The translations under genes and the position numbers were made by a program. Shown in pieces: positions 1 through 64,000 of a stretch of 64,000 bases of DNA. The notes below the pieces were generated by a model. That model ran no database searches. It saw only the letters and a list, made by a program, of their open reading frames with translations, and was not told the origin of the DNA. Within the stretch, counting starts at the first letter, position 1. Every line of letters begins with the position of its first letter. Source of the DNA: Dyella sp. OK004 (GTDB lineage: Bacteria; Pseudomonadota; Gammaproteobacteria; Xanthomonadales; Rhodanobacteraceae). The stretch covers positions 515,469 through 579,468 of the forward strand of contig NZ_FOZI01000001.1 in the NCBI RefSeq assembly GCF_900114495.1, given 5' to 3'.

Positions 1-24
1 CGGCAAGCTGAGCCCACCTCGTGA
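1..24 (+). CDS. Possible 3' end of the gene upstream of virB5 (partial)
   Basis: The first seven codons read R-Q-A-E-P-T-S and then stop with TGA at 22-24, directly before the virB5 ribosome binding site. That fits the tail of an upstream virB-operon gene, but seven codons cannot identify a family. The call rests only on an open frame running in from the edge and on its position. Confidence 0.25.
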   Translation, partial: RQAEPTS

Positions 25-56
25 CTACTTACTTATTTCGAAGAAAGGAATTCACC

Positions 57-836
57 ATGATCAACCAGCTTCTGCAACGCATCATGCGCAAAGCCGGCGC
101 AGCGCTGGCAGTTCTTTTGGTCACCAGCGTTCTAACGGGCCAGGTCCATGCGCAATGGCACGTCATTGACGAGTCGTCGATCGCTAGCAACGAGAAAGGG
201 CAGGCCGAGCAACTGGCTCAAATGGTTCAACAGTACGGACAAATGATCACGCAGTACGAGGCCCTGCTGACCTCGCTGAAGAGCCTCAACCTCAACATCA
301 TTCCGACCAACAACCAGCTTCAACTGATCAATGATCCGAGCTCCCAGGTGCAGCAGGCCTGCCCGGGCTCCAGCTCGGTACCAGGCATGGTGGCCGGCGC
401 TTTAGGTATCGACACGTCGATGATCGATGGCGAGATCGTGACCCAGCAGCGCTCCATCTGCACCAAGATCGTCCTGCTGCAAGTCGACAAGTACAACACC
501 GTCGCCAAGATGCTCAACCACATGAACGACTACTTCGCCGGGTTGAATCAGCTTGCCAGCACGGCGGACAAAACCATCGGCGCCATTACCAATGCCGTCG
601 GTGACCGCCAGGCCCTGCAGAATCAGACCACCCAGACCCAGGCCAGCCTGTCCACGGAAATGGCCAACGTCGAACAGCACCTGCGCGCCGTCGACGCCAC
701 CATCTCCGCACTCAAGGACCAGCAGTCGCTCCTCGCCAACGTCGCCCTCAAGGGCAGCAACTCAGGCGGCCTGGGCGCCCTGGGCGGCCAGCTCATCCAG
801 GCCGGCGCCTTCGCCGGCGCCTTCACGCAGCATTGA
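57..836 (+). CDS. virB5: VirB5-like T4SS pilus-tip/minor pilin protein
   Basis: This is a 259-residue exported protein. The ATG at 57 is chosen because AAGAAAGGAA lies 6-15 bases upstream and because it gives a clean signal peptide (MINQLLQRIMRKAGAALAVL..., cleavage after VHA-Q). The mature part is largely helical and Gln-rich, with the QMVQQYGQMITQYEALLTSL heptad-like stretch typical of VirB5/TrbJ-type proteins, and ends in a Gly/Ala-rich tail. VirB5 family members sit at the tip of the T4SS pilus and act in the periplasm or outside the cell. It is followed 91 bp later by virB6, the usual family order. The remaining virB genes are presumably left of the window. Family assignment is by overall character and context, so moderately sure. 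Confidence 0.75.
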   Translation: MINQLLQRIMRKAGAALAVLLVTSVLTGQVHAQWHVIDESSIASNEKGQAEQLAQMVQQYGQMITQYEALLTSLKSLNLNIIPTNNQLQLINDPSSQVQQACPGSSSVPGMVAGALGIDTSMIDGEIVTQQRSICTKIVLLQVDKYNTVAKMLNHMNDYFAGLNQLASTADKTIGAITNAVGDRQALQNQTTQTQASLSTEMANVEQHLRAVDATISALKDQQSLLANVALKGSNSGGLGALGGQLIQAGAFAGAFTQH

Positions 837-927
837 TCCCACTCGGACCGTCGATGACCACTGATCGCCTCGACACCGTTGCCCGACGTCGGACAACAGC
901 ACACTCCGATCCCGGAGCACGGACGCC

Positions 928-2019
928 ATGACTCCCACCAATCTCACCGATTACTTGTATTTCCGCCTCATCTACAACTGGATGGGGGTGGAAATCGACA
1001 ACCTGAGCAAGCAGATGGTGCAGAACACCGTCCAGTGGATCAGCTTCTTCGCGCTGATCCTGGTAACGCTGTGGGTCTTCTTGCAGGGATACCGCCTAGT
1101 CACTGGCCAGATGCGCGAGTCGGCCATGACAGTCGTCAGCAACATGATAAAGATCGCTCTGGTGGTCACCTTCGCTACCACGGTCTCGCTGGTCAACAAC
1201 GATGTGCGCACCTTTGTCACCCAGGACATGAGCAACGCCATTAACTACATGGTCAACGGCTCGTCCTCCTCGATGACCGACACTATCGACAAGAACCTTG
1301 CCTATACCCAGATGGCGATGGCCGCCATCGACACCGTGCAGGTGCCGTATGGCGACGAGAACACCGCCAGCGAAAAAGCACGCACCATGATGATCGCTAC
1401 CCTGGGTACTGCGGGCCCGGCCATGACGGCTGGCGCGATGTTGCTGCTCTATCAGGTGGCGATTGCCTTGGTGATCGGCCTGGCCCCACTGTTCATCCTC
1501 TGCCTGATCTTCGACCAGACCAAGGACCTGTTCAAACGATGGGTCATGTTCACAGTGAGCACCTTATTTTCCATGGCAGTGCTCAACGCCGTGGTAGCCA
1601 TCGCACTCAAGGCGAGCATCAACACCGCCGAAGCGCTATGGGTTTCACAGGCCATCACCCACATCACCAATCTGTCAGCTGAGGGTTTCAATAGTCAGGC
1701 TCTGCAGCAGGGTGGCGTTGGCTTGTTGATGACGGTGTTGATCATTTCCACACCGCCGATGGCGGGGATGCTGTTCAACGGCACCTTGGGACAATTCGTT
1801 CCGTTTGCACAGGTAGGCGGCGGTGGTGTTGGCCGACCGGGGCCTCAGGGACAGCCGGCAGGTTCCTACAACTGGAGTCCGCCGCCATCGAGTGATCATG
1901 GTCATGCGGGTAGCGGCAGTAGCGGAAATGCAGGTGTGTTCAACAACCACGCTAGCAATCCGCCGCGCAGCTACGCTCAAGCCGCTGTCAACAAAGACGA
2001 AATGAAGTATCGGACATAG
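928..2019 (+). CDS. virB6: VirB6/TrbL-family inner-membrane T4SS channel component
   Basis: The 363-residue polytopic membrane protein has an N-terminal periplasmic-looking segment, then hydrophobic helices near residues 38-56, 72-90, 155-190 and 205-225. A conserved-looking loop with FDQTKDLFKRW follows LAPLFILCLIF. The C-terminal 70 residues are Gly/Pro/Ser/Asn-rich and probably disordered. VirB6 proteins form the inner-membrane platform with VirB3 and VirB8 and are needed for substrate passage and pilus assembly. GGAG lies 9 bases before the ATG. Position after virB5 supports the call. The rest of the core complex is not in view. Confidence 0.85.
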   Translation: MTPTNLTDYLYFRLIYNWMGVEIDNLSKQMVQNTVQWISFFALILVTLWVFLQGYRLVTGQMRESAMTVVSNMIKIALVVTFATTVSLVNNDVRTFVTQDMSNAINYMVNGSSSSMTDTIDKNLAYTQMAMAAIDTVQVPYGDENTASEKARTMMIATLGTAGPAMTAGAMLLLYQVAIALVIGLAPLFILCLIFDQTKDLFKRWVMFTVSTLFSMAVLNAVVAIALKASINTAEALWVSQAITHITNLSAEGFNSQALQQGGVGLLMTVLIISTPPMAGMLFNGTLGQFVPFAQVGGGGVGRPGPQGQPAGSYNWSPPPSSDHGHAGSGSSGNAGVFNNHASNPPRSYAQAAVNKDEMKYRT

Positions 2020-2028
2020 GGCGTAGGT

Positions 2029-2529
2029 ATGAAGCTCCTCATTTTGACCACTCTATTTGGTCTGTTAGCGTTTCAGACGCCTGCATTTGCGCAAGGTTGT
2101 CCTGCCGGCACGTACCCCTGGAGCGGCAATGGCGTATTCACCTGTTTGCCCGATCCTAGCTACAACCAACAACAGCAGCCGCAAAGCACGCCCTCCACAC
2201 TCCTAGGTAAATGGGAGTCACGCTGGGGCGCAATCGCCACTGATGAATCGAACGGCGTTGTCGGTTCATCTACCGGCATGCTGAAAGAACAACAGGCAAA
2301 GGACGCCGCGATAGCCGATTGCAAAACAAAGGGCGGTGCGACTTGCAAGTTTGCGGTTTCGTATGCCAACGGCTGTGGAGCAATGGTTGTCGGCGACAAA
2401 CGATTCAATGTTGATCGCGCAGCAACAGAGCAAGAAGCCATTAAATTGAGCATGAAAGCCTGCAGTGCAGAAGACACCAATTGCCACGTTTACTTCTCTA
2501 GTTGCAGCCAAGCAGTGCTTGTCCGGTAG
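2029..2529 (+). CDS. Exported DUF4189-type protein, copy 1
   Basis: The 166-residue protein has a signal peptide (MKLLILTTLFGLLAFQTPAFA-Q) and a mature N-terminus with the CPAGTYPWSGNGVFTCLP motif. A domain follows with WGAIATD near residue 67, paired Cys residues and a C-terminal NCHVYFSSC segment, the pattern of DUF4189 proteins. These are small Cys-containing exported domains of uncertain function. It starts 9 bp after virB6, so it is probably in the same operon. A tandem paralogue follows at 2566. Proteins of this kind occur beside Xanthomonas-type T4SS loci, but I cannot say whether they are apparatus accessories, inhibitors or secreted proteins. Confidence 0.8.
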   Translation: MKLLILTTLFGLLAFQTPAFAQGCPAGTYPWSGNGVFTCLPDPSYNQQQQPQSTPSTLLGKWESRWGAIATDESNGVVGSSTGMLKEQQAKDAAIADCKTKGGATCKFAVSYANGCGAMVVGDKRFNVDRAATEQEAIKLSMKACSAEDTNCHVYFSSCSQAVLVR

Positions 2530-2565
2530 CTCTTAAGTGCGGATCACTTCATTAGGGATTCGAGT

Positions 2566-3069
2566 ATGCAGCGACTCACGCTGACATTGTTTTCGCTGAG
2601 TGTTCTGGCGCTCCACTATGCACCGGCATATGCGCAAGGCTGCCCATCCGGCACGTATCCCTGGAGCGGCAATGGCGTATTCACGTGCCTGCCGGATCCT
2701 AACTACAACCAACAGCAGCAGTCTCAGAGCACTCCTTCTACGGCCCTAGGTAAATGGGAGTCACGCTGGGCAACTATTGCGACGGATGGGACCCGTGGAA
2801 CTCTTGGCGCAGCAAGAGACATGGCGACGAAAGCCGGCGCTGAAAAAGCCGCAATCAAGGATTGTCGGGACAAAGGGGCGCTCAGTGCGTACTCAATGTC
2901 TCCTATGGAAACGCCTGCGAGGCGAATTTCGTTGGCGACCATGGTCTCAGCGTAGATGCGGAAGACACCATGGATGACAAAAAAAACAGCGTTTCAAGCA
3001 TTCAGTGGCAAGGACCAGAACTGCCACATCTACCACTCCAACTGTACTCAACCAGTACTGGCCAGGTAG
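2566..3069 (+). pseudogene. Exported DUF4189-type protein, copy 2, with two compensating frameshifts
   Basis: This is a tandem paralogue of the preceding gene, sharing the CPSGTYPWSGNGVFTCLPDP segment and GKWESRWATIATD. The frame opened at 2566 runs correctly to about KDCRDKG, then shifts at the GGGG run near 2871-2875. The DUF4189 core (GAQCVLNVSYGNACEANF) continues one base out of frame. At the A8 run (2977-2984 region) the original frame is restored, giving AFQAFSGKDQNCHIYHSNC and TAG at 3067-3069. The repaired protein would be about 167 residues, equal to copy 1. One G lost and one A gained in homopolymers could be real slippage or assembly error. As read, the uncorrected frame stops at 2953-2955. 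Confidence 0.75.
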
Positions 3070-3078
3070 GTTCATACC

Positions 3079-3684
3079 GTGAGACGACCTGAAACCCTCG
3101 CCGCTCTTCTTTTGCTGCTAGTCACACTTTCTGCTTGTGGATCACCCATGAATACGCCTGACATCAAGCACAACCCACACCCCAAGATGCGCTATGAAAT
3201 CACCATAATGATCCAGGATGCACCGGGGGCGTTCGAGTCGGTGAATGGGTCAGTGCAATATCGAGTCAAGAATGACGACTGCGTTCCGTTGCAACCTGTT
3301 AGCGGGGCACGACTGGTACCCGAAGAAGATGTTCACGTAACGTTTCATCGCGTCAGCGAGCACGAGTACAAAGGCACGATTTATTTGGATCTGCTGCAGG
3401 ATGAGGATTACTACGGCCTGGGCGTGTGTCATTGGGGGCTGGTGAACGTCGCCGCTGAACTCAAAGCCGGCAAGATGATCTTTACCCCCTATATCGGCGT
3501 GGACCAGATCATCGCCCAGCGACCGTCAGTGCAGTACTTCCTCAAAAGCAACTACAGCGGCGATGCCAGCAAGGAAGGTGCTGCCTTGCCGCGCATTCCG
3601 GGCACTCCCGCCGCCGAATACGTTGAGCAGCATCCGGACAAGCGATTCCTGATCACTATCGCTGCCAAGGAGAGCTTCGAATGA
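3079..3684 (+). CDS. Candidate immunity lipoprotein for lipase effector 1
   Basis: The 201-residue lipoprotein starts at GTG 3079. The N-terminus MRRPETLAALLLLLVTLSAC is a type II signal with lipobox LSAC, and Gly at +2 would send it to the outer membrane. The mature sequence begins SPMNTPDIKHNPHP and contains DLLQDEDYYGLGVCHWGL. A clear paralogue lies at 9912, also directly in front of a lipase effector. Its stop overlaps the lipase start (ATGA at 3681), so translation is coupled. In Xanthomonas-type killing systems the immunity gene normally sits just upstream of its toxin and acts in the periplasm. Role is inferred from location, lipobox and pairing. No known domain is recognised. Confidence 0.75.
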   Translation: MRRPETLAALLLLLVTLSACGSPMNTPDIKHNPHPKMRYEITIMIQDAPGAFESVNGSVQYRVKNDDCVPLQPVSGARLVPEEDVHVTFHRVSEHEYKGTIYLDLLQDEDYYGLGVCHWGLVNVAAELKAGKMIFTPYIGVDQIIAQRPSVQYFLKSNYSGDASKEGAALPRIPGTPAAEYVEQHPDKRFLITIAAKESFE

Positions 3685-5372
3685 CTATTGGCGCGAACGA
3701 ACATGCCATCCTGTCGCAAGACTCCTACGTGGATCGCTCGAAGAACGTAGGCAAGAATCCCGTCTCCATTGATGGCGTCGATTACCAAGTTCTCGATGCC
3801 CGCAGCAATCCTCTCACTGGCTATCAGGGCACCGTATATCGCCGTGTGGACACCGGCGAGGTGGTGATCGCCCATCGGGGCACCGAGAAAGCGGCAACCG
3901 ATATTGGCACTGACGCTGGCATGGTGCTCTCCGGACTCAATGCGCAAGCGGGTGACGCCGAGGCATTCACCAAGCATGCCATTGAGCTGGCCCAGAAGAA
4001 GGCGGATGAAGATGGCAAACCCCTCAACATCACCGTCACTGGCCACTCCCTCGGCGGCACCTTAGCCGAACTCACCGCCTATAAATTCCACCTGCATGGC
4101 GAAACCTTCAACGCCTATGGCGCAGCCGGCCTCATGCATGGCGTGCCCGAAGGAGGCTCACAGGTAGTCAATTATGTACGCGCGACCGATGTGGTCAGCG
4201 CTGCGAGCAAGCACTACGGCGAAACTCGTGTGGTGGCTACCGCACAGGATATCGATACCTTGTCGCATGCTGGATACCGCGACGAAGGCAGCATGCTGAG
4301 CCCGCGCAATCCCATCAAGGCTGTCGATTTCGGCGCCCATGGCATCGCCAATTTTGTACCGGATGCACAGGGTCACTCGGCACTAGATCCCGAAAACGCA
4401 GCGCGTTATCGCGCCCATCACGCGATGGTGGATCGCTACCGGGACGATGTCCTGACGGCACGTACCATAGTGTCAGCCAAGTGGGAGGTGCCGAAGGCCG
4501 CCTACGAAGCAGGACAGGCCGCTGGTCACGCAGCCGCCGAGAAACTGGCCGAAACCTACAAGCAGGTCCACGAAGCAGCGAGCCTGGGTGCAAAGGTCGC
4601 GGTGCACACCGCCGAACATGCGGGTCAGCAGGTCAAGCATACCGCTCAGCAGGCCGCCCATGCTGCGGATCAGGCTTATGACGCCACGCGCGACGCCGCA
4701 ATACGCGGCGCGCAGGCGGCAGCACATACCGCAGAGCAAGTGGGCCACCGCATCGAGCAAGGCGCTAAGCAAGCCGCTAGTCAGATCGGAGAAGGTGTAC
4801 ATCAAGCTGGCCAGGCAGTGACCCACGGAGCGCAGGTGCTGGGGCAGCAGGCGCACCTGGCAAAGCAGGCGATAAGCGACGGCATGTCAAACGCCGCTCA
4901 TACACTGAGCCATCCCGGCTCGTGGTTCGACCATAAGCCTGCGGCACCAGTCGCACCTGTTTCGCTGGATCACCCGAGCCATCCGGGACACGCCATGTTC
5001 CAACAGGGCCTCCAGGGTGTTCAGCAACTCAACGCCAGGCACGGCATCGCGCCCACCTCCCGCGACACCAACTTTGCCGGCGCCCTCGCCGTGGCTGCCA
5101 CGACGCAAGGCCTCACGCGCATTGATCACGTGGTGCTAAACGACAACGCGACTCGCGCCTTTGCCGTACAGGGCAGATTGCAAGGAGGCATCGAAGGGAT
5201 CGATCAGAAGCTGGCTCATGTGGAGACCATGAACGCGCTAAACACACCGCTGGCGCAGAGCAGCACACAGTGGGAGCAGGCCGCACAGCAACGAACCTCC
5301 GAGCAAGCGCGCGCGCAATCACAACAGATAGCGCAGCAGCCAGCACCGCACCATATTGGCCCTTCGATGTAA
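3681..5372 (+). CDS. T4SS antibacterial effector: class 3 lipase with XVIPCD-type C-terminus (lipase effector 1)
   Basis: The 563-residue protein has no signal peptide. Residues 1-260 are a class 3 alpha/beta-hydrolase: HRGTE near 65 and the nucleophile motif GHSLGG (Ser123), followed by FNAYGAAGL, with a candidate Asp in RATD (about 170) and His in RAHHAMVDRYRDD. Residues about 275-415 are Ala/His/Gln-rich amphipathic helix. After a HPGSWFDH linker comes the VirD4-recognition tail: HPGHAMFQQGLQGV, FAGALAVAATTQGL, RIDHVVL and TPLAQSSTQWEQ, ending Gln-rich. Such tails (XVIPCD) direct toxins into the Xanthomonas-type T4SS. The likely target is phospholipid in the periplasm of rival cells. The preceding gene is the presumed immunity factor. 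A paralogue lies at 10514. Confidence 0.88.
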   Translation: MTIGANEHAILSQDSYVDRSKNVGKNPVSIDGVDYQVLDARSNPLTGYQGTVYRRVDTGEVVIAHRGTEKAATDIGTDAGMVLSGLNAQAGDAEAFTKHAIELAQKKADEDGKPLNITVTGHSLGGTLAELTAYKFHLHGETFNAYGAAGLMHGVPEGGSQVVNYVRATDVVSAASKHYGETRVVATAQDIDTLSHAGYRDEGSMLSPRNPIKAVDFGAHGIANFVPDAQGHSALDPENAARYRAHHAMVDRYRDDVLTARTIVSAKWEVPKAAYEAGQAAGHAAAEKLAETYKQVHEAASLGAKVAVHTAEHAGQQVKHTAQQAAHAADQAYDATRDAAIRGAQAAAHTAEQVGHRIEQGAKQAASQIGEGVHQAGQAVTHGAQVLGQQAHLAKQAISDGMSNAAHTLSHPGSWFDHKPAAPVAPVSLDHPSHPGHAMFQQGLQGVQQLNARHGIAPTSRDTNFAGALAVAATTQGLTRIDHVVLNDNATRAFAVQGRLQGGIEGIDQKLAHVETMNALNTPLAQSSTQWEQAAQQRTSEQARAQSQQIAQQPAPHHIGPSM

Positions 5373-5512
5373 GCGAGATCCCCATGAACACCGCCATGGA
5401 TCATGGCTCTCGGTTATCTCCGACTCGTCGCGATCGCTCATCCGCGTCGAAATGCGTTTGGCCGTTTACGCACCGCACGAACGATGGAACCTTCACCTTT
5501 AAGGACTGAACA

Positions 5513-5851
5513 ATGAAGAAGGCATGGATGGTCTTGTTTGCACTGGGCATCGCGCTACCGGTCGGCGCCCAATCTGTCGCGCCTTTTCGTGGCAACGACC
5601 CTTTCGTATTCTGCACTCAGGGCTATGAGCTCACCGTAGCTCAGATGTGTTGGAAGCCGTTACCCCCCTTTACCGGCGGAGCGGCTTGGACTTACACCTG
5701 GCTATGCGACCCCCCGAACTACTACGGGCGTTCATGGACAGACCGCGACTGGCTGGCGCTCAGCCTCTATGAGAGTGTGTGCCCACTTGCCATGACGCCG
5801 GGCGCCTGGACAGGCCCTGGCGACGGAAGCCAAGTTCCGGTACAGCATTGA
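5513..5851 (+). CDS. Small Cys-containing exported protein of unknown function
   Basis: The 112-residue protein has a clear signal peptide (MKKAWMVLFALGIALPVGA-Q) and an AAGGAC-like ribosome site before the ATG. The mature chain is Trp/Tyr-rich and has four Cys (FCTQGYEL, MCWKPLPPF, WLCDPPNYYG, SVCPLAM), consistent with two disulfides. No family is recognised. It sits between the lipase toxin and the M23 toxin's presumed immunity gene, on the same strand, so it may be a second immunity factor or an accessory of this locus. That is only positional inference. Confidence 0.7.
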   Translation: MKKAWMVLFALGIALPVGAQSVAPFRGNDPFVFCTQGYELTVAQMCWKPLPPFTGGAAWTYTWLCDPPNYYGRSWTDRDWLALSLYESVCPLAMTPGAWTGPGDGSQVPVQH

Positions 5852-5987
5852 GATATAGGCAAAGGCATGCCTCTTACCAGCAGTAAATCCAACCACGCCT
5901 GAAAGCACCATGAAGTTGGCCCCAAACGGATATGAATCGCAGCATTCACGAATACCCGCGGCATCTCGCCGTTGTAGGAGCTTTGTC

Positions 5988-6482
5988 GTGAAGAACAGAA
6001 CATCTCTTTTAGTCACCTCGGTTCTGGCGTTCGCGCTCACCGCCTGCAATGCGGGGGAGCAAGCGTCGAGGGATCGCACGCCCCTGGCCACAACCGGCTC
6101 TGCCGCCGATACCAAGACACCAGGTGCGGCACAATCGTGCCTGGCGCAGGATTTCGACCAGTTTCTGACCGCTTTCATGGGCGACGTTGAAGTACAAAAG
6201 ACCCACGTCGCATTGCCTCTGAAAAGCGAAACGGTGGACCCCAACGCCGAACCGGAACCGAAGCCCGTGACCAAGATGCTGCCCCTGGCAGATCTGAAAT
6301 TCCCGCTGATGCTTTCTCCGCAGCAACAAGCGCAGGACGGGCTGCAATTAAGCAAAACCGTCACGGACCCTACCCATATCGAAGTCAAACTGGTCAAGCC
6401 AGATACGGACTATCAGCTGACATTCTTGTTCCAGAACGACGGCTGCTGGAAGTTGTATCAAACGCGGGACGACTCGCTCTAA
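5988..6482 (+). CDS. Candidate immunity lipoprotein for the M23 effector
   Basis: The 164-residue lipoprotein starts at GTG 5988, chosen because TAGGAG lies 8 bases upstream and because it gives a proper type II signal (MKNRTSLLVTSVLAFALTAC, lipobox LTAC). The frame is open further upstream, but that extension has no signal-like character. A Ser/Thr/Pro linker is followed by a domain with CLAQDFDQFLTAFMGDVEV and a C-terminal YQLTFLFQNDGCWKLYQ; the two Cys may pair. It precedes the M23 effector by 21 bp. I do not recognise a named family. Immunity role is inferred from lipoprotein nature and toxin adjacency. Confidence 0.72.
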   Translation: MKNRTSLLVTSVLAFALTACNAGEQASRDRTPLATTGSAADTKTPGAAQSCLAQDFDQFLTAFMGDVEVQKTHVALPLKSETVDPNAEPEPKPVTKMLPLADLKFPLMLSPQQQAQDGLQLSKTVTDPTHIEVKLVKPDTDYQLTFLFQNDGCWKLYQTRDDSL

Positions 6483-6503
6483 ACGGAGATAGGAGCACTC
6501 ACG

Positions 6504-7634
6504 ATGCCGTATCAAGACGTGATGAACACCATCCTGCCTCGGCAGGGCAATCATTCGGCCCACATCACCGGCCATTACGGTGAGCACCGCGCCAATGGCC
6601 CGCATGGCGGCTCGGATTTCAATTACGAGGGCGGCCAGCAAGGTGCAAACCTGGAACACCCGACCGTGCATTCTCCGGTGGCCGGTGTGGTGACCTTTGT
6701 GGGCGGGCAGTACGGCACGATCAAGATCCGCGATGCCGAGGGCAATAGTCACGAAATTCTGCACACGCAAAGCCAATCCGTGACCGTCGGCCAGCGTATC
6801 GAAACCGGCGACGTCATCGGCGCCATGGGCGGCCGCGGCCCGCACGGCGCGACGCAGTATGCGCAGCATGTGCACTACCAGATGAAGGACAGCCAGGGAC
6901 ATCCGGTCAATCCGGAGACATTCTGGGCCCAGCGCACCCATGATGCTCCGATCCATCCGCCGGCCCGGCAAGGTACGGCAATACCCAGCCATCCAGATAG
7001 TGTGGTGCGCCATGGCAGCCAGGGTGAAACGGTGCGCGCGTTGCAACGCGAACTGGCTGAACTCGGCTACGAGGGACGCGATGGCAAGCCTCTCAAGGAC
7101 GATGCGCACTTCGGCCCGGATACACGACATGCCGTAGAAGCCTTCCAGCGAACGAATGGTCTGAAGATCGACGGTCTCGCCGGACCGCAAACCCTGGAGA
7201 AGCTGAGCGAGACCTTGCGCCAACGGCACGCCCAGATGGGGCCTGCGCCACTGCTCAATGACTCCGCCCATCCCGATCACGCCATGTACCGACAGGCGCT
7301 GGACGGCGTACACAAGCTTGATGCCCAGCATGGCCGAACTCCCGATATGCGCAGCGAGCAACTAGCCGCCGCACTGACGGTTTCCGCTAAACAAGAAGGC
7401 CTCAGCAGGATCGATCTGGTTGTCCTCGGTACAAACGGAGAACATGTCTTCGCCGCGCAGGGGCTGCTCGATTCACCATTCAAGCGTGTTGCCAGCGTGC
7501 CCACGACGACAGGACTGGAGACACCGATGGCGTTTAGCAGCCAGCAATGGGAAAAACTCCAGCAGTCATCGGTGCAGCAGACAAGCCAACCTCATCAGCA
7601 AGCACAGCAGCAGTCCCAAGCTCACACCGTGTGA
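6504..7634 (+). CDS. T4SS antibacterial effector: M23 peptidase, peptidoglycan-binding domain and XVIPCD-type tail
   Basis: The 376-residue protein has no signal peptide. Residues about 15-145 form an M23 (lysostaphin-type) zinc endopeptidase: HGGSD (His34 and Asp38, HxxxD) and HVHYQ (His122 and His124, HxH) are the metal and catalytic positions. Residues about 165-235 are a PG_binding_1 domain (LQRELAELGYEGRDG..., HFGPDTRHAVEAFQR). The C-terminal about 125 residues match the tails of the other toxins here: HPDHAMYRQALDGVHKLDAQHG, SEQLAAALTVSA, RIDLVVLG, TPMAFSSQQWEKLQ and a Gln-rich end. It should cleave peptide crosslinks of the target cell wall. The gene directly upstream is the presumed immunity lipoprotein. 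Confidence 0.9.
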   Translation: MPYQDVMNTILPRQGNHSAHITGHYGEHRANGPHGGSDFNYEGGQQGANLEHPTVHSPVAGVVTFVGGQYGTIKIRDAEGNSHEILHTQSQSVTVGQRIETGDVIGAMGGRGPHGATQYAQHVHYQMKDSQGHPVNPETFWAQRTHDAPIHPPARQGTAIPSHPDSVVRHGSQGETVRALQRELAELGYEGRDGKPLKDDAHFGPDTRHAVEAFQRTNGLKIDGLAGPQTLEKLSETLRQRHAQMGPAPLLNDSAHPDHAMYRQALDGVHKLDAQHGRTPDMRSEQLAAALTVSAKQEGLSRIDLVVLGTNGEHVFAAQGLLDSPFKRVASVPTTTGLETPMAFSSQQWEKLQQSSVQQTSQPHQQAQQQSQAHTV

Positions 7635-7692
7635 GGCGCGGACATGGCGGCATTTTGATTGCTGTAGTTCCTTTTATTTCAGGAGTTTCACC

Positions 7693-8391
7693 ATGAGGCA
7701 TCGAGCATCACTTTTGGCCACGGCCATCGCCACGCTGGCGCTTGCCGCCTGCAACGACAGCAATTCCGCCTCGGGCCAGCCTCCCACCTCCTCCGCGCCA
7801 TCTACGGCAACCACGGCAGCGCCAAAGGCGGCTGCCTCCCCCGCCCCCGCCGCTTCGGCTTCTGCATCGCAAGGATCCAAGATGGACGATTTGAAGGCAT
7901 TCGCCACGAATGGCGCCCGCATCATGGACTCGCTCACGGGCGACCTCAACAACGACGGCAAGCCTGATGTTCTGCTGGTGCTCGACCCGCCCGCCGACAG
8001 TTCGCAGAAGCTCGGCGAAGGCGCGCCGCGCACCGTGCTGGTGCTGATCCGCGGCGAGGATGACCAGCTTCATGAAGCCGCCAGCAACCAGAAGGTAGTG
8101 CCGTGTGCGACCTGCGGCGGCGTATCGGGAGACCCGTACGGTTTTGTCCGCGTGGAGCCCGGCCAGTTCACCGTCCGCAATGGCGGCGGTAGTCGCGAGC
8201 ACTGGAGCGACGAATTCACCTTCAAGTACTCGGCGGATCGCAAGGACTGGTTACTGGACAAGGCCACGCGCCGCGTCACCGACCAGGACACCGAAGCGCA
8301 CAAGACGCTCGAACTCACGCCGAAGGATTTCGGCAGCATCACTTTCAAGGACTTCGACCCGGCCAAGCTGCCCGAGGTCGTATTGCCCTGA
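7693..8391 (+). CDS. Candidate immunity lipoprotein for the GH19 effector (XAC2610-like)
   Basis: The 232-residue lipoprotein starts at ATG 7693, with AGGAG at 7681-7685; the longer open frame upstream overlaps the previous toxin and is discarded. The type II signal MRHRASLLATAIATLALAAC ends in lipobox LAAC. It is followed by about 40 residues of Ala/Ser/Thr/Pro linker and a folded domain that carries an EF-hand-like loop, GDLNNDGKPDVLLVL, plus CATCGG. In Xanthomonas citri the inhibitor of a GH19-type T4SS toxin is a calcium-binding periplasmic lipoprotein of this general form, so the same role is inferred. It lies 80 bp upstream of the GH19 toxin. Confidence 0.78.
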   Translation: MRHRASLLATAIATLALAACNDSNSASGQPPTSSAPSTATTAAPKAAASPAPAASASASQGSKMDDLKAFATNGARIMDSLTGDLNNDGKPDVLLVLDPPADSSQKLGEGAPRTVLVLIRGEDDQLHEAASNQKVVPCATCGGVSGDPYGFVRVEPGQFTVRNGGGSREHWSDEFTFKYSADRKDWLLDKATRRVTDQDTEAHKTLELTPKDFGSITFKDFDPAKLPEVVLP

Positions 8392-8471
8392 AGCATGCCG
8401 CCAGGACAGGCGGCATGAGCAAAGACATGGAATGAAGTCGCTCTTAAAGAAGCCAACCAGGAGTTGTAACC

Positions 8472-9749
8472 ATGGCTATGGATCGAGAAGCACAGGTATT
8501 GAACGACGCCGTCGCGGCCGGGATCACGTCACCCCGAGAGCTGGCGAATTTCATGGCGCAAGTCACCCATGAATCCAACGGACTGAACCGTCTGGACGAA
8601 AGTTTCCGCTACACCAAGAGCGTCAACCAGATTCCGGTGGAGTCGGCGTGGCGTCAGGGCGAAGCCGCGCTGGAATCAGCGCGTAAGGAAGCTCTGCAAG
8701 GCAAGCCGGAGCATCTGGCCGAACTGATGTACGGCGGTCGCAACGGCAATGACGAGCCGGGTGACGGCTACAAGTATCACGGCCGCGGCTACATCCAGCT
8801 CACCGGCAAGGACAATTACCGCGCTGCGGGCGAGGCGCTGCAACTGGATCTGGTCAAGCATCCGGAGCTGGCCGCCCAACCCGAGAATGCCGCCAAGATT
8901 GCGGTGTGGTACTGGGAAAATCGCGTACCGGAAAAGGCGCACGAAGATGTTCGTGCCGCAACCCGCGCCGTCAACGGCAAGCTCAACGGCCTGGCGGATC
9001 GCGAGACGCGCTTTGCCGAATGGGAAAAGAAGCTAACGCCTGAAGTGATGGAGCGACTGACCAAGGGTCAGGTAGGCCTGCCGCACGCGCCTTCCGCTCC
9101 AGTCCCTTCCAAGAGCGAACACCACGCTACTGGCGCATCGTTGCGCGAAAAGGACCAAGGACCCGCCATACGCGAATTGCAGGATCAACTGCACACGCTC
9201 GGCTATGGCGGCAAGCAACCGCCCCTGAAAGCCGATGGCCATTTCGGCCCCAATACCAAACATGCGGTCGAAGACTTCCAGCGCGCCCATGGCCTGACTC
9301 CGGATGGCGTGGCTGGCAAGCAGACCATGGCCAAGATCCATGAGTTGGCGCAGGCATCCAAACCCCAACTCAACGACTCCCGCCATCCCGACCATGAGCT
9401 GTACAAGCAAGCATTGGATGGCGTGCACAAACTGGACACACAGCACGGCCGCGCTCCCGACACACGCAGCGAACAACTTGCCGCAGCCTTGGTCGTGGCA
9501 GCGCGCGAACACGGCCTTTCGCGGATCGACCATGTGGTCCCGGGGCAGGACGCATCACATATCTATGCGGCGCAGGGCGCCTTGAACTCTCCGTTCAAGC
9601 AGGTGGCGGGCGTACCCACTACGCAGGCACTTGATACTCCCATCGCACAAAGCAGCCAGATGTGGGAACAGGCCGCGAAGCAACAGCAGACCACCCAGCC
9701 TCAGCAGTCACAGCAGACGCAAGCACAAGCGCAGACGCACGGCATGTAG
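8472..9749 (+). CDS. T4SS antibacterial effector: GH19 glycosidase, peptidoglycan-binding domain and XVIPCD-type tail
   Basis: The 425-residue protein has no signal peptide. Residues about 5-190 are a GH19 chitinase/lysozyme-like domain: FMAQVTHESNG carries candidate catalytic Glu34 with Glu43 nearby, YGGRNGN follows, then YHGRGYIQLTGKDNY and the NGKLNGLADR region. A PG_binding_1 domain is at about 217-285 (IRELQDQLHTLGYGG, HFGPNTKHAVEDFQRAHGL). The XVIPCD-type tail runs from about 300: HPDHELYKQALDGVHKLDTQHG, SEQLAAALVVAA, RIDHVVPG, TPIAQSSQMWEQ and a poly-Gln end. Layout equals that of the known GH19-PG-binding T4SS toxin of X. citri. It likely cleaves glycan strands of rivals. Confidence 0.9.
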   Translation: MAMDREAQVLNDAVAAGITSPRELANFMAQVTHESNGLNRLDESFRYTKSVNQIPVESAWRQGEAALESARKEALQGKPEHLAELMYGGRNGNDEPGDGYKYHGRGYIQLTGKDNYRAAGEALQLDLVKHPELAAQPENAAKIAVWYWENRVPEKAHEDVRAATRAVNGKLNGLADRETRFAEWEKKLTPEVMERLTKGQVGLPHAPSAPVPSKSEHHATGASLREKDQGPAIRELQDQLHTLGYGGKQPPLKADGHFGPNTKHAVEDFQRAHGLTPDGVAGKQTMAKIHELAQASKPQLNDSRHPDHELYKQALDGVHKLDTQHGRAPDTRSEQLAAALVVAAREHGLSRIDHVVPGQDASHIYAAQGALNSPFKQVAGVPTTQALDTPIAQSSQMWEQAAKQQQTTQPQQSQQTQAQAQTHGM

Positions 9750-9782
9750 CGCGCATGGCCCTTTCATTGGCCAAGTCACGCA

Positions 9783-9813
9783 CCGAAGGAGCTGGTCAAA
9801 CCGGCTCCTTCGG
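9783..9813. terminator. Stem-loop after the GH19 effector gene
   Basis: A perfect 10-bp stem (CCGAAGGAGC at 9783-9792, GCTCCTTCGG at 9804-9813) lies 34 bp downstream of the toxin stop. There is no U-tract, so it is a possible attenuator or mRNA-stabilising hairpin more than a classical terminator. Confidence 0.45.
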
Positions 9814-9911
9814 CATGCCCGTCATCCATCGGCCATCGCTCCTGCGCAACGAATTGCCGCTATTAGCGCAACCGTTCCGCGAAGACGATGTGTGTCCAGA
9901 AGGAAAACCTT

Positions 9912-10517
9912 ATGCCAAGCAAGCGATCTACGCCCTCCGCGGCGCTCGCCCTCGCTCTGACTCTCGCCACCTCCACTTATGGTTCGCCCATGAATACTCC
10001 TGACATCAAGCAGAACCCGCATCCGCAGATGCGCTACGAGGTCACTATGACCATCGAAGGTGCGCCCGGCCCGTTCGAAACCGTGACCGGTTTCATGCAG
10101 TACGAAGTGCTCGATGACCGCTGCCTGCCCATGCAGGACCCGATCAGCGGCGCCAAGAAGCACCCGATGACCGACCCGCCGATTCATTTCGAGCGTGTCT
10201 CCGACAACGTCTACAAGGGCGTCGTCTATGCCGATCTGCTGCAGAACGAGGACTACTACGGTCTTGGCATCTGCAAGTGGTCGCTGGTGTCCGCTATCGG
10301 CCGCCTGCAGGGCAAGGAGGCCACCTTCTCACCCGACCTCAGCCTTGACGAGCTCGTGGCGCAGGAACGCAAGACGCTCTATTTCTACAAGGGCAACTAC
10401 TCGCACAACAGCGTGAAGGATTCGGTCTTCGCGGGCGTTCCGCTGTCGGATCACATCAAGGCGCACCGCGATGACTTCTTCTCGGTGACGCTCGAAGCCA
10501 GGGAGGTCTTCCCATGA
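9912..10517 (+). CDS. Candidate immunity protein for lipase effector 2 (paralogue lacking the lipobox Cys)
   Basis: The 201-residue exported protein starts at ATG 9912, chosen because AAGGAAA precedes it. It aligns along its length with the protein at 3079 (SPMNTPDIKQNPHPQMRYEVT, DLLQNEDYYGLGICKWSLV). Where the paralogue has lipobox LSAC-GSPMN, this one reads ATSTY-GSPMN: the lipidated Cys is Tyr (TAT), one base from TGT. It would be a soluble periplasmic protein or keep an uncleaved anchor. Its stop overlaps the lipase start (ATGA at 10514). The immunity role is inferred from pairing and paralogy. Confidence 0.75.
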   Translation: MPSKRSTPSAALALALTLATSTYGSPMNTPDIKQNPHPQMRYEVTMTIEGAPGPFETVTGFMQYEVLDDRCLPMQDPISGAKKHPMTDPPIHFERVSDNVYKGVVYADLLQNEDYYGLGICKWSLVSAIGRLQGKEATFSPDLSLDELVAQERKTLYFYKGNYSHNSVKDSVFAGVPLSDHIKAHRDDFFSVTLEAREVFP

Positions 10518-12040
10518 CCCTGCGCTCGATGGACTACGCCGAACTCGCCAAGGATGCTTATAACGACCGCGCGCTGGAGCAAAATTTCTACATCGATAGC
10601 GTGCAGTACAAAGCCATCGCCCATGTGGACCGTCCGTCTGGTTATCAGGGCACCGCCTATCAACGCATCGACACCGGCGAGATCGTCATCGCCAGCCGCG
10701 GCACCGAGTTCGGTCGCGAGCCGCTGCGCGATGGCGTGATCGCGGATGGCGGCATGGTCTTCACTGGCTACAACTCGCAGGCCGACGACGCCATGGACTT
10801 CGCCAAGCAAGTCACGGCCATGGCGAAAGACCGTGAGCCGCAATATGGGCATCCGCTGGATGTCACCGTCACCGGCCACTCACTGGGCGGCACCCTCGCT
10901 GAGATCACGGCTTACCGGCTCGGCCTGCACGGTGAGACCTTCAATGCCTATGGTGCAGCGGGGCTGTTGTACGACATTCCTGAGGGCGGTTCGCAGGTGA
11001 TCGATCACGTGCGTGCCACCGATTTCGTCAGTGCGGCCAGCCGCCATTTCGGCGAGGTGCGCGTCTATGCCACCCAGGAAGACATCGATCAACTAACCAA
11101 GGCGGGATACCGCGACGACGGTGGCCCGCTAAGCCTGCGCAATCCGATCAAGGGCATCAGCTTCGACGCGCATCGCATCACCAATTTCGCGCCGGACAAC
11201 CAGGAGCACGGCGCCTCGATCATGAATGCTGAGGACGCCGCCCGCTATCGCGCCCACCACGGCATGATCGACCGCTACCGTGACGACATCATGCTGGCTC
11301 GCACCGGGCTCTCGGTTTCCTGGGAGCTGCCCAAGGCGATCGTCCACACCGCGGAAGACTTTGGCCGCACCGCTGGCGAGCGGATCGCCAAGACGTACGA
11401 GATCGTCCGCGAAGTAGCCAACGAGCATATTCACCAGGTCGCCGAGAAAGTGAAGGAAACGGTCCATCGCGTCGAACAGACGCTGGAGGAGGCAGGTAAA
11501 GCAGTAGGCGAGAAGATCTCTGAGGGAGCACATGCCATCGAGCATGCCGCCGAGTCCCTGAGAGACCGGGCCTCCCACGCGCTGGATGTCTTACGGCATC
11601 CCGGCTCATGGTTCGAGCACGCACCTGACCCGAAGACGCCACCCGCCCGCCTGGACAGCACTACGCATCCTGATCACTCCATGTATCGCCAGGTGCTCGG
11701 AGCCGTGCATCACCTGGACGCGCAACATCGCCGCGCCCCTGACCAGTTGAGTGACAATCTGGCGGCGACGTTGGTAGTCGCGGCCCGGAGGCATGGCATG
11801 GAACAGATCGATCTGATTTCGCTAAGTGATGATCGGTCCAGCGCTTATGCCATACAAGGTGATCCACAATCGCCTTTCAGGCGCATCGCCGAAGTGTCGA
11901 CGCAACAGGCGGTCAACACTTCGGTGGAGCAAAGCAGCTTGGCCTGGGTACAAGCCGCTCATGAAGCCAGGGAACGGCATGCTGCCCAGATCGCTCAGGA
12001 GCAGTCGCAATCCCAGGCCATGCCGGGGCGAACCGCATAG
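10514..12040 (+). CDS. T4SS antibacterial effector: class 3 lipase with XVIPCD-type C-terminus (lipase effector 2)
   Basis: The 508-residue protein is a paralogue of the toxin at 3681, with no signal peptide. The lipase domain has SRGTE near 61, GHSLGG with Ser123 at the same residue number as in the paralogue, FNAYGAAGL, RATDFVSAASRHFG and YRAHHGMIDRYRDD. The central helical segment (about 280-365) is shorter and charged instead of His/Ala-rich (HQVAEKVKETVHRVEQ...). HPGSWFEH then leads into the secretion tail: HPDHSMYRQVLGAVHHLDAQH, SDNLAATLVVAARRHG, QIDLISL and TSVEQSSLAWVQA, Gln-rich at the end. It is preceded by its presumed immunity gene and followed 149 bp later by virD4. Confidence 0.88.
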   Translation: MTLRSMDYAELAKDAYNDRALEQNFYIDSVQYKAIAHVDRPSGYQGTAYQRIDTGEIVIASRGTEFGREPLRDGVIADGGMVFTGYNSQADDAMDFAKQVTAMAKDREPQYGHPLDVTVTGHSLGGTLAEITAYRLGLHGETFNAYGAAGLLYDIPEGGSQVIDHVRATDFVSAASRHFGEVRVYATQEDIDQLTKAGYRDDGGPLSLRNPIKGISFDAHRITNFAPDNQEHGASIMNAEDAARYRAHHGMIDRYRDDIMLARTGLSVSWELPKAIVHTAEDFGRTAGERIAKTYEIVREVANEHIHQVAEKVKETVHRVEQTLEEAGKAVGEKISEGAHAIEHAAESLRDRASHALDVLRHPGSWFEHAPDPKTPPARLDSTTHPDHSMYRQVLGAVHHLDAQHRRAPDQLSDNLAATLVVAARRHGMEQIDLISLSDDRSSAYAIQGDPQSPFRRIAEVSTQQAVNTSVEQSSLAWVQAAHEARERHAAQIAQEQSQSQAMPGRTA

Positions 12041-12189
12041 CACGCGGGTAATCTTGGCATGTCAAAGTAAGCGTACGAAGAAGGAAACGACGAAGCGGGC
12101 GGAGCCACCGTGGCCCGCTCGCTTCGCGGCAGGAAATGGATAGGCTACGACGGCCTGTCCCGCCAAGAAATCTCGACAGGGTAGATCTA

Positions 12190-13875
12190 ATGAGCAAGAG
12201 CCGATGGATTTGTGCGGTAGGCCTCGCAGTGGCCGCCGTGGCGGTAGGCGAGTATTTTTCCGGATTTCTAACCCTGCTCTTCCTGGGACTGGGGCAACAC
12301 GACCTCGGTTTCGGCCTGTATTGGAACTACCTTCGCTCTCTCAATCTGCCTCAGTATCAGCCTTACCTATTGCGCATTCAGGCCGCCGGCTTTATCGGCT
12401 TTGGCATTCCGCTTCTCCTATGGCTGATCGCCCTGTACTTCCTGGTGAAGCGCAAGAAGCAATCCATGCACGGCGACGCTCGCTTCGCCAACGCCGGCGA
12501 CTTGAGCAAGCACGGCATGTTCAAGCCGTCAGACAACGGCGTTCTGGTCGGCAAGTACAAGGGCGATCTGGTGCGGTTGAGCGGCCAGCAGTTTGTGATC
12601 CTCGCTGCGCCCACGCGCTCAGGCAAAGGCGTGGGCGTGGTGATTCCCAACCTGCTCGAGTACCAGGAGTCGATGGTCGTTCTGGACATCAAGCAGGAGA
12701 ACTACGAACTGACAAGCGGCTGGCGCGCCAGCCAGGGGCAGGAAATCTATCTGTTCAATCCGTTCGCGGAAGACCGGCGCTCGCATCGCTGGAATCCGTT
12801 GAGTTATGTGTCGAGTGACCCGGCCTTCCGTGTATCGGATCTGATGAGCATCGCGGCGATGCTGTATCCCGATGGCTCGGACGATCAGAAGTTCTGGGTG
12901 AGCCAGGCACGCAATGCATTCATGGCTTTCACCCTGTATATGTTTGAGAAATGGGAGCACGACGAGAAGAAAGGTTTTCCGCTGATGCTGCGGGACAAGC
13001 CGACGCTGGGCATGGTCTATCGCCTCTCTTCCGGCGACGGTACGGATCTTCGCCAGCTTTATCAAATGATGTCGCAGCAGCCGTTCCTCAGCGGTCATGC
13101 GCAATCTGCTTTCGCCAATCTGCTTTCGCAGGCCAACGAGACCTTCGCCTCCATCCTAGGCACCTTCAAGGAGCCGTTGAACGCATGGATCAACCCGGTG
13201 CTGGACGCAGCCACCAGCGAGGACGATTTCCTGCTGACCGATGTGCGCAAGAAGCGCATGACGATTTACATCGGCATCCAGCCCAACAAGCTGGCTGAGA
13301 GCCGGCTGATCGTGAACCTGTTCTTCAGCCAGTTGATCAACCAGAACACCAAGGAGCTGCCGCAGAACAACCCTGCGCTGAAGCACCAGTGCCTGCTATT
13401 GATGGACGAATTCACCTCGATCGGCAAGGTGGAAATCATCGCTACGGCGGTGTCGTATATGGCGGGCTACAACGTGCGCCTGCTGCCCATCATCCAGAGC
13501 ATGGCGCAGCTGGACGCCACCTACGGCAAGGATGTCTCGCGCACGCTGATCACCAACCATGCGTTGCAGATCATCTACGCGCCGCGCGAACAGCAGGATG
13601 CCAACGACTACTCCGACATGCTCGGCTACACCACCGTGCGCAAGGAGAACGTCACGCGCGGCAAGGGTCGTGGCGACGTGTCGCGCAGCCAGACCGAGGA
13701 ACGCCGCGCCCTGATGCTGCCGCAGGAACTGAAGGCGATGGGTACGGACAAGGAGGTCTTCCTCTATGAAGGCATCCCCCATCCAGTGATGTGCGAAAAG
13801 ATCCGCTACTACCAGGACAAGTACTTCACCGCCCGCCTGCTGCCGAAGGTGGACATTCCCGTTCTGGCCATCTGA
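12190..13875 (+). CDS. virD4: VirD4 coupling protein (T4SS substrate-recruiting ATPase)
   Basis: The 561-residue protein starts at ATG 12190, preceded by AGGG; a 54-bp longer frame lacks a ribosome site. Two transmembrane helices lie at about 7-33 and 66-86. The TraG/TraD-like ATPase follows, with Walker A APTRSGKG (140-147) and Walker B LLLMDE near 402-406, then the AYNVRLLPIIQSMAQLDATYG region (read here as AGYNVRLLP...). VirD4 binds the C-terminal XVIPCD tails and passes toxins to the VirB channel. Placement directly after the four tailed toxins is strong context. It appears to close the locus: a hairpin and an unrelated oxidase follow. Confidence 0.95.
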   Translation: MSKSRWICAVGLAVAAVAVGEYFSGFLTLLFLGLGQHDLGFGLYWNYLRSLNLPQYQPYLLRIQAAGFIGFGIPLLLWLIALYFLVKRKKQSMHGDARFANAGDLSKHGMFKPSDNGVLVGKYKGDLVRLSGQQFVILAAPTRSGKGVGVVIPNLLEYQESMVVLDIKQENYELTSGWRASQGQEIYLFNPFAEDRRSHRWNPLSYVSSDPAFRVSDLMSIAAMLYPDGSDDQKFWVSQARNAFMAFTLYMFEKWEHDEKKGFPLMLRDKPTLGMVYRLSSGDGTDLRQLYQMMSQQPFLSGHAQSAFANLLSQANETFASILGTFKEPLNAWINPVLDAATSEDDFLLTDVRKKRMTIYIGIQPNKLAESRLIVNLFFSQLINQNTKELPQNNPALKHQCLLLMDEFTSIGKVEIIATAVSYMAGYNVRLLPIIQSMAQLDATYGKDVSRTLITNHALQIIYAPREQQDANDYSDMLGYTTVRKENVTRGKGRGDVSRSQTEERRALMLPQELKAMGTDKEVFLYEGIPHPVMCEKIRYYQDKYFTARLLPKVDIPVLAI

Positions 13876-13878
13876 ACC

Positions 13879-13898
13879 TGGCGCCCTTATGGGCGCCA
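13879..13898. terminator. GC hairpin after virD4
   Basis: TGGCGCCC (13879-13886) and GGGCGCCA (13891-13898) form a perfect 8-bp stem with a TTAT loop immediately after the virD4 stop. No U-tract follows. Confidence 0.45.
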
Positions 13899-13933
13899 CG
13901 GCCCCGGGGCAGCTTCAGAGCTAGACTTGGCTC

Positions 13934-15304
13934 ATGACGCTGCCTTCCGCCCTGCTCGATACCCTGCGCGCCACTTTTGCCGCCGACGCCCTGTCGGTGG
14001 AGGAAGGTGAGCGCCTCGCTTACGCCTACGACAACTCGCGCCGCAACGCACTGCCCGATGCGGTGGTGTTTCCCACCACACATGAGCAAGTCGAAACGCT
14101 GGTGCGCGCATGCCGCGAACATCGCGTTCCGGTAGTGGCCCGCGGACGCGGCACTAATACCACCGGCGCCACGGTACCGGTGGCAGGTGGCGTGGTGGTG
14201 AGCTTTGAGCGGATGAACCGCATTCTGCGCATCGATCCGGATAACCGCCTGGCGGTGGTCGAGCCGGGCGTACTCAATGGCGACCTGCAGAACGCGCTGA
14301 AGCCGCATGGTTTCTTCTGGCCACCCGACCCGACCTCGTCGCCCTGGTGCAGCATAGGCGGCAACCTGGCCTGTAATTCGGCGGGACCGCGCACGGTGAA
14401 GTACGGCAGTCCGCGTGAGAACACTCTGGGTTTGCGCGCGGTGGCTGGCACGGGCGCAGGCTTTCGCTGCGGCACCTACACCAGCAAGGGCTCCACGGGT
14501 TACGACCTTACCCGTCTGCTGATCGGTTCCGAAGGCACCTTGGCGCTGATCACCGAAGCCACGCTGAAACTCACGCCGAAGCCGAGCGGGCTGCGCACAT
14601 TGCGCGCTACTTATCGCGACGTTGGCGCCGCTGCGCGCGCGGTGGCACGCATCATGGCCCAACCCGTCACGCCATGCGCACTGGAGTTTATTGATGACGT
14701 CGCACTGAAGCTGGCCCACGACTACGGTGGCGACGGCGTGCCGCTGGCCGGCGCGATGTTGATGATCGAAGTCGACGGCGAACCGGAAACGCTGCCCAGC
14801 GCGGTGGAGGGCGTATCGTGCGCGGCGCGCGGCGATGGGCTGGAAGAACTCAAAGTCGCCCAGACCGCGGAGGAAACTCAGGCACTGTGGTCTGCGCGCA
14901 AGGCACTATCACCCGCACAGCGCACCATCTCGCCGAACAAGATCAATGAAGATGTGGTGGTGCCGGTGAGCCACTTGCCGGAACTGGTGGACGGCATCAA
15001 GCAGCTTGCGGCCAAGCACGACGTACTGATCGTCAGCTTCGGCCATGCAGGCAACGGCAATCTGCACGTGAACCTGTTGCCGCGCGATGACGCCGAGCGC
15101 GAACGTGCGCATGCCTGCCTCGCTGAAGTGTTCGCGTTGGTGATCCGCCTGGAAGGCACCCTGTCCGGTGAACACGGCATCGGCCTGATCAAGCGCGAAT
15201 TCATGCCGCTCGCGTTGGAGCCGGCAACGCTGGGACTGATGCACAACGTCAAGGCTGCGTTCGACCCGGACGGGATTTTGAATCCGGGAAAGCTGCTGCC
15301 GTAG
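13934..15304 (+). CDS. FAD-linked oxidase, D-lactate/glycolate dehydrogenase type
   Basis: The 456-residue flavoprotein has a PCMH-type FAD-binding domain at about 35-215 (PVVARGRGTNTTGATVPVAGGVVVS; later CSIGGNLACNSAGPRTVKYG; SEGTLALITEATLKLTP) and a FAD-oxidase C-terminal domain (KINEDVVVPVSHLPELVDGI, SFGHAGNGNLHVNLL, SGEHGIGLIKREF). These are the hallmarks of the GlcD/Dld family, which oxidises D-2-hydroxyacids such as D-lactate and passes electrons to the respiratory chain. The absence of neighbouring glcE/glcF genes favours a single-subunit D-lactate dehydrogenase, but the substrate is not decided by sequence. Confidence 0.88.
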   Translation: MTLPSALLDTLRATFAADALSVEEGERLAYAYDNSRRNALPDAVVFPTTHEQVETLVRACREHRVPVVARGRGTNTTGATVPVAGGVVVSFERMNRILRIDPDNRLAVVEPGVLNGDLQNALKPHGFFWPPDPTSSPWCSIGGNLACNSAGPRTVKYGSPRENTLGLRAVAGTGAGFRCGTYTSKGSTGYDLTRLLIGSEGTLALITEATLKLTPKPSGLRTLRATYRDVGAAARAVARIMAQPVTPCALEFIDDVALKLAHDYGGDGVPLAGAMLMIEVDGEPETLPSAVEGVSCAARGDGLEELKVAQTAEETQALWSARKALSPAQRTISPNKINEDVVVPVSHLPELVDGIKQLAAKHDVLIVSFGHAGNGNLHVNLLPRDDAERERAHACLAEVFALVIRLEGTLSGEHGIGLIKREFMPLALEPATLGLMHNVKAAFDPDGILNPGKLLP

Positions 15305-15327
15305 AAGCGCACAGGGTGCGCTCCTAC
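15301..15327. repeat. REP-like hairpin between convergent genes
   Basis: GTAGAAGCGCAC (15301-15312) pairs with GTGCGCTCCTAC (15316-15327) with one mismatch. It overlaps the oxidase stop codon and lies between convergent genes. The GTAGGAGCGC core recurs near 32573 and 38443, and a GGGCTCCTAC variant near 23409. Confidence 0.65.
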
Positions 15328-15333
15328 AGGTAA

Positions 15334-15960
15334 TCAGCGGGTTTGGCGGTTGATGATCAGGTGCAGGCCGAACAGGACGAATACTGCTCCCGCCACGCCA
15401 TCGATCCACCGCGACAGCCGCAGGTAGCCGCGCCGCATGGCCGGCAGGGCGAAGAACGCCGCGACCACGGTGAACCATAGGAAGGTTTCGGCGGCGACCA
15501 GCGTCCACAGACCCCAGCGGGTGGCGGCGCTGGCGCCGTCGCCGATCAGGGCGGAGAACACGCTGCCGAAGTACACCACGGCCTTGGGATTGGCGAGGTT
15601 GGTCAGCAGGCCGGCACGGAGCGTGGCGAAGTCGCTGCGCTCGACCTGGGGTGTCATCGATGGGCCGCCGGCCGGCGCGCGCCAGGCGCCGCGCAGCATC
15701 TTCACACCCATCCAGGCCAGGTAGAGCCCGCCGGCCACGGCCATCAGGCGGCCCAGCCAGGCCAGGCGGTGCAGCAACAGTTGCAGGCCAAGCAGCGCCA
15801 GCGCCGACCACACCATCGCGCCGAGCGCGATGCCGGCGACGCCGAACAGCGCCTGTCGGCGGCTGCGACTCACCGCAGTCTGCGAGACAAAGAAAAAATC
15901 CGGCCCCGGGCTGATCAGGGCGATCAGGTGGACGAAGGCGATAGTCAGGAACAGGCTCAT
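15334..15960 (-). CDS. LysE/RhtB-family amino-acid exporter
   Basis: The 208-residue membrane protein begins MSLFLTIAFVHLIALISPGPDFFFVS. The SPGPDF motif near residue 17 and the LANPKAVVYFGSVF motif near 122 are typical of LysE-family exporters with six predicted helices. ATG at 15960 is chosen over an in-frame GTG 15 bases earlier because GGAG lies 6 bases before it. Substrates of this family are amino acids or derivatives and cannot be told here. It is transcribed convergently with the FAD oxidase. Confidence 0.88.
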   Translation of the reverse strand: MSLFLTIAFVHLIALISPGPDFFFVSQTAVSRSRRQALFGVAGIALGAMVWSALALLGLQLLLHRLAWLGRLMAVAGGLYLAWMGVKMLRGAWRAPAGGPSMTPQVERSDFATLRAGLLTNLANPKAVVYFGSVFSALIGDGASAATRWGLWTLVAAETFLWFTVVAAFFALPAMRRGYLRLSRWIDGVAGAVFVLFGLHLIINRQTR

Positions 15961-16454
15961 GGGACGCTCCGACACAGTGAATCACTAGATATTTGCGGCC
16001 CCGCAACTTGTCGCGACGGAGCCGATTCCTCTACGCTGCCAACGTTTTGGCTTTCCACGGCCACTTTAGAGCCTGTCCTCATAGTCTGCATGGCCCTCGC
16101 CGGGAGCTGTTTGCACGCAAGACCAGGAAGAACGAGGGCGTGTACGTCCGTACACAACCGAGTGATGACGCAGGATTGCGGGCAAACAGACCCGGCCCGA
16201 AGGGTTGCTTGTCGGTGGGCGCCAGCCGGTGCCGCGCGGTTTGGCCTGGCAGCCAGCCATGCGCTGCACCACGCACCACCGGCTGGCGCCCACCGACAAG
16301 CAACGCGGGCTATGCAGACTATGAGGACAGGCTCTTAGGGGGAATACCGAGTCGCCGGAACGGGCGGGACCAGCAAGGTTGGCTGCCCGGCGTCCGTGTG
16401 CCCGGTGTGGCCATCGCGTAAAAGCTACCGCATTCATTGGATCAAGACACCCTG
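15961..16454. other. Intergenic region mostly occupied by the MITE-like element
   Basis: About 105 bp upstream of the element should contain the exporter promoter, and about 117 bp after it the permease promoter. I see no convincing -35/-10 pair in either and no gene. Confidence 0.6.
16066..16337. mobile_element. MITE-like non-autonomous element with 23-bp terminal inverted repeats and TTA target duplication
   Basis: The 266-bp core (16069-16334) is bounded by perfect inverted repeats 16069-16091 and 16312-16334, beginning GAGCCTGTCCTC. TTA flanks it on both sides (16066-16068 and 16335-16337). Inside are a second perfect 27-bp inverted pair (16205-16231 and 16277-16303) and a small palindrome, GTGTACG...CGTACAC (16140-16155). 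There is no credible coding sequence. The termini and 3-bp T-N-A duplication resemble the IS1031 group of the IS5 family, which would supply transposase in trans. That family link is from memory of end sequences. Confidence 0.72.
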
Positions 16455-17726
16455 ATGAGCATCAAACTCCGCCTGATCATCATGTACTTCCTGCAGTTCT
16501 TTGTGTGGGGTGCGTGGCTGCTGACCATCGGCGCCTACTGGTTCCAGAACAAGCAATGGTCGGGCGCGCAGTTCGGCGCGATCTTTTCCACCATGGGCAT
16601 CGCCTCGCTGTTCATGCCCTCGATCATGGGTGTGGTCGCCGACAAATGGATCAACGCGGAAAAGCTCTATGGCCTGCTGCATATCGGCGGCGCCATCGTG
16701 CTGTTCATCGTGCCGATGATCAATTCGCCCGGGCTGATGTTCTGGGTGATGTTGATCAACATGATGTTCTACATGCCCACCATCTCGCTCTCTATTGCGG
16801 TGGCGTACAACGCGCTCAAGGGCGACGGCAAGGACATCATCAAGGACTTCCCGCCGATCCGCGTGTGGGGCACGGTGGGTTTCATCGCGGCGCTGTGGAC
16901 GGTGAGCCTGCTGCATCTGGAAACCACCGAGGGCCAGTTCTTCGTGGCTTCCGGCGCGGCGCTGGTGCTGGGTCTCTATGCCTTCTCCCTGCCCAAGTGC
17001 CCGCCGAAGTTCGAGCGCAAGGAACACCAGTCGCTACTGGATACGCTGGGCCTGACCTCGTTCGCGCTGTTTCGCAATCCGCAGATGGCTGTCTTCTTCA
17101 TCTTCGCGATGTTGCTGGGCGCGGCGCTGCAGCTGACCAATGCCTACGGCGATACCTTCCTGCACGATTTCGCCAAGCACGAAGAGTTCAAGGACCTGAT
17201 AGCGGTGCGCTATCCGGCCATCATCATGTCGATCTCGCAGATTTCGGAAACGCTGTTCATCCTGGCAATTCCGTTCTTCCTGAAGCGCTTTGGCATCAAG
17301 ACGGTGATGCTGATCAGCATGCTGGCGTGGACGCTGCGCTTCGGCCTGTTCGCCTACGGCGACCCGGGCGCGGGGCTGTGGATGATCGTGCTGTCGTGCA
17401 TCGTGTACGGCATGGCCTTCGACTTCTTCAATATCTCCGGCTCGCTGTTCGTGGAGGGCCAGGCTGATCCGTCGATCCGCGCCAGCGCGCAAGGCCTGTT
17501 CATGCTGATGACCAACGGCGTCGGCGCCGTGCTGGGCAGCTCGATCAGCGGCCTGGTGATCGAGGCTTTCTTCACCCGCCCTGACAACAGTAAGGACTGG
17601 CACGGCATCTGGACCACCTTCTCGCTGTACTCGCTGGTGGTGGCGGTGCTGTTCGTGTTCCTGTTCAAGCACAAGCACGACCCGGCGGCCGTGCAGGGCG
17701 CGTCGGCACGCAACGCCGCCCACTGA
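16455..17726 (+). CDS. MFS transporter, nucleoside:proton symporter (NupG/XapB) type
   Basis: The 423-residue polytopic protein has about 12 hydrophobic segments. The N-terminus MSIKLRLIIMYFLQFFVWGAW, followed by GIASLFMPSIMGVVADKW and DFPPIRVWGTVGFI, matches the nucleoside-H+ symporter branch of the MFS. The second half contains GMAFDFFNISGSLFVE and QGLFMLMTNGVGAVLGS, also typical. ATG 16455 is preferred; an in-frame TTG 18 bases earlier is the alternative, and neither has a strong ribosome site. No nucleoside catabolic genes are adjacent, so the substrate is family-based inference. A clear terminator follows. Confidence 0.85.
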   Translation: MSIKLRLIIMYFLQFFVWGAWLLTIGAYWFQNKQWSGAQFGAIFSTMGIASLFMPSIMGVVADKWINAEKLYGLLHIGGAIVLFIVPMINSPGLMFWVMLINMMFYMPTISLSIAVAYNALKGDGKDIIKDFPPIRVWGTVGFIAALWTVSLLHLETTEGQFFVASGAALVLGLYAFSLPKCPPKFERKEHQSLLDTLGLTSFALFRNPQMAVFFIFAMLLGAALQLTNAYGDTFLHDFAKHEEFKDLIAVRYPAIIMSISQISETLFILAIPFFLKRFGIKTVMLISMLAWTLRFGLFAYGDPGAGLWMIVLSCIVYGMAFDFFNISGSLFVEGQADPSIRASAQGLFMLMTNGVGAVLGSSISGLVIEAFFTRPDNSKDWHGIWTTFSLYSLVVAVLFVFLFKHKHDPAAVQGASARNAAH

Positions 17727-17750
17727 GCGACCGCCCGGGTTTTTCAGGAA

Positions 17751-17781
17751 AGGGCCGCATCCGCTGCGGCCCTTTTCTTTT
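17751..17781 (+). terminator. Rho-independent terminator of the permease gene
   Basis: A 9-bp stem AGGGCCGCA (17751-17759) / TGCGGCCCT (17765-17773) is followed by TTTCTTTT. Confidence 0.88.
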
Positions 17782-17801
17782 AGGGCATCGCAAGAATTTG
17801 A

Positions 17802-17820
17802 GATGATAATTATTCTCATT
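17802..17820. promoter_or_regulatory. Fur-box-like operator upstream of the FecA-type receptor
   Basis: GATGATAATTATTCTCATT is AT-rich, roughly palindromic around AATT and shares the GATAAT/ATT(A/C)TC elements of the Fur box. It lies 36-54 bp before the receptor start in otherwise GC-rich DNA, so iron repression by Fur is likely. Confidence 0.7.
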
Positions 17821-17855
17821 TAAACTGCATGCTTTGCCCTTCCCCGAAGCCGCTC

Positions 17856-20105
17856 ATGCCGTCTCTTTCCCGCACCATCGCTCTGGCCCTGCTGGCCAGC
17901 GCCGCCCCGCTCTACGCCCAGACCGCTCCCGTCGACAACACCCAGCGTGGCGACAAGCCGGCCGCCACCAATCTCGAAGGCGTCCACGTCACCGGCGACT
18001 GGCTGGGCGATGCCACCAGCCGCGATGTGCAGAACCACCCCGGCGCCCGCACCGTGATCCGTCGCGAGCAGATCATCGAGGCGGCGCCCACGCAGGTGCG
18101 CGACATGCTGCGCCGCATCCCCGGCGTGCAAGTGCAGGAAAGCAACGGCACCGGCGGCAGCGATATCTCGCTCAACGTCGGCGTGCGCGGCCTTACCGCG
18201 CGGCTGTCGCCACGCTCCACCATCCTGCTGGACGGCGTACCGATGGCGGTGGCGCCCTATGGCCAGCCGCAGGTGTCGATGATGCCGATGGCGGTCGGCA
18301 ACCTGGACGCGATTGACGTAGTGCGTGGCGGCGGTTCGGTGCGCTTCGGGCCGCAGAACGTGGGCGGCATCATCAACTTCGTGACGCGCGAGATTCCGGA
18401 AACCTTCGGCGGCACGGCCGGCGTGATGCTGCAGGGTGGCGCACATGGCGGCATCCTGACCCAGAGCAACGCCTTCGTGGGCGGCACCACCGCGCAGGGG
18501 CTGGGCATCGCCCTGCTCTATTCCGGCGTGAAAGGCCCGGGCTACCGCGAGCGCCACAACCAGACCAACATCGACGACGTGATGCTCAAGGCGCGCTACG
18601 CCTTCAGTCCCACCGACACGCTGAGCGGCAGCCTGCATTACTACCGCGGGCAGGCGGACATGCCCGGCGGGCTGAGCCAGGCCGACTACAACGCCGATCC
18701 GTTCCAGTCGCGCCGTCCGTTCGACGACTTCCGCGGCCTGCGCAAGGACGCCGTACTCAAGTACAGCCATGTCGACGACCGCCGCAGTTTCGAGGTGCAG
18801 GCCTACTACACCGACAGTTTCCGCGGCAGCCATATCGAAACCATCGCGCTGAACAGCAAGACCGGGCAGTACTCGCACCAGCTCAACGCCTACCCGCGCA
18901 ACTACCACACCTTCGCCATCGAGCCGCGCTATTCGCAATTGTTCGACCTGGGTGACTGGAAGCACGAAATCAGCGTGGGCTACCGCTACCTCAACGAAGC
19001 GATGCACGAGCGCACCCTGCGCAACAACCAGTACACCTCGCCGCTCTACTACACACCCTTTGAGAGCGGACCGTTCGATACCTCCCCTTACGGCGGACTC
19101 TATGTGCGCACCGGCAACAACATTGGCGGCACCGAAGCGCACGCTTTCTATATCGACGACACCATCAACGCCGGCCACTGGACCATCACGCCCGGCCTGC
19201 GTTACGAGCGCATCAACACCTGGTGGCAGGCGCTGCCGGATGCCACCGTCATCGTGAAAGGTCCCACCTACCGGCGCGAAAAATATTCCAAGCCGCTGCC
19301 GTCGCTCAATGTGGTCTATCACCTGTCCGAGCAGTGGAAGCTCTATGCCGACGCCGAAACCTCCTTCGGCAGCCTGCAGTACTTCCAGATCGGCCAGAAG
19401 AACGCACAGAACCAGTTCGCCGATGGCCTCGCACCGGAAAAGGCGCGCACCTACGAAATCGGCACGCGCTACGACAATGGCGTGTGGGGTGCGGAAGCCA
19501 CTGCGTTCCGCATCAACTTCGATCATGAGCTGCAACTGGTCGGCAAGATCGCCAACGTCGCCAACTCCCACGACGGCTGGACCAACCTCGGCGCCACCAC
19601 CCACAAGGGCCTGGAAACCGCCGCACACCTCGACTTCTCCACCCTCGACGAACGCCTGCGCGGCCTCAGCTTGTGGGGCACTGCCACCTTCACCAAAGCC
19701 ACCTACAACTACGGCTCCTTCGCCGGCCGCGACCTGCCCTTCTACTCCCGCCGCACCGCCAACCTCGGCCTGCGCTACGAACACGCACAGTGGGCCTTCA
19801 ACCTGGACGCGTTCTCACAATCGCGCCAACACTCCCCCGGCACGCCCAGCTTCGACCCCACCAAACCCGCCGACTACATCACCATCGGCACGCCCGCTGG
19901 CGACTACGGCGATATCCCCGGCTGGACCACCTGGAACGCCCGCACCGAATACCGCTTCGGCCCCTCGCTCTCCTACCTCAAACTTGCTGTCGGCGTAAAA
20001 AACCTCTTCGACCGCCGCTACTTCACCCGCTCCACAGACAACAACAACGGGTTGTACGTAGGGCAGCCGCGCACGTATTTCGTGCAGGCTTCTGTGGATT
20101 TTTAA
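17856..20105 (+). CDS. TonB-dependent receptor, ferric citrate (FecA)-like
   Basis: The 749-residue outer-membrane receptor starts at ATG 17856, which gives a signal peptide MPSLSRTIALALLASAAPLYA-Q; an in-frame ATG 27 bases earlier would add a poorer leader. The plug follows directly (VIRREQIIEAAPTQVRDMLR, PGVQVQE, NVGVRGLTARLSPRSTILLDG, AVAPYGQPQVS, VVRGGGSVRFGPQNVGGIINFVTR), strikingly like FecA. The beta-barrel ends in YFVQASVDF with the expected terminal Phe. Unlike E. coli FecA there is no N-terminal signalling domain, and no fecIR pair adjoins, so control probably rests on the Fur box. The ligand (ferric citrate) is inferred from plug similarity. Confidence 0.88.
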   Translation: MPSLSRTIALALLASAAPLYAQTAPVDNTQRGDKPAATNLEGVHVTGDWLGDATSRDVQNHPGARTVIRREQIIEAAPTQVRDMLRRIPGVQVQESNGTGGSDISLNVGVRGLTARLSPRSTILLDGVPMAVAPYGQPQVSMMPMAVGNLDAIDVVRGGGSVRFGPQNVGGIINFVTREIPETFGGTAGVMLQGGAHGGILTQSNAFVGGTTAQGLGIALLYSGVKGPGYRERHNQTNIDDVMLKARYAFSPTDTLSGSLHYYRGQADMPGGLSQADYNADPFQSRRPFDDFRGLRKDAVLKYSHVDDRRSFEVQAYYTDSFRGSHIETIALNSKTGQYSHQLNAYPRNYHTFAIEPRYSQLFDLGDWKHEISVGYRYLNEAMHERTLRNNQYTSPLYYTPFESGPFDTSPYGGLYVRTGNNIGGTEAHAFYIDDTINAGHWTITPGLRYERINTWWQALPDATVIVKGPTYRREKYSKPLPSLNVVYHLSEQWKLYADAETSFGSLQYFQIGQKNAQNQFADGLAPEKARTYEIGTRYDNGVWGAEATAFRINFDHELQLVGKIANVANSHDGWTNLGATTHKGLETAAHLDFSTLDERLRGLSLWGTATFTKATYNYGSFAGRDLPFYSRRTANLGLRYEHAQWAFNLDAFSQSRQHSPGTPSFDPTKPADYITIGTPAGDYGDIPGWTTWNARTEYRFGPSLSYLKLAVGVKNLFDRRYFTRSTDNNNGLYVGQPRTYFVQASVDF

Positions 20106-20146
20106 GCGATGCCATTGAAGTAGGTAAGGCTGTCTCAAGAGCCTTA

Positions 20147-20207
20147 CCCCTCCCCAACCCTCCCCTGTCCCACGGGACTAGCTTCGCGTCGCAAGCAGGG
20201 GAGGGGG
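20147..20207 (-). repeat. Dispersed hairpin repeat, copy A (CCCGTGGGACAGGGG family)
   Basis: It contains CCTGTCCCACGGGACTAGCTT with flanking CCCTCCCC and GGGGAGGG arms. The same module recurs in the opposite orientation near 37044 and 58305. The C-rich and G-rich arms can pair to a long hairpin. Non-coding. Confidence 0.7.
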
Positions 20208-20259
20208 CAAAAGCTCGATGCGGTGATGATGACTAGACCATCAGGCCGAGAAGAGAGCC

Positions 20260-20480
20260 ATCCCGACGCCTGACACTGGAAAAAGCGCAGCTACGAAGCA
20301 CACCGCCTGCTCTTCAGGCCATTTCTCTTTGGTTACTTTCTCTTTGGGCCAGCAAAGAGAAAGTGACCCGAGCCGCGGCAGCGGTTCGGAAGCCCGCGGC
20401 AGGCGAGCCAGAGCATGCAGACGCGACAACCGAAGCGCACCACTCTGGATCCCTGCCTTCGCCGGAATGACGAAGTAGAG
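20260..20480. repeat. About 215-bp dispersed repeat, copy A
   Basis: It begins ATCCCGACGCCTGACACTGG, passes through a 15-bp hairpin (TACTTTCTCTTTG...CAAAGAGAAAGT, about 20332-20366) and GAGCCGCGGCAGCGGTTCGG, and ends near GGAATGACGA. A near-identical copy lies at 28797-29014. Both sit beside genes' 3' ends. Short open frames inside encode nothing I recognise. Confidence 0.8.
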
Positions 20481-20528
20481 ACGGTATCGCAAGGACCAAG
20501 GCCATCTCTGCTGGGAGAGGGAGAAGGA

Positions 20529-22316
20529 TCAAGACACGAGTGCACTCGCCACCACCCGATCCCGCCCATACGACTTCGCCGCATAAAGCGCCGCATCCGC
20601 CGCCCTCATCCACCCATCCAAATCACCACACCGCACCCCATCCAACAACGCCAGGCCAATACTGACCGTCACATGCTCCACCGGCACATCCGGCGGCAAC
20701 GGCAACGCAGCCACACCAGCGCGCAACACCTCAGCCAGACGCAACCCCGCCTCCGCCCCAAACCGCGGACACAACACCGCAAACTCCTCACCGCCAATAC
20801 GCGCCAGATGGCCAAACTTGCCGACCGTCTCGCGCATGTAATCCACCACGACGGCTAACACGCGGTCACCCTGCGGATGGCCCGCGCTATCGTTGATGCG
20901 CTTGAAATGATCGAAGTCGATCAGCATCAGCACATGCGATGCCTGACGCGGATCGCCCCGGTCCTGCACTAGTGCCGAGGCGCGTTGCAGAAAAGCGCGG
21001 CGATTGCCGATGCCGGTCAACGGATCGCGCAGTGCTTGATCGCGCAATTCGACCGCATGCCGGCGCTGCGCACGCAATAGCAAATAGAGCAACACCGCGA
21101 TCAGGATCACGCCACCGGCAATCAACTTGGCGATCAGGCCGCTCAGCGCTTGCCGACGGCGTGCCTCGTCCTGCCGCTCCGCTTCGGCCTGTGCCGCTTT
21201 CAACGCCAGGTCTTTCAGGCGGTTCTGATGCTCCAGGTCGCGGATGCGCAGCTCTTTCTCGCGTGTCACATAGCGCGCTTCCAGCGCGGACTCGGTGGAG
21301 CGAAGAGCCGGCGAACGGCGGTCGGCCAACAGGCGGATCACTTCGCGCGCGTCTGCCAGCGCCAGCGCGCTGTTGCCGGCCTTCTCAGCCATGCCGCTAC
21401 GGGTCTGCAGCAAATCAGGCAGCAGGCCGTCCTTGCCGGCGGCCTGGGCGTCGGCGATGGTGGTTTTCATTTGCTCCAGCGCATCACCGCGCCGCCCCAT
21501 CGCCTCATAGGCACGCGCAATGTTCGCGCGCGAAAGCAAAGCGTCGCTGACGCGCCCGGCCGCCTGCTCCTGCGCCAGTGACGCCTGTGACAAGGCCAGC
21601 GCTTCATGAGCGCGCCCCAGGTCGAGATACATCCGCGCCAGGTTGTCGCCGACCATCACCACCAGCTGGTCGGCACCCACGCTGCGGAAATGCGCGCGTG
21701 AACGCTCGTAGGCTTTGGCCGCCTCCGCCGCGCGATTCAGGGTGGCAAGGTTGGCGCCCTCGTCGTTTTCCGCTTCGGCAAGACCCCAGGTATCGCCGAG
21801 CTCGCGGTAATTCGCCTGCACTTGCTGGCATAGCGGCAGGCCGTTTCGCGCGTCTTCCACCAGGGTATACGAATCACACAACGCAAATTTGGCCCAGGCT
21901 GCGACTACGGGATCATGCAGATCCTGCATCTTCGCCGCCGCTCTCAGCGCTTCGCTGAGGCCGTCGCCATCGCCATTCTCGATATCGTGGCGCGAGCGCA
22001 GGAAACCGGCCGCGGCCGAAGCGACGGTGTCGTCACGCGCGGCGGCCAGGCTGTCCAGGCGCAGGGTCGCCTCGGCCAGTGCGGCATCGTCGTTGCCGTT
22101 GATCGCGGCGTTGCCCATCAGCCAGAGCAGCTCGCGCTCCTGCGCCGGGGGCGGTGTTTCGCTGTGTGTATCGAGTTGCTTGCGCACGTCCTCGATCAGG
22201 CCGTGCGGATCGCTCACCGCGCGGTAACGCTGGGCATAGCGCTCCTGTACGCCGTCGGCATGCGCCAACGCCGCGAGCAACCACACCACCACGATGAAAC
22301 CCCCGCGACCCGGCAA
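20529..22316 (-). CDS. TPR-containing transmembrane diguanylate cyclase (GGDEF)
   Basis: The protein is about 595 residues. The TTG at 22316 is chosen because GGGGGA stands 6 bases upstream and it gives a signal peptide (PGRGGFIVVVWLLAALAHA-D); an ATG at 22352 is the alternative. The exported N-terminal part (about 30-370) is built of TPR-like helical repeats (e.g. AKAYERSRAHF, LARMYLDLGRAHEALALSQ, IARAYEAMGRRGDALEQ). A coiled coil, one transmembrane helix (LIAGGVILIAVLLYLLL) and a cytoplasmic GGDEF domain follow: DPLTGIGNRRAF, DFDHFKRIND and active-site IGGEEF. It should make cyclic di-GMP in response to a periplasmic or partner signal. No EAL domain is present. Confidence 0.88.
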   Translation of the reverse strand: MPGRGGFIVVVWLLAALAHADGVQERYAQRYRAVSDPHGLIEDVRKQLDTHSETPPPAQERELLWLMGNAAINGNDDAALAEATLRLDSLAAARDDTVASAAAGFLRSRHDIENGDGDGLSEALRAAAKMQDLHDPVVAAWAKFALCDSYTLVEDARNGLPLCQQVQANYRELGDTWGLAEAENDEGANLATLNRAAEAAKAYERSRAHFRSVGADQLVVMVGDNLARMYLDLGRAHEALALSQASLAQEQAAGRVSDALLSRANIARAYEAMGRRGDALEQMKTTIADAQAAGKDGLLPDLLQTRSGMAEKAGNSALALADAREVIRLLADRRSPALRSTESALEARYVTREKELRIRDLEHQNRLKDLALKAAQAEAERQDEARRRQALSGLIAKLIAGGVILIAVLLYLLLRAQRRHAVELRDQALRDPLTGIGNRRAFLQRASALVQDRGDPRQASHVLMLIDFDHFKRINDSAGHPQGDRVLAVVVDYMRETVGKFGHLARIGGEEFAVLCPRFGAEAGLRLAEVLRAGVAALPLPPDVPVEHVTVSIGLALLDGVRCGDLDGWMRAADAALYAAKSYGRDRVVASALVS

Positions 22317-22401
22317 CTCATTCCCCCAACAAGTGCCAATCGCCACCATCATCGAAACATGTGACGCAGCGCACAAGTGCCGTCACCGGTACACTAGGCG
22401 A

Positions 22402-23391
22402 ATGCAGATCGGCCCCTACCGCATCGACCCGCCCGTGGTGCTCGCCCCCATGGCCGGCGTCACCGACAAGCCTTTCCGCCTGCTGTGCAAACGGCTGGGC
22501 GCGGGTCTGGCTGTGTCGGAGATGACGGCGTCCGATCCGCGCCTGTGGCAGACCCGCAAATCGCTGCGCCGCATGGACCATGCCGGCGAGCCGGAGCCGG
22601 TCAGTGTGCAGATCGCCGGCTACGACCCCGGCATGCTGGCCGAGGCGGCACGCTACAACGCCGACAATGGCGCCCAGATCATCGACATCAACATGGGTTG
22701 CCCAGCCAAGAAGGTGTGCAACGTGTGGTCCGGCTCCGCTCTGCTGCAGGATGAGCCGCTGGTGGCGCGCATCGTGAAGGCAGTGGTGGATGCGGTGGAC
22801 GTGCCGGTAACGCTGAAAATCCGCACCGGCTGGGATCGCCAGAACAAGAACGCGCTCATCATCGCGCGCATCGCCGAAGACGCCGGTATTGCCGCACTCG
22901 CTGTGCATGGCCGCACCCGCGCTGATAAATACGAAGGCGAGGCGGAGTACGAAACGATTGCCGCGGTGAAACGCGCGGTGCGTATCCCCGTACTCGCCAA
23001 CGGCGATGTCATGACACCGCAGCAAGCAAAGCACGTGCTGGACGTGACCGGTGCCGACGCGGTGATGATCGGCCGTGGCGCGCAAGGGCGGCCGTGGATC
23101 TTCCGCGAAGTGGCGCACTACCTCGCCACCGGCCAGATGCTGGCGGAGCCGACGCCGGCCGAAGTCAGCGCGATCTTGGTCGACCATCTCGAGCAGCTGT
23201 ACGCGTTCTATGGCGAGTTGCAGGGTGTGCGCATCGCCCGCAAGCACCTCGGCTGGTATGCCAAGGATCGCCCGGAGAATGCCGCCTTCCGTCACGTGGT
23301 GAACCGGGCGGAGACGGCGGAGGAGCAGCTACGGCTGACGCGTGAGTATTTCGATGTGCAGGTGGCGGAAGGCTTGCAGGTTGCTGCCTGA
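22402..23391 (+). CDS. dusB: tRNA-dihydrouridine synthase B
   Basis: The 329-residue FMN enzyme reduces uridines in tRNA D-loops. ATG 22402 is selected because the family begins MQIGPYRIDPPVVLAPMAGVTD; upstream in-frame codons lack family similarity. VLAPMAGVTDKPFR, INMGCPAKKV with the catalytic Cys, LKIRTGW, AVHGRTR, NGDV and IGRGAQGRPWIF are all present. Length matches DusB (about 320-340). In many gammaproteobacteria dusB is followed by fis; here the next gene is an unrelated esterase. It is divergent from the GGDEF gene with a short shared promoter region. Confidence 0.95.
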   Translation: MQIGPYRIDPPVVLAPMAGVTDKPFRLLCKRLGAGLAVSEMTASDPRLWQTRKSLRRMDHAGEPEPVSVQIAGYDPGMLAEAARYNADNGAQIIDINMGCPAKKVCNVWSGSALLQDEPLVARIVKAVVDAVDVPVTLKIRTGWDRQNKNALIIARIAEDAGIAALAVHGRTRADKYEGEAEYETIAAVKRAVRIPVLANGDVMTPQQAKHVLDVTGADAVMIGRGAQGRPWIFREVAHYLATGQMLAEPTPAEVSAILVDHLEQLYAFYGELQGVRIARKHLGWYAKDRPENAAFRHVVNRAETAEEQLRLTREYFDVQVAEGLQVAA

Positions 23392-23396
23392 GTGGT

Positions 23397-23418
23397 CGCC
23401 CACAGGGTGGGCTCCTAC
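23397..23418. repeat. REP-like hairpin after dusB
   Basis: GTCGCCCAC...GTGGGCTCCTAC gives a short stem with an AGG loop, related to the other GGAGCGC/GCTCCTAC palindromes in the window. Confidence 0.5.
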
Positions 23419-23489
23419 ACACCAATTCCGCGCAAACCCTTGCGACACCGATCCATGCATCATCGGGGCTTTGCCTTTCCCTTGGCCCG

Positions 23490-24407
23490 ATGCTTATCCG
23501 TTCCCGTACTCACCACTCGCTCATCCTGCTGCGTCTCGCCGTGCTGGCTTGTGCGCTCTTGCTTGGCGGTTGCGAAGCCAGCCTGTTCGCCGGATTGAAT
23601 GCCACTGATCGCCGCGTGGGCATCGATGCCTCGCGTGACATTGTGTTCGACGCGGCACACCAACTGCGTCTGGACGTCTATCGACCTGTCGGCATCGTGC
23701 ATGCACCGATCGTGGTGTTTTTCTACGGCGGCAGCTGGGTGCGCGGCGAGCGCGCCTGGTATCGCTTCGTCGGCACCGCCCTGGCGAATGAAGGCGCCAT
23801 CGCCGTCATTCCGGACTACCGCAAATATCCGCAGGTCACCATGGATGGCTTCATGCAGGACGCGGCCCGTGCGCTGGCATGGGCGCACGATCACGCCAGA
23901 GAGCTGGGCGGCGACGCTGATGAAGTATTCGTGATGGGTCACTCGGCCGGCGGCCAGATCGGCGCCTTGCTGGCCACAGATCCGTCATGGCTGGCGCCGT
24001 ATGGCATGCATCCCGCCGATCTCGCCGGCTTTATAGGGTTGGCGGGCTGCTACGACTTCATGCCGATTCCCGCCAGGGAAAAAGACATGCTCGCTATCTT
24101 CGGTCGCGATGCCGCAGAGCAGGCTCGCGCACAACCGGTGCGCTTCGTGCGCGGCAAGGAACCACCCATGCTGCTGTTGCAGGGCAGCGCCGATCACGAG
24201 GTCGATCCCTCCAACGCTATCTCGCTGACCCATGCCCTGCAGGCACAGCATGAGAACGTGACGCTGGATCTGTATCCGGGCCTGGGCCACAACTCCTTGG
24301 TCTTTGCGCTATCCCACCCGCTACGCGGCGATGCGCCGACCCTGGCCGACGTGATGCGCTTTATCCGCTCACATCCGGCGGCGAGCAGCGCGACGGCAGC
24401 GCGCTGA
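23490..24407 (+). CDS. Lipoprotein alpha/beta-hydrolase (carboxylesterase-like)
   Basis: The 305-residue protein has a type II signal (LAVLACALLLGGC, lipobox LGGC, Cys near residue 28). An HSL/carboxylesterase-type fold follows: FYGGSW in the position of the HGG oxyanion motif, DYRKYP, nucleophile motif GHSAGG near residue 154, LLLQGSADHEVDP with the catalytic Asp, and LGHNSLV with the His. It is probably anchored in the periplasm or outer membrane. The substrate is unknown. The replacement of HGG by YGG is a mild deviation. It converges with the SGNH hydrolase gene, 5 bp apart. Confidence 0.85.
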   Translation: MLIRSRTHHSLILLRLAVLACALLLGGCEASLFAGLNATDRRVGIDASRDIVFDAAHQLRLDVYRPVGIVHAPIVVFFYGGSWVRGERAWYRFVGTALANEGAIAVIPDYRKYPQVTMDGFMQDAARALAWAHDHARELGGDADEVFVMGHSAGGQIGALLATDPSWLAPYGMHPADLAGFIGLAGCYDFMPIPAREKDMLAIFGRDAAEQARAQPVRFVRGKEPPMLLLQGSADHEVDPSNAISLTHALQAQHENVTLDLYPGLGHNSLVFALSHPLRGDAPTLADVMRFIRSHPAASSATAAR

Positions 24408-24412
24408 CACAG

Positions 24413-25117
24413 TCAGCGCGTGTGGAAGCCGTACTCGGCCAGCACCGGCTTGAGCGCGGCAATCCACAACGCGTAGCCCGCCGGGGTCATATGCAAGCCG
24501 TCGGCGATGAACAGCTCGGGCCGTGGCTTGCCCTGCGCATCGAGCATGGCGGGGCCGATATCGACATAGCGCAGCCCGTGCTGCGTCGCCGCCCACGCGC
24601 GGATCTTTTCATTTGCCTCGTGCATCAGCGGCCATAGCGCCCAACGCGCCACGCTGGGCTTGATCGACACATAAACCACCGGCACGTCGGGCAAACGTTT
24701 GCGCGCCTTTGCCACGAAGGCCTGGAACGCGGCCAGCACACGCTCCGGTGTCGCGCCTTCGGCGATGTCGTTGTCGCCGGCGTACATCAGGATCAGGCGC
24801 GGGTGATAAGGCCACACGATGCGGTCGGCGTAATAAGTGCTGTCAGCGATGACCGAACCACCGAAACCGCGATTGATGACCGGGATGCCCGGAAAGTCCT
24901 GCGCCAGCGTGTGCCAGTAGTTGAACGACGAGCTACCGATAAAGAGCACCGCTTTTTGCGGCGGCGGGTGCGCCTGATCCTGTGCAGCGAAGGCATCCAT
25001 CGCGTCATGCCATTGTGAGGGGCCAACCTCTCTCGCTTCCGTGGCGGTTGTCACCGCCAGCAGCAGCCACGCCAACATCAGCATCCAGCGCTTATCCGCG
25101 CTGTTGAACCATCGCAC
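24413..25117 (-). CDS. Exported SGNH/GDSL-type hydrolase
   Basis: The protein is about 234 residues with a signal peptide (WMLMLAWLLLAVTTATEA-R). GTG 25117 is chosen since GAGG lies about 8 bases upstream; GTG 25126 and ATG 25084 are alternatives. SGNH blocks are visible: FIGSSSF (block I, GSS in place of GDS), NRGFGGS (block II Gly), YAGDNDI (block III GxND) and ADGLHMTPAGY (block V DxxH). The family hydrolyses esters of lipids or acetylated sugars. The gene is convergent with the lipoprotein esterase; no clear functional link. Confidence 0.86.
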   Translation of the reverse strand: MRWFNSADKRWMLMLAWLLLAVTTATEAREVGPSQWHDAMDAFAAQDQAHPPPQKAVLFIGSSSFNYWHTLAQDFPGIPVINRGFGGSVIADSTYYADRIVWPYHPRLILMYAGDNDIAEGATPERVLAAFQAFVAKARKRLPDVPVVYVSIKPSVARWALWPLMHEANEKIRAWAATQHGLRYVDIGPAMLDAQGKPRPELFIADGLHMTPAGYALWIAALKPVLAEYGFHTR

Positions 25118-25126
25118 TGTCGTCAC

Positions 25127-25481
25127 CTCTTCGGCTTTCTACGGGGTCGCCGATCGATTATGCCTTCCCCTATCGCCGTGCCTTGCTGTCGCCATCGGCT
25201 CCGCCCGGACGGCTTTCGCCCCGGGACACCCTGGCCGGCGTGGATCTGGCCGATGGATCCAGCCCTGATCGCAGCGGCATTGCGATCCGTCTGAGCTATT
25301 CTCCGGCGCTTTAAGCCGGCCCGTTTTGGGCCTGGCGCCGGCCTCATGGCCGTCCAAACGGCTGAATCGGCATGAAATCGTCATCTCCGGCCCACATGCT
25401 GTAGCTGCAAAACCGGGGCACGGCATGTATCATGGCGGACCTCTTTCATCTCTCTATCCGTAAGGAAGGATATAACCCGCG
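25127..25481. other. Intergenic region upstream of metK
   Basis: The 355 bp contain GC-rich potential stem-loops, for example GCCGGCCCG...GCGCCGGC at about 25315-25342, and a purine-rich AAGGAAGGA ribosome site (25463-25471) before metK. I looked for a SAM riboswitch and found none of its conserved elements. No gene is apparent. Confidence 0.5.
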
Positions 25482-26681
25482 ATGAGCAACTTCCTCTTCA
25501 CTTCCGAATCGGTCTCCGAAGGCCATCCGGACAAGGTCGCCGACCAGATCTCCGATGCCGTCCTCGACGCGATCCTCGCGCAGGATCCGCGTGCTCGCGT
25601 GGCCTGCGAGACCATGGTGAAGACCGGCGTGGCCATCGTCGCCGGCGAGATCACCACCAGCGCTTGGATCGACCTGGAAGCGCTGACCCGCAAAGTCATC
25701 GTCGACATCGGCTATGACTCCTCCGACGTCGGTTTCGACGGCGAGACCTGCGGCGTGCTGAACCTGATCGGCAAGCAGTCGCCGGACATTAACCAAGGCG
25801 TGGACCGCAAGAAGCCGGAAGAACAGGGCGCTGGCGACCAGGGCCTGATGTTCGGCTATGCCACCAACGAGACCAAGGACTTCATGCCGGCGGCGATCTA
25901 CTACTCGCACCGCCTGGTCGAGCAGCAGGCCAAGGTCCGCAAGAAGAAGAACTCGCCGCTGCCGTGGCTACGCCCGGACGCCAAGAGCCAGGTCACCCTG
26001 CGCTATGAGAACGGCGAAGCCGTCGCCATCGACGCGGTGGTGCTGTCGACCCAGCACGATCCGAGCGTGAAGCAGAAGGACCTGGTCGAGGCTGTGCGCG
26101 AGCACATCCTCAAGCCGGTGCTGCCGTCCAAGCTGCTGCACAAGGGCACCAAGTTCCACATCAACCCGACCGGCAAGTTCGTGATCGGCGGCCCGGTGGG
26201 CGATTGCGGCCTGACCGGCCGCAAGATCATCGTCGACACCTACGGCGGCTGGGCCCGTCATGGCGGCGGCGCGTTCTCGGGCAAGGATCCGTCCAAGGTC
26301 GACCGTTCGGCCGCCTATGCGGCGCGCTATGTGGCGAAGAACATTGTCGCCGCCGGCATCGCCGACCGTTGCGAAGTGCAGGTCTCCTACGCCATCGGCG
26401 TGGCCGAGCCGACCTCGATTTCGGTCACCACCTTCGGCACCGGCAAGATCAGCGACGAGAAGATCGAGAAGCTGATCCGCAAGCACTTCGACCTGCGCCC
26501 GTACGGCATCATCAAGATGCTCGACCTGGTGCACCCGATGTACCAGCAGACCGCCAGCTACGGTCACTTCGGCCGCACCCCGTACGAAGTGAAGGGTCCG
26601 GACGGCAAGACCTACACCGCTTTCTCCTGGGAGAAGACGGACAAGGCCGAGGCGCTGCGCGCGGATGCCAAGCTGAAGTAA
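25482..26681 (+). CDS. metK: S-adenosylmethionine synthetase
   Basis: The 399-residue cytosolic enzyme makes SAM from methionine and [23 protein letters not shown] at the N-terminus carries the ATP-binding His. [36 protein letters not shown] and [24 protein letters not shown] are the classic signature segments, including the P-loop-like GGGAFSGKD. Full family length. Strong ribosome site AAGGAAGG. A terminator follows. It shares the methionine/SAM cycle with ahcY at 35468 and metF at 38595. Confidence 0.98.
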
Positions 26682-26719
26682 GGGCGAAGCGCGAGCGAGC
26701 TTTCGCTTGCCAGCCTATA

Positions 26720-26750
26720 AAACCCCGCGGCTTGCCGCGGGGTTTTTGTT
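26720..26750 (+). terminator. Rho-independent terminator of metK
   Basis: An 11-bp stem AAACCCCGCGG (26720-26730) / CCGCGGGGTTT (26735-26745) runs into TTTTTGTT. Confidence 0.92.
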
Positions 26751-26795
26751 TGTAACCCACGCGGGGAAAGTCCGCGCATCCACTAGAATGTAGCC

Positions 26796-28670
<1,875 letters not shown>

Positions 28671-29079
28671 TCGTGCGCTCGAGCGGCCAGTAGAAGCGTT
28701 ATCGCGAGCACCCGCCCCTCACCCCAACCCTCTCCCCGAAGGGGAGAGGGAGATGTTGCGCGTCGCCGAGATAGACGAAGGGGCCGGAAGAAAACTATCC
28801 CGACGCCTGACACTGGAAAAGGTGCAGCCACGAAGCACGCCGCCTGCTCTCAGGCCATTTCTCTTTGGTTACTTTTTCTTTGGGCCAGCAAAGAGAAAGT
28901 GACCCGAGCCGCGGCAGCGGTTCGGAAGCCCGCGGCAGGCGAGCCAGGGCACGCAAACGCGACAACCGAGCGATAAGGCACTGGATTCCGGCCTTCGTCG
29001 GAATGACGAGTAGGTGGGGATATCACAAGGGCAGCATCCCACCCCCAGCCCTTTCCCGAAGAGTGAGCAAAGGGCGCAA
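28671..29079. other. Intergenic repeat region after uup
   Basis: The region holds a GAAGGGGAGAGGG palindrome (about 28722-28752, CCCTCTCCCCGAAGGGGAGAGGG) and the second copy of the 215-bp repeat. No gene is evident. Confidence 0.7.
28797..29014. repeat. About 215-bp dispersed repeat, copy B
   Basis: It matches 20260-20480 in the same orientation with scattered substitutions. It shares ATCCCGACGCCTGACACTGG, the hairpin TACTTTTTCTTTG...CAAAGAGAAAGT, the GAGCCGCGGCAGCGGTTCGG segment and the GGAATGACGA end. Confidence 0.8.
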
Positions 29080-29703
29080 TCAATGCGAGTCGCGAACTTT
29101 CGCCGCGTGCGACTGCATCAAACGATCCGTCCACGCGATACCAATCGCCGAACCGATAAACACCACATGGATGATGGTCTGCCACATCACGCCTTCCGGC
29201 GTCAGCGTGGCGCACTTGAGTGCAGCACCACCACCTGCGTTCTCCGCGATGGCGGCCAACACGTCCGCCGAACAAAACGGCAGCCCTCGCAGGGAGCCAG
29301 CAGCGATAAAAGTCTTCAGCAGATGGATGGAAGAGATGCCGATGATTGCCATCGCCAGCTTCACCTTCAGCACCGACGCATTCACATGTGACAGCCACTC
29401 CGGCTGGTCGGGGTGATTCTCCAGACCCAGGCGCGACACGAACGTCTCGTAGCCACCCACGATCACCATCACCAGCAGGTTGGAGATCATCACCACGTCA
29501 ATCAGGCTGAGCACGATCAGCATGATTTCCTGCTCACCCAGCTTCGGCGCCTCGTGGATCAAGTGCCACAGCTCCTTGCCGAACAAGAAGACATAGACGC
29601 ACTGGGCCACGATCAGGCCGAGGTAGAGCGGCAACTGCAGCCAGCGCGAGCTGAAGATGAGGAACGGCAGTGGGCCGAGACGCGGGTTATTCGAGGGTTG
29701 CAT
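29080..29703 (-). CDS. UPF0114 (YqhA-family) inner-membrane protein
   Basis: The 207-residue membrane protein has four predicted helices (LQLPLYLGLIVAQCVYVFLF, IMLIVLSLIDVVMISNLLVMVIVGGYE, KLAMAIIGISSIHLLKTFI, IIHVVFIGSAIGIAW). FSSRWLQLPLYLGL and NLLVMVIVGGYETFVSRL are characteristic of UPF0114. Function is unknown. An ATG 6 bases earlier is equally possible. Family length is about 165-200, so this one is slightly long, with an insertion near CSADVLAAIAENAGGG. Confidence 0.85.
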   Translation of the reverse strand: MQPSNNPRLGPLPFLIFSSRWLQLPLYLGLIVAQCVYVFLFGKELWHLIHEAPKLGEQEIMLIVLSLIDVVMISNLLVMVIVGGYETFVSRLGLENHPDQPEWLSHVNASVLKVKLAMAIIGISSIHLLKTFIAAGSLRGLPFCSADVLAAIAENAGGGAALKCATLTPEGVMWQTIIHVVFIGSAIGIAWTDRLMQSHAAKVRDSH

Positions 29704-29778
29704 AAGCATCTGTGCGGTTGGAGATCAGCCAGCCTAGCGGCTCCGCAAGAAATTACGCAATACGTATCCGGCCCTGGC

Positions 29779-32484
29779 TCAGCCCGTGTTCTGCAAGCCT
29801 TGCGACACGCCGTTCACACAAGCCACCAGCGCCCGCAGCAACGCGTCGTCCTCGCTGCCGGAAGCGCGCCAGCGCTGCAGCAGATCTACCTGCAACAGGC
29901 TCATCGGGTCGATGTAGGGATTACGCAGGCGGATCGATACCGCCAGCTTCGGCGTATCGCGCAGCAATTCGTCGCTGCCCTTCAGACGCAGCAGCCAGCG
30001 ACTGGTGCGCTCGAACTCGTCGCGGATCAGGCCGAAGAACGGCTCGTGCAGCGGTCCGGCGAGACGCGAAAAGGCCTCAGCGATATCGAGGTCGCTCTTG
30101 GCCAGCACCATCTCCACGTCGTCCAGCATGTTGGCGAAGAACGGCCAGTCGCGCGCCATCTCGGCCAGCGCGGCTTCGCCGAATTCAGCGGCGCCGTGCT
30201 CCAGCGCTGTGCCCAGGCCATACCAGCCAGTGATGATGGAGCGGCATTGGGTCCAGGCGAACACCCAGGGAATCGCGCGCAGATCTTCCACGCCGCGCAT
30301 GCTGCGGCGGCGCGATGGGCGTGAACCGAGCGTCATGCGTTCGATCACATCGATCGGCGTGGCGGAACGGAAGTAGTCGATGAATCCGTCGCGCTCCACA
30401 AAAGCGCGATAGGTCTGACGGCTGATGGACGACAATGCGGCCATGCGTTCGCGCCAGATCGCCTCGCGCTGCTCCACTTCGCGCGGACGCAGGCTGGCGC
30501 GCAGCACCGCGCCCACGGTCTGTTCCAGATTGCGCAATGCCAGCGCGCGGATGCCGTACTTGCGATGTATCACCTCGCCCTGTTCGGTCACGCGCAGCAC
30601 ACCAGCGACCGAACCGCGCGGCGACGACATCAGCGCCGGGGCGATGCGCGCGCCACCGCGGCTGGCGGAACCACCGCGGCCATGGAAGAAGGACAGGCGC
30701 ACGCTCGCCTCGCCCGCCACTTCCAGCAATTCGACTTGCGCGCGCTGCAATCCCCAGCGCGACGCCAGGGTGCCACCATCCTTGCCGCTGTCGGAGTAAC
30801 CGAGCATCACCCACTGGCGGCCACCGCGCGATTCGAGATGTGCGCGGTAGACGGGGTCGCCGAACAAGGCGCGCAAGGTTGCCGGCGCGTTCGCGAGGTC
30901 GTCGACGGTTTCGAACAAGGGCGCGATATCGAGCGGCACACCACCGTCCGAGGTCAGCCCGCCATGCCGCGCCAGCGCCAGCACTGCCAGCACATCCGCT
31001 GCCGAACGCGCCATGCTGATGATGTATAGCCCCAGGGCTTCGGCACCGTAGCGCTGTCGCGCGTCATGCAGCGTAGCGAAAACCGCTTTCAACGCTTGGG
31101 CGCCCTCGTCGCCACTTTCCCCGAAAGCGCGCTCGCCACTCGCATAGGCATGCAGACGCTCGATGCGCACCGCCGGACTCAGCGACACAAAATCCGCATC
31201 ACCCGTCAGCGCCGCCAGCGCGTCGTCGTGCACGCGCGAATCCTGCCGCACATCCAGCCGCGCCAGATGAAAGCCGAACGTGCGCACGCGCCAGATCAGG
31301 CGCTGCACGGCGTAAGCACCCGCATGCAGGCCGCGATGGTCGAACAGGCTGTCGGCGATCAACTGCAGGTCGCCGATCAATTCCTGGGTGGAGGTATAGC
31401 CTTCCGGATGGTCGTCATCATGGGTGGCCTGCAGGCGTGCGCCGACCATGGTGAGGAAGCTGCGGTAGGGCATGTCGGCGTGGCGCGGCCGCACTTGCGC
31501 CGCGGCTTCAGGAAAGCGCTCGCGGTAGTCGGCAAGGCGCTGCGCCAGACGCGAGTCCACTGCGACCCGCCCTTCGGTCTGGCTGAGCAAACGCGCCAGG
31601 CCGGCGATGTCCGCGGCGTAATGTTCCAGTACGTGCGCACGCTGAGTACCCAGACTGGCGGCGATGGTGTCGGCGCCCACGTTCGGGTTGCCATCCATGT
31701 CGCCGCCTACCCAGGTGGCGAAGGCGAGTAGGCGCGGCAGCGCCACGGCCACGCCGTAGACTTCCTGCAAGGCATCGGCCAGCGACTCGTAGAGCGCGGG
31801 CACGATGCGATAGATCGGGTTGGCCAGATAGAACCCGACATGATGATGCTCGTCCTGCACGCTGGGGCGGATCGGCGAAGCCTCCGCCGTCTGCCAGCCG
31901 GAAGACAGCGCCATAAAGATGCGGTCGTCGTCCTCCTTGCGCTCCTGCGGCGTACGGCTGGGATCGAAGTTGTCGATCAGCGCGCGCACGATCGCCTGTT
32001 CTTTCTCCAGCAGCGAGCGGCGCATCGCCTCGGTGGGATGCGCGGTGAACACCGGCTCCACGCGCAACCGCGCCAGCCATTCAAGCAGTTCAGCGGCGCC
32101 GACGCCCTGCTCTTTCAATCGCGCCAGCACGTCCAGCAGTGATTCCGGCTGCGGCGCGCCGTCAGTGCGCTGATAGTCACGGCGGCGGCGTATGCGGTGC
32201 ACGCGCTCGGCGATGTTGACGGCCTGGAAATACGTGGCGAAGGCGCGAGCCAGTGCTTCGGCGCGCTGCGTGTCCTGTCCGGTCAGCAAGCCCGCCAGCA
32301 AGGTGAGCGGCGCGCCTTCGTGGCGGCGCGCGATGGCGGCGGTGCGGATGCGTTCGACTTCATCGAAGAAATCCGGCGAGACCTGTTCGGCCAGCATGTT
32401 GCCGACCAGGGTGCCGAGTCGGCGTACGTCTTCGCGCAGTGGGGTGTCGTGCGGGGCGAACTCAGGACTGCGTTGTTGGCTCAT
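29779..32484 (-). CDS. ppc: Phosphoenolpyruvate carboxylase
   Basis: The 901-residue enzyme carboxylates PEP to oxaloacetate, the anaplerotic step. ATG 32484 ([24 protein letters not shown]) is chosen; the open frame continues upstream into sequence without family character. [12 protein letters not shown] with the catalytic His, [33 protein letters not shown] (catalytic loop) and [12 protein letters not shown] are all intact, and the C-terminus ends QNTG as expected for PEPC. Length is normal for bacteria. Confidence 0.97.
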
Positions 32485-32570
32485 CGATGCCACGGATTGG
32501 ATGTCTGGACGGCCAAGACTACTCCAAGATTCCGGGCTTTTGTGCACTGCCACAAACGCCTCCCGCCCCT

Positions 32571-32660
32571 GTAGGAGCGCCCCCTGTGCGCGAACCGCGC
32601 CTACCTTCGCAGCGCCGGTCGCCCACAGAGCCTGCCCCGGACTTGATCCGGGGATGGGCT
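32571..32660. repeat. REP-like palindrome cluster between ppc and the S9 peptidase
   Basis: GTAGGAGCGCC near 32573 faces GGGCTTCTAC at about 32651-32660; an inner stem CCCCGGA...TCCGGGG lies at about 32635-32653. Non-coding, in a 208-bp gap. Confidence 0.5.
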
Positions 32661-32692
32661 TCTACAAAAGGGAACGGGGTGCCCCAGGGGAC

Positions 32693-35203
32693 TCACTTGC
32701 CGGCATCACCCGCCGGCTTCGCCGGCTTCACATAGCGTTCCAGCCATTGATTCGATTCGGCCAGCATTTCCATGATCGATTCGCGTGCGCGGTAGGCATG
32801 CGCTTCGTTCGGCAGCAGCACCAGTCGGGCGGTACCGCCCAGGCCTTTGATCGCCGCATAGAGACGTTCGCTCTGGATCGGGAAGGTGCCGGAGTTGTTG
32901 TCCTGCTCGCCGTGGATCATCAGCAGCGCGTCCTTGATGTGGTCGGCATAGTTGAACGGCGACATCGTGTTGTACACGTCCTCCGCCTGCCAGTAGTTGC
33001 GCTCTTCGGACTGAAAGCCGAACGGGGTGAGGGTGCGGTTATAGGCGCCGCTGCGTGCGATGCCGGCCTTGAACAGGCGCGTGTGCGCAAGCAGGTTGGC
33101 GGTCATGAAAGCGCCGTAGGAGTGGCCGCCGACCGCAATGCGATTGCGATCGGCGACGCCACGGCGCACGACCTCATCCACTGCCGCTTCCGCACTCGCC
33201 ACCAACTGCGGGATGTAGGTGTCGTTCGGCTCCTTGTTGCCCTCGCCCACGATCGGCACCGCGAAGTTGTCGAGCACGGTGTAGCCCATCGCAAGGAAGG
33301 CCTGCGGTCCCCAGAAGCCGATGCGGTTGAAGCGGTACGGCGAATCGGTGACCTGGCTGGCCGCCTCGGCTGATTTGAACTCGGTGGGATAGGCCCACAT
33401 CAGCATCGGACGCGGGCCGTCTTTCTTCGGATCGTAGTTGGGCGGCAGATACAGCGTGGCGGTGAGCTCCACACCGTCCTTGCGCTTGTAGCGGATCTGT
33501 TCCTTTTTCACGCCTTTGAACTGCGGCGTGGGATGCGGGAAATGCGTGAGTGCGCGCGGCGTCGAAACCTTGGCGCTCATATCGCGAACAAAAAAGTTGG
33601 TCGGCTCCTCGGGCGACTCGCGCGAGGTAAGCAGACGCTGCCCTTCGGTATCCAGCACCACCTGCGGCGCTTCGTAATACGGTGCCTGCGAATGGAACAG
33701 GCGGGCGGCCTGCCCATCGCGCAGATTGACCTTGTCCACGAAGGGACGATTGCCCTCCGGCGAGGCGCCTTCGCCGAGCCGGAAGATGCTTTCGCCATCG
33801 GCCGCGATCAGCAAGCGCGACTCGCCGTGTTCGTCCTTGACGGTGACCGGCTTGCCGGGGTTCTTGTAGCGATCTTCCGAAGAGCCTTCGCGCACCAGTT
33901 TGGGCGCCTGTTCCGGATGATCGGGTGCCACGCGCCACTCTTTCACCTGGCGCGTCTTCCACCAGAACTCATTGATCAAAGCCAGATTGCCATTGCCCCA
34001 ATAAGTGCCCGCGTAGCGCGTGGCCAGCTTCGCCAAGGTAACGGGTGCCTGATCGAACGGAGCGGGCTGCATCAGCACGGCGTCGCGGATGTCGGCTTTG
34101 CGCGCGGGGTCGCCGCCGTCCTGCGCTTCGGCCCATACCAGAGTGGCCGGCGCGTCGCTGCGCCACTCGATGTCGCGCACGCCGGTGCGCACGGCATCGT
34201 TGCCGGTGGGCAGGCCTTCGATCAGCGGCTGATTGGCGATCTCTTTGACCAGCTTGCCGCTGAGATCGAGTACCTCGATATGGCGGGGGAATTCGGTGAC
34301 CGGCACCAGATAGGAGAATGGACGCGCGACGCGCTCGCGCAGCAGATAGCGGCCATCCGGCGATGCGTCGACCGACAGGATCAGCGCCGGCTCGCCCACG
34401 CGGGTTACTTTGCCTTGCAGGTCGACCAGGGCCGATTGCGAGCGCAGGTAGTGCTCGAACACACGTGCGTCGTCCTCGTTGCGCAGCATGTCCTGGTAAG
34501 TGCGGATCGCTTTGACACCACCGCCAGCCTGAGTCTCCTGCACGTTGGGGCCGGCAGGAATGTCGCTGGAGGCCGGCGCTGCGCCCTGCCCTTCGGGGCG
34601 TAGCTGCACCAGCAATTGCTGGCTGTCCGGCATCCAGACATAGCCGCGACCCGCCACGGTGTTCAGCGGGAGCGTGGTGAGTCGGCGCGCGCTGTGCGCG
34701 GCCACGTCCACCAGCCACAGCTCATTGCTGCCCGACTTGGCGTCGACCTGATTGAAGGCGAGGTAACGCTGGTCCGGCGACCAGCTGGAAGTGGCGATGG
34801 ACAACGACTGCGGTAGGCCCTGCAAACGGATCTCCTTGCCGCTGGCGATATCCATCAACCACAGGTCGCTGCCAAACAAGAAGCGGCTTTCAGCATAGGT
34901 GCGCGGATTGATGCGCAAGCCGGCCAACTTCAATTCCGGCTGGGCGACTACATCGATGCCGGGCAACGCTGGCGCTTGCGTCAGCGCGAGCAGATCGCGA
35001 TGCGGGCTGATCGACAGCTGCGGCGGGCGGGGCGCGTCGACCAGCGCCTGCAGCGGCTTGGGCGGCAACTGATACCCGCTGGTTGGCGCCGCCGTGGCAG
35101 CGACTGGTGCGGCCTGCGAGTACGACACCGGCGAGTGCAGCGCCAGCGGCAGCGCCACGAGCAGGAGGCCGGCAAGAACGCGGCGTGGGAGGGTTCTATC
35201 CAT
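32693..35203 (-). CDS. Exported S9-family (prolyl oligopeptidase-like) serine peptidase
   Basis: The 836-residue protein has a signal peptide (RVLAGLLLVALPLALHSPVSYS). A beta-propeller-like N-terminal part of about 560 residues has repeated WSPDQRYLAF / DASPDGRYLL blades. The C-terminal peptidase domain shows GGHSYGAFM (Ser), HGEQDNN (Asp) and NEAHAY (His). This layout fits S9 peptidases related to glutamyl endopeptidases and acylaminoacyl peptidases. It probably degrades peptides in the periplasm. Exact specificity cannot be read from sequence. Confidence 0.9.
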   Translation of the reverse strand: MDRTLPRRVLAGLLLVALPLALHSPVSYSQAAPVAATAAPTSGYQLPPKPLQALVDAPRPPQLSISPHRDLLALTQAPALPGIDVVAQPELKLAGLRINPRTYAESRFLFGSDLWLMDIASGKEIRLQGLPQSLSIATSSWSPDQRYLAFNQVDAKSGSNELWLVDVAAHSARRLTTLPLNTVAGRGYVWMPDSQQLLVQLRPEGQGAAPASSDIPAGPNVQETQAGGGVKAIRTYQDMLRNEDDARVFEHYLRSQSALVDLQGKVTRVGEPALILSVDASPDGRYLLRERVARPFSYLVPVTEFPRHIEVLDLSGKLVKEIANQPLIEGLPTGNDAVRTGVRDIEWRSDAPATLVWAEAQDGGDPARKADIRDAVLMQPAPFDQAPVTLAKLATRYAGTYWGNGNLALINEFWWKTRQVKEWRVAPDHPEQAPKLVREGSSEDRYKNPGKPVTVKDEHGESRLLIAADGESIFRLGEGASPEGNRPFVDKVNLRDGQAARLFHSQAPYYEAPQVVLDTEGQRLLTSRESPEEPTNFFVRDMSAKVSTPRALTHFPHPTPQFKGVKKEQIRYKRKDGVELTATLYLPPNYDPKKDGPRPMLMWAYPTEFKSAEAASQVTDSPYRFNRIGFWGPQAFLAMGYTVLDNFAVPIVGEGNKEPNDTYIPQLVASAEAAVDEVVRRGVADRNRIAVGGHSYGAFMTANLLAHTRLFKAGIARSGAYNRTLTPFGFQSEERNYWQAEDVYNTMSPFNYADHIKDALLMIHGEQDNNSGTFPIQSERLYAAIKGLGGTARLVLLPNEAHAYRARESIMEMLAESNQWLERYVKPAKPAGDAGK

Positions 35204-35334
35204 GTCGAGGCAGCACCGTAGCCGAAGGAATTTGCGACCTTAGCGGTGCCGCGGGTGCCAGACCCTAGGCCATCAGTCATGTCCGCCAGTACGGGCCATC
35301 AAATCCCCCCCGAGAACCCGGACGGGACTGACGC

Positions 35335-35340
35335 TATAAT
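35335..35340 (+). promoter_or_regulatory. -10 element of the ahcY promoter
   Basis: A perfect TATAAT lies about 10 bases before the riboswitch begins. No good -35 hexamer is seen at the expected distance. Confidence 0.6.
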
Positions 35341-35349
35341 CTGCGGCTG

Positions 35350-35425
35350 TCGCCGAGGGGCGCTGCGACCGTGGACGGTTTAGCCACGGCCAGGCTCGGC
35401 GGATAGCCTTTGTAACGGCGCCCGG
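35350..35425 (+). ncRNA. S-adenosylhomocysteine (SAH) riboswitch
   Basis: The leader contains CGCCGAGGGGCGCTGCGACC, a variable hairpin (GTGG...CCAC), CCAGGCTCGGCGG and AACGGCGCCCGG. These are the conserved pieces of the SAH-sensing aptamer, including the CCGAG/CTCGG stem and the GGCGC/GCGCC pseudoknot partners. It lies between a TATAAT box and ahcY, the gene these riboswitches normally turn on when SAH accumulates. Confidence 0.93.
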
Positions 35426-35467
35426 TCAACGATGCGACATACCCGTCGCGATCACCGGAGCTACGCC

Positions 35468-36898
35468 ATGAACGCAGTCACCAAAGATTCCGCCACGCAG
35501 GACTTCAAAGTCCGCGATATGTCTCTCGCCGAACTCGGCCGCCGCCGTATCCGCATGGCCGAAGAGGAAATGCCGGGTCTGATGCAGATCCGCGCCCGCT
35601 ACGCCAAGGACCAGCCGCTGAAGGGCGTGCGCCTGTCCGGCTCGTTGCACGTCACCAAGGAAACCGCCGTGCTGGCCGAGACGCTGCGCGCGCTCGGCGC
35701 CTCGGTGCGCTGGGCCTCGTGCAACATCTTCTCCACCCAGGACGACGTGGCCGCCGCATTGGCCGCCGGTGACCTGCCGGTGTTCGCCTGGAAGGGCGAG
35801 TCGCTGGAGGAGTACTGGGAATGCACGCTGGACATGCTGAGCCACCCGGGTGGCCTCGGCCCGCAGCTGATCGTCGACGACGGCGGCGACGCTACCTTGT
35901 TCATCCACAAGGGCGTTGAACTGGAAGATGGCGACAACTGGGTCAACACCCCCAGCGGCAACCACGAAGAGCAGGTGATCAAGGATCTGCTCAAGCGCGT
36001 GCACGCCGAACGTCCGGGCTGGTTCAAGAAGATCGCCGCCGAATGGAAGGGCGTGTCCGAAGAGACCACCACCGGCGTGCATCGCCTGTACCAGATGATG
36101 GAAGCCGGCAAGCTGCTGGTGCCCGCGATCAACGTCAACGACTCGGTCACCAAGTCGAAGTTCGACAACCTGTACGGCTGCCGCGAGTCGCTGGCTGACG
36201 GCATCAAGCGCGCCACCGACCTGATGGTCGCTGGCAAGGTGGCCGTGGTCTGCGGTTACGGCGATGTGGGCAAGGGTTGCGCGCACTCGCTGAAGGGCTT
36301 CGGCGCGCGCGTGATCGTCACCGAGATCGACCCGATCAACGCCCTGCAGGCGGCGATGGAAGGTTTCCAGGTCACCACCATCGAAGACACCCTTGGCTTG
36401 GGTGACATCTATGTCACCACCACCGGCAACAAGGACATCATCACGCTGGAGCATATGGCGGCGATGAAGAACAACGCCCTGGTCTGCAACATCGGTCACT
36501 TCGATAACGAGATCCAGATCGATCGCCTCAACACCGCCAAGGGCGTGACCCGCGAGACCATCAAGCCGCAGGTCGACCGTTACACCTTCCCCACCGGCAA
36601 TAGCATCTACATGCTGGCCGAAGGTCGCCTGGTGAACCTGGGTTGCGCGCATGGCCACCCGAGCTTCGTGATGTCCAACAGCTTCTCCAACCAGACGCTG
36701 GCCCAGCTCGACCTGTGGGCGAACAAGGACAAGTACGAGAAGACCGTGTATCGCCTGCCGAAGAAGCTGGACGAGGAAGTCGCCCGCCTGCACCTGGAGC
36801 AGATCGGCGTGAAGCTGACCAAGCTGACGCCGGAACAGGCCGCTTACATCGGTGTGCCGGTGGAAGGTCCGTACAAGCCGGACCATTACCGCTACTGA
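35468..36898 (+). CDS. ahcY: S-adenosylhomocysteine hydrolase
   Basis: The 476-residue NAD-dependent enzyme splits SAH into adenosine and homocysteine. ATG 35468 with GGAG 7 bases upstream is preferred over an in-frame ATG at 35432 that overlaps the end of the riboswitch. [36 protein letters not shown], the NAD-binding [15 protein letters not shown] and the C-terminal KPDHYRY, completing the neighbour's active site, are all present. The about 40-residue insertion typical of many proteobacterial enzymes accounts for the length. Regulated by the SAH riboswitch. A terminator follows. Confidence 0.98.
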
Positions 36899-36928
36899 TC
36901 GGCTGCCGTCAGGGCATGTAGCAAAGCG

Positions 36929-36959
36929 AAGCGCGCGGCATCAGCCGCGCGCTTTTTTG
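36929..36959 (+). terminator. Rho-independent terminator of ahcY
   Basis: AAGCGCGCGGC (36929-36939) pairs with GCCGCGCGCTT (36944-36954), followed by a T run. Confidence 0.92.
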
Positions 36960-36977
36960 TTGGTAGAGGTGTCGCAA

Positions 36978-37107
36978 GGGCTTACCCCTCCCCAACCCTC
37001 CCCTGCAGGCAGGGGAGGGAGCATGGCGTCGCAAGCGTTTAGCTCCTCCCCCTGCTTGCGACGCAAAGCTAGTCCCGTGGGACAGGGGGAGGCCGGGAGG
37101 GGGTGAA
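36978..37107 (+). repeat. C-rich/G-rich hairpin repeats, including copy B of the CCCGTGGGACAGGGG family
   Basis: First comes CCCTCCCCTGCAGGCAGGGGAGGG (about 36997-37020). Then a module (about 37044-37103) carries CTTGCGACGCAAAGCTAGTC and CCGTGGGACAGGGGGA, the same unit as at 20147 and 58305. It fills most of the 348-bp gap between ahcY and the ATP-grasp gene. No gene is seen there. Confidence 0.7.
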
Positions 37108-37246
37108 CCCTTGCAACACCCCTCCAGCAGGGCGGCTCTTACGCCGCTCTTTCTTACGCTATGAACTTGCCCGGTATCCGCCCCGGAATGCAGTGCTAGC
37201 ATGGCCGTCCAAACGACGACGCCATCATGTTTCGTCGCGCAAGCGG

Positions 37247-38446
37247 ATGGTGCCTATGGGGGAGCTCCGTCAATATCGAGTGCCGGCGATCGTGCTGGGC
37301 CGCGGCGCCACAGCGCTGGGCATTTTGCGTTGCCTGCATATCGCCGGCATTCCTACCTACGTCGCCTGCCCTGCCGGTGATCTGACGACGCATTCGCGCT
37401 GGTTCCGTCCCACACCGGGATCCGCGCCGTGGGATGGGACGCTGGGATCGCAGGCTTACGAAGCGCTGCGCCATATGCCGCTCGACCAGGCCGTGTTGAT
37501 TCCGGGCGCCGACGACGCCGCGCTATGGCTGACCGATCTGCCGCAAAGCGATCTCGGTGCGCGCTTTTCGCTGAGCACCAGCTCACGCGAAACCCAGGAA
37601 ATCCTGCAGGACAAAGCGCGTTTTTCAGCCCACCTCGACACACTGGGTATTCCCAAGCCGCGCACCTACCGCATTGATTCGGTCGCCGATATCGAGGCAA
37701 TTCCGTTCGAGTCGCTGGATCGCGTCTTCATCAAGCCAGTGAACTCGCAGCAGTTCAGCGAAGTTACTGGCGTCAAAGGTGTCTGGGTCAAACGCCGGGA
37801 AGATCTTCGCGAGAACTGGCAGCGCCTGCACACGCAGGGCTTCACTCTGATGGCGCAGGAGTACGTACCCGGCACGCCAGCCGATCACTATTTTGTCGAT
37901 GGCTTCCGCGACCGCGAGGGCGTGCTGACTGGTTTGTTCGCGCGGCAACGCATCCGCATCTCGCCGCCGGATTTCGGTAATAGCTCCTACTGCCACAGCA
38001 TTCCACTGGATCAGGTGCAGGCGCCCATCGAGTACATGACAGCATTGCTGGCCAGCCTGCAGTACCGCGGCATCTTCAGCGCTGAGTTCAAGCGCGACGC
38101 GCGCGACGGGGTGTTCCGCATCCTGGAGGTGAATACACGCGCGTGGACGTACGTGGAGTTCGCCGCGCGCTGCGGCGTGAATGTCTGCGAGATGGCTTAC
38201 CAGGATGCGCTGGGCCTGCCGGTGACCCGGGCCCCTGCCGGCTATCCGGTCGGCGCGGGCTGTGTGGATCTTTATCGCGACCTCAGCACGGTGCGGGCCC
38301 AGCCGTCGGCGGCGCGCGGACCGATGATCAAAATCCTGGGGCAATGGGCGAGCGCCCATTTCCACTCGTTCCGACTGGACGACCCGCAGCCGGGTCTGCG
38401 GTTCGCGGGACAGGTGATTTCACAACAGCTGAAACGGCGCCGGTAG
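37247..38446 (+). CDS. ATP-grasp domain protein of unknown substrate
   Basis: The protein is about 399 residues; ATG 37247 and ATG 37256 are both plausible starts. The N-terminus resembles a Rossmann-like pre-ATP-grasp region (VPAIVLGRGATALGILRCLHIAGIPTYVA). ATP-grasp features follow: LQDKARFSAHLDTLGIPKPRTYRI, VFIKPVNS, LMAQEYVPGTPADHY, and EFKRDARDGVFRILEVNTRAW with the metal-binding Glu/Asn. Such enzymes join a carboxylate to an amine or similar group. Related stand-alone proteins occur near surface polysaccharide genes, but nothing here decides the substrate. Its stop codon lies inside a REP-like hairpin. Confidence 0.8.
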   Translation: MVPMGELRQYRVPAIVLGRGATALGILRCLHIAGIPTYVACPAGDLTTHSRWFRPTPGSAPWDGTLGSQAYEALRHMPLDQAVLIPGADDAALWLTDLPQSDLGARFSLSTSSRETQEILQDKARFSAHLDTLGIPKPRTYRIDSVADIEAIPFESLDRVFIKPVNSQQFSEVTGVKGVWVKRREDLRENWQRLHTQGFTLMAQEYVPGTPADHYFVDGFRDREGVLTGLFARQRIRISPPDFGNSSYCHSIPLDQVQAPIEYMTALLASLQYRGIFSAEFKRDARDGVFRILEVNTRAWTYVEFAARCGVNVCEMAYQDALGLPVTRAPAGYPVGAGCVDLYRDLSTVRAQPSAARGPMIKILGQWASAHFHSFRLDDPQPGLRFAGQVISQQLKRRR

Positions 38447-38515
38447 GAGCGCACCTTGCGCGCGATCGGAGCGAGACCAGTGAGCACGGGAATCGCGCGC
38501 AGGGTGCGCTCCTAC
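38443..38515. repeat. Large REP-like hairpin overlapping the ATP-grasp stop codon
   Basis: The 24-nt arms 38443-38466 (GTAGGAGCGCACC...) and 38492-38515 (...GGTGCGCTCCTAC) pair with a single G-U/mismatch around a 25-nt loop. The TAG stop at 38444-38446 is part of the left arm. Confidence 0.8.
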
Positions 38516-38531
38516 AGTCCTCAAGACGGGA

Positions 38532-38564
38532 CATATATCGCTTTATCGCGAGAGAGAGATATAT
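38532..38564. promoter_or_regulatory. Imperfect AT/CG palindrome upstream of metF, candidate operator
   Basis: CATATATCGCTTTATCGCGA then GAGAGAGATATAT forms an imperfect dyad centred near TCGCGA (38546-38551), 31 bp before metF. An ArsR-type regulator of SAH/methionine metabolism (SahR-like) would be a natural candidate. That link is inference. Confidence 0.45.
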
Positions 38565-38594
38565 ACTCCGCACACTGCCCGTCGGATCCGTGCA

Positions 38595-39422
38595 ATGCCA
38601 TCGATCAGCTTCGAATTCTTTCCGCCCAAGACCGAAGAACAACGCGACCAGCTGGACCGCGCCGCCAAGTCGCTGAAATCGCGCAAGCCTGACTACGTGT
38701 CCGTCACCTTCGGCGCGGGTGGCTCCACTCTGAGCTATACCGGCGAAACCGTGGCCCGCCTGCATCGCGAACACGGTTTGGACGTGGCGCCGCACCTATC
38801 CTGCATGGGCGGCACGCGCTCGGAGATTGCCGACCTGCTGGATAGCTATCGCGCGGCCGGTTATCGCCGTCTTGTCGCACTGCGCGGCGATCTGCCTTCA
38901 GGCATGGCCTCGCCGGGCGATTTCCACTACGCCTCGGAACTGGTCAGCTTTATCCGCAAGCACAGCGGCGATCACTTCCATATCGAGGTGGCGGCGTATC
39001 CGGAAACCCACCCACAGGCCGATGACGCGCTGGTCGACCTGCGCCATTTCAAGGCCAAGGTGGATGCAGGCGCCAATGGTGCGATCACCCAGTACTTCTT
39101 CAACGCCGATGCGTATTTCCGTTTCGTGGACGACGTGCGGCGACTGGGCGTGAAGGTACCGATCGTGCCGGGCATCATGCCGATCTCCAATTTCAGTCAG
39201 CTCAAGCGCTTCTCCGACGCCTGCGGTGCCGAGATTCCGCGCTGGATTGCCAAGCGCATGCAAGCGCACGGGGACGATGTCGAATCGATCCGCGAGCTCG
39301 CCGCCGACGTGGTTGCTCAACTGTGCCGCCGCCTGCTGGAAGGCGGCGCGCCGGGGCTGCACTTCTACACGCTCAATCGCGCCAAGGCGACGCAGGCGAT
39401 TCTGGATCGGCTGCACGGCTGA
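38595..39422 (+). CDS. metF: Methylenetetrahydrofolate reductase
   Basis: The 275-residue flavoenzyme makes 5-methyl-THF for methionine synthesis. SFEFFPPKTEEQ at the N-terminus, VSVTFGAGGST, HLSCMGGTR, LVALRGDLP, NGAITQYFFNADAYF and VPIVPGIMPISNF are all family motifs. Size is normal. The conserved active-site Glu is in FEFFPPK. The upstream palindrome may mediate control. Works with metK and ahcY in the same cycle. Confidence 0.97.
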   Translation: MPSISFEFFPPKTEEQRDQLDRAAKSLKSRKPDYVSVTFGAGGSTLSYTGETVARLHREHGLDVAPHLSCMGGTRSEIADLLDSYRAAGYRRLVALRGDLPSGMASPGDFHYASELVSFIRKHSGDHFHIEVAAYPETHPQADDALVDLRHFKAKVDAGANGAITQYFFNADAYFRFVDDVRRLGVKVPIVPGIMPISNFSQLKRFSDACGAEIPRWIAKRMQAHGDDVESIRELAADVVAQLCRRLLEGGAPGLHFYTLNRAKATQAILDRLHG

Positions 39423-39450
39423 CGCCGTGCGGCCAGCGTATGCTGCCGGC

Positions 39451-40080
39451 ATGCGCCTTCCCTTCTTCGTTGTCTCGCTGTTGCTATGCGTGTCACTGCA
39501 TCCCGCCACCAGCTTTGCCCAGGCCGGCATCCATCGATGCATCAGTGCCGATGGCCATCCGCTTTTCACTGACCAGCAATGCACCGCGTTGAATGCAACG
39601 CCGGTGCAGCCGGCACCCCGGCCCCCCACGACGCCAAGCGCTACGACCACGCCCGCCAGCGAGCCACCGCCGATTCTGTGTGCTTCCAACGTTGCTGAGC
39701 TGCGCCAGAGCGTCACCGACGCCTTCGCCACTCGCGATCCCAATCGCCTGGCGGGGCTGATGTTGTGGGGCGGCTATGGGCGTAATGCCGCGGTGGCGGA
39801 TATCCGCACCCTGACCGCGTTGATGCAGCGGCCGCTGCTGGATTTCGGCGAGGACCGGGCCGGGCAACCGCCGGCCCCGGCGCCCGCCAACGATCTGTAC
39901 AACCTTGATACAACACCGATGGCTGGCAGCAGCAGCGCCCAGCCTCCGCCGCCGCCCGCACCAGCCGAACACCGGTTGGTGGTGCGCACCGCTGCCAGCG
40001 ACGGCAGCGGCGTGCCGCACGAGACCCGTTTTGCCATCGTTCGCCAATCCGGCTGCCTGTGGCTGCGTAACGCCGAGTGA
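39451..40080 (+). CDS. Exported DUF4124-like protein with Pro-rich linkers
   Basis: The 209-residue protein starts at ATG 39451, giving signal peptide MRLPFFVVSLLLCVSLHPATSFA-Q; the frame is open further upstream inside metF. The short N-terminal domain IHRCISADGHPLFTDQQC matches the DUF4124 pattern (Cys, Asp-Gly, TDxxC). A Pro/Thr/Ala-rich linker, a domain with CASNVAELRQSVTDAFATRDPNRLAGLMLWGGYG, and a second Pro-rich stretch follow. Function unknown. It lies 28 bp after metF, possibly co-transcribed. Confidence 0.72.
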   Translation: MRLPFFVVSLLLCVSLHPATSFAQAGIHRCISADGHPLFTDQQCTALNATPVQPAPRPPTTPSATTTPASEPPPILCASNVAELRQSVTDAFATRDPNRLAGLMLWGGYGRNAAVADIRTLTALMQRPLLDFGEDRAGQPPAPAPANDLYNLDTTPMAGSSSAQPPPPPAPAEHRLVVRTAASDGSGVPHETRFAIVRQSGCLWLRNAE

Positions 40081-40155
40081 CCCTGCGGAAGCTGGCCGAA
40101 AGGCCCGCTACCGCGGCAGCGGCTATCATGTCGCTCATTTTTCCGGAGAACCGAC

Positions 40156-41073
40156 ATGGCGCAGCAGTATCCCGAATGGATCTGGCAGAACGGCCAGATC
40201 AAGCCCTGGCGCGAAGCCACCACGCATGTGATGTCGCATGCGCTGCACTACGGCTCGTCGGTGTTCGAAGGCATCCGTAGCTATGCCACTCCGGACGGTG
40301 CCGCCATCTTCCGCCTCACCGACCATCTCAAGCGCCTGTACCAGTCGGCCAAGATCTACGACATGGTGCTGCCACATACGCAGGACGAGATCGCTACCGC
40401 CTGTCGCGACGTAATCAAGAAGAACGGCCTTGGCGCCGCGTACCTGCGCCCGGTGGCTTACCGCGGTCTGGGCGGTTTCGGCCTCTCGGCGGAAACACCG
40501 ATCGATGTGGCTGTGGCGGCTTGGCCGATGGGCCCTTATCTCGGGCCGGAGGCACTGGAAAGCGGCATCGACGCCTGCGTGTCGAGCTGGCAGCGCTTTG
40601 CACCCAACACCATTCCGGCGGGCGCCAAAGCCGGTGGCAACTATCTCTCCGGCCAGCTGATCGCACGTGAGGCGCGTCGCCTCGGTTTCGGCGAAGGTAT
40701 TGCGCTGGCCTCCACCGGCCTGCTCAGCGAAGGCGCGGGCGAGAACCTGTTCCTGGTGTTCGACGGCGTACTGCACACCACGCCGGCCAGCGCCTCGATC
40801 CTCACCGGTATCACCCGCCACACGCTGATCACGCTGGCGCGCGAAGACGGCATTGAAGTGATCGAGCGCGATATCCCGCGTGAATTCCTGTATCTCGCTG
40901 ATGAGCTGCTGATGTGCGGCACCGCTGCCGAGATCACCCCGATCCGCTCCGTGGATGGCAAACAAGTTGGCGCCGGCAAGGCTGGGCGCGTCACGCGTCG
41001 CATGCAGGAACTGTTCTTCGGCTTGTTCAACGGCAAGACCAACGATCAGTGGGGCTGGCTGGAGCCGCTGTAA
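40156..41073 (+). CDS. ilvE: Branched-chain amino-acid aminotransferase
   Basis: The 305-residue class IV PLP enzyme interconverts Leu/Ile/Val and their keto acids. WIWQNGQIKPWREATTHVMSHALHYGSSVFEGIRSY begins the fold. The PLP Lys is in AGAKAGGNYLSGQL, followed by EGAGENLFLVFDG and LLMCGTAAEITPIRSVDG. CCGGAG lies before the ATG. Length is exactly that of IlvE proteins. Confidence 0.95.
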   Translation: MAQQYPEWIWQNGQIKPWREATTHVMSHALHYGSSVFEGIRSYATPDGAAIFRLTDHLKRLYQSAKIYDMVLPHTQDEIATACRDVIKKNGLGAAYLRPVAYRGLGGFGLSAETPIDVAVAAWPMGPYLGPEALESGIDACVSSWQRFAPNTIPAGAKAGGNYLSGQLIAREARRLGFGEGIALASTGLLSEGAGENLFLVFDGVLHTTPASASILTGITRHTLITLAREDGIEVIERDIPREFLYLADELLMCGTAAEITPIRSVDGKQVGAGKAGRVTRRMQELFFGLFNGKTNDQWGWLEPL

Positions 41074-41103
41074 GCAGCTCCGTCACGTCATCGCACGACA
41101 CTC

Positions 41104-41125
41104 CCTCCCCTGCTCGCAGGGGAGG
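41104..41125. terminator. Hairpin between convergent ilvE and the biosynthetic operon
   Basis: CCTCCCCTG (41104-41112) and CAGGGGAGG (41117-41125) form a perfect 9-bp stem in the 76-bp gap. Without a U-tract its role as bidirectional terminator is only likely. Confidence 0.5.
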
Positions 41126-41149
41126 TGGACCGTGAGCACAGCGGTCCAT

Positions 41150-42445
41150 CTACTCGCTTGCTACCTCCAGCATCCCCGCAGGCTCGACCGCCCGCTCGCC
41201 ACGCGTGACCTGCTCACGCAACAGCTCCATGAAGACACGCTCCAGTGCATCAACCTCATCCAGGCTCATGCACTGCTCCTCGCCAACGTAGACGAAGCGC
41301 AGCCGACCGTGCAACGAAAAGGCCAGGATGCCGAGGACGCGCACGCCGAAGGAGCGCACGGACAGGCTGAATTCCTCCAGATGGAACGGCGCGTCCGGTT
41401 CCAGCAGCTCGATCGATCCCAGGTTGGAAAAGGAAAACTGGTTCCAGTTGCCGTTGCGGCTCAACGCATCGCCGAGCCGCACGATGGAGCGGACCTTGCC
41501 GTCTGAGGGCGGCTTGAGCATCTCGCAGAAGCGGTACTTGTCGGGAATGTCCTGCAGCTCCTGCTCGATCTTCTCGCCCATCTCCCGATAGATGTCCCGC
41601 GCCCGCGCCCATAGATCGGCGCCGCGCTCGCGGCCGACCGCGATCTTGAAGCTACCACCACCGAAGAACAGCGTGTCGTCCTTGAGCAGGGACAACCTGC
41701 CGCGCCGCGCATCAACTGGGCTGTCGATGCGCGTGGGCACCCGCTTGCCCAGCGCCGCCTGCAAGGCTTGATCGAGGATAGCCAGCAACGCCGCATGCAT
41801 CGACACCTGCTCACGTCTGCAGCGGTGCTTCAAGATGGAAGTGAGCGCCGCATCCGCGTGCCATTCCCGCCGCACCGGATCACGGCGCAGCGCCTGGCGC
41901 GAAGGCGGGACCAAGCTGACCAGACCATTGATCGCTGCAGCGACCAGGCGGCGCTTGCGTTCGGCTGAGCTGCGTGACTTGCCGGCGATGTCCAGGGGAC
42001 TGACCGGCGCATAAGGCAACAACGGCTGCTCGCGATGCAATCCGCTCAGCAATTCCTTCGCCACGATCAAAACGCTCATGCCATCGCAGATACGATGCGC
42101 CGCCGTGATCAGCAACAGCCCACCGTGATCTGTGCGCAGCCAGGCCACGCGCAGCTGCGGCTCGTCGAGGGTGAAGGCAGCGGACTCTTCGCGCTCGATT
42201 TCGCGAGCGACATCCTGTTCCGTCGTGCATGTTGCCGTGCGCAATGGCACCGGACCGGCCACATCCAGTTCGTAGTACAACCCGTCGCGCTCTTCGCGCA
42301 TCAGCATGCGTAGTGCCGGATGCTTGCGCTGTACACGGTCCAGCGAGGTGCGCAGGCGCTCCACCGGCAGCGTACCGGTGATGACGAGCCGATACGTGAG
42401 GTTGCCGTCGATCAGGCGTTCGATCGTGGTGAGCTTTCGCTTCAT
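41150..42445 (-). CDS. Condensation-fold (CoA-dependent acyltransferase-like) protein 2 of the NRPS/glycolipid operon
   Basis: The 431-residue soluble protein starts at ATG 42445, 5 bp after the GT2 stop; the frame is open well upstream but overlaps the GT2 gene. The fold resembles NRPS condensation domains and PapA-type acyltransferases: RLIDGNLTYRLVITG at the start, candidate catalytic AHRICDGMS (HxxxDG, with the first His of HHxxxDG replaced by Ala), then DSPVDARRG and FSFSNLGSI, comparable to the latch and DFGWG-region segments. I infer transfer of an acyl chain onto a sugar or the lipid product. It is last in the operon. Confidence 0.75.
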   Translation of the reverse strand: MKRKLTTIERLIDGNLTYRLVITGTLPVERLRTSLDRVQRKHPALRMLMREERDGLYYELDVAGPVPLRTATCTTEQDVAREIEREESAAFTLDEPQLRVAWLRTDHGGLLLITAAHRICDGMSVLIVAKELLSGLHREQPLLPYAPVSPLDIAGKSRSSAERKRRLVAAAINGLVSLVPPSRQALRRDPVRREWHADAALTSILKHRCRREQVSMHAALLAILDQALQAALGKRVPTRIDSPVDARRGRLSLLKDDTLFFGGGSFKIAVGRERGADLWARARDIYREMGEKIEQELQDIPDKYRFCEMLKPPSDGKVRSIVRLGDALSRNGNWNQFSFSNLGSIELLEPDAPFHLEEFSLSVRSFGVRVLGILAFSLHGRLRFVYVGEEQCMSLDEVDALERVFMELLREQVTRGERAVEPAGMLEVASE

Positions 42446-42450
42446 GGCCC

Positions 42451-43416
42451 CTATTCCGCGGCGACCGAAGGGCCGCCGGCGAGCGATCCACCCCGCGCCG
42501 GCATTTTTTTGCAGAACGCGGCGATGTGCGGATGCAGGCTTTCGAACGTGCCCAGTCTCCCCAGGCGTCCATCGATATAGCCGCAGGCTACTGCCAGCAC
42601 CTTGCGAAGTTTTTGCGGCTCGAACAGCAGGACGTTGAGCGACTGGTGCAGCGCCAGCAGGCCACCCAGCCAATGCAGCGCCCAGTGCGCCCGGTACAAA
42701 CGCAGGGTGACAACGCCATTGCGCGCGCCGTAGTAGCGCCGCCAGGCCGGATGATTGGTGGTGAACATGCGACCGTGGCGCTCGATATCGCCGGTGGTCT
42801 GGCGCATCGTTACCGCCGCATTCATATAGACCGGGATGTCCTGACTGTTGGCGCGCAGCCCGTACTCGATGTCGATGTACTCAATGAAATAGTCCTCGCG
42901 GAACGCACCCAGGCGGCGATAGGCCTGTGCAGAAATCGCCGAGCCAGAGGAAATCACGAACAGAGTTTCGAACAGTCCCTCCGTCGGCTCGCTCATCTTT
43001 AATGGCTTGGGCCAGCGTCGCCCGGGCGGCAACACCACCATGAACTTTTCGAGGTTGATCTCGTAGATCTTCGGGCCGAGGATGAATGCCTCGCGTTCCA
43101 TGCGTTCGCAGGCCTGCATCATCGCGCCGAAAAAATTCTCACCGATGTCCGAATCCTGATCGAGCAGGAAGATCACCTCGCAGCCGCGTTCGAGCAGAAT
43201 TTCGGCGCCGCGGTTGTAGGCTCCGGCGAGCCCGCCACGATTGGCGTTGTGCAGCACCGTCGTGCCCTGCTGCCGCAGCACTTCGTAAAGCGCCGGGTTG
43301 GGCTGCGGCGAGTTGTCCACGACGATCAGGTTCTGCGCCACCACCGCTTTGTCCAGATTGCGCAGAAACGCTTCGGTGGGGTGGTAGAGCACGAAGATCA
43401 GGCCGTAGCTTTTCAT
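42451..43416 (-). CDS. Family 2 glycosyltransferase, RhlC-type rhamnosyltransferase-like
   Basis: The 321-residue cytosolic GT-A enzyme begins YGLIFVLYHPTEAFLRNL, then LIVVDNSPQ, ANRGGLAGAYNRGAEI, VIFLLDQDSDIG with the D-x-D-type metal site, ISSGSAISAQAYRRLGAFREDYFIEYIDIEYGLRA, and a hydrophobic C-terminal stretch. This fits the rhamnosyltransferase group that includes RhlC, which adds the second sugar of di-rhamnolipid. Its start overlaps the stop of the upstream acyltransferase by ATGA. The sugar donor is not provable from sequence; no dTDP-rhamnose genes are in the window. Confidence 0.88.
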   Translation of the reverse strand: MKSYGLIFVLYHPTEAFLRNLDKAVVAQNLIVVDNSPQPNPALYEVLRQQGTTVLHNANRGGLAGAYNRGAEILLERGCEVIFLLDQDSDIGENFFGAMMQACERMEREAFILGPKIYEINLEKFMVVLPPGRRWPKPLKMSEPTEGLFETLFVISSGSAISAQAYRRLGAFREDYFIEYIDIEYGLRANSQDIPVYMNAAVTMRQTTGDIERHGRMFTTNHPAWRRYYGARNGVVTLRLYRAHWALHWLGGLLALHQSLNVLLFEPQKLRKVLAVACGYIDGRLGRLGTFESLHPHIAAFCKKMPARGGSLAGGPSVAAE

Positions 43417-44759
43417 AGGCTCTCCGCGGGCAAGGGGATGGCGGCGCCCGTGCCAGAAGCGATCGACGCCGGCAACGTCGCGGCGGCCTGCAGCAGTTCC
43501 ATTGCTAATTGGCGGATCTGCTCCGCTTGTGTGCGCGACAGCGAGCTCTCGTCCGAGATGAAGGCGATATCCAGCCCCTCTGCGAAACCAGCGATGGTGA
43601 TCAGGTTCGCCGGAGTCGGCTCCAGCAAGGCCGAGGGGGCATGAATGGCTTCCAGGCGGAAACTGCCGTAGTTCTGCGCCGGGGCATCCAGACGTCCCAG
43701 ATAGGACAGCGAAACGCTACGACCACTTCGCCGCGAGCGCGAATAGGCAACCAAGCGATCGAACAGCGGGTGTAGCTGCTCAAGGCCGAGCAGTTGCTCA
43801 TAGACCGTTGGCGCCAGGCGATCGATCTTGCGGCGCATGTCTTCGTGCAACGCGCGCGCCAGAGTCCAGAAGTCGGCGCTGCCGGCCTTGGCTTTGCGGC
43901 TGCCAAACGACAGCCGCACGGTCGGTGCCATGGTGAACAGCGCACCGCCTTGCAGCGCCGGCAAGTAGCGGCGCGCGTCGACCGGCGCAACGAATTTGTC
44001 CACGCCGCGAACGCCGCGCACCGACCAGCAGGCCAGCATGAAGGCGGTGCACAAGGCGGCGAACATGCCGACGCCTTCATCCTTGCTGCGCCGGACCAAA
44101 GCCTGCACCGTCGCGGGCTCGATCGACCAGCGCAGGGTATACACCGGACCGTAGCTCAATGGCGGACCGATACGTTGTAAGCGGATCAACCATGTGAAAA
44201 GTGCGGCCTTCCAGCGTGCGCGCCGTTGCAGCCAACGGTCGCCCTGCGCCTCAGGCGGCACCACGTCTGCACCGCTATACAGCGCGAAGCGGCGCCCGAG
44301 TTTGGCCTCGGGGCGACCGCAAACGGTCAGGATGTCCTGCAGCAGCCCCACGGCCGAAAGGCCGTCGCAAATGCAGTGATGGCAACTCAGCAGCACGTCG
44401 CTGCGTCCATCGCCACGTAACCACACCAGCCGGACCAACGGTTCGAGCCGGCCGTCGAACAAGCGCTCGCATTCGAAGCGCGCTTGCTCCTGCCAATCGT
44501 CGTCGCTCTGTCGCTCGACAATGCGTACGGCAATGGGCGGTGGCGTTGCTTGCTGCACGAACCATGGGCGGCCGTCGGAGCCCTGCTCTACCAGGCATTG
44601 CAACACGGCGTGTCTGGCCTGCACTCGGTCCAGGGCAACGCGCAGGTGCGCCTCGTCCAGCGTGCCCGCAAGCGTTGCCGGCAGCACAAATGCCACCGGC
44701 CGCTGGCCGTCGAGATACATGCCTCGCTCAAACAACGCGAAGGGACGCTTTGCCGTCAT
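43413..44759 (-). CDS. Condensation-fold (CoA-dependent acyltransferase-like) protein 1 of the NRPS/glycolipid operon
   Basis: The 448-residue protein carries an intact HHxxxDG motif, SCHHCICDGLSAVGLL, at about residue 125-131, preceded by VALDRVQARHAVLQCLV as in condensation and PapA-type acyltransferase domains. FVAPVDARRYLP and VSLSYLGRLDAP correspond to the later core motifs. It is a stand-alone protein with no carrier or adenylation domain. It overlaps the GT1 gene by 4 bp at one end and the GT2 gene by 4 bp at the other. I infer that it acylates a hydroxyl of the glycosylated product. It and the protein at 41150 are diverged relatives. Confidence 0.78.
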   Translation of the reverse strand: MTAKRPFALFERGMYLDGQRPVAFVLPATLAGTLDEAHLRVALDRVQARHAVLQCLVEQGSDGRPWFVQQATPPPIAVRIVERQSDDDWQEQARFECERLFDGRLEPLVRLVWLRGDGRSDVLLSCHHCICDGLSAVGLLQDILTVCGRPEAKLGRRFALYSGADVVPPEAQGDRWLQRRARWKAALFTWLIRLQRIGPPLSYGPVYTLRWSIEPATVQALVRRSKDEGVGMFAALCTAFMLACWSVRGVRGVDKFVAPVDARRYLPALQGGALFTMAPTVRLSFGSRKAKAGSADFWTLARALHEDMRRKIDRLAPTVYEQLLGLEQLHPLFDRLVAYSRSRRSGRSVSLSYLGRLDAPAQNYGSFRLEAIHAPSALLEPTPANLITIAGFAEGLDIAFISDESSLSRTQAEQIRQLAMELLQAAATLPASIASGTGAAIPLPAESL

Positions 44760-46075
44760 GCCACGCTCCGTTCCTTTCCTTGGGACACTTCAACGACATC
44801 GGGTTCGCCGAGCAGGCCCCAGCGCCGCAGATGACGCAGAGCCTCGCCCACGCCGTCTTCGGCACGTACCGCCCGACCCAGCGCCTCTGCTTCCTGCATC
44901 ATGGATGGCTGCTGCATCGCGGCCAGCGCTGTCGCCAGGACATTCGCATCAAGATGCTCGCGGTCCAGTGCAGGCGGCGCCACGCCACGGCGCTGCAAGC
45001 AGCGCGCCCAGAACGGCTGATCGCCGTAGAACGGCACGACGGCTGAAGGAATACCCGCACGCACTGCCGCGGCCGTAGTGCCCGCGCCGCCGTGATGCAT
45101 GGCGCCGGCCATGCGCGGGAAGAGCCAATCGTGCGGCGCCTGACGCAGCCCAAAGATCTGTTCGTCCAGCGCTCCTTCGGCGATCTCCAGTCCACCCCAG
45201 CCGGCCGCGAGCACCGCACGCCGGCCGCTCTTGCGCACCCCTTCCAGCACGATGCGGGTGAACGCCGCAGCCTGATTGCTGACCATGCTGCCGAAGCCGA
45301 TATAGACCGGCTTCGGCCCTGCGGCGAGGAAGTCGCCGAGGTCGGCCGGCGGGGTCCATGCCGGCGGATCGAAAAACCAGTAGCCGGTGACCTGGGAGCT
45401 GTCAGGCCAATCTGCCGGCCGCGCCAGTACGTGCCGACTGAAGCCGTTGATCACCTTCGCGTCCAGCGCCATGCGCCCGAGATAAGGACCGTGCCAGGGA
45501 TAGCGAGGCAGGCCCAGCCGCGGCCGCACGATGTCGTTGATCGCCGGATGCATCACATGCCACACCAGCAGATACAGCAAGTGATGTGCTGCAAGGCTGA
45601 GCGCGCCGGGCAAGCGTTCGCGCGAACCACTCAGCACCATGGGCGGCAATAAACGCGAAGGGGTCAGCGGCTGCAGCCGGGCGATCGCGAACGGCACTCC
45701 GCATCGTTCGGACAGCGCCTTGGCCAGCAAGGTGCTATTGCTCACCCCGATCAGCAGGCCGGCGTTCTCGCTCGCCGCCAGTCCTTCGTCGACCCAGTGC
45801 ACGGCCCATTGCGCGTAGCGTTCGCGAAAGATGCGCGCCATCGCACGCAGGTTCAGACCCTGATCGGCGATGCTGCGGTCGGCCTCCAGCATGGCCTGGA
45901 AATCGGCGGTCAATGGGAAGAATTCCAGACCCGCCTCACGCACCAGCGCGGCGAAGTTGCTGCTGGTCGCGATACGCACCGGATAGCCCGCGCGACGTAG
46001 CCCTTGTCCCAATGCCACGCAGGGCCGCACATCACCCTGAGTGCCGATAGTGAAGATCACGATGGGTTTATGCAT
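44756..46075 (-). CDS. GT1/GT28-type glycosyltransferase (UDP-glucosyl/rhamnosyl transferase-like)
   Basis: The 439-residue GT-B enzyme has an N-terminal acceptor domain, IVIFTIGTQGDVRPCVALGQGLRRAGYPVRIATS, and a C-terminal donor domain with VYIGFGSMVSNQ and MHHGGAGTTAAAVRAGIPSA followed by PFYGDQPFWA, the nucleotide-sugar signature. It resembles lipid and sterol glucosyltransferases and, functionally, RhlB, which adds the first sugar to a lipid acceptor. It starts 11 bp after the NRPS stop and overlaps the next gene by ATGA. I infer that it glycosylates the lipo-amino acid released by the NRPS. Confidence 0.88.
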   Translation of the reverse strand: MHKPIVIFTIGTQGDVRPCVALGQGLRRAGYPVRIATSSNFAALVREAGLEFFPLTADFQAMLEADRSIADQGLNLRAMARIFRERYAQWAVHWVDEGLAASENAGLLIGVSNSTLLAKALSERCGVPFAIARLQPLTPSRLLPPMVLSGSRERLPGALSLAAHHLLYLLVWHVMHPAINDIVRPRLGLPRYPWHGPYLGRMALDAKVINGFSRHVLARPADWPDSSQVTGYWFFDPPAWTPPADLGDFLAAGPKPVYIGFGSMVSNQAAAFTRIVLEGVRKSGRRAVLAAGWGGLEIAEGALDEQIFGLRQAPHDWLFPRMAGAMHHGGAGTTAAAVRAGIPSAVVPFYGDQPFWARCLQRRGVAPPALDREHLDANVLATALAAMQQPSMMQEAEALGRAVRAEDGVGEALRHLRRWGLLGEPDVVEVSQGKERSVA

Positions 46076-46086
46076 GGCCGGCCCGC

Positions 46087-49000
46087 TCAGGCATACACCG
46101 CAGCGAGGTCCTGCTGCGCTGACGGCAGTACCGGCAGGCGCTCATCCAGGATGTCGGACAGACGGTGCCGCAAGACCGTCCCGATCTGTGCCGCCGGCGC
46201 GGGATCCAATACCGCCTCGTGGTGGCATGCCAGCTCGCGCACTTCGATACGCCGTCCGATGAAGGCGCGCCACGCCGAGGGGCGATGATCGAGGATGCCA
46301 TCCAGGTCGCCTTCGCTCTCGGTCGCGTGGAAATAGAGCAGATCCAGATCCACCCTGTGCGGCGCGTATTGCCGCGCCAGTTCCAGGTTGTTGCGCATTA
46401 CCGCGAACAAGTGCTCGATAAATTGCGGATGGCTCTTGATGACTTCCTGCACGAGCGGGATCGAACGGGCGTTGTAGCTGTGCAGTAGCAGAGCGGCCAG
46501 CTCCTTGAGGGTCTGCGGCGCGTTCTCGCGCACGTGCTCATGCAAGCCGAGGAAACTCAGAGCAGCACGCACCTCCTTGGCCTCTTCGCGCGGCCGAGAG
46601 CGCTCGCCTGCGGCAAACAGGTAGCTGTCGATCATGGCCAGCAGCTCCACTCTCTCACCCATCGCCAGCAATTGCTCAGCCATGGCGTGGCCGATCAGGC
46701 CGCCCAGCGAACGCCCAACCAGACGGTACGGCCCTTGCGGCTGGATGCGCTGGATCTGCGCCAGGTAATCCGCCGCCACCTCCTCGATGCTGCCCGGCAA
46801 ACGCATGTCTCCGCGCAGACCGCGTGACTGCAGGCCATACACCGGCACGGCGGGATCGAGGTGGCGCAACAGGCTGGAGAAGCCCAGGCTGAGACCTATC
46901 ATGGGGTGGATACAGAACAACGGCCGCGGCTGCGCTTTGCTGACCTCGCGCAATTTGGGCGGCGCGCGCAACACCAGCATCTCACCCAGTGGATCGTTGT
47001 GCCCGCCGCTGAGCCGCTCGACGAAGACCGCCAGACTGGCCACGGTGGAGGCTTCGAACAGGCTGCCCAAGGGCAGCTCCATGCCGAACTCCTCGGGGAA
47101 GCTCGCCACCATCTCGACGGCGGTCAGCGAGTCTCCGCCAAGTTCGAAGAAATTGTCGTGCAGGCCCACCCGCTCGACACGCAACAGGCGTTGCCACAAC
47201 CCGGCCAATTTGTGCTCGACTGGCGTGCCCGGCTCAACGAATGTGGTACGGGCGACACGGTCTGGCGTCGGCAGCGCGCGACGATCGAGCTTACCGTTGG
47301 GTGTCAGCGGCATAGCGTCCAGTACGGTGAAACTGCCCGGCAGCATATGCTCCGGCAGCCAGCGGCCCAGAAACACGCGGAGCTGATCAATATTCAGATT
47401 AGAAGCTTCGCGTGGCACGACATAGGCGGCCAGCACCACGGTGCCATGGGCGTCGCGCGGTGCAGTCACCGCCGCCGCCGCGATCGCAGAGTGCTGGGCC
47501 AGCAAGTTTTCGATCTCACCCAGTTCGACGCGATGACCACGAATCTTCACCTGGGTGTCGGCGCGTCCGATGAATTCGAGCAGCCCGTCGTCGCGCCAAC
47601 GCACCAGATCGCCTGTGCAATACATGCGGCTGCCGTCAACAGCGAAGGGATCGAGCGGAAAGCGTTCTTCGGTCAGCTGCGGGCGACGCAGATAGCCCTT
47701 GGCCACCCCGGCCCCGCCGATGCACAGCTCGCCGACGGCGCCCGTTACCACCGGCCGCCGTGCGGCATCGACAACGTACAGGCGAGTGTTGAGGATAGGG
47801 CGTCCGATCGGTGGTGTGCCGGAACCGATCTCCTCCAGTTCGTAGGCCGTAGACCACACTGTCGTTTCGGTGGGACCGTAGAACTGAGTCACCCGCGCCG
47901 CAGCAGCCTTGAGCCGTGCGGCGAGCTCCGCGCCGAGGGCCTCGCCGCCGACCAGCGCGTGCACATGTGCCAGGCGGGTTTCCGGACTGGCCAGCAAGAT
48001 GCGCCATAGCGAGGGCGTAGCCTGCACATGCGTGACGCCGCTGCGCTGGATCAGCCGCGCCAGTTCCAGCGGCTGCTGTGCAGCGCCGCTGCCTGCCATC
48101 ACTACACAGGCACCCACCATGAGCGGCAAATACAGCTCGAGTCCCGCGATGTCGAAGATCACCGTAGTAACAGCGAGGAAGCGGTCGCTGACCGCGGGCT
48201 TGAGCTGTTGCATCATGCCCTGCAGAAAGTTGGCCAGATTGCCGTGCGTCACCTCCACACCCTTGGGGCGGCCAGTCGAACCGGAGGTGTAGAGCACATA
48301 GGCGACACCATCGAGCTGGCTGAAATCCAGTTCGTCCCGCTGTTCCAACGCGACTGTGTCGAATTGCTCCGGCAACAGCCGTGCCATGCCCCCCATGGTC
48401 AGGCGTTCATGGATCTCGCCAGTAGCGATCAAGGCGATCGGCGCGGCATCGTCCAGCACCATGGCGATGCGCTCGGCCGGGCCGTCCGGGTCGATCGGCA
48501 AATAGGCCGCGCCGGCGTGCATGACGGCCAGCAGCACGACCAACAGCTGCTCGCTGCGCGGCAGCGCCACTGCAACGATGTCGCCGGGCTCGATGCCATC
48601 GGCGATCAACTGTTGTGCCTGGCGCAGGCTGTGCTGGCGCAGTTCGCGATAGCTCAACACGATGTCGCCAAAGATCACCGCGGGCGCGTCGGGCGTCAGC
48701 ACAGCCTGCCGCGCGACCCGCGCCGGCAAGCTGTGCGGCTCGACCGGCCCGGCCGTGTCATTCCACGCTACCAACAGGCGATGCCGCTCGTCCTCGCCCA
48801 GCAGATCGATCTGTTGCAAAGGCAAGGATGGATCAGCCAGCACGCCTTCGATCAGGCGGCACAGGCGCCGGCGGTGCTCATCCAGCTCTTCCATGTCGTA
48901 CAGCAGCGGATTGGCGTCCAGGTCAAACCGCAGGCCGGAATCAGTGCCGCGGTCATAGACGAACACCATCAGGTCTTCCGCCGAACTGTTCGACAAGTTG

Positions 49001-50112
49001 TGCGATACCGTGCCGGCGCCGGCGAAATCGAGCTGGTAGTCGAAAGGCTCGATATTGATCCCCAACCAGGCCACGCTGCGCCCCTGGCCGACCTGCGCAA
49101 GATCGCGGCGCAAGTCTTCGTAGCGGTACTGTTGATGGCGCAGCGCCTGACGCACCACGCGCGACACTTGTTCGAATAGCTGGGCGGCCGTCATGTCCGG
49201 CGCGAACTGCAGGCGGATCGCCACCACATTGGCGAACATCCCCGGCGCCTGACGCGTTGCGGCGTTGAGCCGTGCCGACACAGGCATGCCGAAAACCAGG
49301 TCGTCGGCGCCGGTGACGCGGTGGTAGTACGCCGCTACCAGGCCGATCAAAACCTGCGGCAGGCTCGCGCTTGTTGTCTTGCCCAGCTCTCTGAGCCGCC
49401 TCGTAGCCTCCGGCGACAGGTAACCCGTGCTGCGACACAGGCGGTCGCCCAGGCCTGGACGCTGGTGGCGACGCGACAGGGTGACTGCCTCAGGCAGTCC
49501 GGCCAGTTGCTCCATCCAGTACTCGCGGTCGCGGCGGAAGCGGTCCGAGTTGCGGTACGCGGCTTCCATCTCGACGGCAGTCGCTGCGGGACTGAACTCG
49601 CACGGCGCAGGCTCGCGTCCTTCCACCAGCGCCGTGTACAGCTCTGCTAGGCGCCGCGCCAGAAGTCCTCCACCGTAGCCATCCAGCACGATGTGATGCG
49701 CACGCTGGTACCAGATGTGGCAATCGTCGGCCAGCTTGAACAGGACGCTAGCCCACAGCGGGTCCTGCGCCAGGTCCGGATTCTGCGAAAACTCATCTTG
49801 CATCCATGCTTCGGCGGCGGCGCGCGGATCGGCCTCACCGCTCATGTCGAAGAATGGGAAGTCGCCCGGATAAACCGGACGGATCACCTGTCTCGGCTTG
49901 CCGTCGCGCTCGACGATGTTCGTGCGCATCATCTCGGCTTCGTCGACGAGGCTATGCAGCGCTTGGCGGAACAGCCCAGGCTCGACCGGCCCGCAGATTT
50001 CCACGGCCTCGGCGATATTCATGATGGCGCCGCCGGCGCCGATTTTGTTGTTCACCCATAGGCCGCGCTGGGCGATCGTCAAAGGCAGAGTATTGTCACG
50101 TTCGTCATTCAT
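46087..50112 (-). CDS. Single-module non-ribosomal peptide synthetase (C-A-T-TE), predicted to load glycine
   Basis: This is a 1341-residue synthetase. ATG 50112 has GGGGG upstream; the frame is open 57 bases further. Condensation domain 8-440: HHIVLDG at 139-145. Adenylation 465-950: LYTSGSTGRPKG (607-618), FYGPTETTVW (744-753), YCTGDLVRW (831-839), GRADTQVKIRGHRVELGEIE (849-868), NGKLDRRALP. Carrier: LGGDSL with Ser995. Thioesterase from 1065: GRSLGG with Ser1135 and a candidate His near 1297. Specificity positions read D654 I655 L658 Q697 L720 G722 F744 V752 W753 K941, close to the glycine code DILQLGLIWK. Domain order equals EntF and SwrW, where an acyl donor is joined to one amino acid. 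No MbtH or PPTase is adjacent. First gene of the operon. Confidence 0.95.
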   Translation of the reverse strand: MNDERDNTLPLTIAQRGLWVNNKIGAGGAIMNIAEAVEICGPVEPGLFRQALHSLVDEAEMMRTNIVERDGKPRQVIRPVYPGDFPFFDMSGEADPRAAAEAWMQDEFSQNPDLAQDPLWASVLFKLADDCHIWYQRAHHIVLDGYGGGLLARRLAELYTALVEGREPAPCEFSPAATAVEMEAAYRNSDRFRRDREYWMEQLAGLPEAVTLSRRHQRPGLGDRLCRSTGYLSPEATRRLRELGKTTSASLPQVLIGLVAAYYHRVTGADDLVFGMPVSARLNAATRQAPGMFANVVAIRLQFAPDMTAAQLFEQVSRVVRQALRHQQYRYEDLRRDLAQVGQGRSVAWLGINIEPFDYQLDFAGAGTVSHNLSNSSAEDLMVFVYDRGTDSGLRFDLDANPLLYDMEELDEHRRRLCRLIEGVLADPSLPLQQIDLLGEDERHRLLVAWNDTAGPVEPHSLPARVARQAVLTPDAPAVIFGDIVLSYRELRQHSLRQAQQLIADGIEPGDIVAVALPRSEQLLVVLLAVMHAGAAYLPIDPDGPAERIAMVLDDAAPIALIATGEIHERLTMGGMARLLPEQFDTVALEQRDELDFSQLDGVAYVLYTSGSTGRPKGVEVTHGNLANFLQGMMQQLKPAVSDRFLAVTTVIFDIAGLELYLPLMVGACVVMAGSGAAQQPLELARLIQRSGVTHVQATPSLWRILLASPETRLAHVHALVGGEALGAELAARLKAAAARVTQFYGPTETTVWSTAYELEEIGSGTPPIGRPILNTRLYVVDAARRPVVTGAVGELCIGGAGVAKGYLRRPQLTEERFPLDPFAVDGSRMYCTGDLVRWRDDGLLEFIGRADTQVKIRGHRVELGEIENLLAQHSAIAAAAVTAPRDAHGTVVLAAYVVPREASNLNIDQLRVFLGRWLPEHMLPGSFTVLDAMPLTPNGKLDRRALPTPDRVARTTFVEPGTPVEHKLAGLWQRLLRVERVGLHDNFFELGGDSLTAVEMVASFPEEFGMELPLGSLFEASTVASLAVFVERLSGGHNDPLGEMLVLRAPPKLREVSKAQPRPLFCIHPMIGLSLGFSSLLRHLDPAVPVYGLQSRGLRGDMRLPGSIEEVAADYLAQIQRIQPQGPYRLVGRSLGGLIGHAMAEQLLAMGERVELLAMIDSYLFAAGERSRPREEAKEVRAALSFLGLHEHVRENAPQTLKELAALLLHSYNARSIPLVQEVIKSHPQFIEHLFAVMRNNLELARQYAPHRVDLDLLYFHATESEGDLDGILDHRPSAWRAFIGRRIEVRELACHHEAVLDPAPAAQIGTVLRHRLSDILDERLPVLPSAQQDLAAVYA

Positions 50113-50729
50113 CGCATTACCCCCTGCAGCCGCCATCGCCGCACGCATCCGCTGCGCCGCGAAAAACAACCGCTACTACCGGCTGTATTTGCCCGGACCG
50201 TGGATTTGCTTTGGCCGGGAATCGCGCTCATAACTGCGGCCGAACGAAGCCGCCCTGGCCGATATCGGCCAAGTTTCAAAATCCTGCCTGTTACTGTTTT
50301 CTTGATGCACGCAGCCGCCCGCGCCGCTGCCGTTCAACCGTCGGCATTAGCCAAGACTGGTCGCTGGATAGCTACTCGACAACGGAACGGGGATTCCGCC
50401 TTGCGTAAATGGAGATACGCCAGAACAAAGGCCCTAACCGCTCTCGATAGCGAGTGTCTATGCCAGGCCCGGAGCTTGTCCATTGGGGCAAATGTGCGTC
50501 GAATCACACTTTGTGCAACGCAGCAGTATTTGTTTCTCGAAATGCGAAATTAATGGCGAAATATTCGTCAATGACGAATCAAATCAATACACGCGATTTT
50601 CATTAGCATGAAATTCACGTCAAGAAATACATTATCTCAACGCATTAACAGATCGAACATGAAATGCCTGTCAAGCGATTAATGCATTTCAAAGACACAT
50701 ACGCCCGGCGTATCGCATCGGGCGAAACA
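50113..50729. promoter_or_regulatory. AT-rich upstream region of the NRPS operon with a 17-bp palindrome
   Basis: There is no gene in 617 bp. Base composition turns AT-rich at about 50500-50700, against the GC-rich surroundings. ATTCGTCA-A-TGACGAAT at 50563-50579 is a perfect 8+8 palindrome. On the minus strand a TTGACG (50618-50623) and GAAAAT (50596-50601) 16 bp apart form a weak promoter candidate. The palindrome would then lie just downstream of the start site. Confidence 0.45.
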
Positions 50730-52013
50730 TTATTGAAATACGATGCTAGCAACGGCGCCATTGGTGTCGGCGCGCGGACGCATGGATACGTCCCAACCAT
50801 AGAGTTCGCATAGGCGGCGCACAATCGCCAGGCCAAGACCCGCACCGCTGCCGCCCGCGCCTTCGCCGCGCACGCCACGCTGGAATAGGCGCTCGGCATC
50901 TTCCGGCTTGATGCCGGGGCCGGTGTCGATGATGTCGATGCGATCCTTTTCCACCTTCACCGTCACCGTGCCTTCGAGCGTGTACTTGATGGCATTACCG
51001 ATCAGGTTGGTGAGCGCTACTGACAGCACGGACGCGGGTGCGTTGACGCTCAGCGGCCCGTGCACGATGAGCTCAACCTCTAGCGGCTTGTCGCGCATCT
51101 GCGGACGCTGGCTTTCGATGACGTCCGACGCGACCTTGGCGACATCGGTGGTTTCGCCGCGCGTAGGGCCGCGGCGCTCCGCACGCGACAGCAGCAGCAA
51201 TGCCTCGATCATCTCGGTGGCCTGGCGCGAAGCGCGCTCGATGCGCTTGAGGCGCTCACGCAGCTTGTCGGTGAGATCGGGCGAGCCTTGCAGCAATTCC
51301 GTGGTGCTGGCGATCACTGCCAGCGGCGTGCGCAATTCATGGCTTACATCGGAGTTGAACTCCCGATCGCGCTCGACCATGGCGGTGAGGCGGGTGGAGT
51401 ATTCGTCCAGCGCCAGTGCCAGCTCGCCGACTTCGTCGTCGGCGAAATGCGGTGCCAGCGGTTCGGCCTTGCCATTCTTGCGGAAGTGACGCAGGCGCTC
51501 CGCCAGTTGCGTCACCGGCTTGAGCACCTTGCGTGACAGCCAGAGGCCAAGTGCAAGCGACAGCAGGCCGAACAGGAAGACTGCACCGACAACGGCGAGC
51601 AGCAGTTGCTGCTTGCCCAGGTCATCCCGCGAGACGTCGTAGCGCAGGAAGCCGATGACGCCGTCCTTGCGTCGCACCGCCAGCTTGTAGTGATGGGTCT
51701 TGCCGTCGTCGCCTGCCTCGAAAACATCGTGCACACCCGTGTCCAGGTTCTGCCAGGACAACGGCATCTTGTAGAGCGTGCGCTCGCTCTTGACCCACGC
51801 CTCCATCATGCGCGAGTGCGGCGGCTCATCGGGATGGTTGATAGCTTGATCGACCGACTGGTCGATGTCCTGCTGCAGGGACGAGGATATGAGCTGATCT
51901 TCTACCCTCGAACGAATATCCAACGAGGCTACGGCGAACAACGCGCTGAGGCCGAAACCGAACAGCGCGAAGCTCAGGACCAGACGAAAACGAAGCTTAC
52001 GCCTGGACCGCAT
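50730..52013 (-). CDS. Two-component sensor histidine kinase
   Basis: The 427-residue kinase has transmembrane helix 1 (LRFRLVLSFALFGFGLSALFAVASL), a periplasmic sensor of about 115 residues, helix 2 (LLLAVVGAVFLFGLLSLALGLWL), HAMP, a HisKA domain with SDVSHELRTPLAV (phospho-His), and HATPase with NLIGNAIKYT, DTGPGIKPED and GAGLGLAIVRRL. The sensor part is not a family I recognise. Its start overlaps the response regulator by 17 bp, so they form one operon. The kinase faces the NRPS region, but transcription is independent, and regulation of that operon by this pair is not shown. Confidence 0.93.
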   Translation of the reverse strand: MRSRRKLRFRLVLSFALFGFGLSALFAVASLDIRSRVEDQLISSSLQQDIDQSVDQAINHPDEPPHSRMMEAWVKSERTLYKMPLSWQNLDTGVHDVFEAGDDGKTHHYKLAVRRKDGVIGFLRYDVSRDDLGKQQLLLAVVGAVFLFGLLSLALGLWLSRKVLKPVTQLAERLRHFRKNGKAEPLAPHFADDEVGELALALDEYSTRLTAMVERDREFNSDVSHELRTPLAVIASTTELLQGSPDLTDKLRERLKRIERASRQATEMIEALLLLSRAERRGPTRGETTDVAKVASDVIESQRPQMRDKPLEVELIVHGPLSVNAPASVLSVALTNLIGNAIKYTLEGTVTVKVEKDRIDIIDTGPGIKPEDAERLFQRGVRGEGAGGSGAGLGLAIVRRLCELYGWDVSMRPRADTNGAVASIVFQ

Positions 52014-52683
52014 CCGGCTCGACCATGCGATATCCGATACCGTGCCGCGTATGGATCAGCGGCTTGTCAAAAGGTTTGTCGATCGCCGCACGCAAGCCAT
52101 GGATGTGCACGCGCAGGCTGTCGCTGTCGGGCAATTCCTCACCCCATACGCGCTGCTCCAGATCCTGTCGTGTGACGACCGAGGGGCTGGCTTCCATCAG
52201 AGCCTGCAGCAACTTCAGGCCGATCGGGTTGAGCTGGATCGACTTGCCTTCACGGGAGACGGTCAAGGTGTCCAGGTTGTAGGTGAGATCGGCCACTTTC
52301 AGCACGCGGCTCTGCGGACCCTTGCCACGGCGCGCCAGCACTTCCAGACGCGCTGCCAGTTCCTGCAGGGCGAATGGCTTGGTCATGTAGTCGTCGGCGC
52401 CAGATTCGAAGCCGGTGAGCTTCTGCTCCAGCGCGTCGCGCGCGGTCAGCATCAGCACCGGAGTCTGCTTGTGCGCCTCGTGACGCAGCTTGCGCGCTAC
52501 GTCCAGGCCGTCCATGCCGGGCAAAGTGAGATCCAGCACGATCACATCGAAATCGTGAACTACCGCAAGGTGCAGCCCGGTCACGCCGTCACCGGCGAAA
52601 TCGACCACGTGGCCGCGATCTTCCAGGTAATCACCGATATTGGTAGCGATATCGCTGTTGTCTTCGATCACTAGTACGCGCAT
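51997..52683 (-). CDS. OmpR/PhoB-family response regulator
   Basis: The 228-residue regulator has a receiver domain (VLVIEDNSDIA, phospho-Asp in VIVLDLTLPGMDGLD near residue 52, TARD, Lys in MTKPFA) and a winged-helix DNA-binding domain (IGLKLLQALMEASPSVVTRQDLEQRVWG, RVHIHGLRAAIDKP, IGYRMV). It is partner of the overlapping kinase. Target genes cannot be read from the sequence. Confidence 0.95.
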   Translation of the reverse strand: MRVLVIEDNSDIATNIGDYLEDRGHVVDFAGDGVTGLHLAVVHDFDVIVLDLTLPGMDGLDVARKLRHEAHKQTPVLMLTARDALEQKLTGFESGADDYMTKPFALQELAARLEVLARRGKGPQSRVLKVADLTYNLDTLTVSREGKSIQLNPIGLKLLQALMEASPSVVTRQDLEQRVWGEELPDSDSLRVHIHGLRAAIDKPFDKPLIHTRHGIGYRMVEPDAVQA

Positions 52684-53000
52684 ACGCCACTCCGTGTCGC
52701 CGCCGGCACCCAGCCGGCCATGGCGACAAGCTTAACAAGCTTGCATCGCGGTAGGTGGCGCCGGGCGAACGGCTAGCTGAATGCCGGCAAAGAAAAAGGC
52801 CCGGGCACGCGGCGAAGCCGCTGCACCCGGGCCCAAGCTACTGCCCCGATACCGTAATCTGCTGTCACTAGACCTTAGCGGTTGAAGTGCCGAGCAAATT
52901 GCAGTGGGGTCTTTATAGGGTGGGCGGAGTTACGGTGGAGTTAACCCGTACTCACTTCGCTGTTAACCGTTCAGCACCCGTACGACGCACGACTACCGCG
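52684..53000. other. Intergenic region between response regulator and rimK
   Basis: It contains the minus-strand terminator at 52791-52834 and an AAGCTTAACAAGCTT direct/inverted motif at about 52728-52742. About 160 bp lie between the rimK stop and the terminator. No gene is recognised; a short 3' RNA is conceivable but unsupported. Confidence 0.5.
52791..52834 (-). terminator. Rho-independent terminator, minus strand, downstream of rimK
   Basis: GGCCCGGG (52798-52805) pairs with CCCGGGCC (52826-52833), with an inner GCGGC/GCCGC stem. The A-run 52793-52797 gives a U-tract when read on the minus strand. Confidence 0.8.
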
Positions 53001-53879
53001 TCACTTTTTCGCGTGCTGTTCCAGGTGCTTGATGATGTGGGCGGATACGTCCACGCCGGTAGCCGCCTCGATGCCTTCGAGGCCAGGCGAGGCATTCACT
53101 TCCAGAATCAGCGGTCCACGTTTGGAACGAAGCAGATCGACACCGGCGATGCCCAGCCCTAGCGCCTTGGCGGCGCGCACGGCGATCTGCTTTTCTTCGG
53201 TGCTGAGTACGGCGGCCGACGCGGTGCCGCCGCGATGCAGGTTGGCGCGGAACTCACCCGGGCTGGCATCGCGCTGCATGGCGGCGACCACCTTGCCACC
53301 CACCACGAAACAGCGCAGATCGCTGCCGTTGGCTTCGCCGATGAACTCCTGCACCAGGAAGTTGGCGTAGAGACCGCGGAAGGCTTCGATCACGCTCTGC
53401 GAGGCGCTGCGCTTTTCGGCCAGCACTACGCCGGTGCCCTGGCTGCCTTCGTTGAGTTTGATCACGTGCGGCGGGTCGCCGAGCATGGCCAGCACGTCTG
53501 AGGTGTCGTCCGGGTTGTCGCCAAACACCGTGACCGGCATGTCCAGCCCCTGCGCGGCCAGGATCTGCAAGGCGCGCAGCTTGTCACGCGCGCGCAGCAC
53601 CGCATCGGACGGATTGGGCGTGTACACCCCCATCATTTCCAGCTGACGCAACACGGCGGTGCCATAAAAGGTGCTGGTGGTGCCGATGCGGGGGATCACC
53701 GCGTCGATGTCGCGCAGCGGCTTGCCCTTGTAGCGGATCGCCACATCACCCGGTGCTATGCGCACATAGCAGCGCAACGGATCGAGCACACGGACGACGT
53801 GGCCGCGCTCACGCGCCACCTCCACCAACCGCTGGGTGGAATACAACCGAGTGTTGCGGGAAAGAATGGCTATCTTCAT
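53001..53879 (-). CDS. rimK: RimK-type ATP-grasp ligase (ribosomal protein S6 glutamate ligase)
   Basis: The 292-residue ligase starts [27 protein letters not shown]; the open frame extends far upstream but only this start fits the family. [76 protein letters not shown] and [13 protein letters not shown] are RimK motifs. It adds glutamates to the C-terminus of S6. The start overlaps the stop of the upstream aspartic-protease-like gene (ATGA), a common pair. Confidence 0.94.
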
Positions 53880-54343
53880 GGGGCATCCGTGGCTGCATGC
53901 AACGCACGCGGCTGGGTATAGGAGAGTGCCGGGTCCACCGCGAAGCGTCCCAGCAGGGCCGTACGGCCAAGCAGCATGGGAAACAGCATATGGCGGCGGT
54001 CGGTCAGATTGATGTCGACGCTGAAACGCTGGCCGGCCAGCGACACCTCGCTGCGGATGAACCAGCGCTGGGTGCGCCGGCCACCAGTATCGGTCACCAC
54101 GCGGCGATCCAGCGCTGGCGCTTCGCATTGCACACTCAGGTGATGCTTGCGGCCGGTGCTGACGGTGAAACGCAACCAGGTGGCGCCATCGCGCTCGAAG
54201 CTTTCCAGTGTGTCCACGTGCAGCGAGCTGCTGCGCGCACCGGTATCGAGCTTGGCCTTGAGCGTGGCGATGCCGAGTTCGGGCAACGCCAAACGTTCCC
54301 GCCAACCCAAAGTCATAAGACACGGGGTAATCACATCCGCCAT
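53876..54343 (-). CDS. Retropepsin-like aspartic protease partner of RimK (RimB/RimZ-type, DUF785)
   Basis: The 155-residue protein contains the aspartic-protease-like motif [13 protein letters not shown] near residue 30, then [30 protein letters not shown] and [20 protein letters not shown], a set typical of the family encoded next to rimK. In Pseudomonas a RimB protein of this family regulates RimK-dependent modification. The name is inferred from the pairing. Translationally coupled to rimK. Confidence 0.86.
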
Positions 54344-54401
54344 CGTCAGCGCACGCAGGGTTTCGGGGGAAGGAAGAGCTCAGTGGGGAACGGAGCGGAG
54401 T

Positions 54402-54475
54402 TGGAGCGGGTGAAGGGAATCGAACCCTCGTCAGTAGCTTGGGAAGCTACAGCTCTACCATTGAGCTACACCCGC
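54402..54475 (-). tRNA. tRNA-Gly (anticodon CCC)
   Basis: The minus strand reads GCGGGTGTAGCTCAATGGTA from its 5' end at 54475. The acceptor GCGGGTG pairs with CACCCGC. The anticodon stem GTAGC/GCTAC encloses loop TTCCCAA, anticodon CCC. The T-arm is GAGGGTTCGATTCCCTT, and CCA is encoded at 54402-54404. Confidence 0.96.
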
Positions 54476-54735
54476 AACGTCGGCGGATGGTAACCCGGGA
54501 CCTGCGGGGTTTGGAACCATCCCCTGCCGGCGGCAATGCTTTGCCGCCGCTGAGGCGCGACCTAATGCGTGGTGAACCGGACATGGCGGCTGGCTGAATC
54601 ATGCCGCCGGCGCAGCGGGTCAGCATGCGCTGTACGGAAAATCGCATGCGCATAATCGGGCCGTCAGCGCCCGGCACCCCACGCACGTTTCTCCGGGCGA
54701 ACCTTGTCAAATGCATCGCGTCCATGGAGCACGTC

Positions 54736-57174
54736 ATGCGTATCTCTTCCCGCACTCTGCGCGCCCTGCCGCTGCTGGCCACTTCGCTGCTGTTCTGCGC
54801 GGCCGGCTTGGCGCAGGCACAACAGACCGATAACGGCGCCGGCGACCCGCCTTCGCGTGTTGCACGTCTTTCCTATATGTCCGGCGATCTTGGCCTGCTT
54901 CCCGCCGGCGCCAAGGAGTGGAGCGACGCCAGCGTCAATCGCCCGCTGACCACCGGCGACCGTCTTTCCACCGGCCCGGGCGCCCGGGCCGAACTGGAAC
55001 TGGGCGGCGGCAGCCTGCGCATGGCGGAAGGCAGCGATTTCGGTTTTCTCGATCTCAATGACCAGGTGGCCCAAGTCGAACTGACTCAGGGCTCGCTCAA
55101 TCTCGCCGTGCGCAATCTGGGCCAGGGGCAGAGTTACGAAATCGACACACCCACCGTGGCCCTGGTGGTCAATCAGCCCGGCACCTTCCGCGTGGACGTC
55201 GACCGTGACGGCCGCACCACGGAAGTCACCGCGTTCCGCGGTCACGCCATGGTTTATGGCGAGAACAACGCACAGCGCCAAGTAGATGCCGGTACGCGCT
55301 ATGAGTTTGCCGACTCCTCTCTCAATAACGTGACGCTCAACGATATCGGTAGCCGCGGCGATGCTTTCGATGACTGGAGCTATCAGCGCGATCAGCGCTA
55401 CGAGCAGTCACCCAGCCGCCGCTACGTATCGGAAGAAGTGGTGGGTTACCAGGATCTGGACAACAACGGCGACTGGCGCGACGACCCCGACTACGGCGCC
55501 GTCTGGTACCCCTCTCACGTCGCGGTCGACTGGGCGCCCTACCGCACCGGCCACTGGGCCTATGTGGCGCCGTGGGGCTGGACCTGGGTGGACGACTCGC
55601 CGTGGGGCTTCGCGCCTTACCACTACGGCCGTTGGGCCTATGTGCGCGACGCCTGGGGCTGGGTGCCAGGGCCGATCGCGGTGCGTCCGGTATATGCGCC
55701 AGCGCTGGTCGCCTTCGTCGGCGGCAACAACTGGAGCGTGTCGATCGGCATCGGCGGCGGTGCGCCGGTGGGCTGGTTCCCGCTGGGACCGCGCGAGGTC
55801 TACAACCCGTGGTACCGCGCCAGCCGCAACTACTACACCAACGTCAACGTCACCAATATCAACGTCCACAACACCTATAACCGCACCACGGTCATCAACA
55901 ACATCAACAACCAGTACAACTATTTCCGCAACGGGCAACCGCAGCCGCGCATGGCCTATGCGAACCGCGACGCGCCCCGCGGCCTGACTGCGGTATCTGG
56001 ACAGAATTTCGCTTCGGCGAAGAATGTGCAGCGCAACCTGATGCACGTCGATCCGCACCAGCTGGCTGCGGCGCCGGTGCTGCCGCGAGGCATCGCCATC
56101 CGTCCGAATCAGGCCAGCTTTGCACCGCCGCGCAACCCGCAGGCGAGGCCGCTGCCGGCGGCTGGCTTCCAGCGTGAGGTGGTGGCCCGTCGCGCGCCGC
56201 CCCCCAGCGCCGCGACGCGCCCGTTGGGCGGACCGGATAATGCACGCCCCAACCGCTTCGAGCGTCCGACGGCCGTTGCCGCACCCACCAACGTGCGCTT
56301 GCTCAATACGCAGCCAAATCCCGGACGTCCCGCACTAGGCAACGCTGCACCGGCGCCCGGCAATGTAGCCACGGTGCCAGCACGCCTGCCGCCAGTGGGT
56401 AATCGTCAGATGCCCAACACGGCCGCACTGCCGCCCGCCGCCAACGCAGCAGACCTGCGCCGCGCCGAAGACGCCGCCGGCAACCGTCCGAGCATGCGCC
56501 CGAACGAACTGCCTTCGGCACGCTTTGCTCACCCGAATGCCAACCAGGACGTAGCCGGGCGCGAAGCCGTGCCGAATCGTGGCGACCGCACTCCGCCGCC
56601 ACAGAACCAGGCACCGCGACCGGGCGTGAGTTATATCCCCAATGCGCAGGAAAATCGTGCCCGTGCGGCGCAACAGGCCGCCCAGGCCCAGCCGCGGGGC
56701 ACCCTGCCCGACGTGCCGCATTACAACCACGCACAGGACAATCCGCAGGCCCGCAACCCGCAGTTGGAAAACATTCCCGGGCAGAACATGCCCGACAGGA
56801 GCCGGCCCGCTCCCGCCGTGCCGCGCAACGAGCCAGTGCCGCAGCCTCGCGGTCGGGATATGGGCAATGCTGCCCCTATTGAGAACCAGCGCATCGACCG
56901 CCCGGCGCCGCGTCCGGCCTATCAGGCTCAGCAGCAGCGCCCCGAACCGCAGCCGCGCGTGGAACAGGCCCCGCAGCGAGTGGAGCCGCCGATGCCGCGC
57001 ATGCGCGAACCGCAGCCCCAACCCCAACCCCGCGCCTACCAGCCGCCGCCACCGCCGCCGCGTCCACAACCCATGCCGCAGAACAACCCGCAACCTCGCG
57101 AGCAGCCGCATAACAACCCACCGCCGAATCGCGATGAACACCGTCCCCACAACAAGGACGAACAACACAACTGA
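54736..57174 (+). CDS. Exported FecR-domain/DUF6600 protein with long disordered Pro/Arg/Gln tail
   Basis: The 812-residue protein starts at ATG 54736, with GGAG upstream; signal peptide RALPLLATSLLFCAAGLAQA-Q. A FecR-like domain follows at about 50-200 (RVARLSYMSGDLGLLPAG, DRLSTGPGARAELELGGGSLRM, QSYEIDTPTVALVVNQPGTFRV). A DUF6600-like segment with repeated W-x-PYR-x-GHW / WTWVDDSPWGFAPYHYGRW occupies about 245-370, then a stretch rich in Asn (YYTNVNVTNINVHNTYN). The last about 360 residues are low-complexity Pro/Arg/Gln/Asn. It is not next to a FecI sigma factor, so it is unlikely to be a standard anti-sigma. Location should be periplasm or surface. Confidence 0.82.
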   Translation: MRISSRTLRALPLLATSLLFCAAGLAQAQQTDNGAGDPPSRVARLSYMSGDLGLLPAGAKEWSDASVNRPLTTGDRLSTGPGARAELELGGGSLRMAEGSDFGFLDLNDQVAQVELTQGSLNLAVRNLGQGQSYEIDTPTVALVVNQPGTFRVDVDRDGRTTEVTAFRGHAMVYGENNAQRQVDAGTRYEFADSSLNNVTLNDIGSRGDAFDDWSYQRDQRYEQSPSRRYVSEEVVGYQDLDNNGDWRDDPDYGAVWYPSHVAVDWAPYRTGHWAYVAPWGWTWVDDSPWGFAPYHYGRWAYVRDAWGWVPGPIAVRPVYAPALVAFVGGNNWSVSIGIGGGAPVGWFPLGPREVYNPWYRASRNYYTNVNVTNINVHNTYNRTTVINNINNQYNYFRNGQPQPRMAYANRDAPRGLTAVSGQNFASAKNVQRNLMHVDPHQLAAAPVLPRGIAIRPNQASFAPPRNPQARPLPAAGFQREVVARRAPPPSAATRPLGGPDNARPNRFERPTAVAAPTNVRLLNTQPNPGRPALGNAAPAPGNVATVPARLPPVGNRQMPNTAALPPAANAADLRRAEDAAGNRPSMRPNELPSARFAHPNANQDVAGREAVPNRGDRTPPPQNQAPRPGVSYIPNAQENRARAAQQAAQAQPRGTLPDVPHYNHAQDNPQARNPQLENIPGQNMPDRSRPAPAVPRNEPVPQPRGRDMGNAAPIENQRIDRPAPRPAYQAQQQRPEPQPRVEQAPQRVEPPMPRMREPQPQPQPRAYQPPPPPPRPQPMPQNNPQPREQPHNNPPPNRDEHRPHNKDEQHN

Positions 57175-57178
57175 GACC

Positions 57179-57208
57179 AAGGCCCGGCCCTGCGCCGGGC
57201 CTTTTTTC
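57179..57208 (+). terminator. Rho-independent terminator after the FecR-domain gene
   Basis: GGCCCGGC (57181-57188) and GCCGGGCC (57194-57201) form an 8-bp stem followed by TTTTTT. Confidence 0.92.
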
Positions 57209-57252
57209 TGCGCGAAACCGGCATTCCCAGCCTTAGCGGCTACAATAGGCGG

Positions 57253-57453
57253 ATGCAAATCACGCTCAATGGCAGCCCACGTGACTGCGCCAACGGAACC
57301 ACGGTCGCCCAATTGCTGCAGGAAGCCGGTTACGGCGACCGCCGCGTAGCCGTGGAAGTGAACCGCGAGATCGTCCCCCGCAGCATGCACATCGAATGGG
57401 TGCTGGCCGAAGGCGACCAGATCGAGATCGTCCACGCCATCGGCGGCGGCTGA
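57253..57453 (+). CDS. thiS: Sulfur-carrier protein ThiS
   Basis: The 66-residue ubiquitin-fold protein ends in HAIGGG with the diglycine that is thiocarboxylated. [23 protein letters not shown] and [15 protein letters not shown] are family segments. It donates sulfur to ThiG for the thiazole of thiamine. thiG follows 41 bp later. Confidence 0.95.
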
Positions 57454-57494
57454 ACCCAGCCGCGCCCCTCGTCGCCCTGCCCCAAGATCACGCC

Positions 57495-58295
57495 ATGAAT
57501 ACCAAGACTTTCGATACCACCGACCCGTTGATCATCGCCGGCCAGAGCTATGGCTCGCGCCTGCTCACTGGCACCGGCAAATACAAAGATTTCGATGAGA
57601 CCCGCCGCGCCTCGCAGGCCGCCGGCGCCGAGATCGTCACGGTGGCGATCCGCCGGGTGAATATCGGCCAGGACGCCAGCCAGCCCAACCTGCTCGATGC
57701 GCTGCCGCCGGAAGAATTCACCCTGCTGCCCAACACCGCCGGCTGCTACAACGCGGTCGACGCCGTGCGCACCTGCAAGCTGGCGCGCGAACTGTTAGAC
57801 GGCCACAAACTGGTGAAGCTGGAAGTGCTGGGCGACCAGCGCACGCTGTTCCCCGACGTAGTGGAAACCCTCAAGGCCGCCGAGACCCTGGTCGCCGATG
57901 GTTTCGACGTGATGGTCTACACCAGCGACGACCCGATCCTGGCCAAGCGCCTTGAAGAGATCGGCTGCGTAGCGGTGATGCCGCTGGCCGCGCCGATCGG
58001 CTCGGGCCTGGGTATCCAGAACCGCTACAACCTGCTCGAGATCATCGAGAACGCCAAGGTGCCGATCATCGTCGACGCTGGCGTGGGCACCGCTTCGGAC
58101 GCAGCGATCGCGATGGAGCTGGGCTGCGACGGCGTGCTGATGAATACCGCCATCGCTGGCGCCAAGGATCCGGTGCTGATGGCGCATGCGATGAAGCTGG
58201 CGATCCAGGCCGGCCGCGCGGCGTTCCGGGCCGGGCGCATTCCGCGCAAGCGCTTTGCCTCGGCATCCAGCCCGATCGACGGCACGATTGGTTGA
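57495..58295 (+). CDS. thiG: Thiazole synthase
   Basis: The 266-residue TIM-barrel enzyme has [67 protein letters not shown] with the catalytic Lys, [16 protein letters not shown] and [29 protein letters not shown]. It forms thiamine's thiazole phosphate from deoxyxylulose phosphate, an imine and ThiS-thiocarboxylate. ATG 57495 agrees with the usual length (about 260). Confidence 0.97.
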
Positions 58296-58304
58296 AGCTC
58301 TGCT

Positions 58305-58442
58305 CTTCCCCCTGCTCGCGACGCGAAGCTAGTCCCGTGGGACAGGGGGAGCCTGGGAGGGGGTAGGCGCTTGCGAAAACCTCTCTCCCAACGCTGTCTC
58401 AAGTACTCACCCCTCCCCCCCCTGCTAGCAGGGGGGGAGTTA
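58305..58442 (+). repeat. Hairpin repeats between thiG and trmB, including copy C of the CCCGTGGGACAGGGG family
   Basis: TGCTCGCGACGCGAAGCTAG followed by TCCCGTGGGACAGGGGGA (about 58310-58350) matches the units at 20147 and 37044. A second hairpin, CCCCCCCCTGCTAGCAGGGGGG, lies at about 58413-58437. Confidence 0.7.
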
Positions 58443-58458
58443 CACGCCTCGAGCTCCC

Positions 58459-59160
58459 ATGACCCACGACGACGCCAGCAAGCCCGAGTACATGCGCCGC
58501 ATCCGTAGCTTCGTGCTGCGCGAAGGACGCATGACACCCGCGCAACAGCGAGCATTCGACGAGTACTGGGCTCGCTTTGGCATCGACTATGCCGACACGC
58601 CACAGGATTACGCCGCGCGCTTTGGCCGCCAGGCGCCGCTGGTGATGGAGATCGGTTTCGGCAATGGCGAGGCGCTGGCCTGGGCCAGTGAGCACGACCA
58701 GGCGCGCGACTATCTCGGCATCGAAGTGCATGGCCCCGGCGTCGGCCGCCTGATGAATGCGCTCGCCGCCCGCAACGCGAGCAATGTGCGCCTCTACAAG
58801 CACGATGCCGTCGAAGTACTGGAGCATGAGATCGCTCCCGGCACGCTGGCTGAGGCACGCATCTGGTTCCCCGATCCCTGGCACAAGAAACGCCACAACA
58901 AGCGCCGCATCATCCAGCCCGAATTCGTCGCCCTGCTCGCTTCGCGCATGGCACCCGATGGCCTGCTGCATCTCGCCACCGACTGGCAACCGTACGCCGA
59001 GTACATGCTTGAAGTGATGGAAGCCGCACCGGACTGGCGCAATCAGCTTGGCCCAGGCCAGTACGCCGAGAAGCCGGAGTGGCGCATCGAGACCCACTTC
59101 GAGCGTCGCGGGCTGAAGCTGGGGCATGGTGTGTGGGATCTGCTTTACCGCAAGGTATAA
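58459..59160 (+). CDS. trmB: tRNA (guanine-N7)-methyltransferase
   Basis: The 233-residue SAM-dependent enzyme methylates G46 of tRNAs. [19 protein letters not shown] is the SAM motif. [10 protein letters not shown] (here [18 protein letters not shown]), [21 protein letters not shown] and [14 protein letters not shown] are TrmB signatures. Full length. Confidence 0.96.
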
Positions 59161-59315
59161 GCGCGAGATGCCTCACAGCGTAGGCATCGATTCACCAGCT
59201 ATCACGTCGCCACGCTTATACTCGCCCCTTAAACAGGGACGAGCCGTCGCAGCGTGAAGCACCCACTGCACAATCGCATCCACCGTGGTCCGCTGGCTCT
59301 CAAGGGCGCCAGCTA

Positions 59316-61157
59316 GTGGGACTCTCGCTCACCCCCGAAATGATCCTGGTACTCGGGCTGGTGGGCTTCACCATGCTGATGCTGGTGCTGGAGTGGATCC
59401 GCGCCGACATGGTGGCCTTGCTGGTGGTGGTGGTGATCGGCCTCACCGGGCTGATTCCCTCCGAACGCGTGTTCAACGGCTTCGCCGGTAACGCGGTTAT
59501 CGCCATCATCGCGATCATGATCATGGGCGCGGGACTGGACCGCGCCGGCGTGCTCGGCCTCACCGCTAATTTCGTGATGCGCATGGCGCGCGGCGTCGAG
59601 TCGCGCCTAGGTGTAGTGATCAACCTGGTCACCAGCCTGTTCAGTGCGGTGATTCCCAGCCAGGCGCTGGCTGCGCTGATGATCCCGGTGACCAGCCGCC
59701 TGGCCGCGCGCACCGGCGTGCCGATATCGCGGCTGCTGTTGCCGATGGCGTTTTGCATTCTTACCGCGACCAACACCACGCTGATCGCGAACTCGCCGCT
59801 GATCGTGCTCAACGACTTGATCGCCAGCGCGAATGCCAACCTGCCGGCAGGCGCGCATACGATCCCGAAGTTCGGCCTCTTCAGCGTGACCCCGGTCGGT
59901 CTGGTGCTGGCGCTGACGGGCGTGCTGTTCTTCTACCTCTTCTCGCGCAAGCTGCTGCCGGAGCGCGAGGATGAGCGACTGAAGGTCACGCCGGGCCGCA
60001 CCGAGAGCTACTTTGCCGAGACCTACGGCATCGTCGGCGAAACCGCTGAGCTGACCGTCACCGCGGAAAGCCCGCTGGTTGGCATGAGCATCGGCGAAGT
60101 GGAGCAGTTGTACGGCGCACCGCTGATCCTGGCGATCAAGAGCGGCACCGAATCGCGCATGGCACCGCCGGTGGATCACGTGATCTGGGTCGGCTCCGTG
60201 CTCGGCGTGCTGGGTCCGCGCGAACAGCTCAACCAGTTCGCCAACAACCAGCTGTGCAGACTCTCGCCACGCATGCGGCAATTGGGCGAGCTGTTCAATC
60301 CGACCCGCGCGGGTATTTCCGAGGCGGTGATTCCACCGAGTTCACGCTTCATCAAGCAGAGCGTGGGCGAGCTGCGACTGCGCAAACGCTATGGCATTTC
60401 GGTGCTGGCGGTGAATCGCGGCGATCAGGTATTTCGCGACGACGTGCGTTCGGTCAGCCTGCGCGCAGGCGACACGCTGGTGTTGCACAGTAGTTGGCGC
60501 GATCTGGGACTGGCTACGGAAGACAAGGACCTGGTGGTTGTCACCGACATCCCGAAAGAAGAGCAGCGCCCCGGCAAGATCTGGCAGGCCGTCGGCTTCT
60601 TCGTACTGGCCAAGTGCCTGGCCCTGTTCACCCACCTCGACCTGTCGGTAGCCATGATGACTGGTGCCATCGGCATGTTGCTTACTGGTGTGCTGAACAT
60701 GGATGAGGCATACAGAGCGATCAACTGGAAGACCATCTTCGTCACCGCCTGCCTGATTCCACTGGGCTGGTCGATGGACGCCACCGGCACCGCCGCGTGG
60801 GTCGCACAGGAAGTACTGCAGCATCTCGGCAGCGCCTCGCCATGGCTGCTGCAGTTGTGCCTGGCGGTGCTGACCCTGTTGTTCTCGCAGGTGATGTCGA
60901 ACGTCGGTGCGACCGTGATGATGGTGCCCATCGCCATCAGCGTGGCCGTAGCTACCGGCGGCAACCCATCGGCGTACGCGCTGATCGTTGCGGTGTCCTC
61001 GTCCAACACCTTCCTGCTCAGCTCGGGCCACCCGGCCTTGATGATGGTGGCTGGCCCCGGCGGCTATCGCGGCAAGGACTTCCTGCGCGTCGGCCTGCCG
61101 CTGACCGCCATCGTGCTGGTGATCACCCTGGTGGTGATCAACCTGATGTTCCGCTGA
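59316..61157 (+). CDS. SLC13-family permease with two RCK_C (TrkA-C) domains
   Basis: The 613-residue membrane protein starts at GTG 59316 with AAGGG upstream. There are about 11 hydrophobic segments in two blocks (residues 8-215 and 420-612). Between them lie two cytosolic RCK_C-like domains (LTVTAESPLVGMSIGEVEQLYG and IPPSSRFIKQSVGELRLRKRYGISVLAVNRG). Motif-like ATNTTLIANSPLIVLND and SNTFLLSSGHPALMM are the paired substrate/sodium clamps of the DASS/SLC13 fold. The ion or anion carried (dicarboxylate, sulfate or other) is not identifiable. Confidence 0.87.
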   Translation: MGLSLTPEMILVLGLVGFTMLMLVLEWIRADMVALLVVVVIGLTGLIPSERVFNGFAGNAVIAIIAIMIMGAGLDRAGVLGLTANFVMRMARGVESRLGVVINLVTSLFSAVIPSQALAALMIPVTSRLAARTGVPISRLLLPMAFCILTATNTTLIANSPLIVLNDLIASANANLPAGAHTIPKFGLFSVTPVGLVLALTGVLFFYLFSRKLLPEREDERLKVTPGRTESYFAETYGIVGETAELTVTAESPLVGMSIGEVEQLYGAPLILAIKSGTESRMAPPVDHVIWVGSVLGVLGPREQLNQFANNQLCRLSPRMRQLGELFNPTRAGISEAVIPPSSRFIKQSVGELRLRKRYGISVLAVNRGDQVFRDDVRSVSLRAGDTLVLHSSWRDLGLATEDKDLVVVTDIPKEEQRPGKIWQAVGFFVLAKCLALFTHLDLSVAMMTGAIGMLLTGVLNMDEAYRAINWKTIFVTACLIPLGWSMDATGTAAWVAQEVLQHLGSASPWLLQLCLAVLTLLFSQVMSNVGATVMMVPIAISVAVATGGNPSAYALIVAVSSSNTFLLSSGHPALMMVAGPGGYRGKDFLRVGLPLTAIVLVITLVVINLMFR

Positions 61158-61170
61158 CGGCCCGACACGA

Positions 61171-61518
61171 TCAGGCGAGGCGCACTTCACCATCCACGAT
61201 GGCTACATCCACCGCACGCAGACGATCGCCGCGACACGGTCCGCCCACACACAAACCATCCCCGATCTGGAAGCTCGCGCCATGCGCAGCGCAAATCAGG
61301 ATGCCGTCCTTCAACAGGAATTTCCCCGGCGCCCAATCCAGCCTGCGCCCGGCGTGCGGACAGATATTGAGATAGGCATGCGCGGCCTCACCCTTGCGGA
61401 CAAGGATGAGACTTTCCTCGCCCTCGGGCAGGGAGGCGTCTACGGCAATGGCTTCGCCATCGGGAATATCGTCCAGCCGGCAAAGGGGCTGTATCGGGTT
61501 CGCTGTATCCATCGGCAC
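61171..61518 (-). CDS. Small Rieske [2Fe-2S] protein
   Basis: The protein is about 115 residues. GTG 61518 is chosen because GGAG stands 6 bases before it; ATG 61512 and an ATG at 61563 are alternatives. Cluster ligands are in CPHAGRRLDW (C-x-H) and CAAHGASF (C-x-x-H), 16 residues apart. It is a soluble ferredoxin-like Rieske, as found in nitrite-reductase small subunits or dioxygenase ferredoxins. It stands alone, so the redox partner is unknown. Convergent with the SLC13 gene. Confidence 0.86.
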   Translation of the reverse strand: MPMDTANPIQPLCRLDDIPDGEAIAVDASLPEGEESLILVRKGEAAHAYLNICPHAGRRLDWAPGKFLLKDGILICAAHGASFQIGDGLCVGGPCRGDRLRAVDVAIVDGEVRLA

Positions 61519-61590
61519 TTGTCTCTCCGGCCCGAAAGCCCCATCGTTACGCACGTAAGTCATTGATTTTACCACACGGATTTTTAACAC

Positions 61591-61860
61591 ATGCGTTTCG
61601 TGCTGCCTTCTCCGCGTCGTTCCCGCCACCCGCTGGTCCGTGCCCTGTCCCTGTTGGTGGGCGTGGCCTTGATAGGCGTACTGCTGGTGTTCGGGCTGGT
61701 GGTGGTCAGCGTGCTGTTGGTCGGTGGCGGTTTGCTATTGGCAGTGCGTCAGTGGACGCGCGGCCGTGGCGCGAAGCGTAACGCGGCAGGCACGCACAAG
61801 CCGGAAGTATTGGAAGGCGAGTTCGTGGTGCTGCGCCAAACCGGCCCGGCTGCTCACTAA
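61591..61860 (+). CDS. Small membrane protein of unknown function
   Basis: The 89-residue protein has one long or two short hydrophobic helices (LVRALSLLVGVALIGVLLVFGLVVVSVLLVGGGLLLAV), then a basic loop (RQWTRGRGAKRN) and a C-terminal LEGEFVVLRQT. Codon usage fits the neighbourhood. It is divergent from the Rieske gene. No family recognised. Confidence 0.6.
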   Translation: MRFVLPSPRRSRHPLVRALSLLVGVALIGVLLVFGLVVVSVLLVGGGLLLAVRQWTRGRGAKRNAAGTHKPEVLEGEFVVLRQTGPAAH

Positions 61861-62180
61861 GCGCTGCCCGGAGCGCGCTCGTCCGTTCCTGTTATCAGCC
61901 TGACGGCATCCGGCTCGCGGTGCGGTTACATACCAGCACAACATAGCGGATACACCGCCAGGCCGACTTTGGGTTGCCGCCGCCTGCGGTTGTTGCGTCG
62001 CGACTCCTGGCTCCGATAGCGCGGCATCCAAAAGACTGATGGAAGGACGCGTACCCGCGTGCTGGGAGCGCGCCGCCTTGATCGCATCTCAAGCCTGTCT
62101 TGCAAAGAGCTCACTACTGCCGCGCTTCGCCACGAATTATCTTGGCTAACCGTTAGACTAGTTCGAGCATCCGCGCCGCG
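61861..62180. other. Intergenic region before the EamA transporter gene
   Basis: In 320 bp I see short CG-rich dyads, no credible gene and no clear promoter. Confidence 0.5.
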
Positions 62181-63125
62181 ATGTCTACTTCCCCGTCCTC
62201 GCTCATGACTGACTCGTCCCCTACACCCGCCACCAGCGCGGTGCCAGCCCCCGTCGCCGATTCGCGCGTATTGATTCCGCTCGCGCTGTTTGCGCTGTAC
62301 ATCATCTGGGGCTCGACCTACCTGGGTATCCGCTACGCGCTGGAAAGCTACCCGCCGTTTCTGCTCGCGGGCATGCGCTTCCTCTGCGCCGGCGTGCTGC
62401 TGTTCGGCTTCCTGCGACTGCGCGGCGTGGCCAGACCAACACCGCTTCAATGGCGTAACGCGGCGATCACCGGCACTCTCCTGCTCGGCTTCGGTAACGG
62501 CCTGGTGTGTTTCGCGGAGCAGAGTGTAAGTTCCGGCATCTCTGCCGTCGCGGTCGCCAGCATGCCGCTGTTCGCCGCCTTATTCTCGGGCATGTACGGG
62601 CAATGGCCGAGCCGGCGCGAAAGCATCGGCCTGCTGATTGGCTTCGCCGGCGTCGTCGTACTGAACCTCGGCACCGGACTGTCGGCATCGCGCCTGGGTG
62701 CGCTGGCGCTGATCGTGGCGGCCGGCAGTTGGGCCTTCGGCTCGATCTGGAGCAAGCGCCAGGAGATGCCCGCGGGTCCGATGAATACCGCCGCGCAAAT
62801 GCTTTGCGCCAGCGTCGCCCTGTTGTTGGTGGGCTTTGGCACCGGCGAACACTTCCCGGCGCAACCGACGCTGCGCGCCACGTTGGCAACGGGCTATCTG
62901 GTGGTCTTCGGTTCGCTTGTCGCCTTCAGCGCCTACCTTTATGTGCTGAAACATGCACGGCCGGCCGTGGCGACCAGCTATGCCTACGTCAATCCGCCGG
63001 TAGCTGTGTTGTTCGGCGTGCTGTTTGCCGGTGAGCATGTCGCACCGTACGATCTGGCCGGCATGGCGGTCATTCTGGTCGGCGTGGGCATCATCACCAT
63101 GTTCAAGCAGCGGGCAAAGGCGTAG
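62181..63125 (+). CDS. EamA/DMT-family transporter (YedA-like)
   Basis: The 314-residue membrane protein has ten predicted helices in two EamA repeats. The first repeat starts LIPLALFALYIIWGSTYLGIRYALESYPPFLLAGMRFL. The second contains GSWAFGSIWSKR and ends SYAYVNPPVAVLFGVLFAGE, typical of YedA/PecM-type exporters. A 28-residue Ser/Pro/Thr-rich leader precedes helix 1, so a later start is possible. Substrate unknown. Confidence 0.87.
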   Translation: MSTSPSSLMTDSSPTPATSAVPAPVADSRVLIPLALFALYIIWGSTYLGIRYALESYPPFLLAGMRFLCAGVLLFGFLRLRGVARPTPLQWRNAAITGTLLLGFGNGLVCFAEQSVSSGISAVAVASMPLFAALFSGMYGQWPSRRESIGLLIGFAGVVVLNLGTGLSASRLGALALIVAAGSWAFGSIWSKRQEMPAGPMNTAAQMLCASVALLLVGFGTGEHFPAQPTLRATLATGYLVVFGSLVAFSAYLYVLKHARPAVATSYAYVNPPVAVLFGVLFAGEHVAPYDLAGMAVILVGVGIITMFKQRAKA

Positions 63126-63265
63126 CAGGCTTCTTTAAGCCAGCATTTGGCGCTATCAAGGCACGGACCAAGCTGTTCTTGATCTAAGCAACATACCTGC
63201 GACCAAGATCGTATTGCCCACGTTTCCCCATAGGCTGACCATCTGCTCATTTGGGGAGACTGGCT

Positions 63266-64000
63266 ATGCAAACCGCGAAAGAAGGCGCACTGGCACGTGC
63301 GGCCCTACGCAGCTCAGCGTGGGCTGAGCGCTGGTTCCCGGATGCCTGGGTGTTCGCTGCCCTGGGTGTCATGGTGGTGGCGGCTGCGGCACTGGGCTTC
63401 GGCGCAACACCCACGGTGACGGTCAATGCCTTCGGCGACGGCTTCTGGAGCCTGATCCCCTTCACCATGCAGATGGCTTTCGTGGTGATCGGCGGCTACG
63501 TAGTTGCCACCGCACCCGTAGTGGCGCGCTTTATAGACCTGCTGGCGCGGGTGCCGCGCACCGGGCGCGGTGCGATTTGCTACGTGGGTCTGATCAGCAT
63601 GCTGGCGTCGCTGCTGTCGTGGGGCTTCTCGCTGGTATTCGGCGGATTGCTGGTGCGCTCGCTCGCGCGTCGCGACGACTTGCGCATGGATTATCGCGCT
63701 GCCGGCGCGGCGGCCTACCTGGGTCTGGGTGCGGTGTGGGCGATGGGTCTTTCCTCATCGGCCGCGCAGTTGCAGGCCAACCCGAAAAGCATGCCGCCCG
63801 GGTTGCTCAATATCACTGGCGTGCTGCCTTTCAGCCAGACGATTTTCTTGTGGCAGTCAGTCGTGCTAACCACCGTACTGATCGCCGTATCGCTTCTGAT
63901 CTGCTGGTTCACCGCACCCTCGGATGCAAGTGCACGCACGGCGCAGGACTTTGGCGTCACTGAAAGCGCCACACCTCCGCTGCCGCCGCGCACGCGGCCC
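63266..64000 (+). CDS. atoE: Short-chain fatty acid transporter, AtoE type (5' part, runs off the window)
   Basis: The first 245 codons are open to the edge. ATG 63266 has GGGGAG 7 bases upstream. MQTAKEGALARAALRSSAWAERWFPDAWVFAALGVMVVAAAA begins the protein; GFWSLIPFTMQMAFVVIGGYVVATAPVV and SWGFSLVFGGLLVRSLAR follow, matching the AtoE/TIGR00366 family. Members import short-chain fatty acids such as acetoacetate or butyrate. The 3' half is missing. Confidence 0.82.
   Translation, partial: MQTAKEGALARAALRSSAWAERWFPDAWVFAALGVMVVAAAALGFGATPTVTVNAFGDGFWSLIPFTMQMAFVVIGGYVVATAPVVARFIDLLARVPRTGRGAICYVGLISMLASLLSWGFSLVFGGLLVRSLARRDDLRMDYRAAGAAAYLGLGAVWAMGLSSSAAQLQANPKSMPPGLLNITGVLPFSQTIFLWQSVVLTTVLIAVSLLICWFTAPSDASARTAQDFGVTESATPPLPPRTRP

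Follow-up and report, generated by a model that had tools for sequence, protein, structure and literature searches.

A compact Dyella operon best read as an elaborated glycine-glucolipid-type pathway

A gene pair made of a 'short NRPS' and a glycosyltransferase (GT) was described by Royer et al. in 2013 in Xanthomonas and Alcanivorax borkumensis (PMC3849588). The loci given in that description are XALc_0364/0365 and XALc_1145/1144 of X. albilineans and ABO_1784/1783/1782 of A. borkumensis, and the Xanthomonas short NRPS had no assigned product at that time. A. borkumensis SK2 makes a glycine-glucolipid of one glucose and four ester-linked 3-hydroxy acids (PMC10684412, PMC10710537), the full biosynthesis of which was still described as not elucidated in 2023 (PMC10710537). 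These two gaps are why the operon reported here matters. In the 64,000-nucleotide stretch of DNA that was analysed (the window), which comes from a Dyella living in soil, five minus-strand genes at 41150-50112 follow the order NRPS (C-A-T-TE), GT1 (GT-B), AT1, RhlC-like GT2 and AT2 (Table 1). The reading that best fits its sequence is a glycine-glucolipid-type pathway with elaborations, of which the first two steps would resemble the surfactant pathway of the oil degrader. The predicted product is a diglycosylated, O-acylated relative of the glycine-glucolipid, and we put the probability of this reading at roughly two in three.

How does the window operon compare with these systems? As judged from the description of Royer et al., it is probably akin to ABO_1784/1783 and XALc_0364/0365. 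Like the short NRPS loci it has a single module C-A-PCP-TE, a starter C domain and a GT gene directly at the 3' end of the NRPS gene, and it shares the Gly signature with XALc_0364. There are also differences. The window NRPS and GT1 genes are separated by 11 bp, while the GT gene overlaps by 4-8 bp in X. albilineans; a PPTase gene adjoins in Alcanivorax, whereas neither a PPTase nor an exporter is found among the genes of the window operon. The predicted acyl chain, glycine and glycosidic sugar are those of the glycine-glucolipid type, but two sugar-transfer and two acyltransferase-like genes stand against one glucose and four 3-hydroxy acids, and nothing in the window operon accounts for an oligo-3-hydroxyacyl chain of the Alcanivorax kind. 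The product had been called probably undescribed in a sequence-only reading of this DNA. For the NRPS-GT core this does not hold, since it was described in 2013; it appears to hold for the extension by GT2 and acyltransferases, which the passages of Royer et al. on the short NRPS loci leave unmentioned and for which no description was found in the literature searched. What appears to be new is the addition of another glycosyltransferase and of dedicated acyltransferase-like genes, of which a single operon can have as many as four.

The same reading had taken EntF, SwrW and RhlABC as models, and the short NRPS and GT of the glycine-glucolipid are closer. In rhamnolipid synthesis RhlB and RhlC, a GT-B enzyme and an RhlC-type GT2, act successively on a lipid acceptor. 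The window operon likewise pairs a GT-B with a GT2 of the RhlC kind, the likeness of GT1 to RhlB being one of type only. However, an NRPS takes the place of RhlA, acyltransferases are added, and GT2, with 163.2 bits, stays below the cut-off of the TIGR01556 rhamnosyltransferase model (200.55); rhlA is absent from the five genes and the scanned neighbours, as had been claimed. In mycobacterial GPL clusters an NRPS and GTs occur together with acyl transfer. The condensation-fold putative acyltransferases recall these PapA/glycopeptidolipid systems, but the window operon has a single-module NRPS, no MmpL and an unrelated host, and AT1 and AT2 are far under the PapA5 cut-off of 396 bits (33.7 and 18.8). 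The Rouxiella badensis glcABC operon, by which glucose is acylated to a surfactant, encodes GNAT, PlsC and HAD families and, unlike the window operon, neither an NRPS nor a glycosyltransferase in the published account (PMC12299268).

Table 1. Features of the window operon and its flanks
Feature	Position	Strand	Remarks
NRPS, 1341 aa	46087..50112	-	Pfam Condensation, AMP-binding, PP-binding, Thioesterase
GT1, sterol-glucosyltransferase/GtfB-type GT-B	44756..46075	-	Pfam Glyco_transf_28 and EryCIII-like_C
AT1, stand-alone condensation-fold protein (PapA-like), putative O-acyltransferase	43413..44759	-	Pfam Condensation
GT2, RhlC-like family-2 glycosyltransferase, proposed second sugar	42451..43416	-	TIGR01556
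AT2, second condensation-fold protein, putative O-acyltransferase, 431 aa	41150..42445	-	
Leader/promoter region	50113..50729	-	no operon gene; with conserved blocks across five Dyella
Core two-component system (sensor kinase 50730-52013, response regulator 51997-52683)	50730..52683	-	flank outside the pathway
ilvE	40156..41073	+	flank outside the pathway; with the kinase marks the insertion site

The five genes, their order and domains and the four junctions were confirmed by the ORFs, domain searches and spacing: GT1-AT1 and AT1-GT2 each overlap by 4 bp at ATGA, and GT2 and AT2 are 5 bp apart. Two of the earlier gene bounds fit less well. For the NRPS, ATG 50112 is a likelier start than TTG 50169, because AGGGGG precedes the ATG, which is aligned across all five Dyella sequences. 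The 507-aa ORF assigned to AT2 is probably over-long, with the start at ATG 42445, since what precedes this ATG is GT2 sequence read in a different frame, and several homologues begin at this point. In pairwise comparison with two congeners, dN/dS is 0.09-0.19 for each gene. All five are under purifying selection and coding beyond chance.

The NRPS is a single C-A-T(PCP)-TE module by Pfam, and its C domain ranks as a starter type, with the RzmA starter C and CDA C1 as top matches ahead of EntF. The catalytic motifs, including the catalytic residues of the TE, are intact; motifs and pocket were compared in 26 homologues (26 of the 29 rows entered the motif and tree sets; L087 and two pieces of L084 were left aside). 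At the positions that we take to line the A-domain pocket, the window NRPS has DILQVGFVWK, presumably a Gly code. This predicted glycine pocket agrees with that given by Royer et al. (PMC3849588). Three Lysobacter homologues have DVLQAGLVYK and five two-gene loci have DILW[VI]GLVLK, so glycine is not universal among homologues. The best PDB match of GT1 is a sterol 3-beta-glucosyltransferase (E 8e-47), and its gene lies directly 3' of the NRPS in all 28 compared loci covering both genes. There are 117 invariant residues in GT1 (27 of 31 rows aligned) and 73 in GT2 (29 of 30). AT1 and AT2 have the fold of PapA/condensation-fold acyltransferases; the catalytic HxxxD is invariant in all aligned rows, 25 for AT1 (of 27 available) and 35 for AT2 (of 36), and H128, D132 and G133 of AT1 are kept in 25/25 rows. 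The AT1 profile matches PDB 8s6l across 426 of 439 positions. The same structure is the nearest fold to AT2 and is titled a dehydratase (AzeD), so that the fold alone is no proof of acyl transfer.

The earlier proposal of an acyl chain joined to an amino acid, with sugars and acylation, is well supported at sequence level by the starter C, the Gly-type pocket, the two GTs and the two condensation-fold proteins. In the pathway that we propose, the starter C would attach a (3-hydroxy)acyl chain, supplied as CoA or ACP thioester by the fatty-acid pool, to T-bound glycine. The TE would set the N-acylglycine free; hydrolysis is the probable route, as lactone formation would tie up the 3-hydroxyl that the sugar needs. 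GT1 would add the first sugar, probably glucose, onto the 3-hydroxyl, and GT2 a second one, possibly deoxy. AT1 and AT2 may each acylate the sugars at a single hydroxyl position, at about the stage at which GT2 acts. The outcome would probably be an amphiphilic molecule that serves as an envelope lipid or a surfactant.

Do the condensation-fold proteins act on the sugars at all? Condensation folds are able to form esters. AT1 and AT2 might instead esterify 3-hydroxyacyl units to each other, giving an oligoester tail like the four 3-hydroxy acids of A. borkumensis; the known glycine-glucolipid does bear a tetrameric 3-hydroxyacyl ester chain, and its pathway is the one called not elucidated. 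We regard this as rather unlikely. Beside the Alcanivorax NRPS, Royer et al. name just a GT and a PPTase and no acyltransferase in their description of the locus, and NRPS-GT1 occurs without AT in the stretch examined of 7 genomes of the family. Moreover, the AT genes flank GT2, and in two metagenome-assembled genomes (MAGs) an AT is fused to it. In the compared loci AT is found only alongside GT2, a weak argument since most loci were found via GT2.

The best whole-protein NCBIfam matches of the NRPS are MxcG and EntF, which would suggest an aryl acid as substrate of the C domain and, as product, an aryl-glycine with sugar and acyl groups or a siderophore-like molecule that is likewise glycosylated and acylated. 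This is quite improbable. The scores are far under the equivalog cut-offs (755 bits against 2300 for MxcG; 648 against 2400 for EntF), and the C domain is closer to the starter C of RzmA and CDA than to EntF. The operon has no DHB ligase or aryl carrier gene, which agrees with the earlier remark that it lacks a siderophore starter gene, and a locus of siderophore type (L106, with AMP-ligase, isochorismatase-carrier and NRPS) looks quite unlike it. In the 330-contig genome of Frateuria defendens (G020), the one Condensation-domain gene is the NRPS of this operon. The window NRPS shares its domain order with SwrW, and with its intact catalytic residues the TE might cyclise two 3-hydroxyacyl-glycines to a serratamolide-like dilactone, the sugars going onto another acceptor. 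This is very improbable, because glycine offers no hydroxyl in its side chain, and closing a dilactone would consume the two 3-hydroxyls and leave GT1 without an acceptor, while GT1 follows the NRPS throughout the loci covering both. An operon in decay, or no longer expressed, within the window's genus is extremely improbable: GT1 is disrupted in D. silvatica (L067, which has another genus code) and one MAG (L084) has its NRPS broken over two frames, but all five window genes are open under the constraint given above, and the operon is present in 5 of the 6 searched genomes of the genus.

Is the glycine-glucolipid-type operon conserved elsewhere? The search for the same gene order proposed by the sequence-only reading gave an invariant order and strand across 31 compared loci, selected by likeness to NRPS or GT2, from Dyella, Frateuria, Luteimonas, Lysobacter and Acidobacteriota (all except two of the acidobacterial loci being MAGs). 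From the 29 loci listed, L088 (without NRPS) and L091 and L092 (distant GT2 only) were excluded; L064-L066 were also left aside, as they come from genomes already represented by L052-L054, and so were L056, L058, L061 and L118, copies of loci already named. Sampling GT1 at class and phylum level turned up no additional NRPS-GT1 pair, and NRPS matches on plasmids were all below 60% identity. Natural versions span two to seven genes, so a compact glycine-glucolipid-type operon in non-marine bacteria offers a genetic series that could show which gene adds which group.

The gene histories differ. In the NRPS tree the window's Dyella and Acidobacteriota form one group (100/99); a single clade of Xanthomonadales is rejected (AU p 0.003, for a group picked after the first tree, with a distant outgroup and without L057). 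The midpoint-rooted GT1 tree joins Dyella, Acidobacteriota and three Lysobacter (100/100). By GT2, on the other hand, Dyella groups with the remaining Xanthomonadales apart from G011 (99/99), and in a quick AT2 tree with the remaining Xanthomonadales apart from the three Lysobacter of the GT1 grouping (99); AT1 leaves its placement unsettled. The cassette genes have probably moved between Xanthomonadales and Acidobacteriota, in one direction or the other, though not in one clean step between phyla, as the trees conflict. The acyltransferase-like genes, up to four per operon, form two positional clades and occur in two phyla. A broader scenario is possible, if tentative: the operons would make a class of envelope glycolipids on acyl-glycine that is polyacylated, tunable and spread across phyla. 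Its fixed NRPS-GT1 core would make glycosylated N-acylglycine, and an exchangeable AT1-GT2-AT2 block (0 to 4 acyltransferases, largely position-specific) would determine how many acyl chains are present, comparable to the role of late acyltransferases in tuning lipid A. Core and block, which differ in tree history, would recombine between the two groups.

The flanks point to an insertion site. The kinase is present in 7/7 genomes of the family examined (54-82% identity), operon-less ones included, and in the operon-less congener G004 the kinase and ilvE matches are 63 bp apart. As judged from these flanks, the operon is a cassette inserted between the core two-component system and ilvE. The two-component system was rejected as pathway regulator, being a core gene pair found in all seven genomes with or without the adjoining operon; co-regulation is conjectural. 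The leader is AT-richer than the operon (GC 0.522 vs 0.647), and a promoter-like match at 50623-50596 is not above chance, with 2 found in the region against 1.6 expected.

Some minor observations may be added. A GT1 homologue (47%) in G624 adjoins a PPTase-like ORF, as seen by eye, with no NRPS in the stretch examined. A link of the operon to the antimicrobial activity of F. defendens was rejected, as the papers name 4-quinolinecarboxaldehyde and HMF (PMC7020481) and by term search give no cluster (PMC9067460). Dyella and Edaphobacter genome papers, in their searched text, treat NRPS clusters only in general terms or not at all. In D. silvatica, D. tabacisoli, Frateuria, L. panaciterrae and G011, GT1 is separated from the gene that follows by a penicillin-acylase-like gene (PF01804); the latter was rejected as a core component, being found in 5 of the 28 compared loci covering GT1 and missing from the window operon. 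The window genome encodes a PF01804 protein elsewhere, outside the operon.

Five minus-strand genes joined by tight junctions, as described in the sequence-only reading, are borne out: from the peptide synthetase gene (NRPS) through the GT-B glycosyltransferase GT1, the condensation-fold protein AT1 and the RhlC-like glycosyltransferase GT2 to the second condensation-fold protein AT2, the spacing is +11, -4, -4 and +5 bp. By its operon locus, the closest relative of the window genome is G001, which was taken as Dyella subtropica RXD159. Across the five genes, pairwise dN/dS spans 0.09-0.18 when D. subtropica is the partner and 0.13-0.19 with a second congener.

Location of the operon genes and of features in the window and in compared loci (L)
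Feature	Location	Strand	Remark
NRPS	46087-50112	minus	corrected start (most likely)
GT1	44756-46075	minus	
AT1	43413-44759	minus	
GT2	42451-43416	minus	
AT2	41150-42445	minus	corrected start (probable)
SAH riboswitch with S-adenosylhomocysteine hydrolase	35349-36898	plus	riboswitch Rfam RF01057, 62.4 bits
FecR/DUF6600 protein	54601-57174	plus	very long proline-rich tail
Disrupted GT1, D. silvatica	L067, 5097-6195		two parts in different frames
PF01804 gene	L057, L058/L075, L067, L069, L071		
ABC-2 exporter	L074, 15026-16558		Pfam
ABC-2 exporter	L086, 12319-13853		by likeness
MFS pump	L084, 12322-13548		Pfam

What does the NRPS load? The Pfam domains (Condensation, AMP-binding, PP-binding, Thioesterase) confirm the C-A-T-TE layout read from motifs. 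Among solved structures the C domain scores highest against the starter C domain of RzmA (298 bits), followed by CDA C1 (200 bits), ObiF1 (184) and EntF (159). The best single-stretch match of the A domain is 5u89 (443 bits), which we take to be DhbF, whose first module presumably takes glycine; the second A domain of LgrA, also presumably for glycine, scores 331.7 bits and the first 275.3. The pocket, with positions set by motif anchoring, is read as DILQVGFVWK. Of 26 full-length homologues, 23 have D-I-[LV]-Q-x-G-x-[VI]-W-K and the remaining three, all from Lysobacter, DVLQAGLVYK; HHxxxDG of the C domain is conserved in 25, while all 26 retain GGDS of the T domain and, in the TE, Ser, Asp and His. 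Five two-gene NRPS-GT1 loci (L116, L117, L119, L120, L121) have the pocket DILW[VI]GLVLK, perhaps for a different amino acid.

GT1 matches structures of sterol 3-beta-glucosyltransferase and GtfB. GT2 matches the rhamnosyltransferase model TIGR01556 with a score under the cut-off; among solved structures it had no match at the thresholds applied. In the disrupted GT1 of D. silvatica, a segment between the two parts is absent from the match.

Single-module C-A-PCP-TE "short NRPSs" were described in X. albilineans and A. borkumensis, the gene overlapping a glycosyltransferase gene in both; they have a starter C domain, a Gly signature is given for XALc_0364, and the predicted product is a glycine-beta-hydroxyacid-sugar molecule (Royer et al. 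2013, PMC3849588). A term search of that text returned none of biosurfactant, acyltransferase or glucolipid. In A. borkumensis the glycine-glucolipid has the structure glucosyl-tetra(3-hydroxyacyl)-glycine. Free (3-hydroxyacyl)-glycines, one trimeric and several tetrameric, led the authors to the speculation that attachment of glycine opens the pathway and that of glucose ends it (PMC10684412). In PMC10710537 the full pathway is called not elucidated and ABO_1783 is an RhlB-like candidate. Joining the three papers, ABO_1784/1783 is the natural candidate for this lipid, a link which may already be in print (Cui et al. 2022). The window operon is regarded as an elaborated relative of this pair.

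How widely is the gene order kept? A search for it in other genomes had been proposed as a check, and the order was found: strand and order are constant in all 31 compared loci, which entered through NRPS or GT2 likeness. The consensus is NRPS > GT1 > [penicillin-acylase-like] > [AT1 x0-2] > GT2 > [AT2 x0-3], and one locus is NRPS-GT1 alone. A non-exhaustive GT2 scan of 84,980 species genomes with two short peptide patterns gave 29 loci, 26 of the window operon type (NRPS visible in 23; three stop short of it). Their hosts are Dyella, Frateuria, Luteimonas and Lysobacter on the Xanthomonadales side, and Edaphobacter, Granulicella, Bryobacterales and others in Acidobacteriota, where all but two Granulicella are MAGs. 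In the window's family, GT1 occurs at a likeness of at least 56% in 18 of 197 genomes (33-35% in two more): five have the five-gene form, two add the acylase, two have NRPS-GT1-acylase-GT2, two NRPS-GT1-GT2-AT2, and seven NRPS-GT1 alone within the stretch retrieved. In the class sample GT1 was found in one of 369 genomes, the window itself (E 1e-100), and in the phylum sample in two of 398 (E 1e-75): one is the window, the other a GT1 that lacks an NRPS in the stretch retrieved. NRPSs of twelve further genomes of the class match at E 1e-165, and none of the nine loci retrieved contains a GT1 relative. For F. defendens, one NRP cluster is given in the genome paper (PMC4956451); in G020, which was taken as that assembly, the single Condensation-domain gene belongs to this operon.

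There is a further question of history. In an operon-less congener the matches to the sensor kinase and ilvE are 63 bp apart, and in the window the 9.66 kb of operon and leader stand between these genes. In another genome (G024) the spacing is 194 bp and an NRPS-GT1 pair is on a separate contig. The window's Dyella are near Acidobacteriota in the NRPS and GT1 trees and near other Xanthomonadales in the GT2 and AT2 trees. This disagreement of gene trees suggests that the operon is a mosaic with at least one inter-phylum exchange, in either direction.

Some of the compared loci have additional genes. In five species a penicillin-acylase family gene (PF01804) separates GT1 from the operon gene that follows it, and ABC-2 or MFS genes follow three acidobacterial operons; the latter are candidates for export of the operon product. 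Elsewhere in the window, a proline-rich FecR/DUF6600 protein is encoded, and the SAH riboswitch sits immediately 5' of S-adenosylhomocysteine hydrolase.
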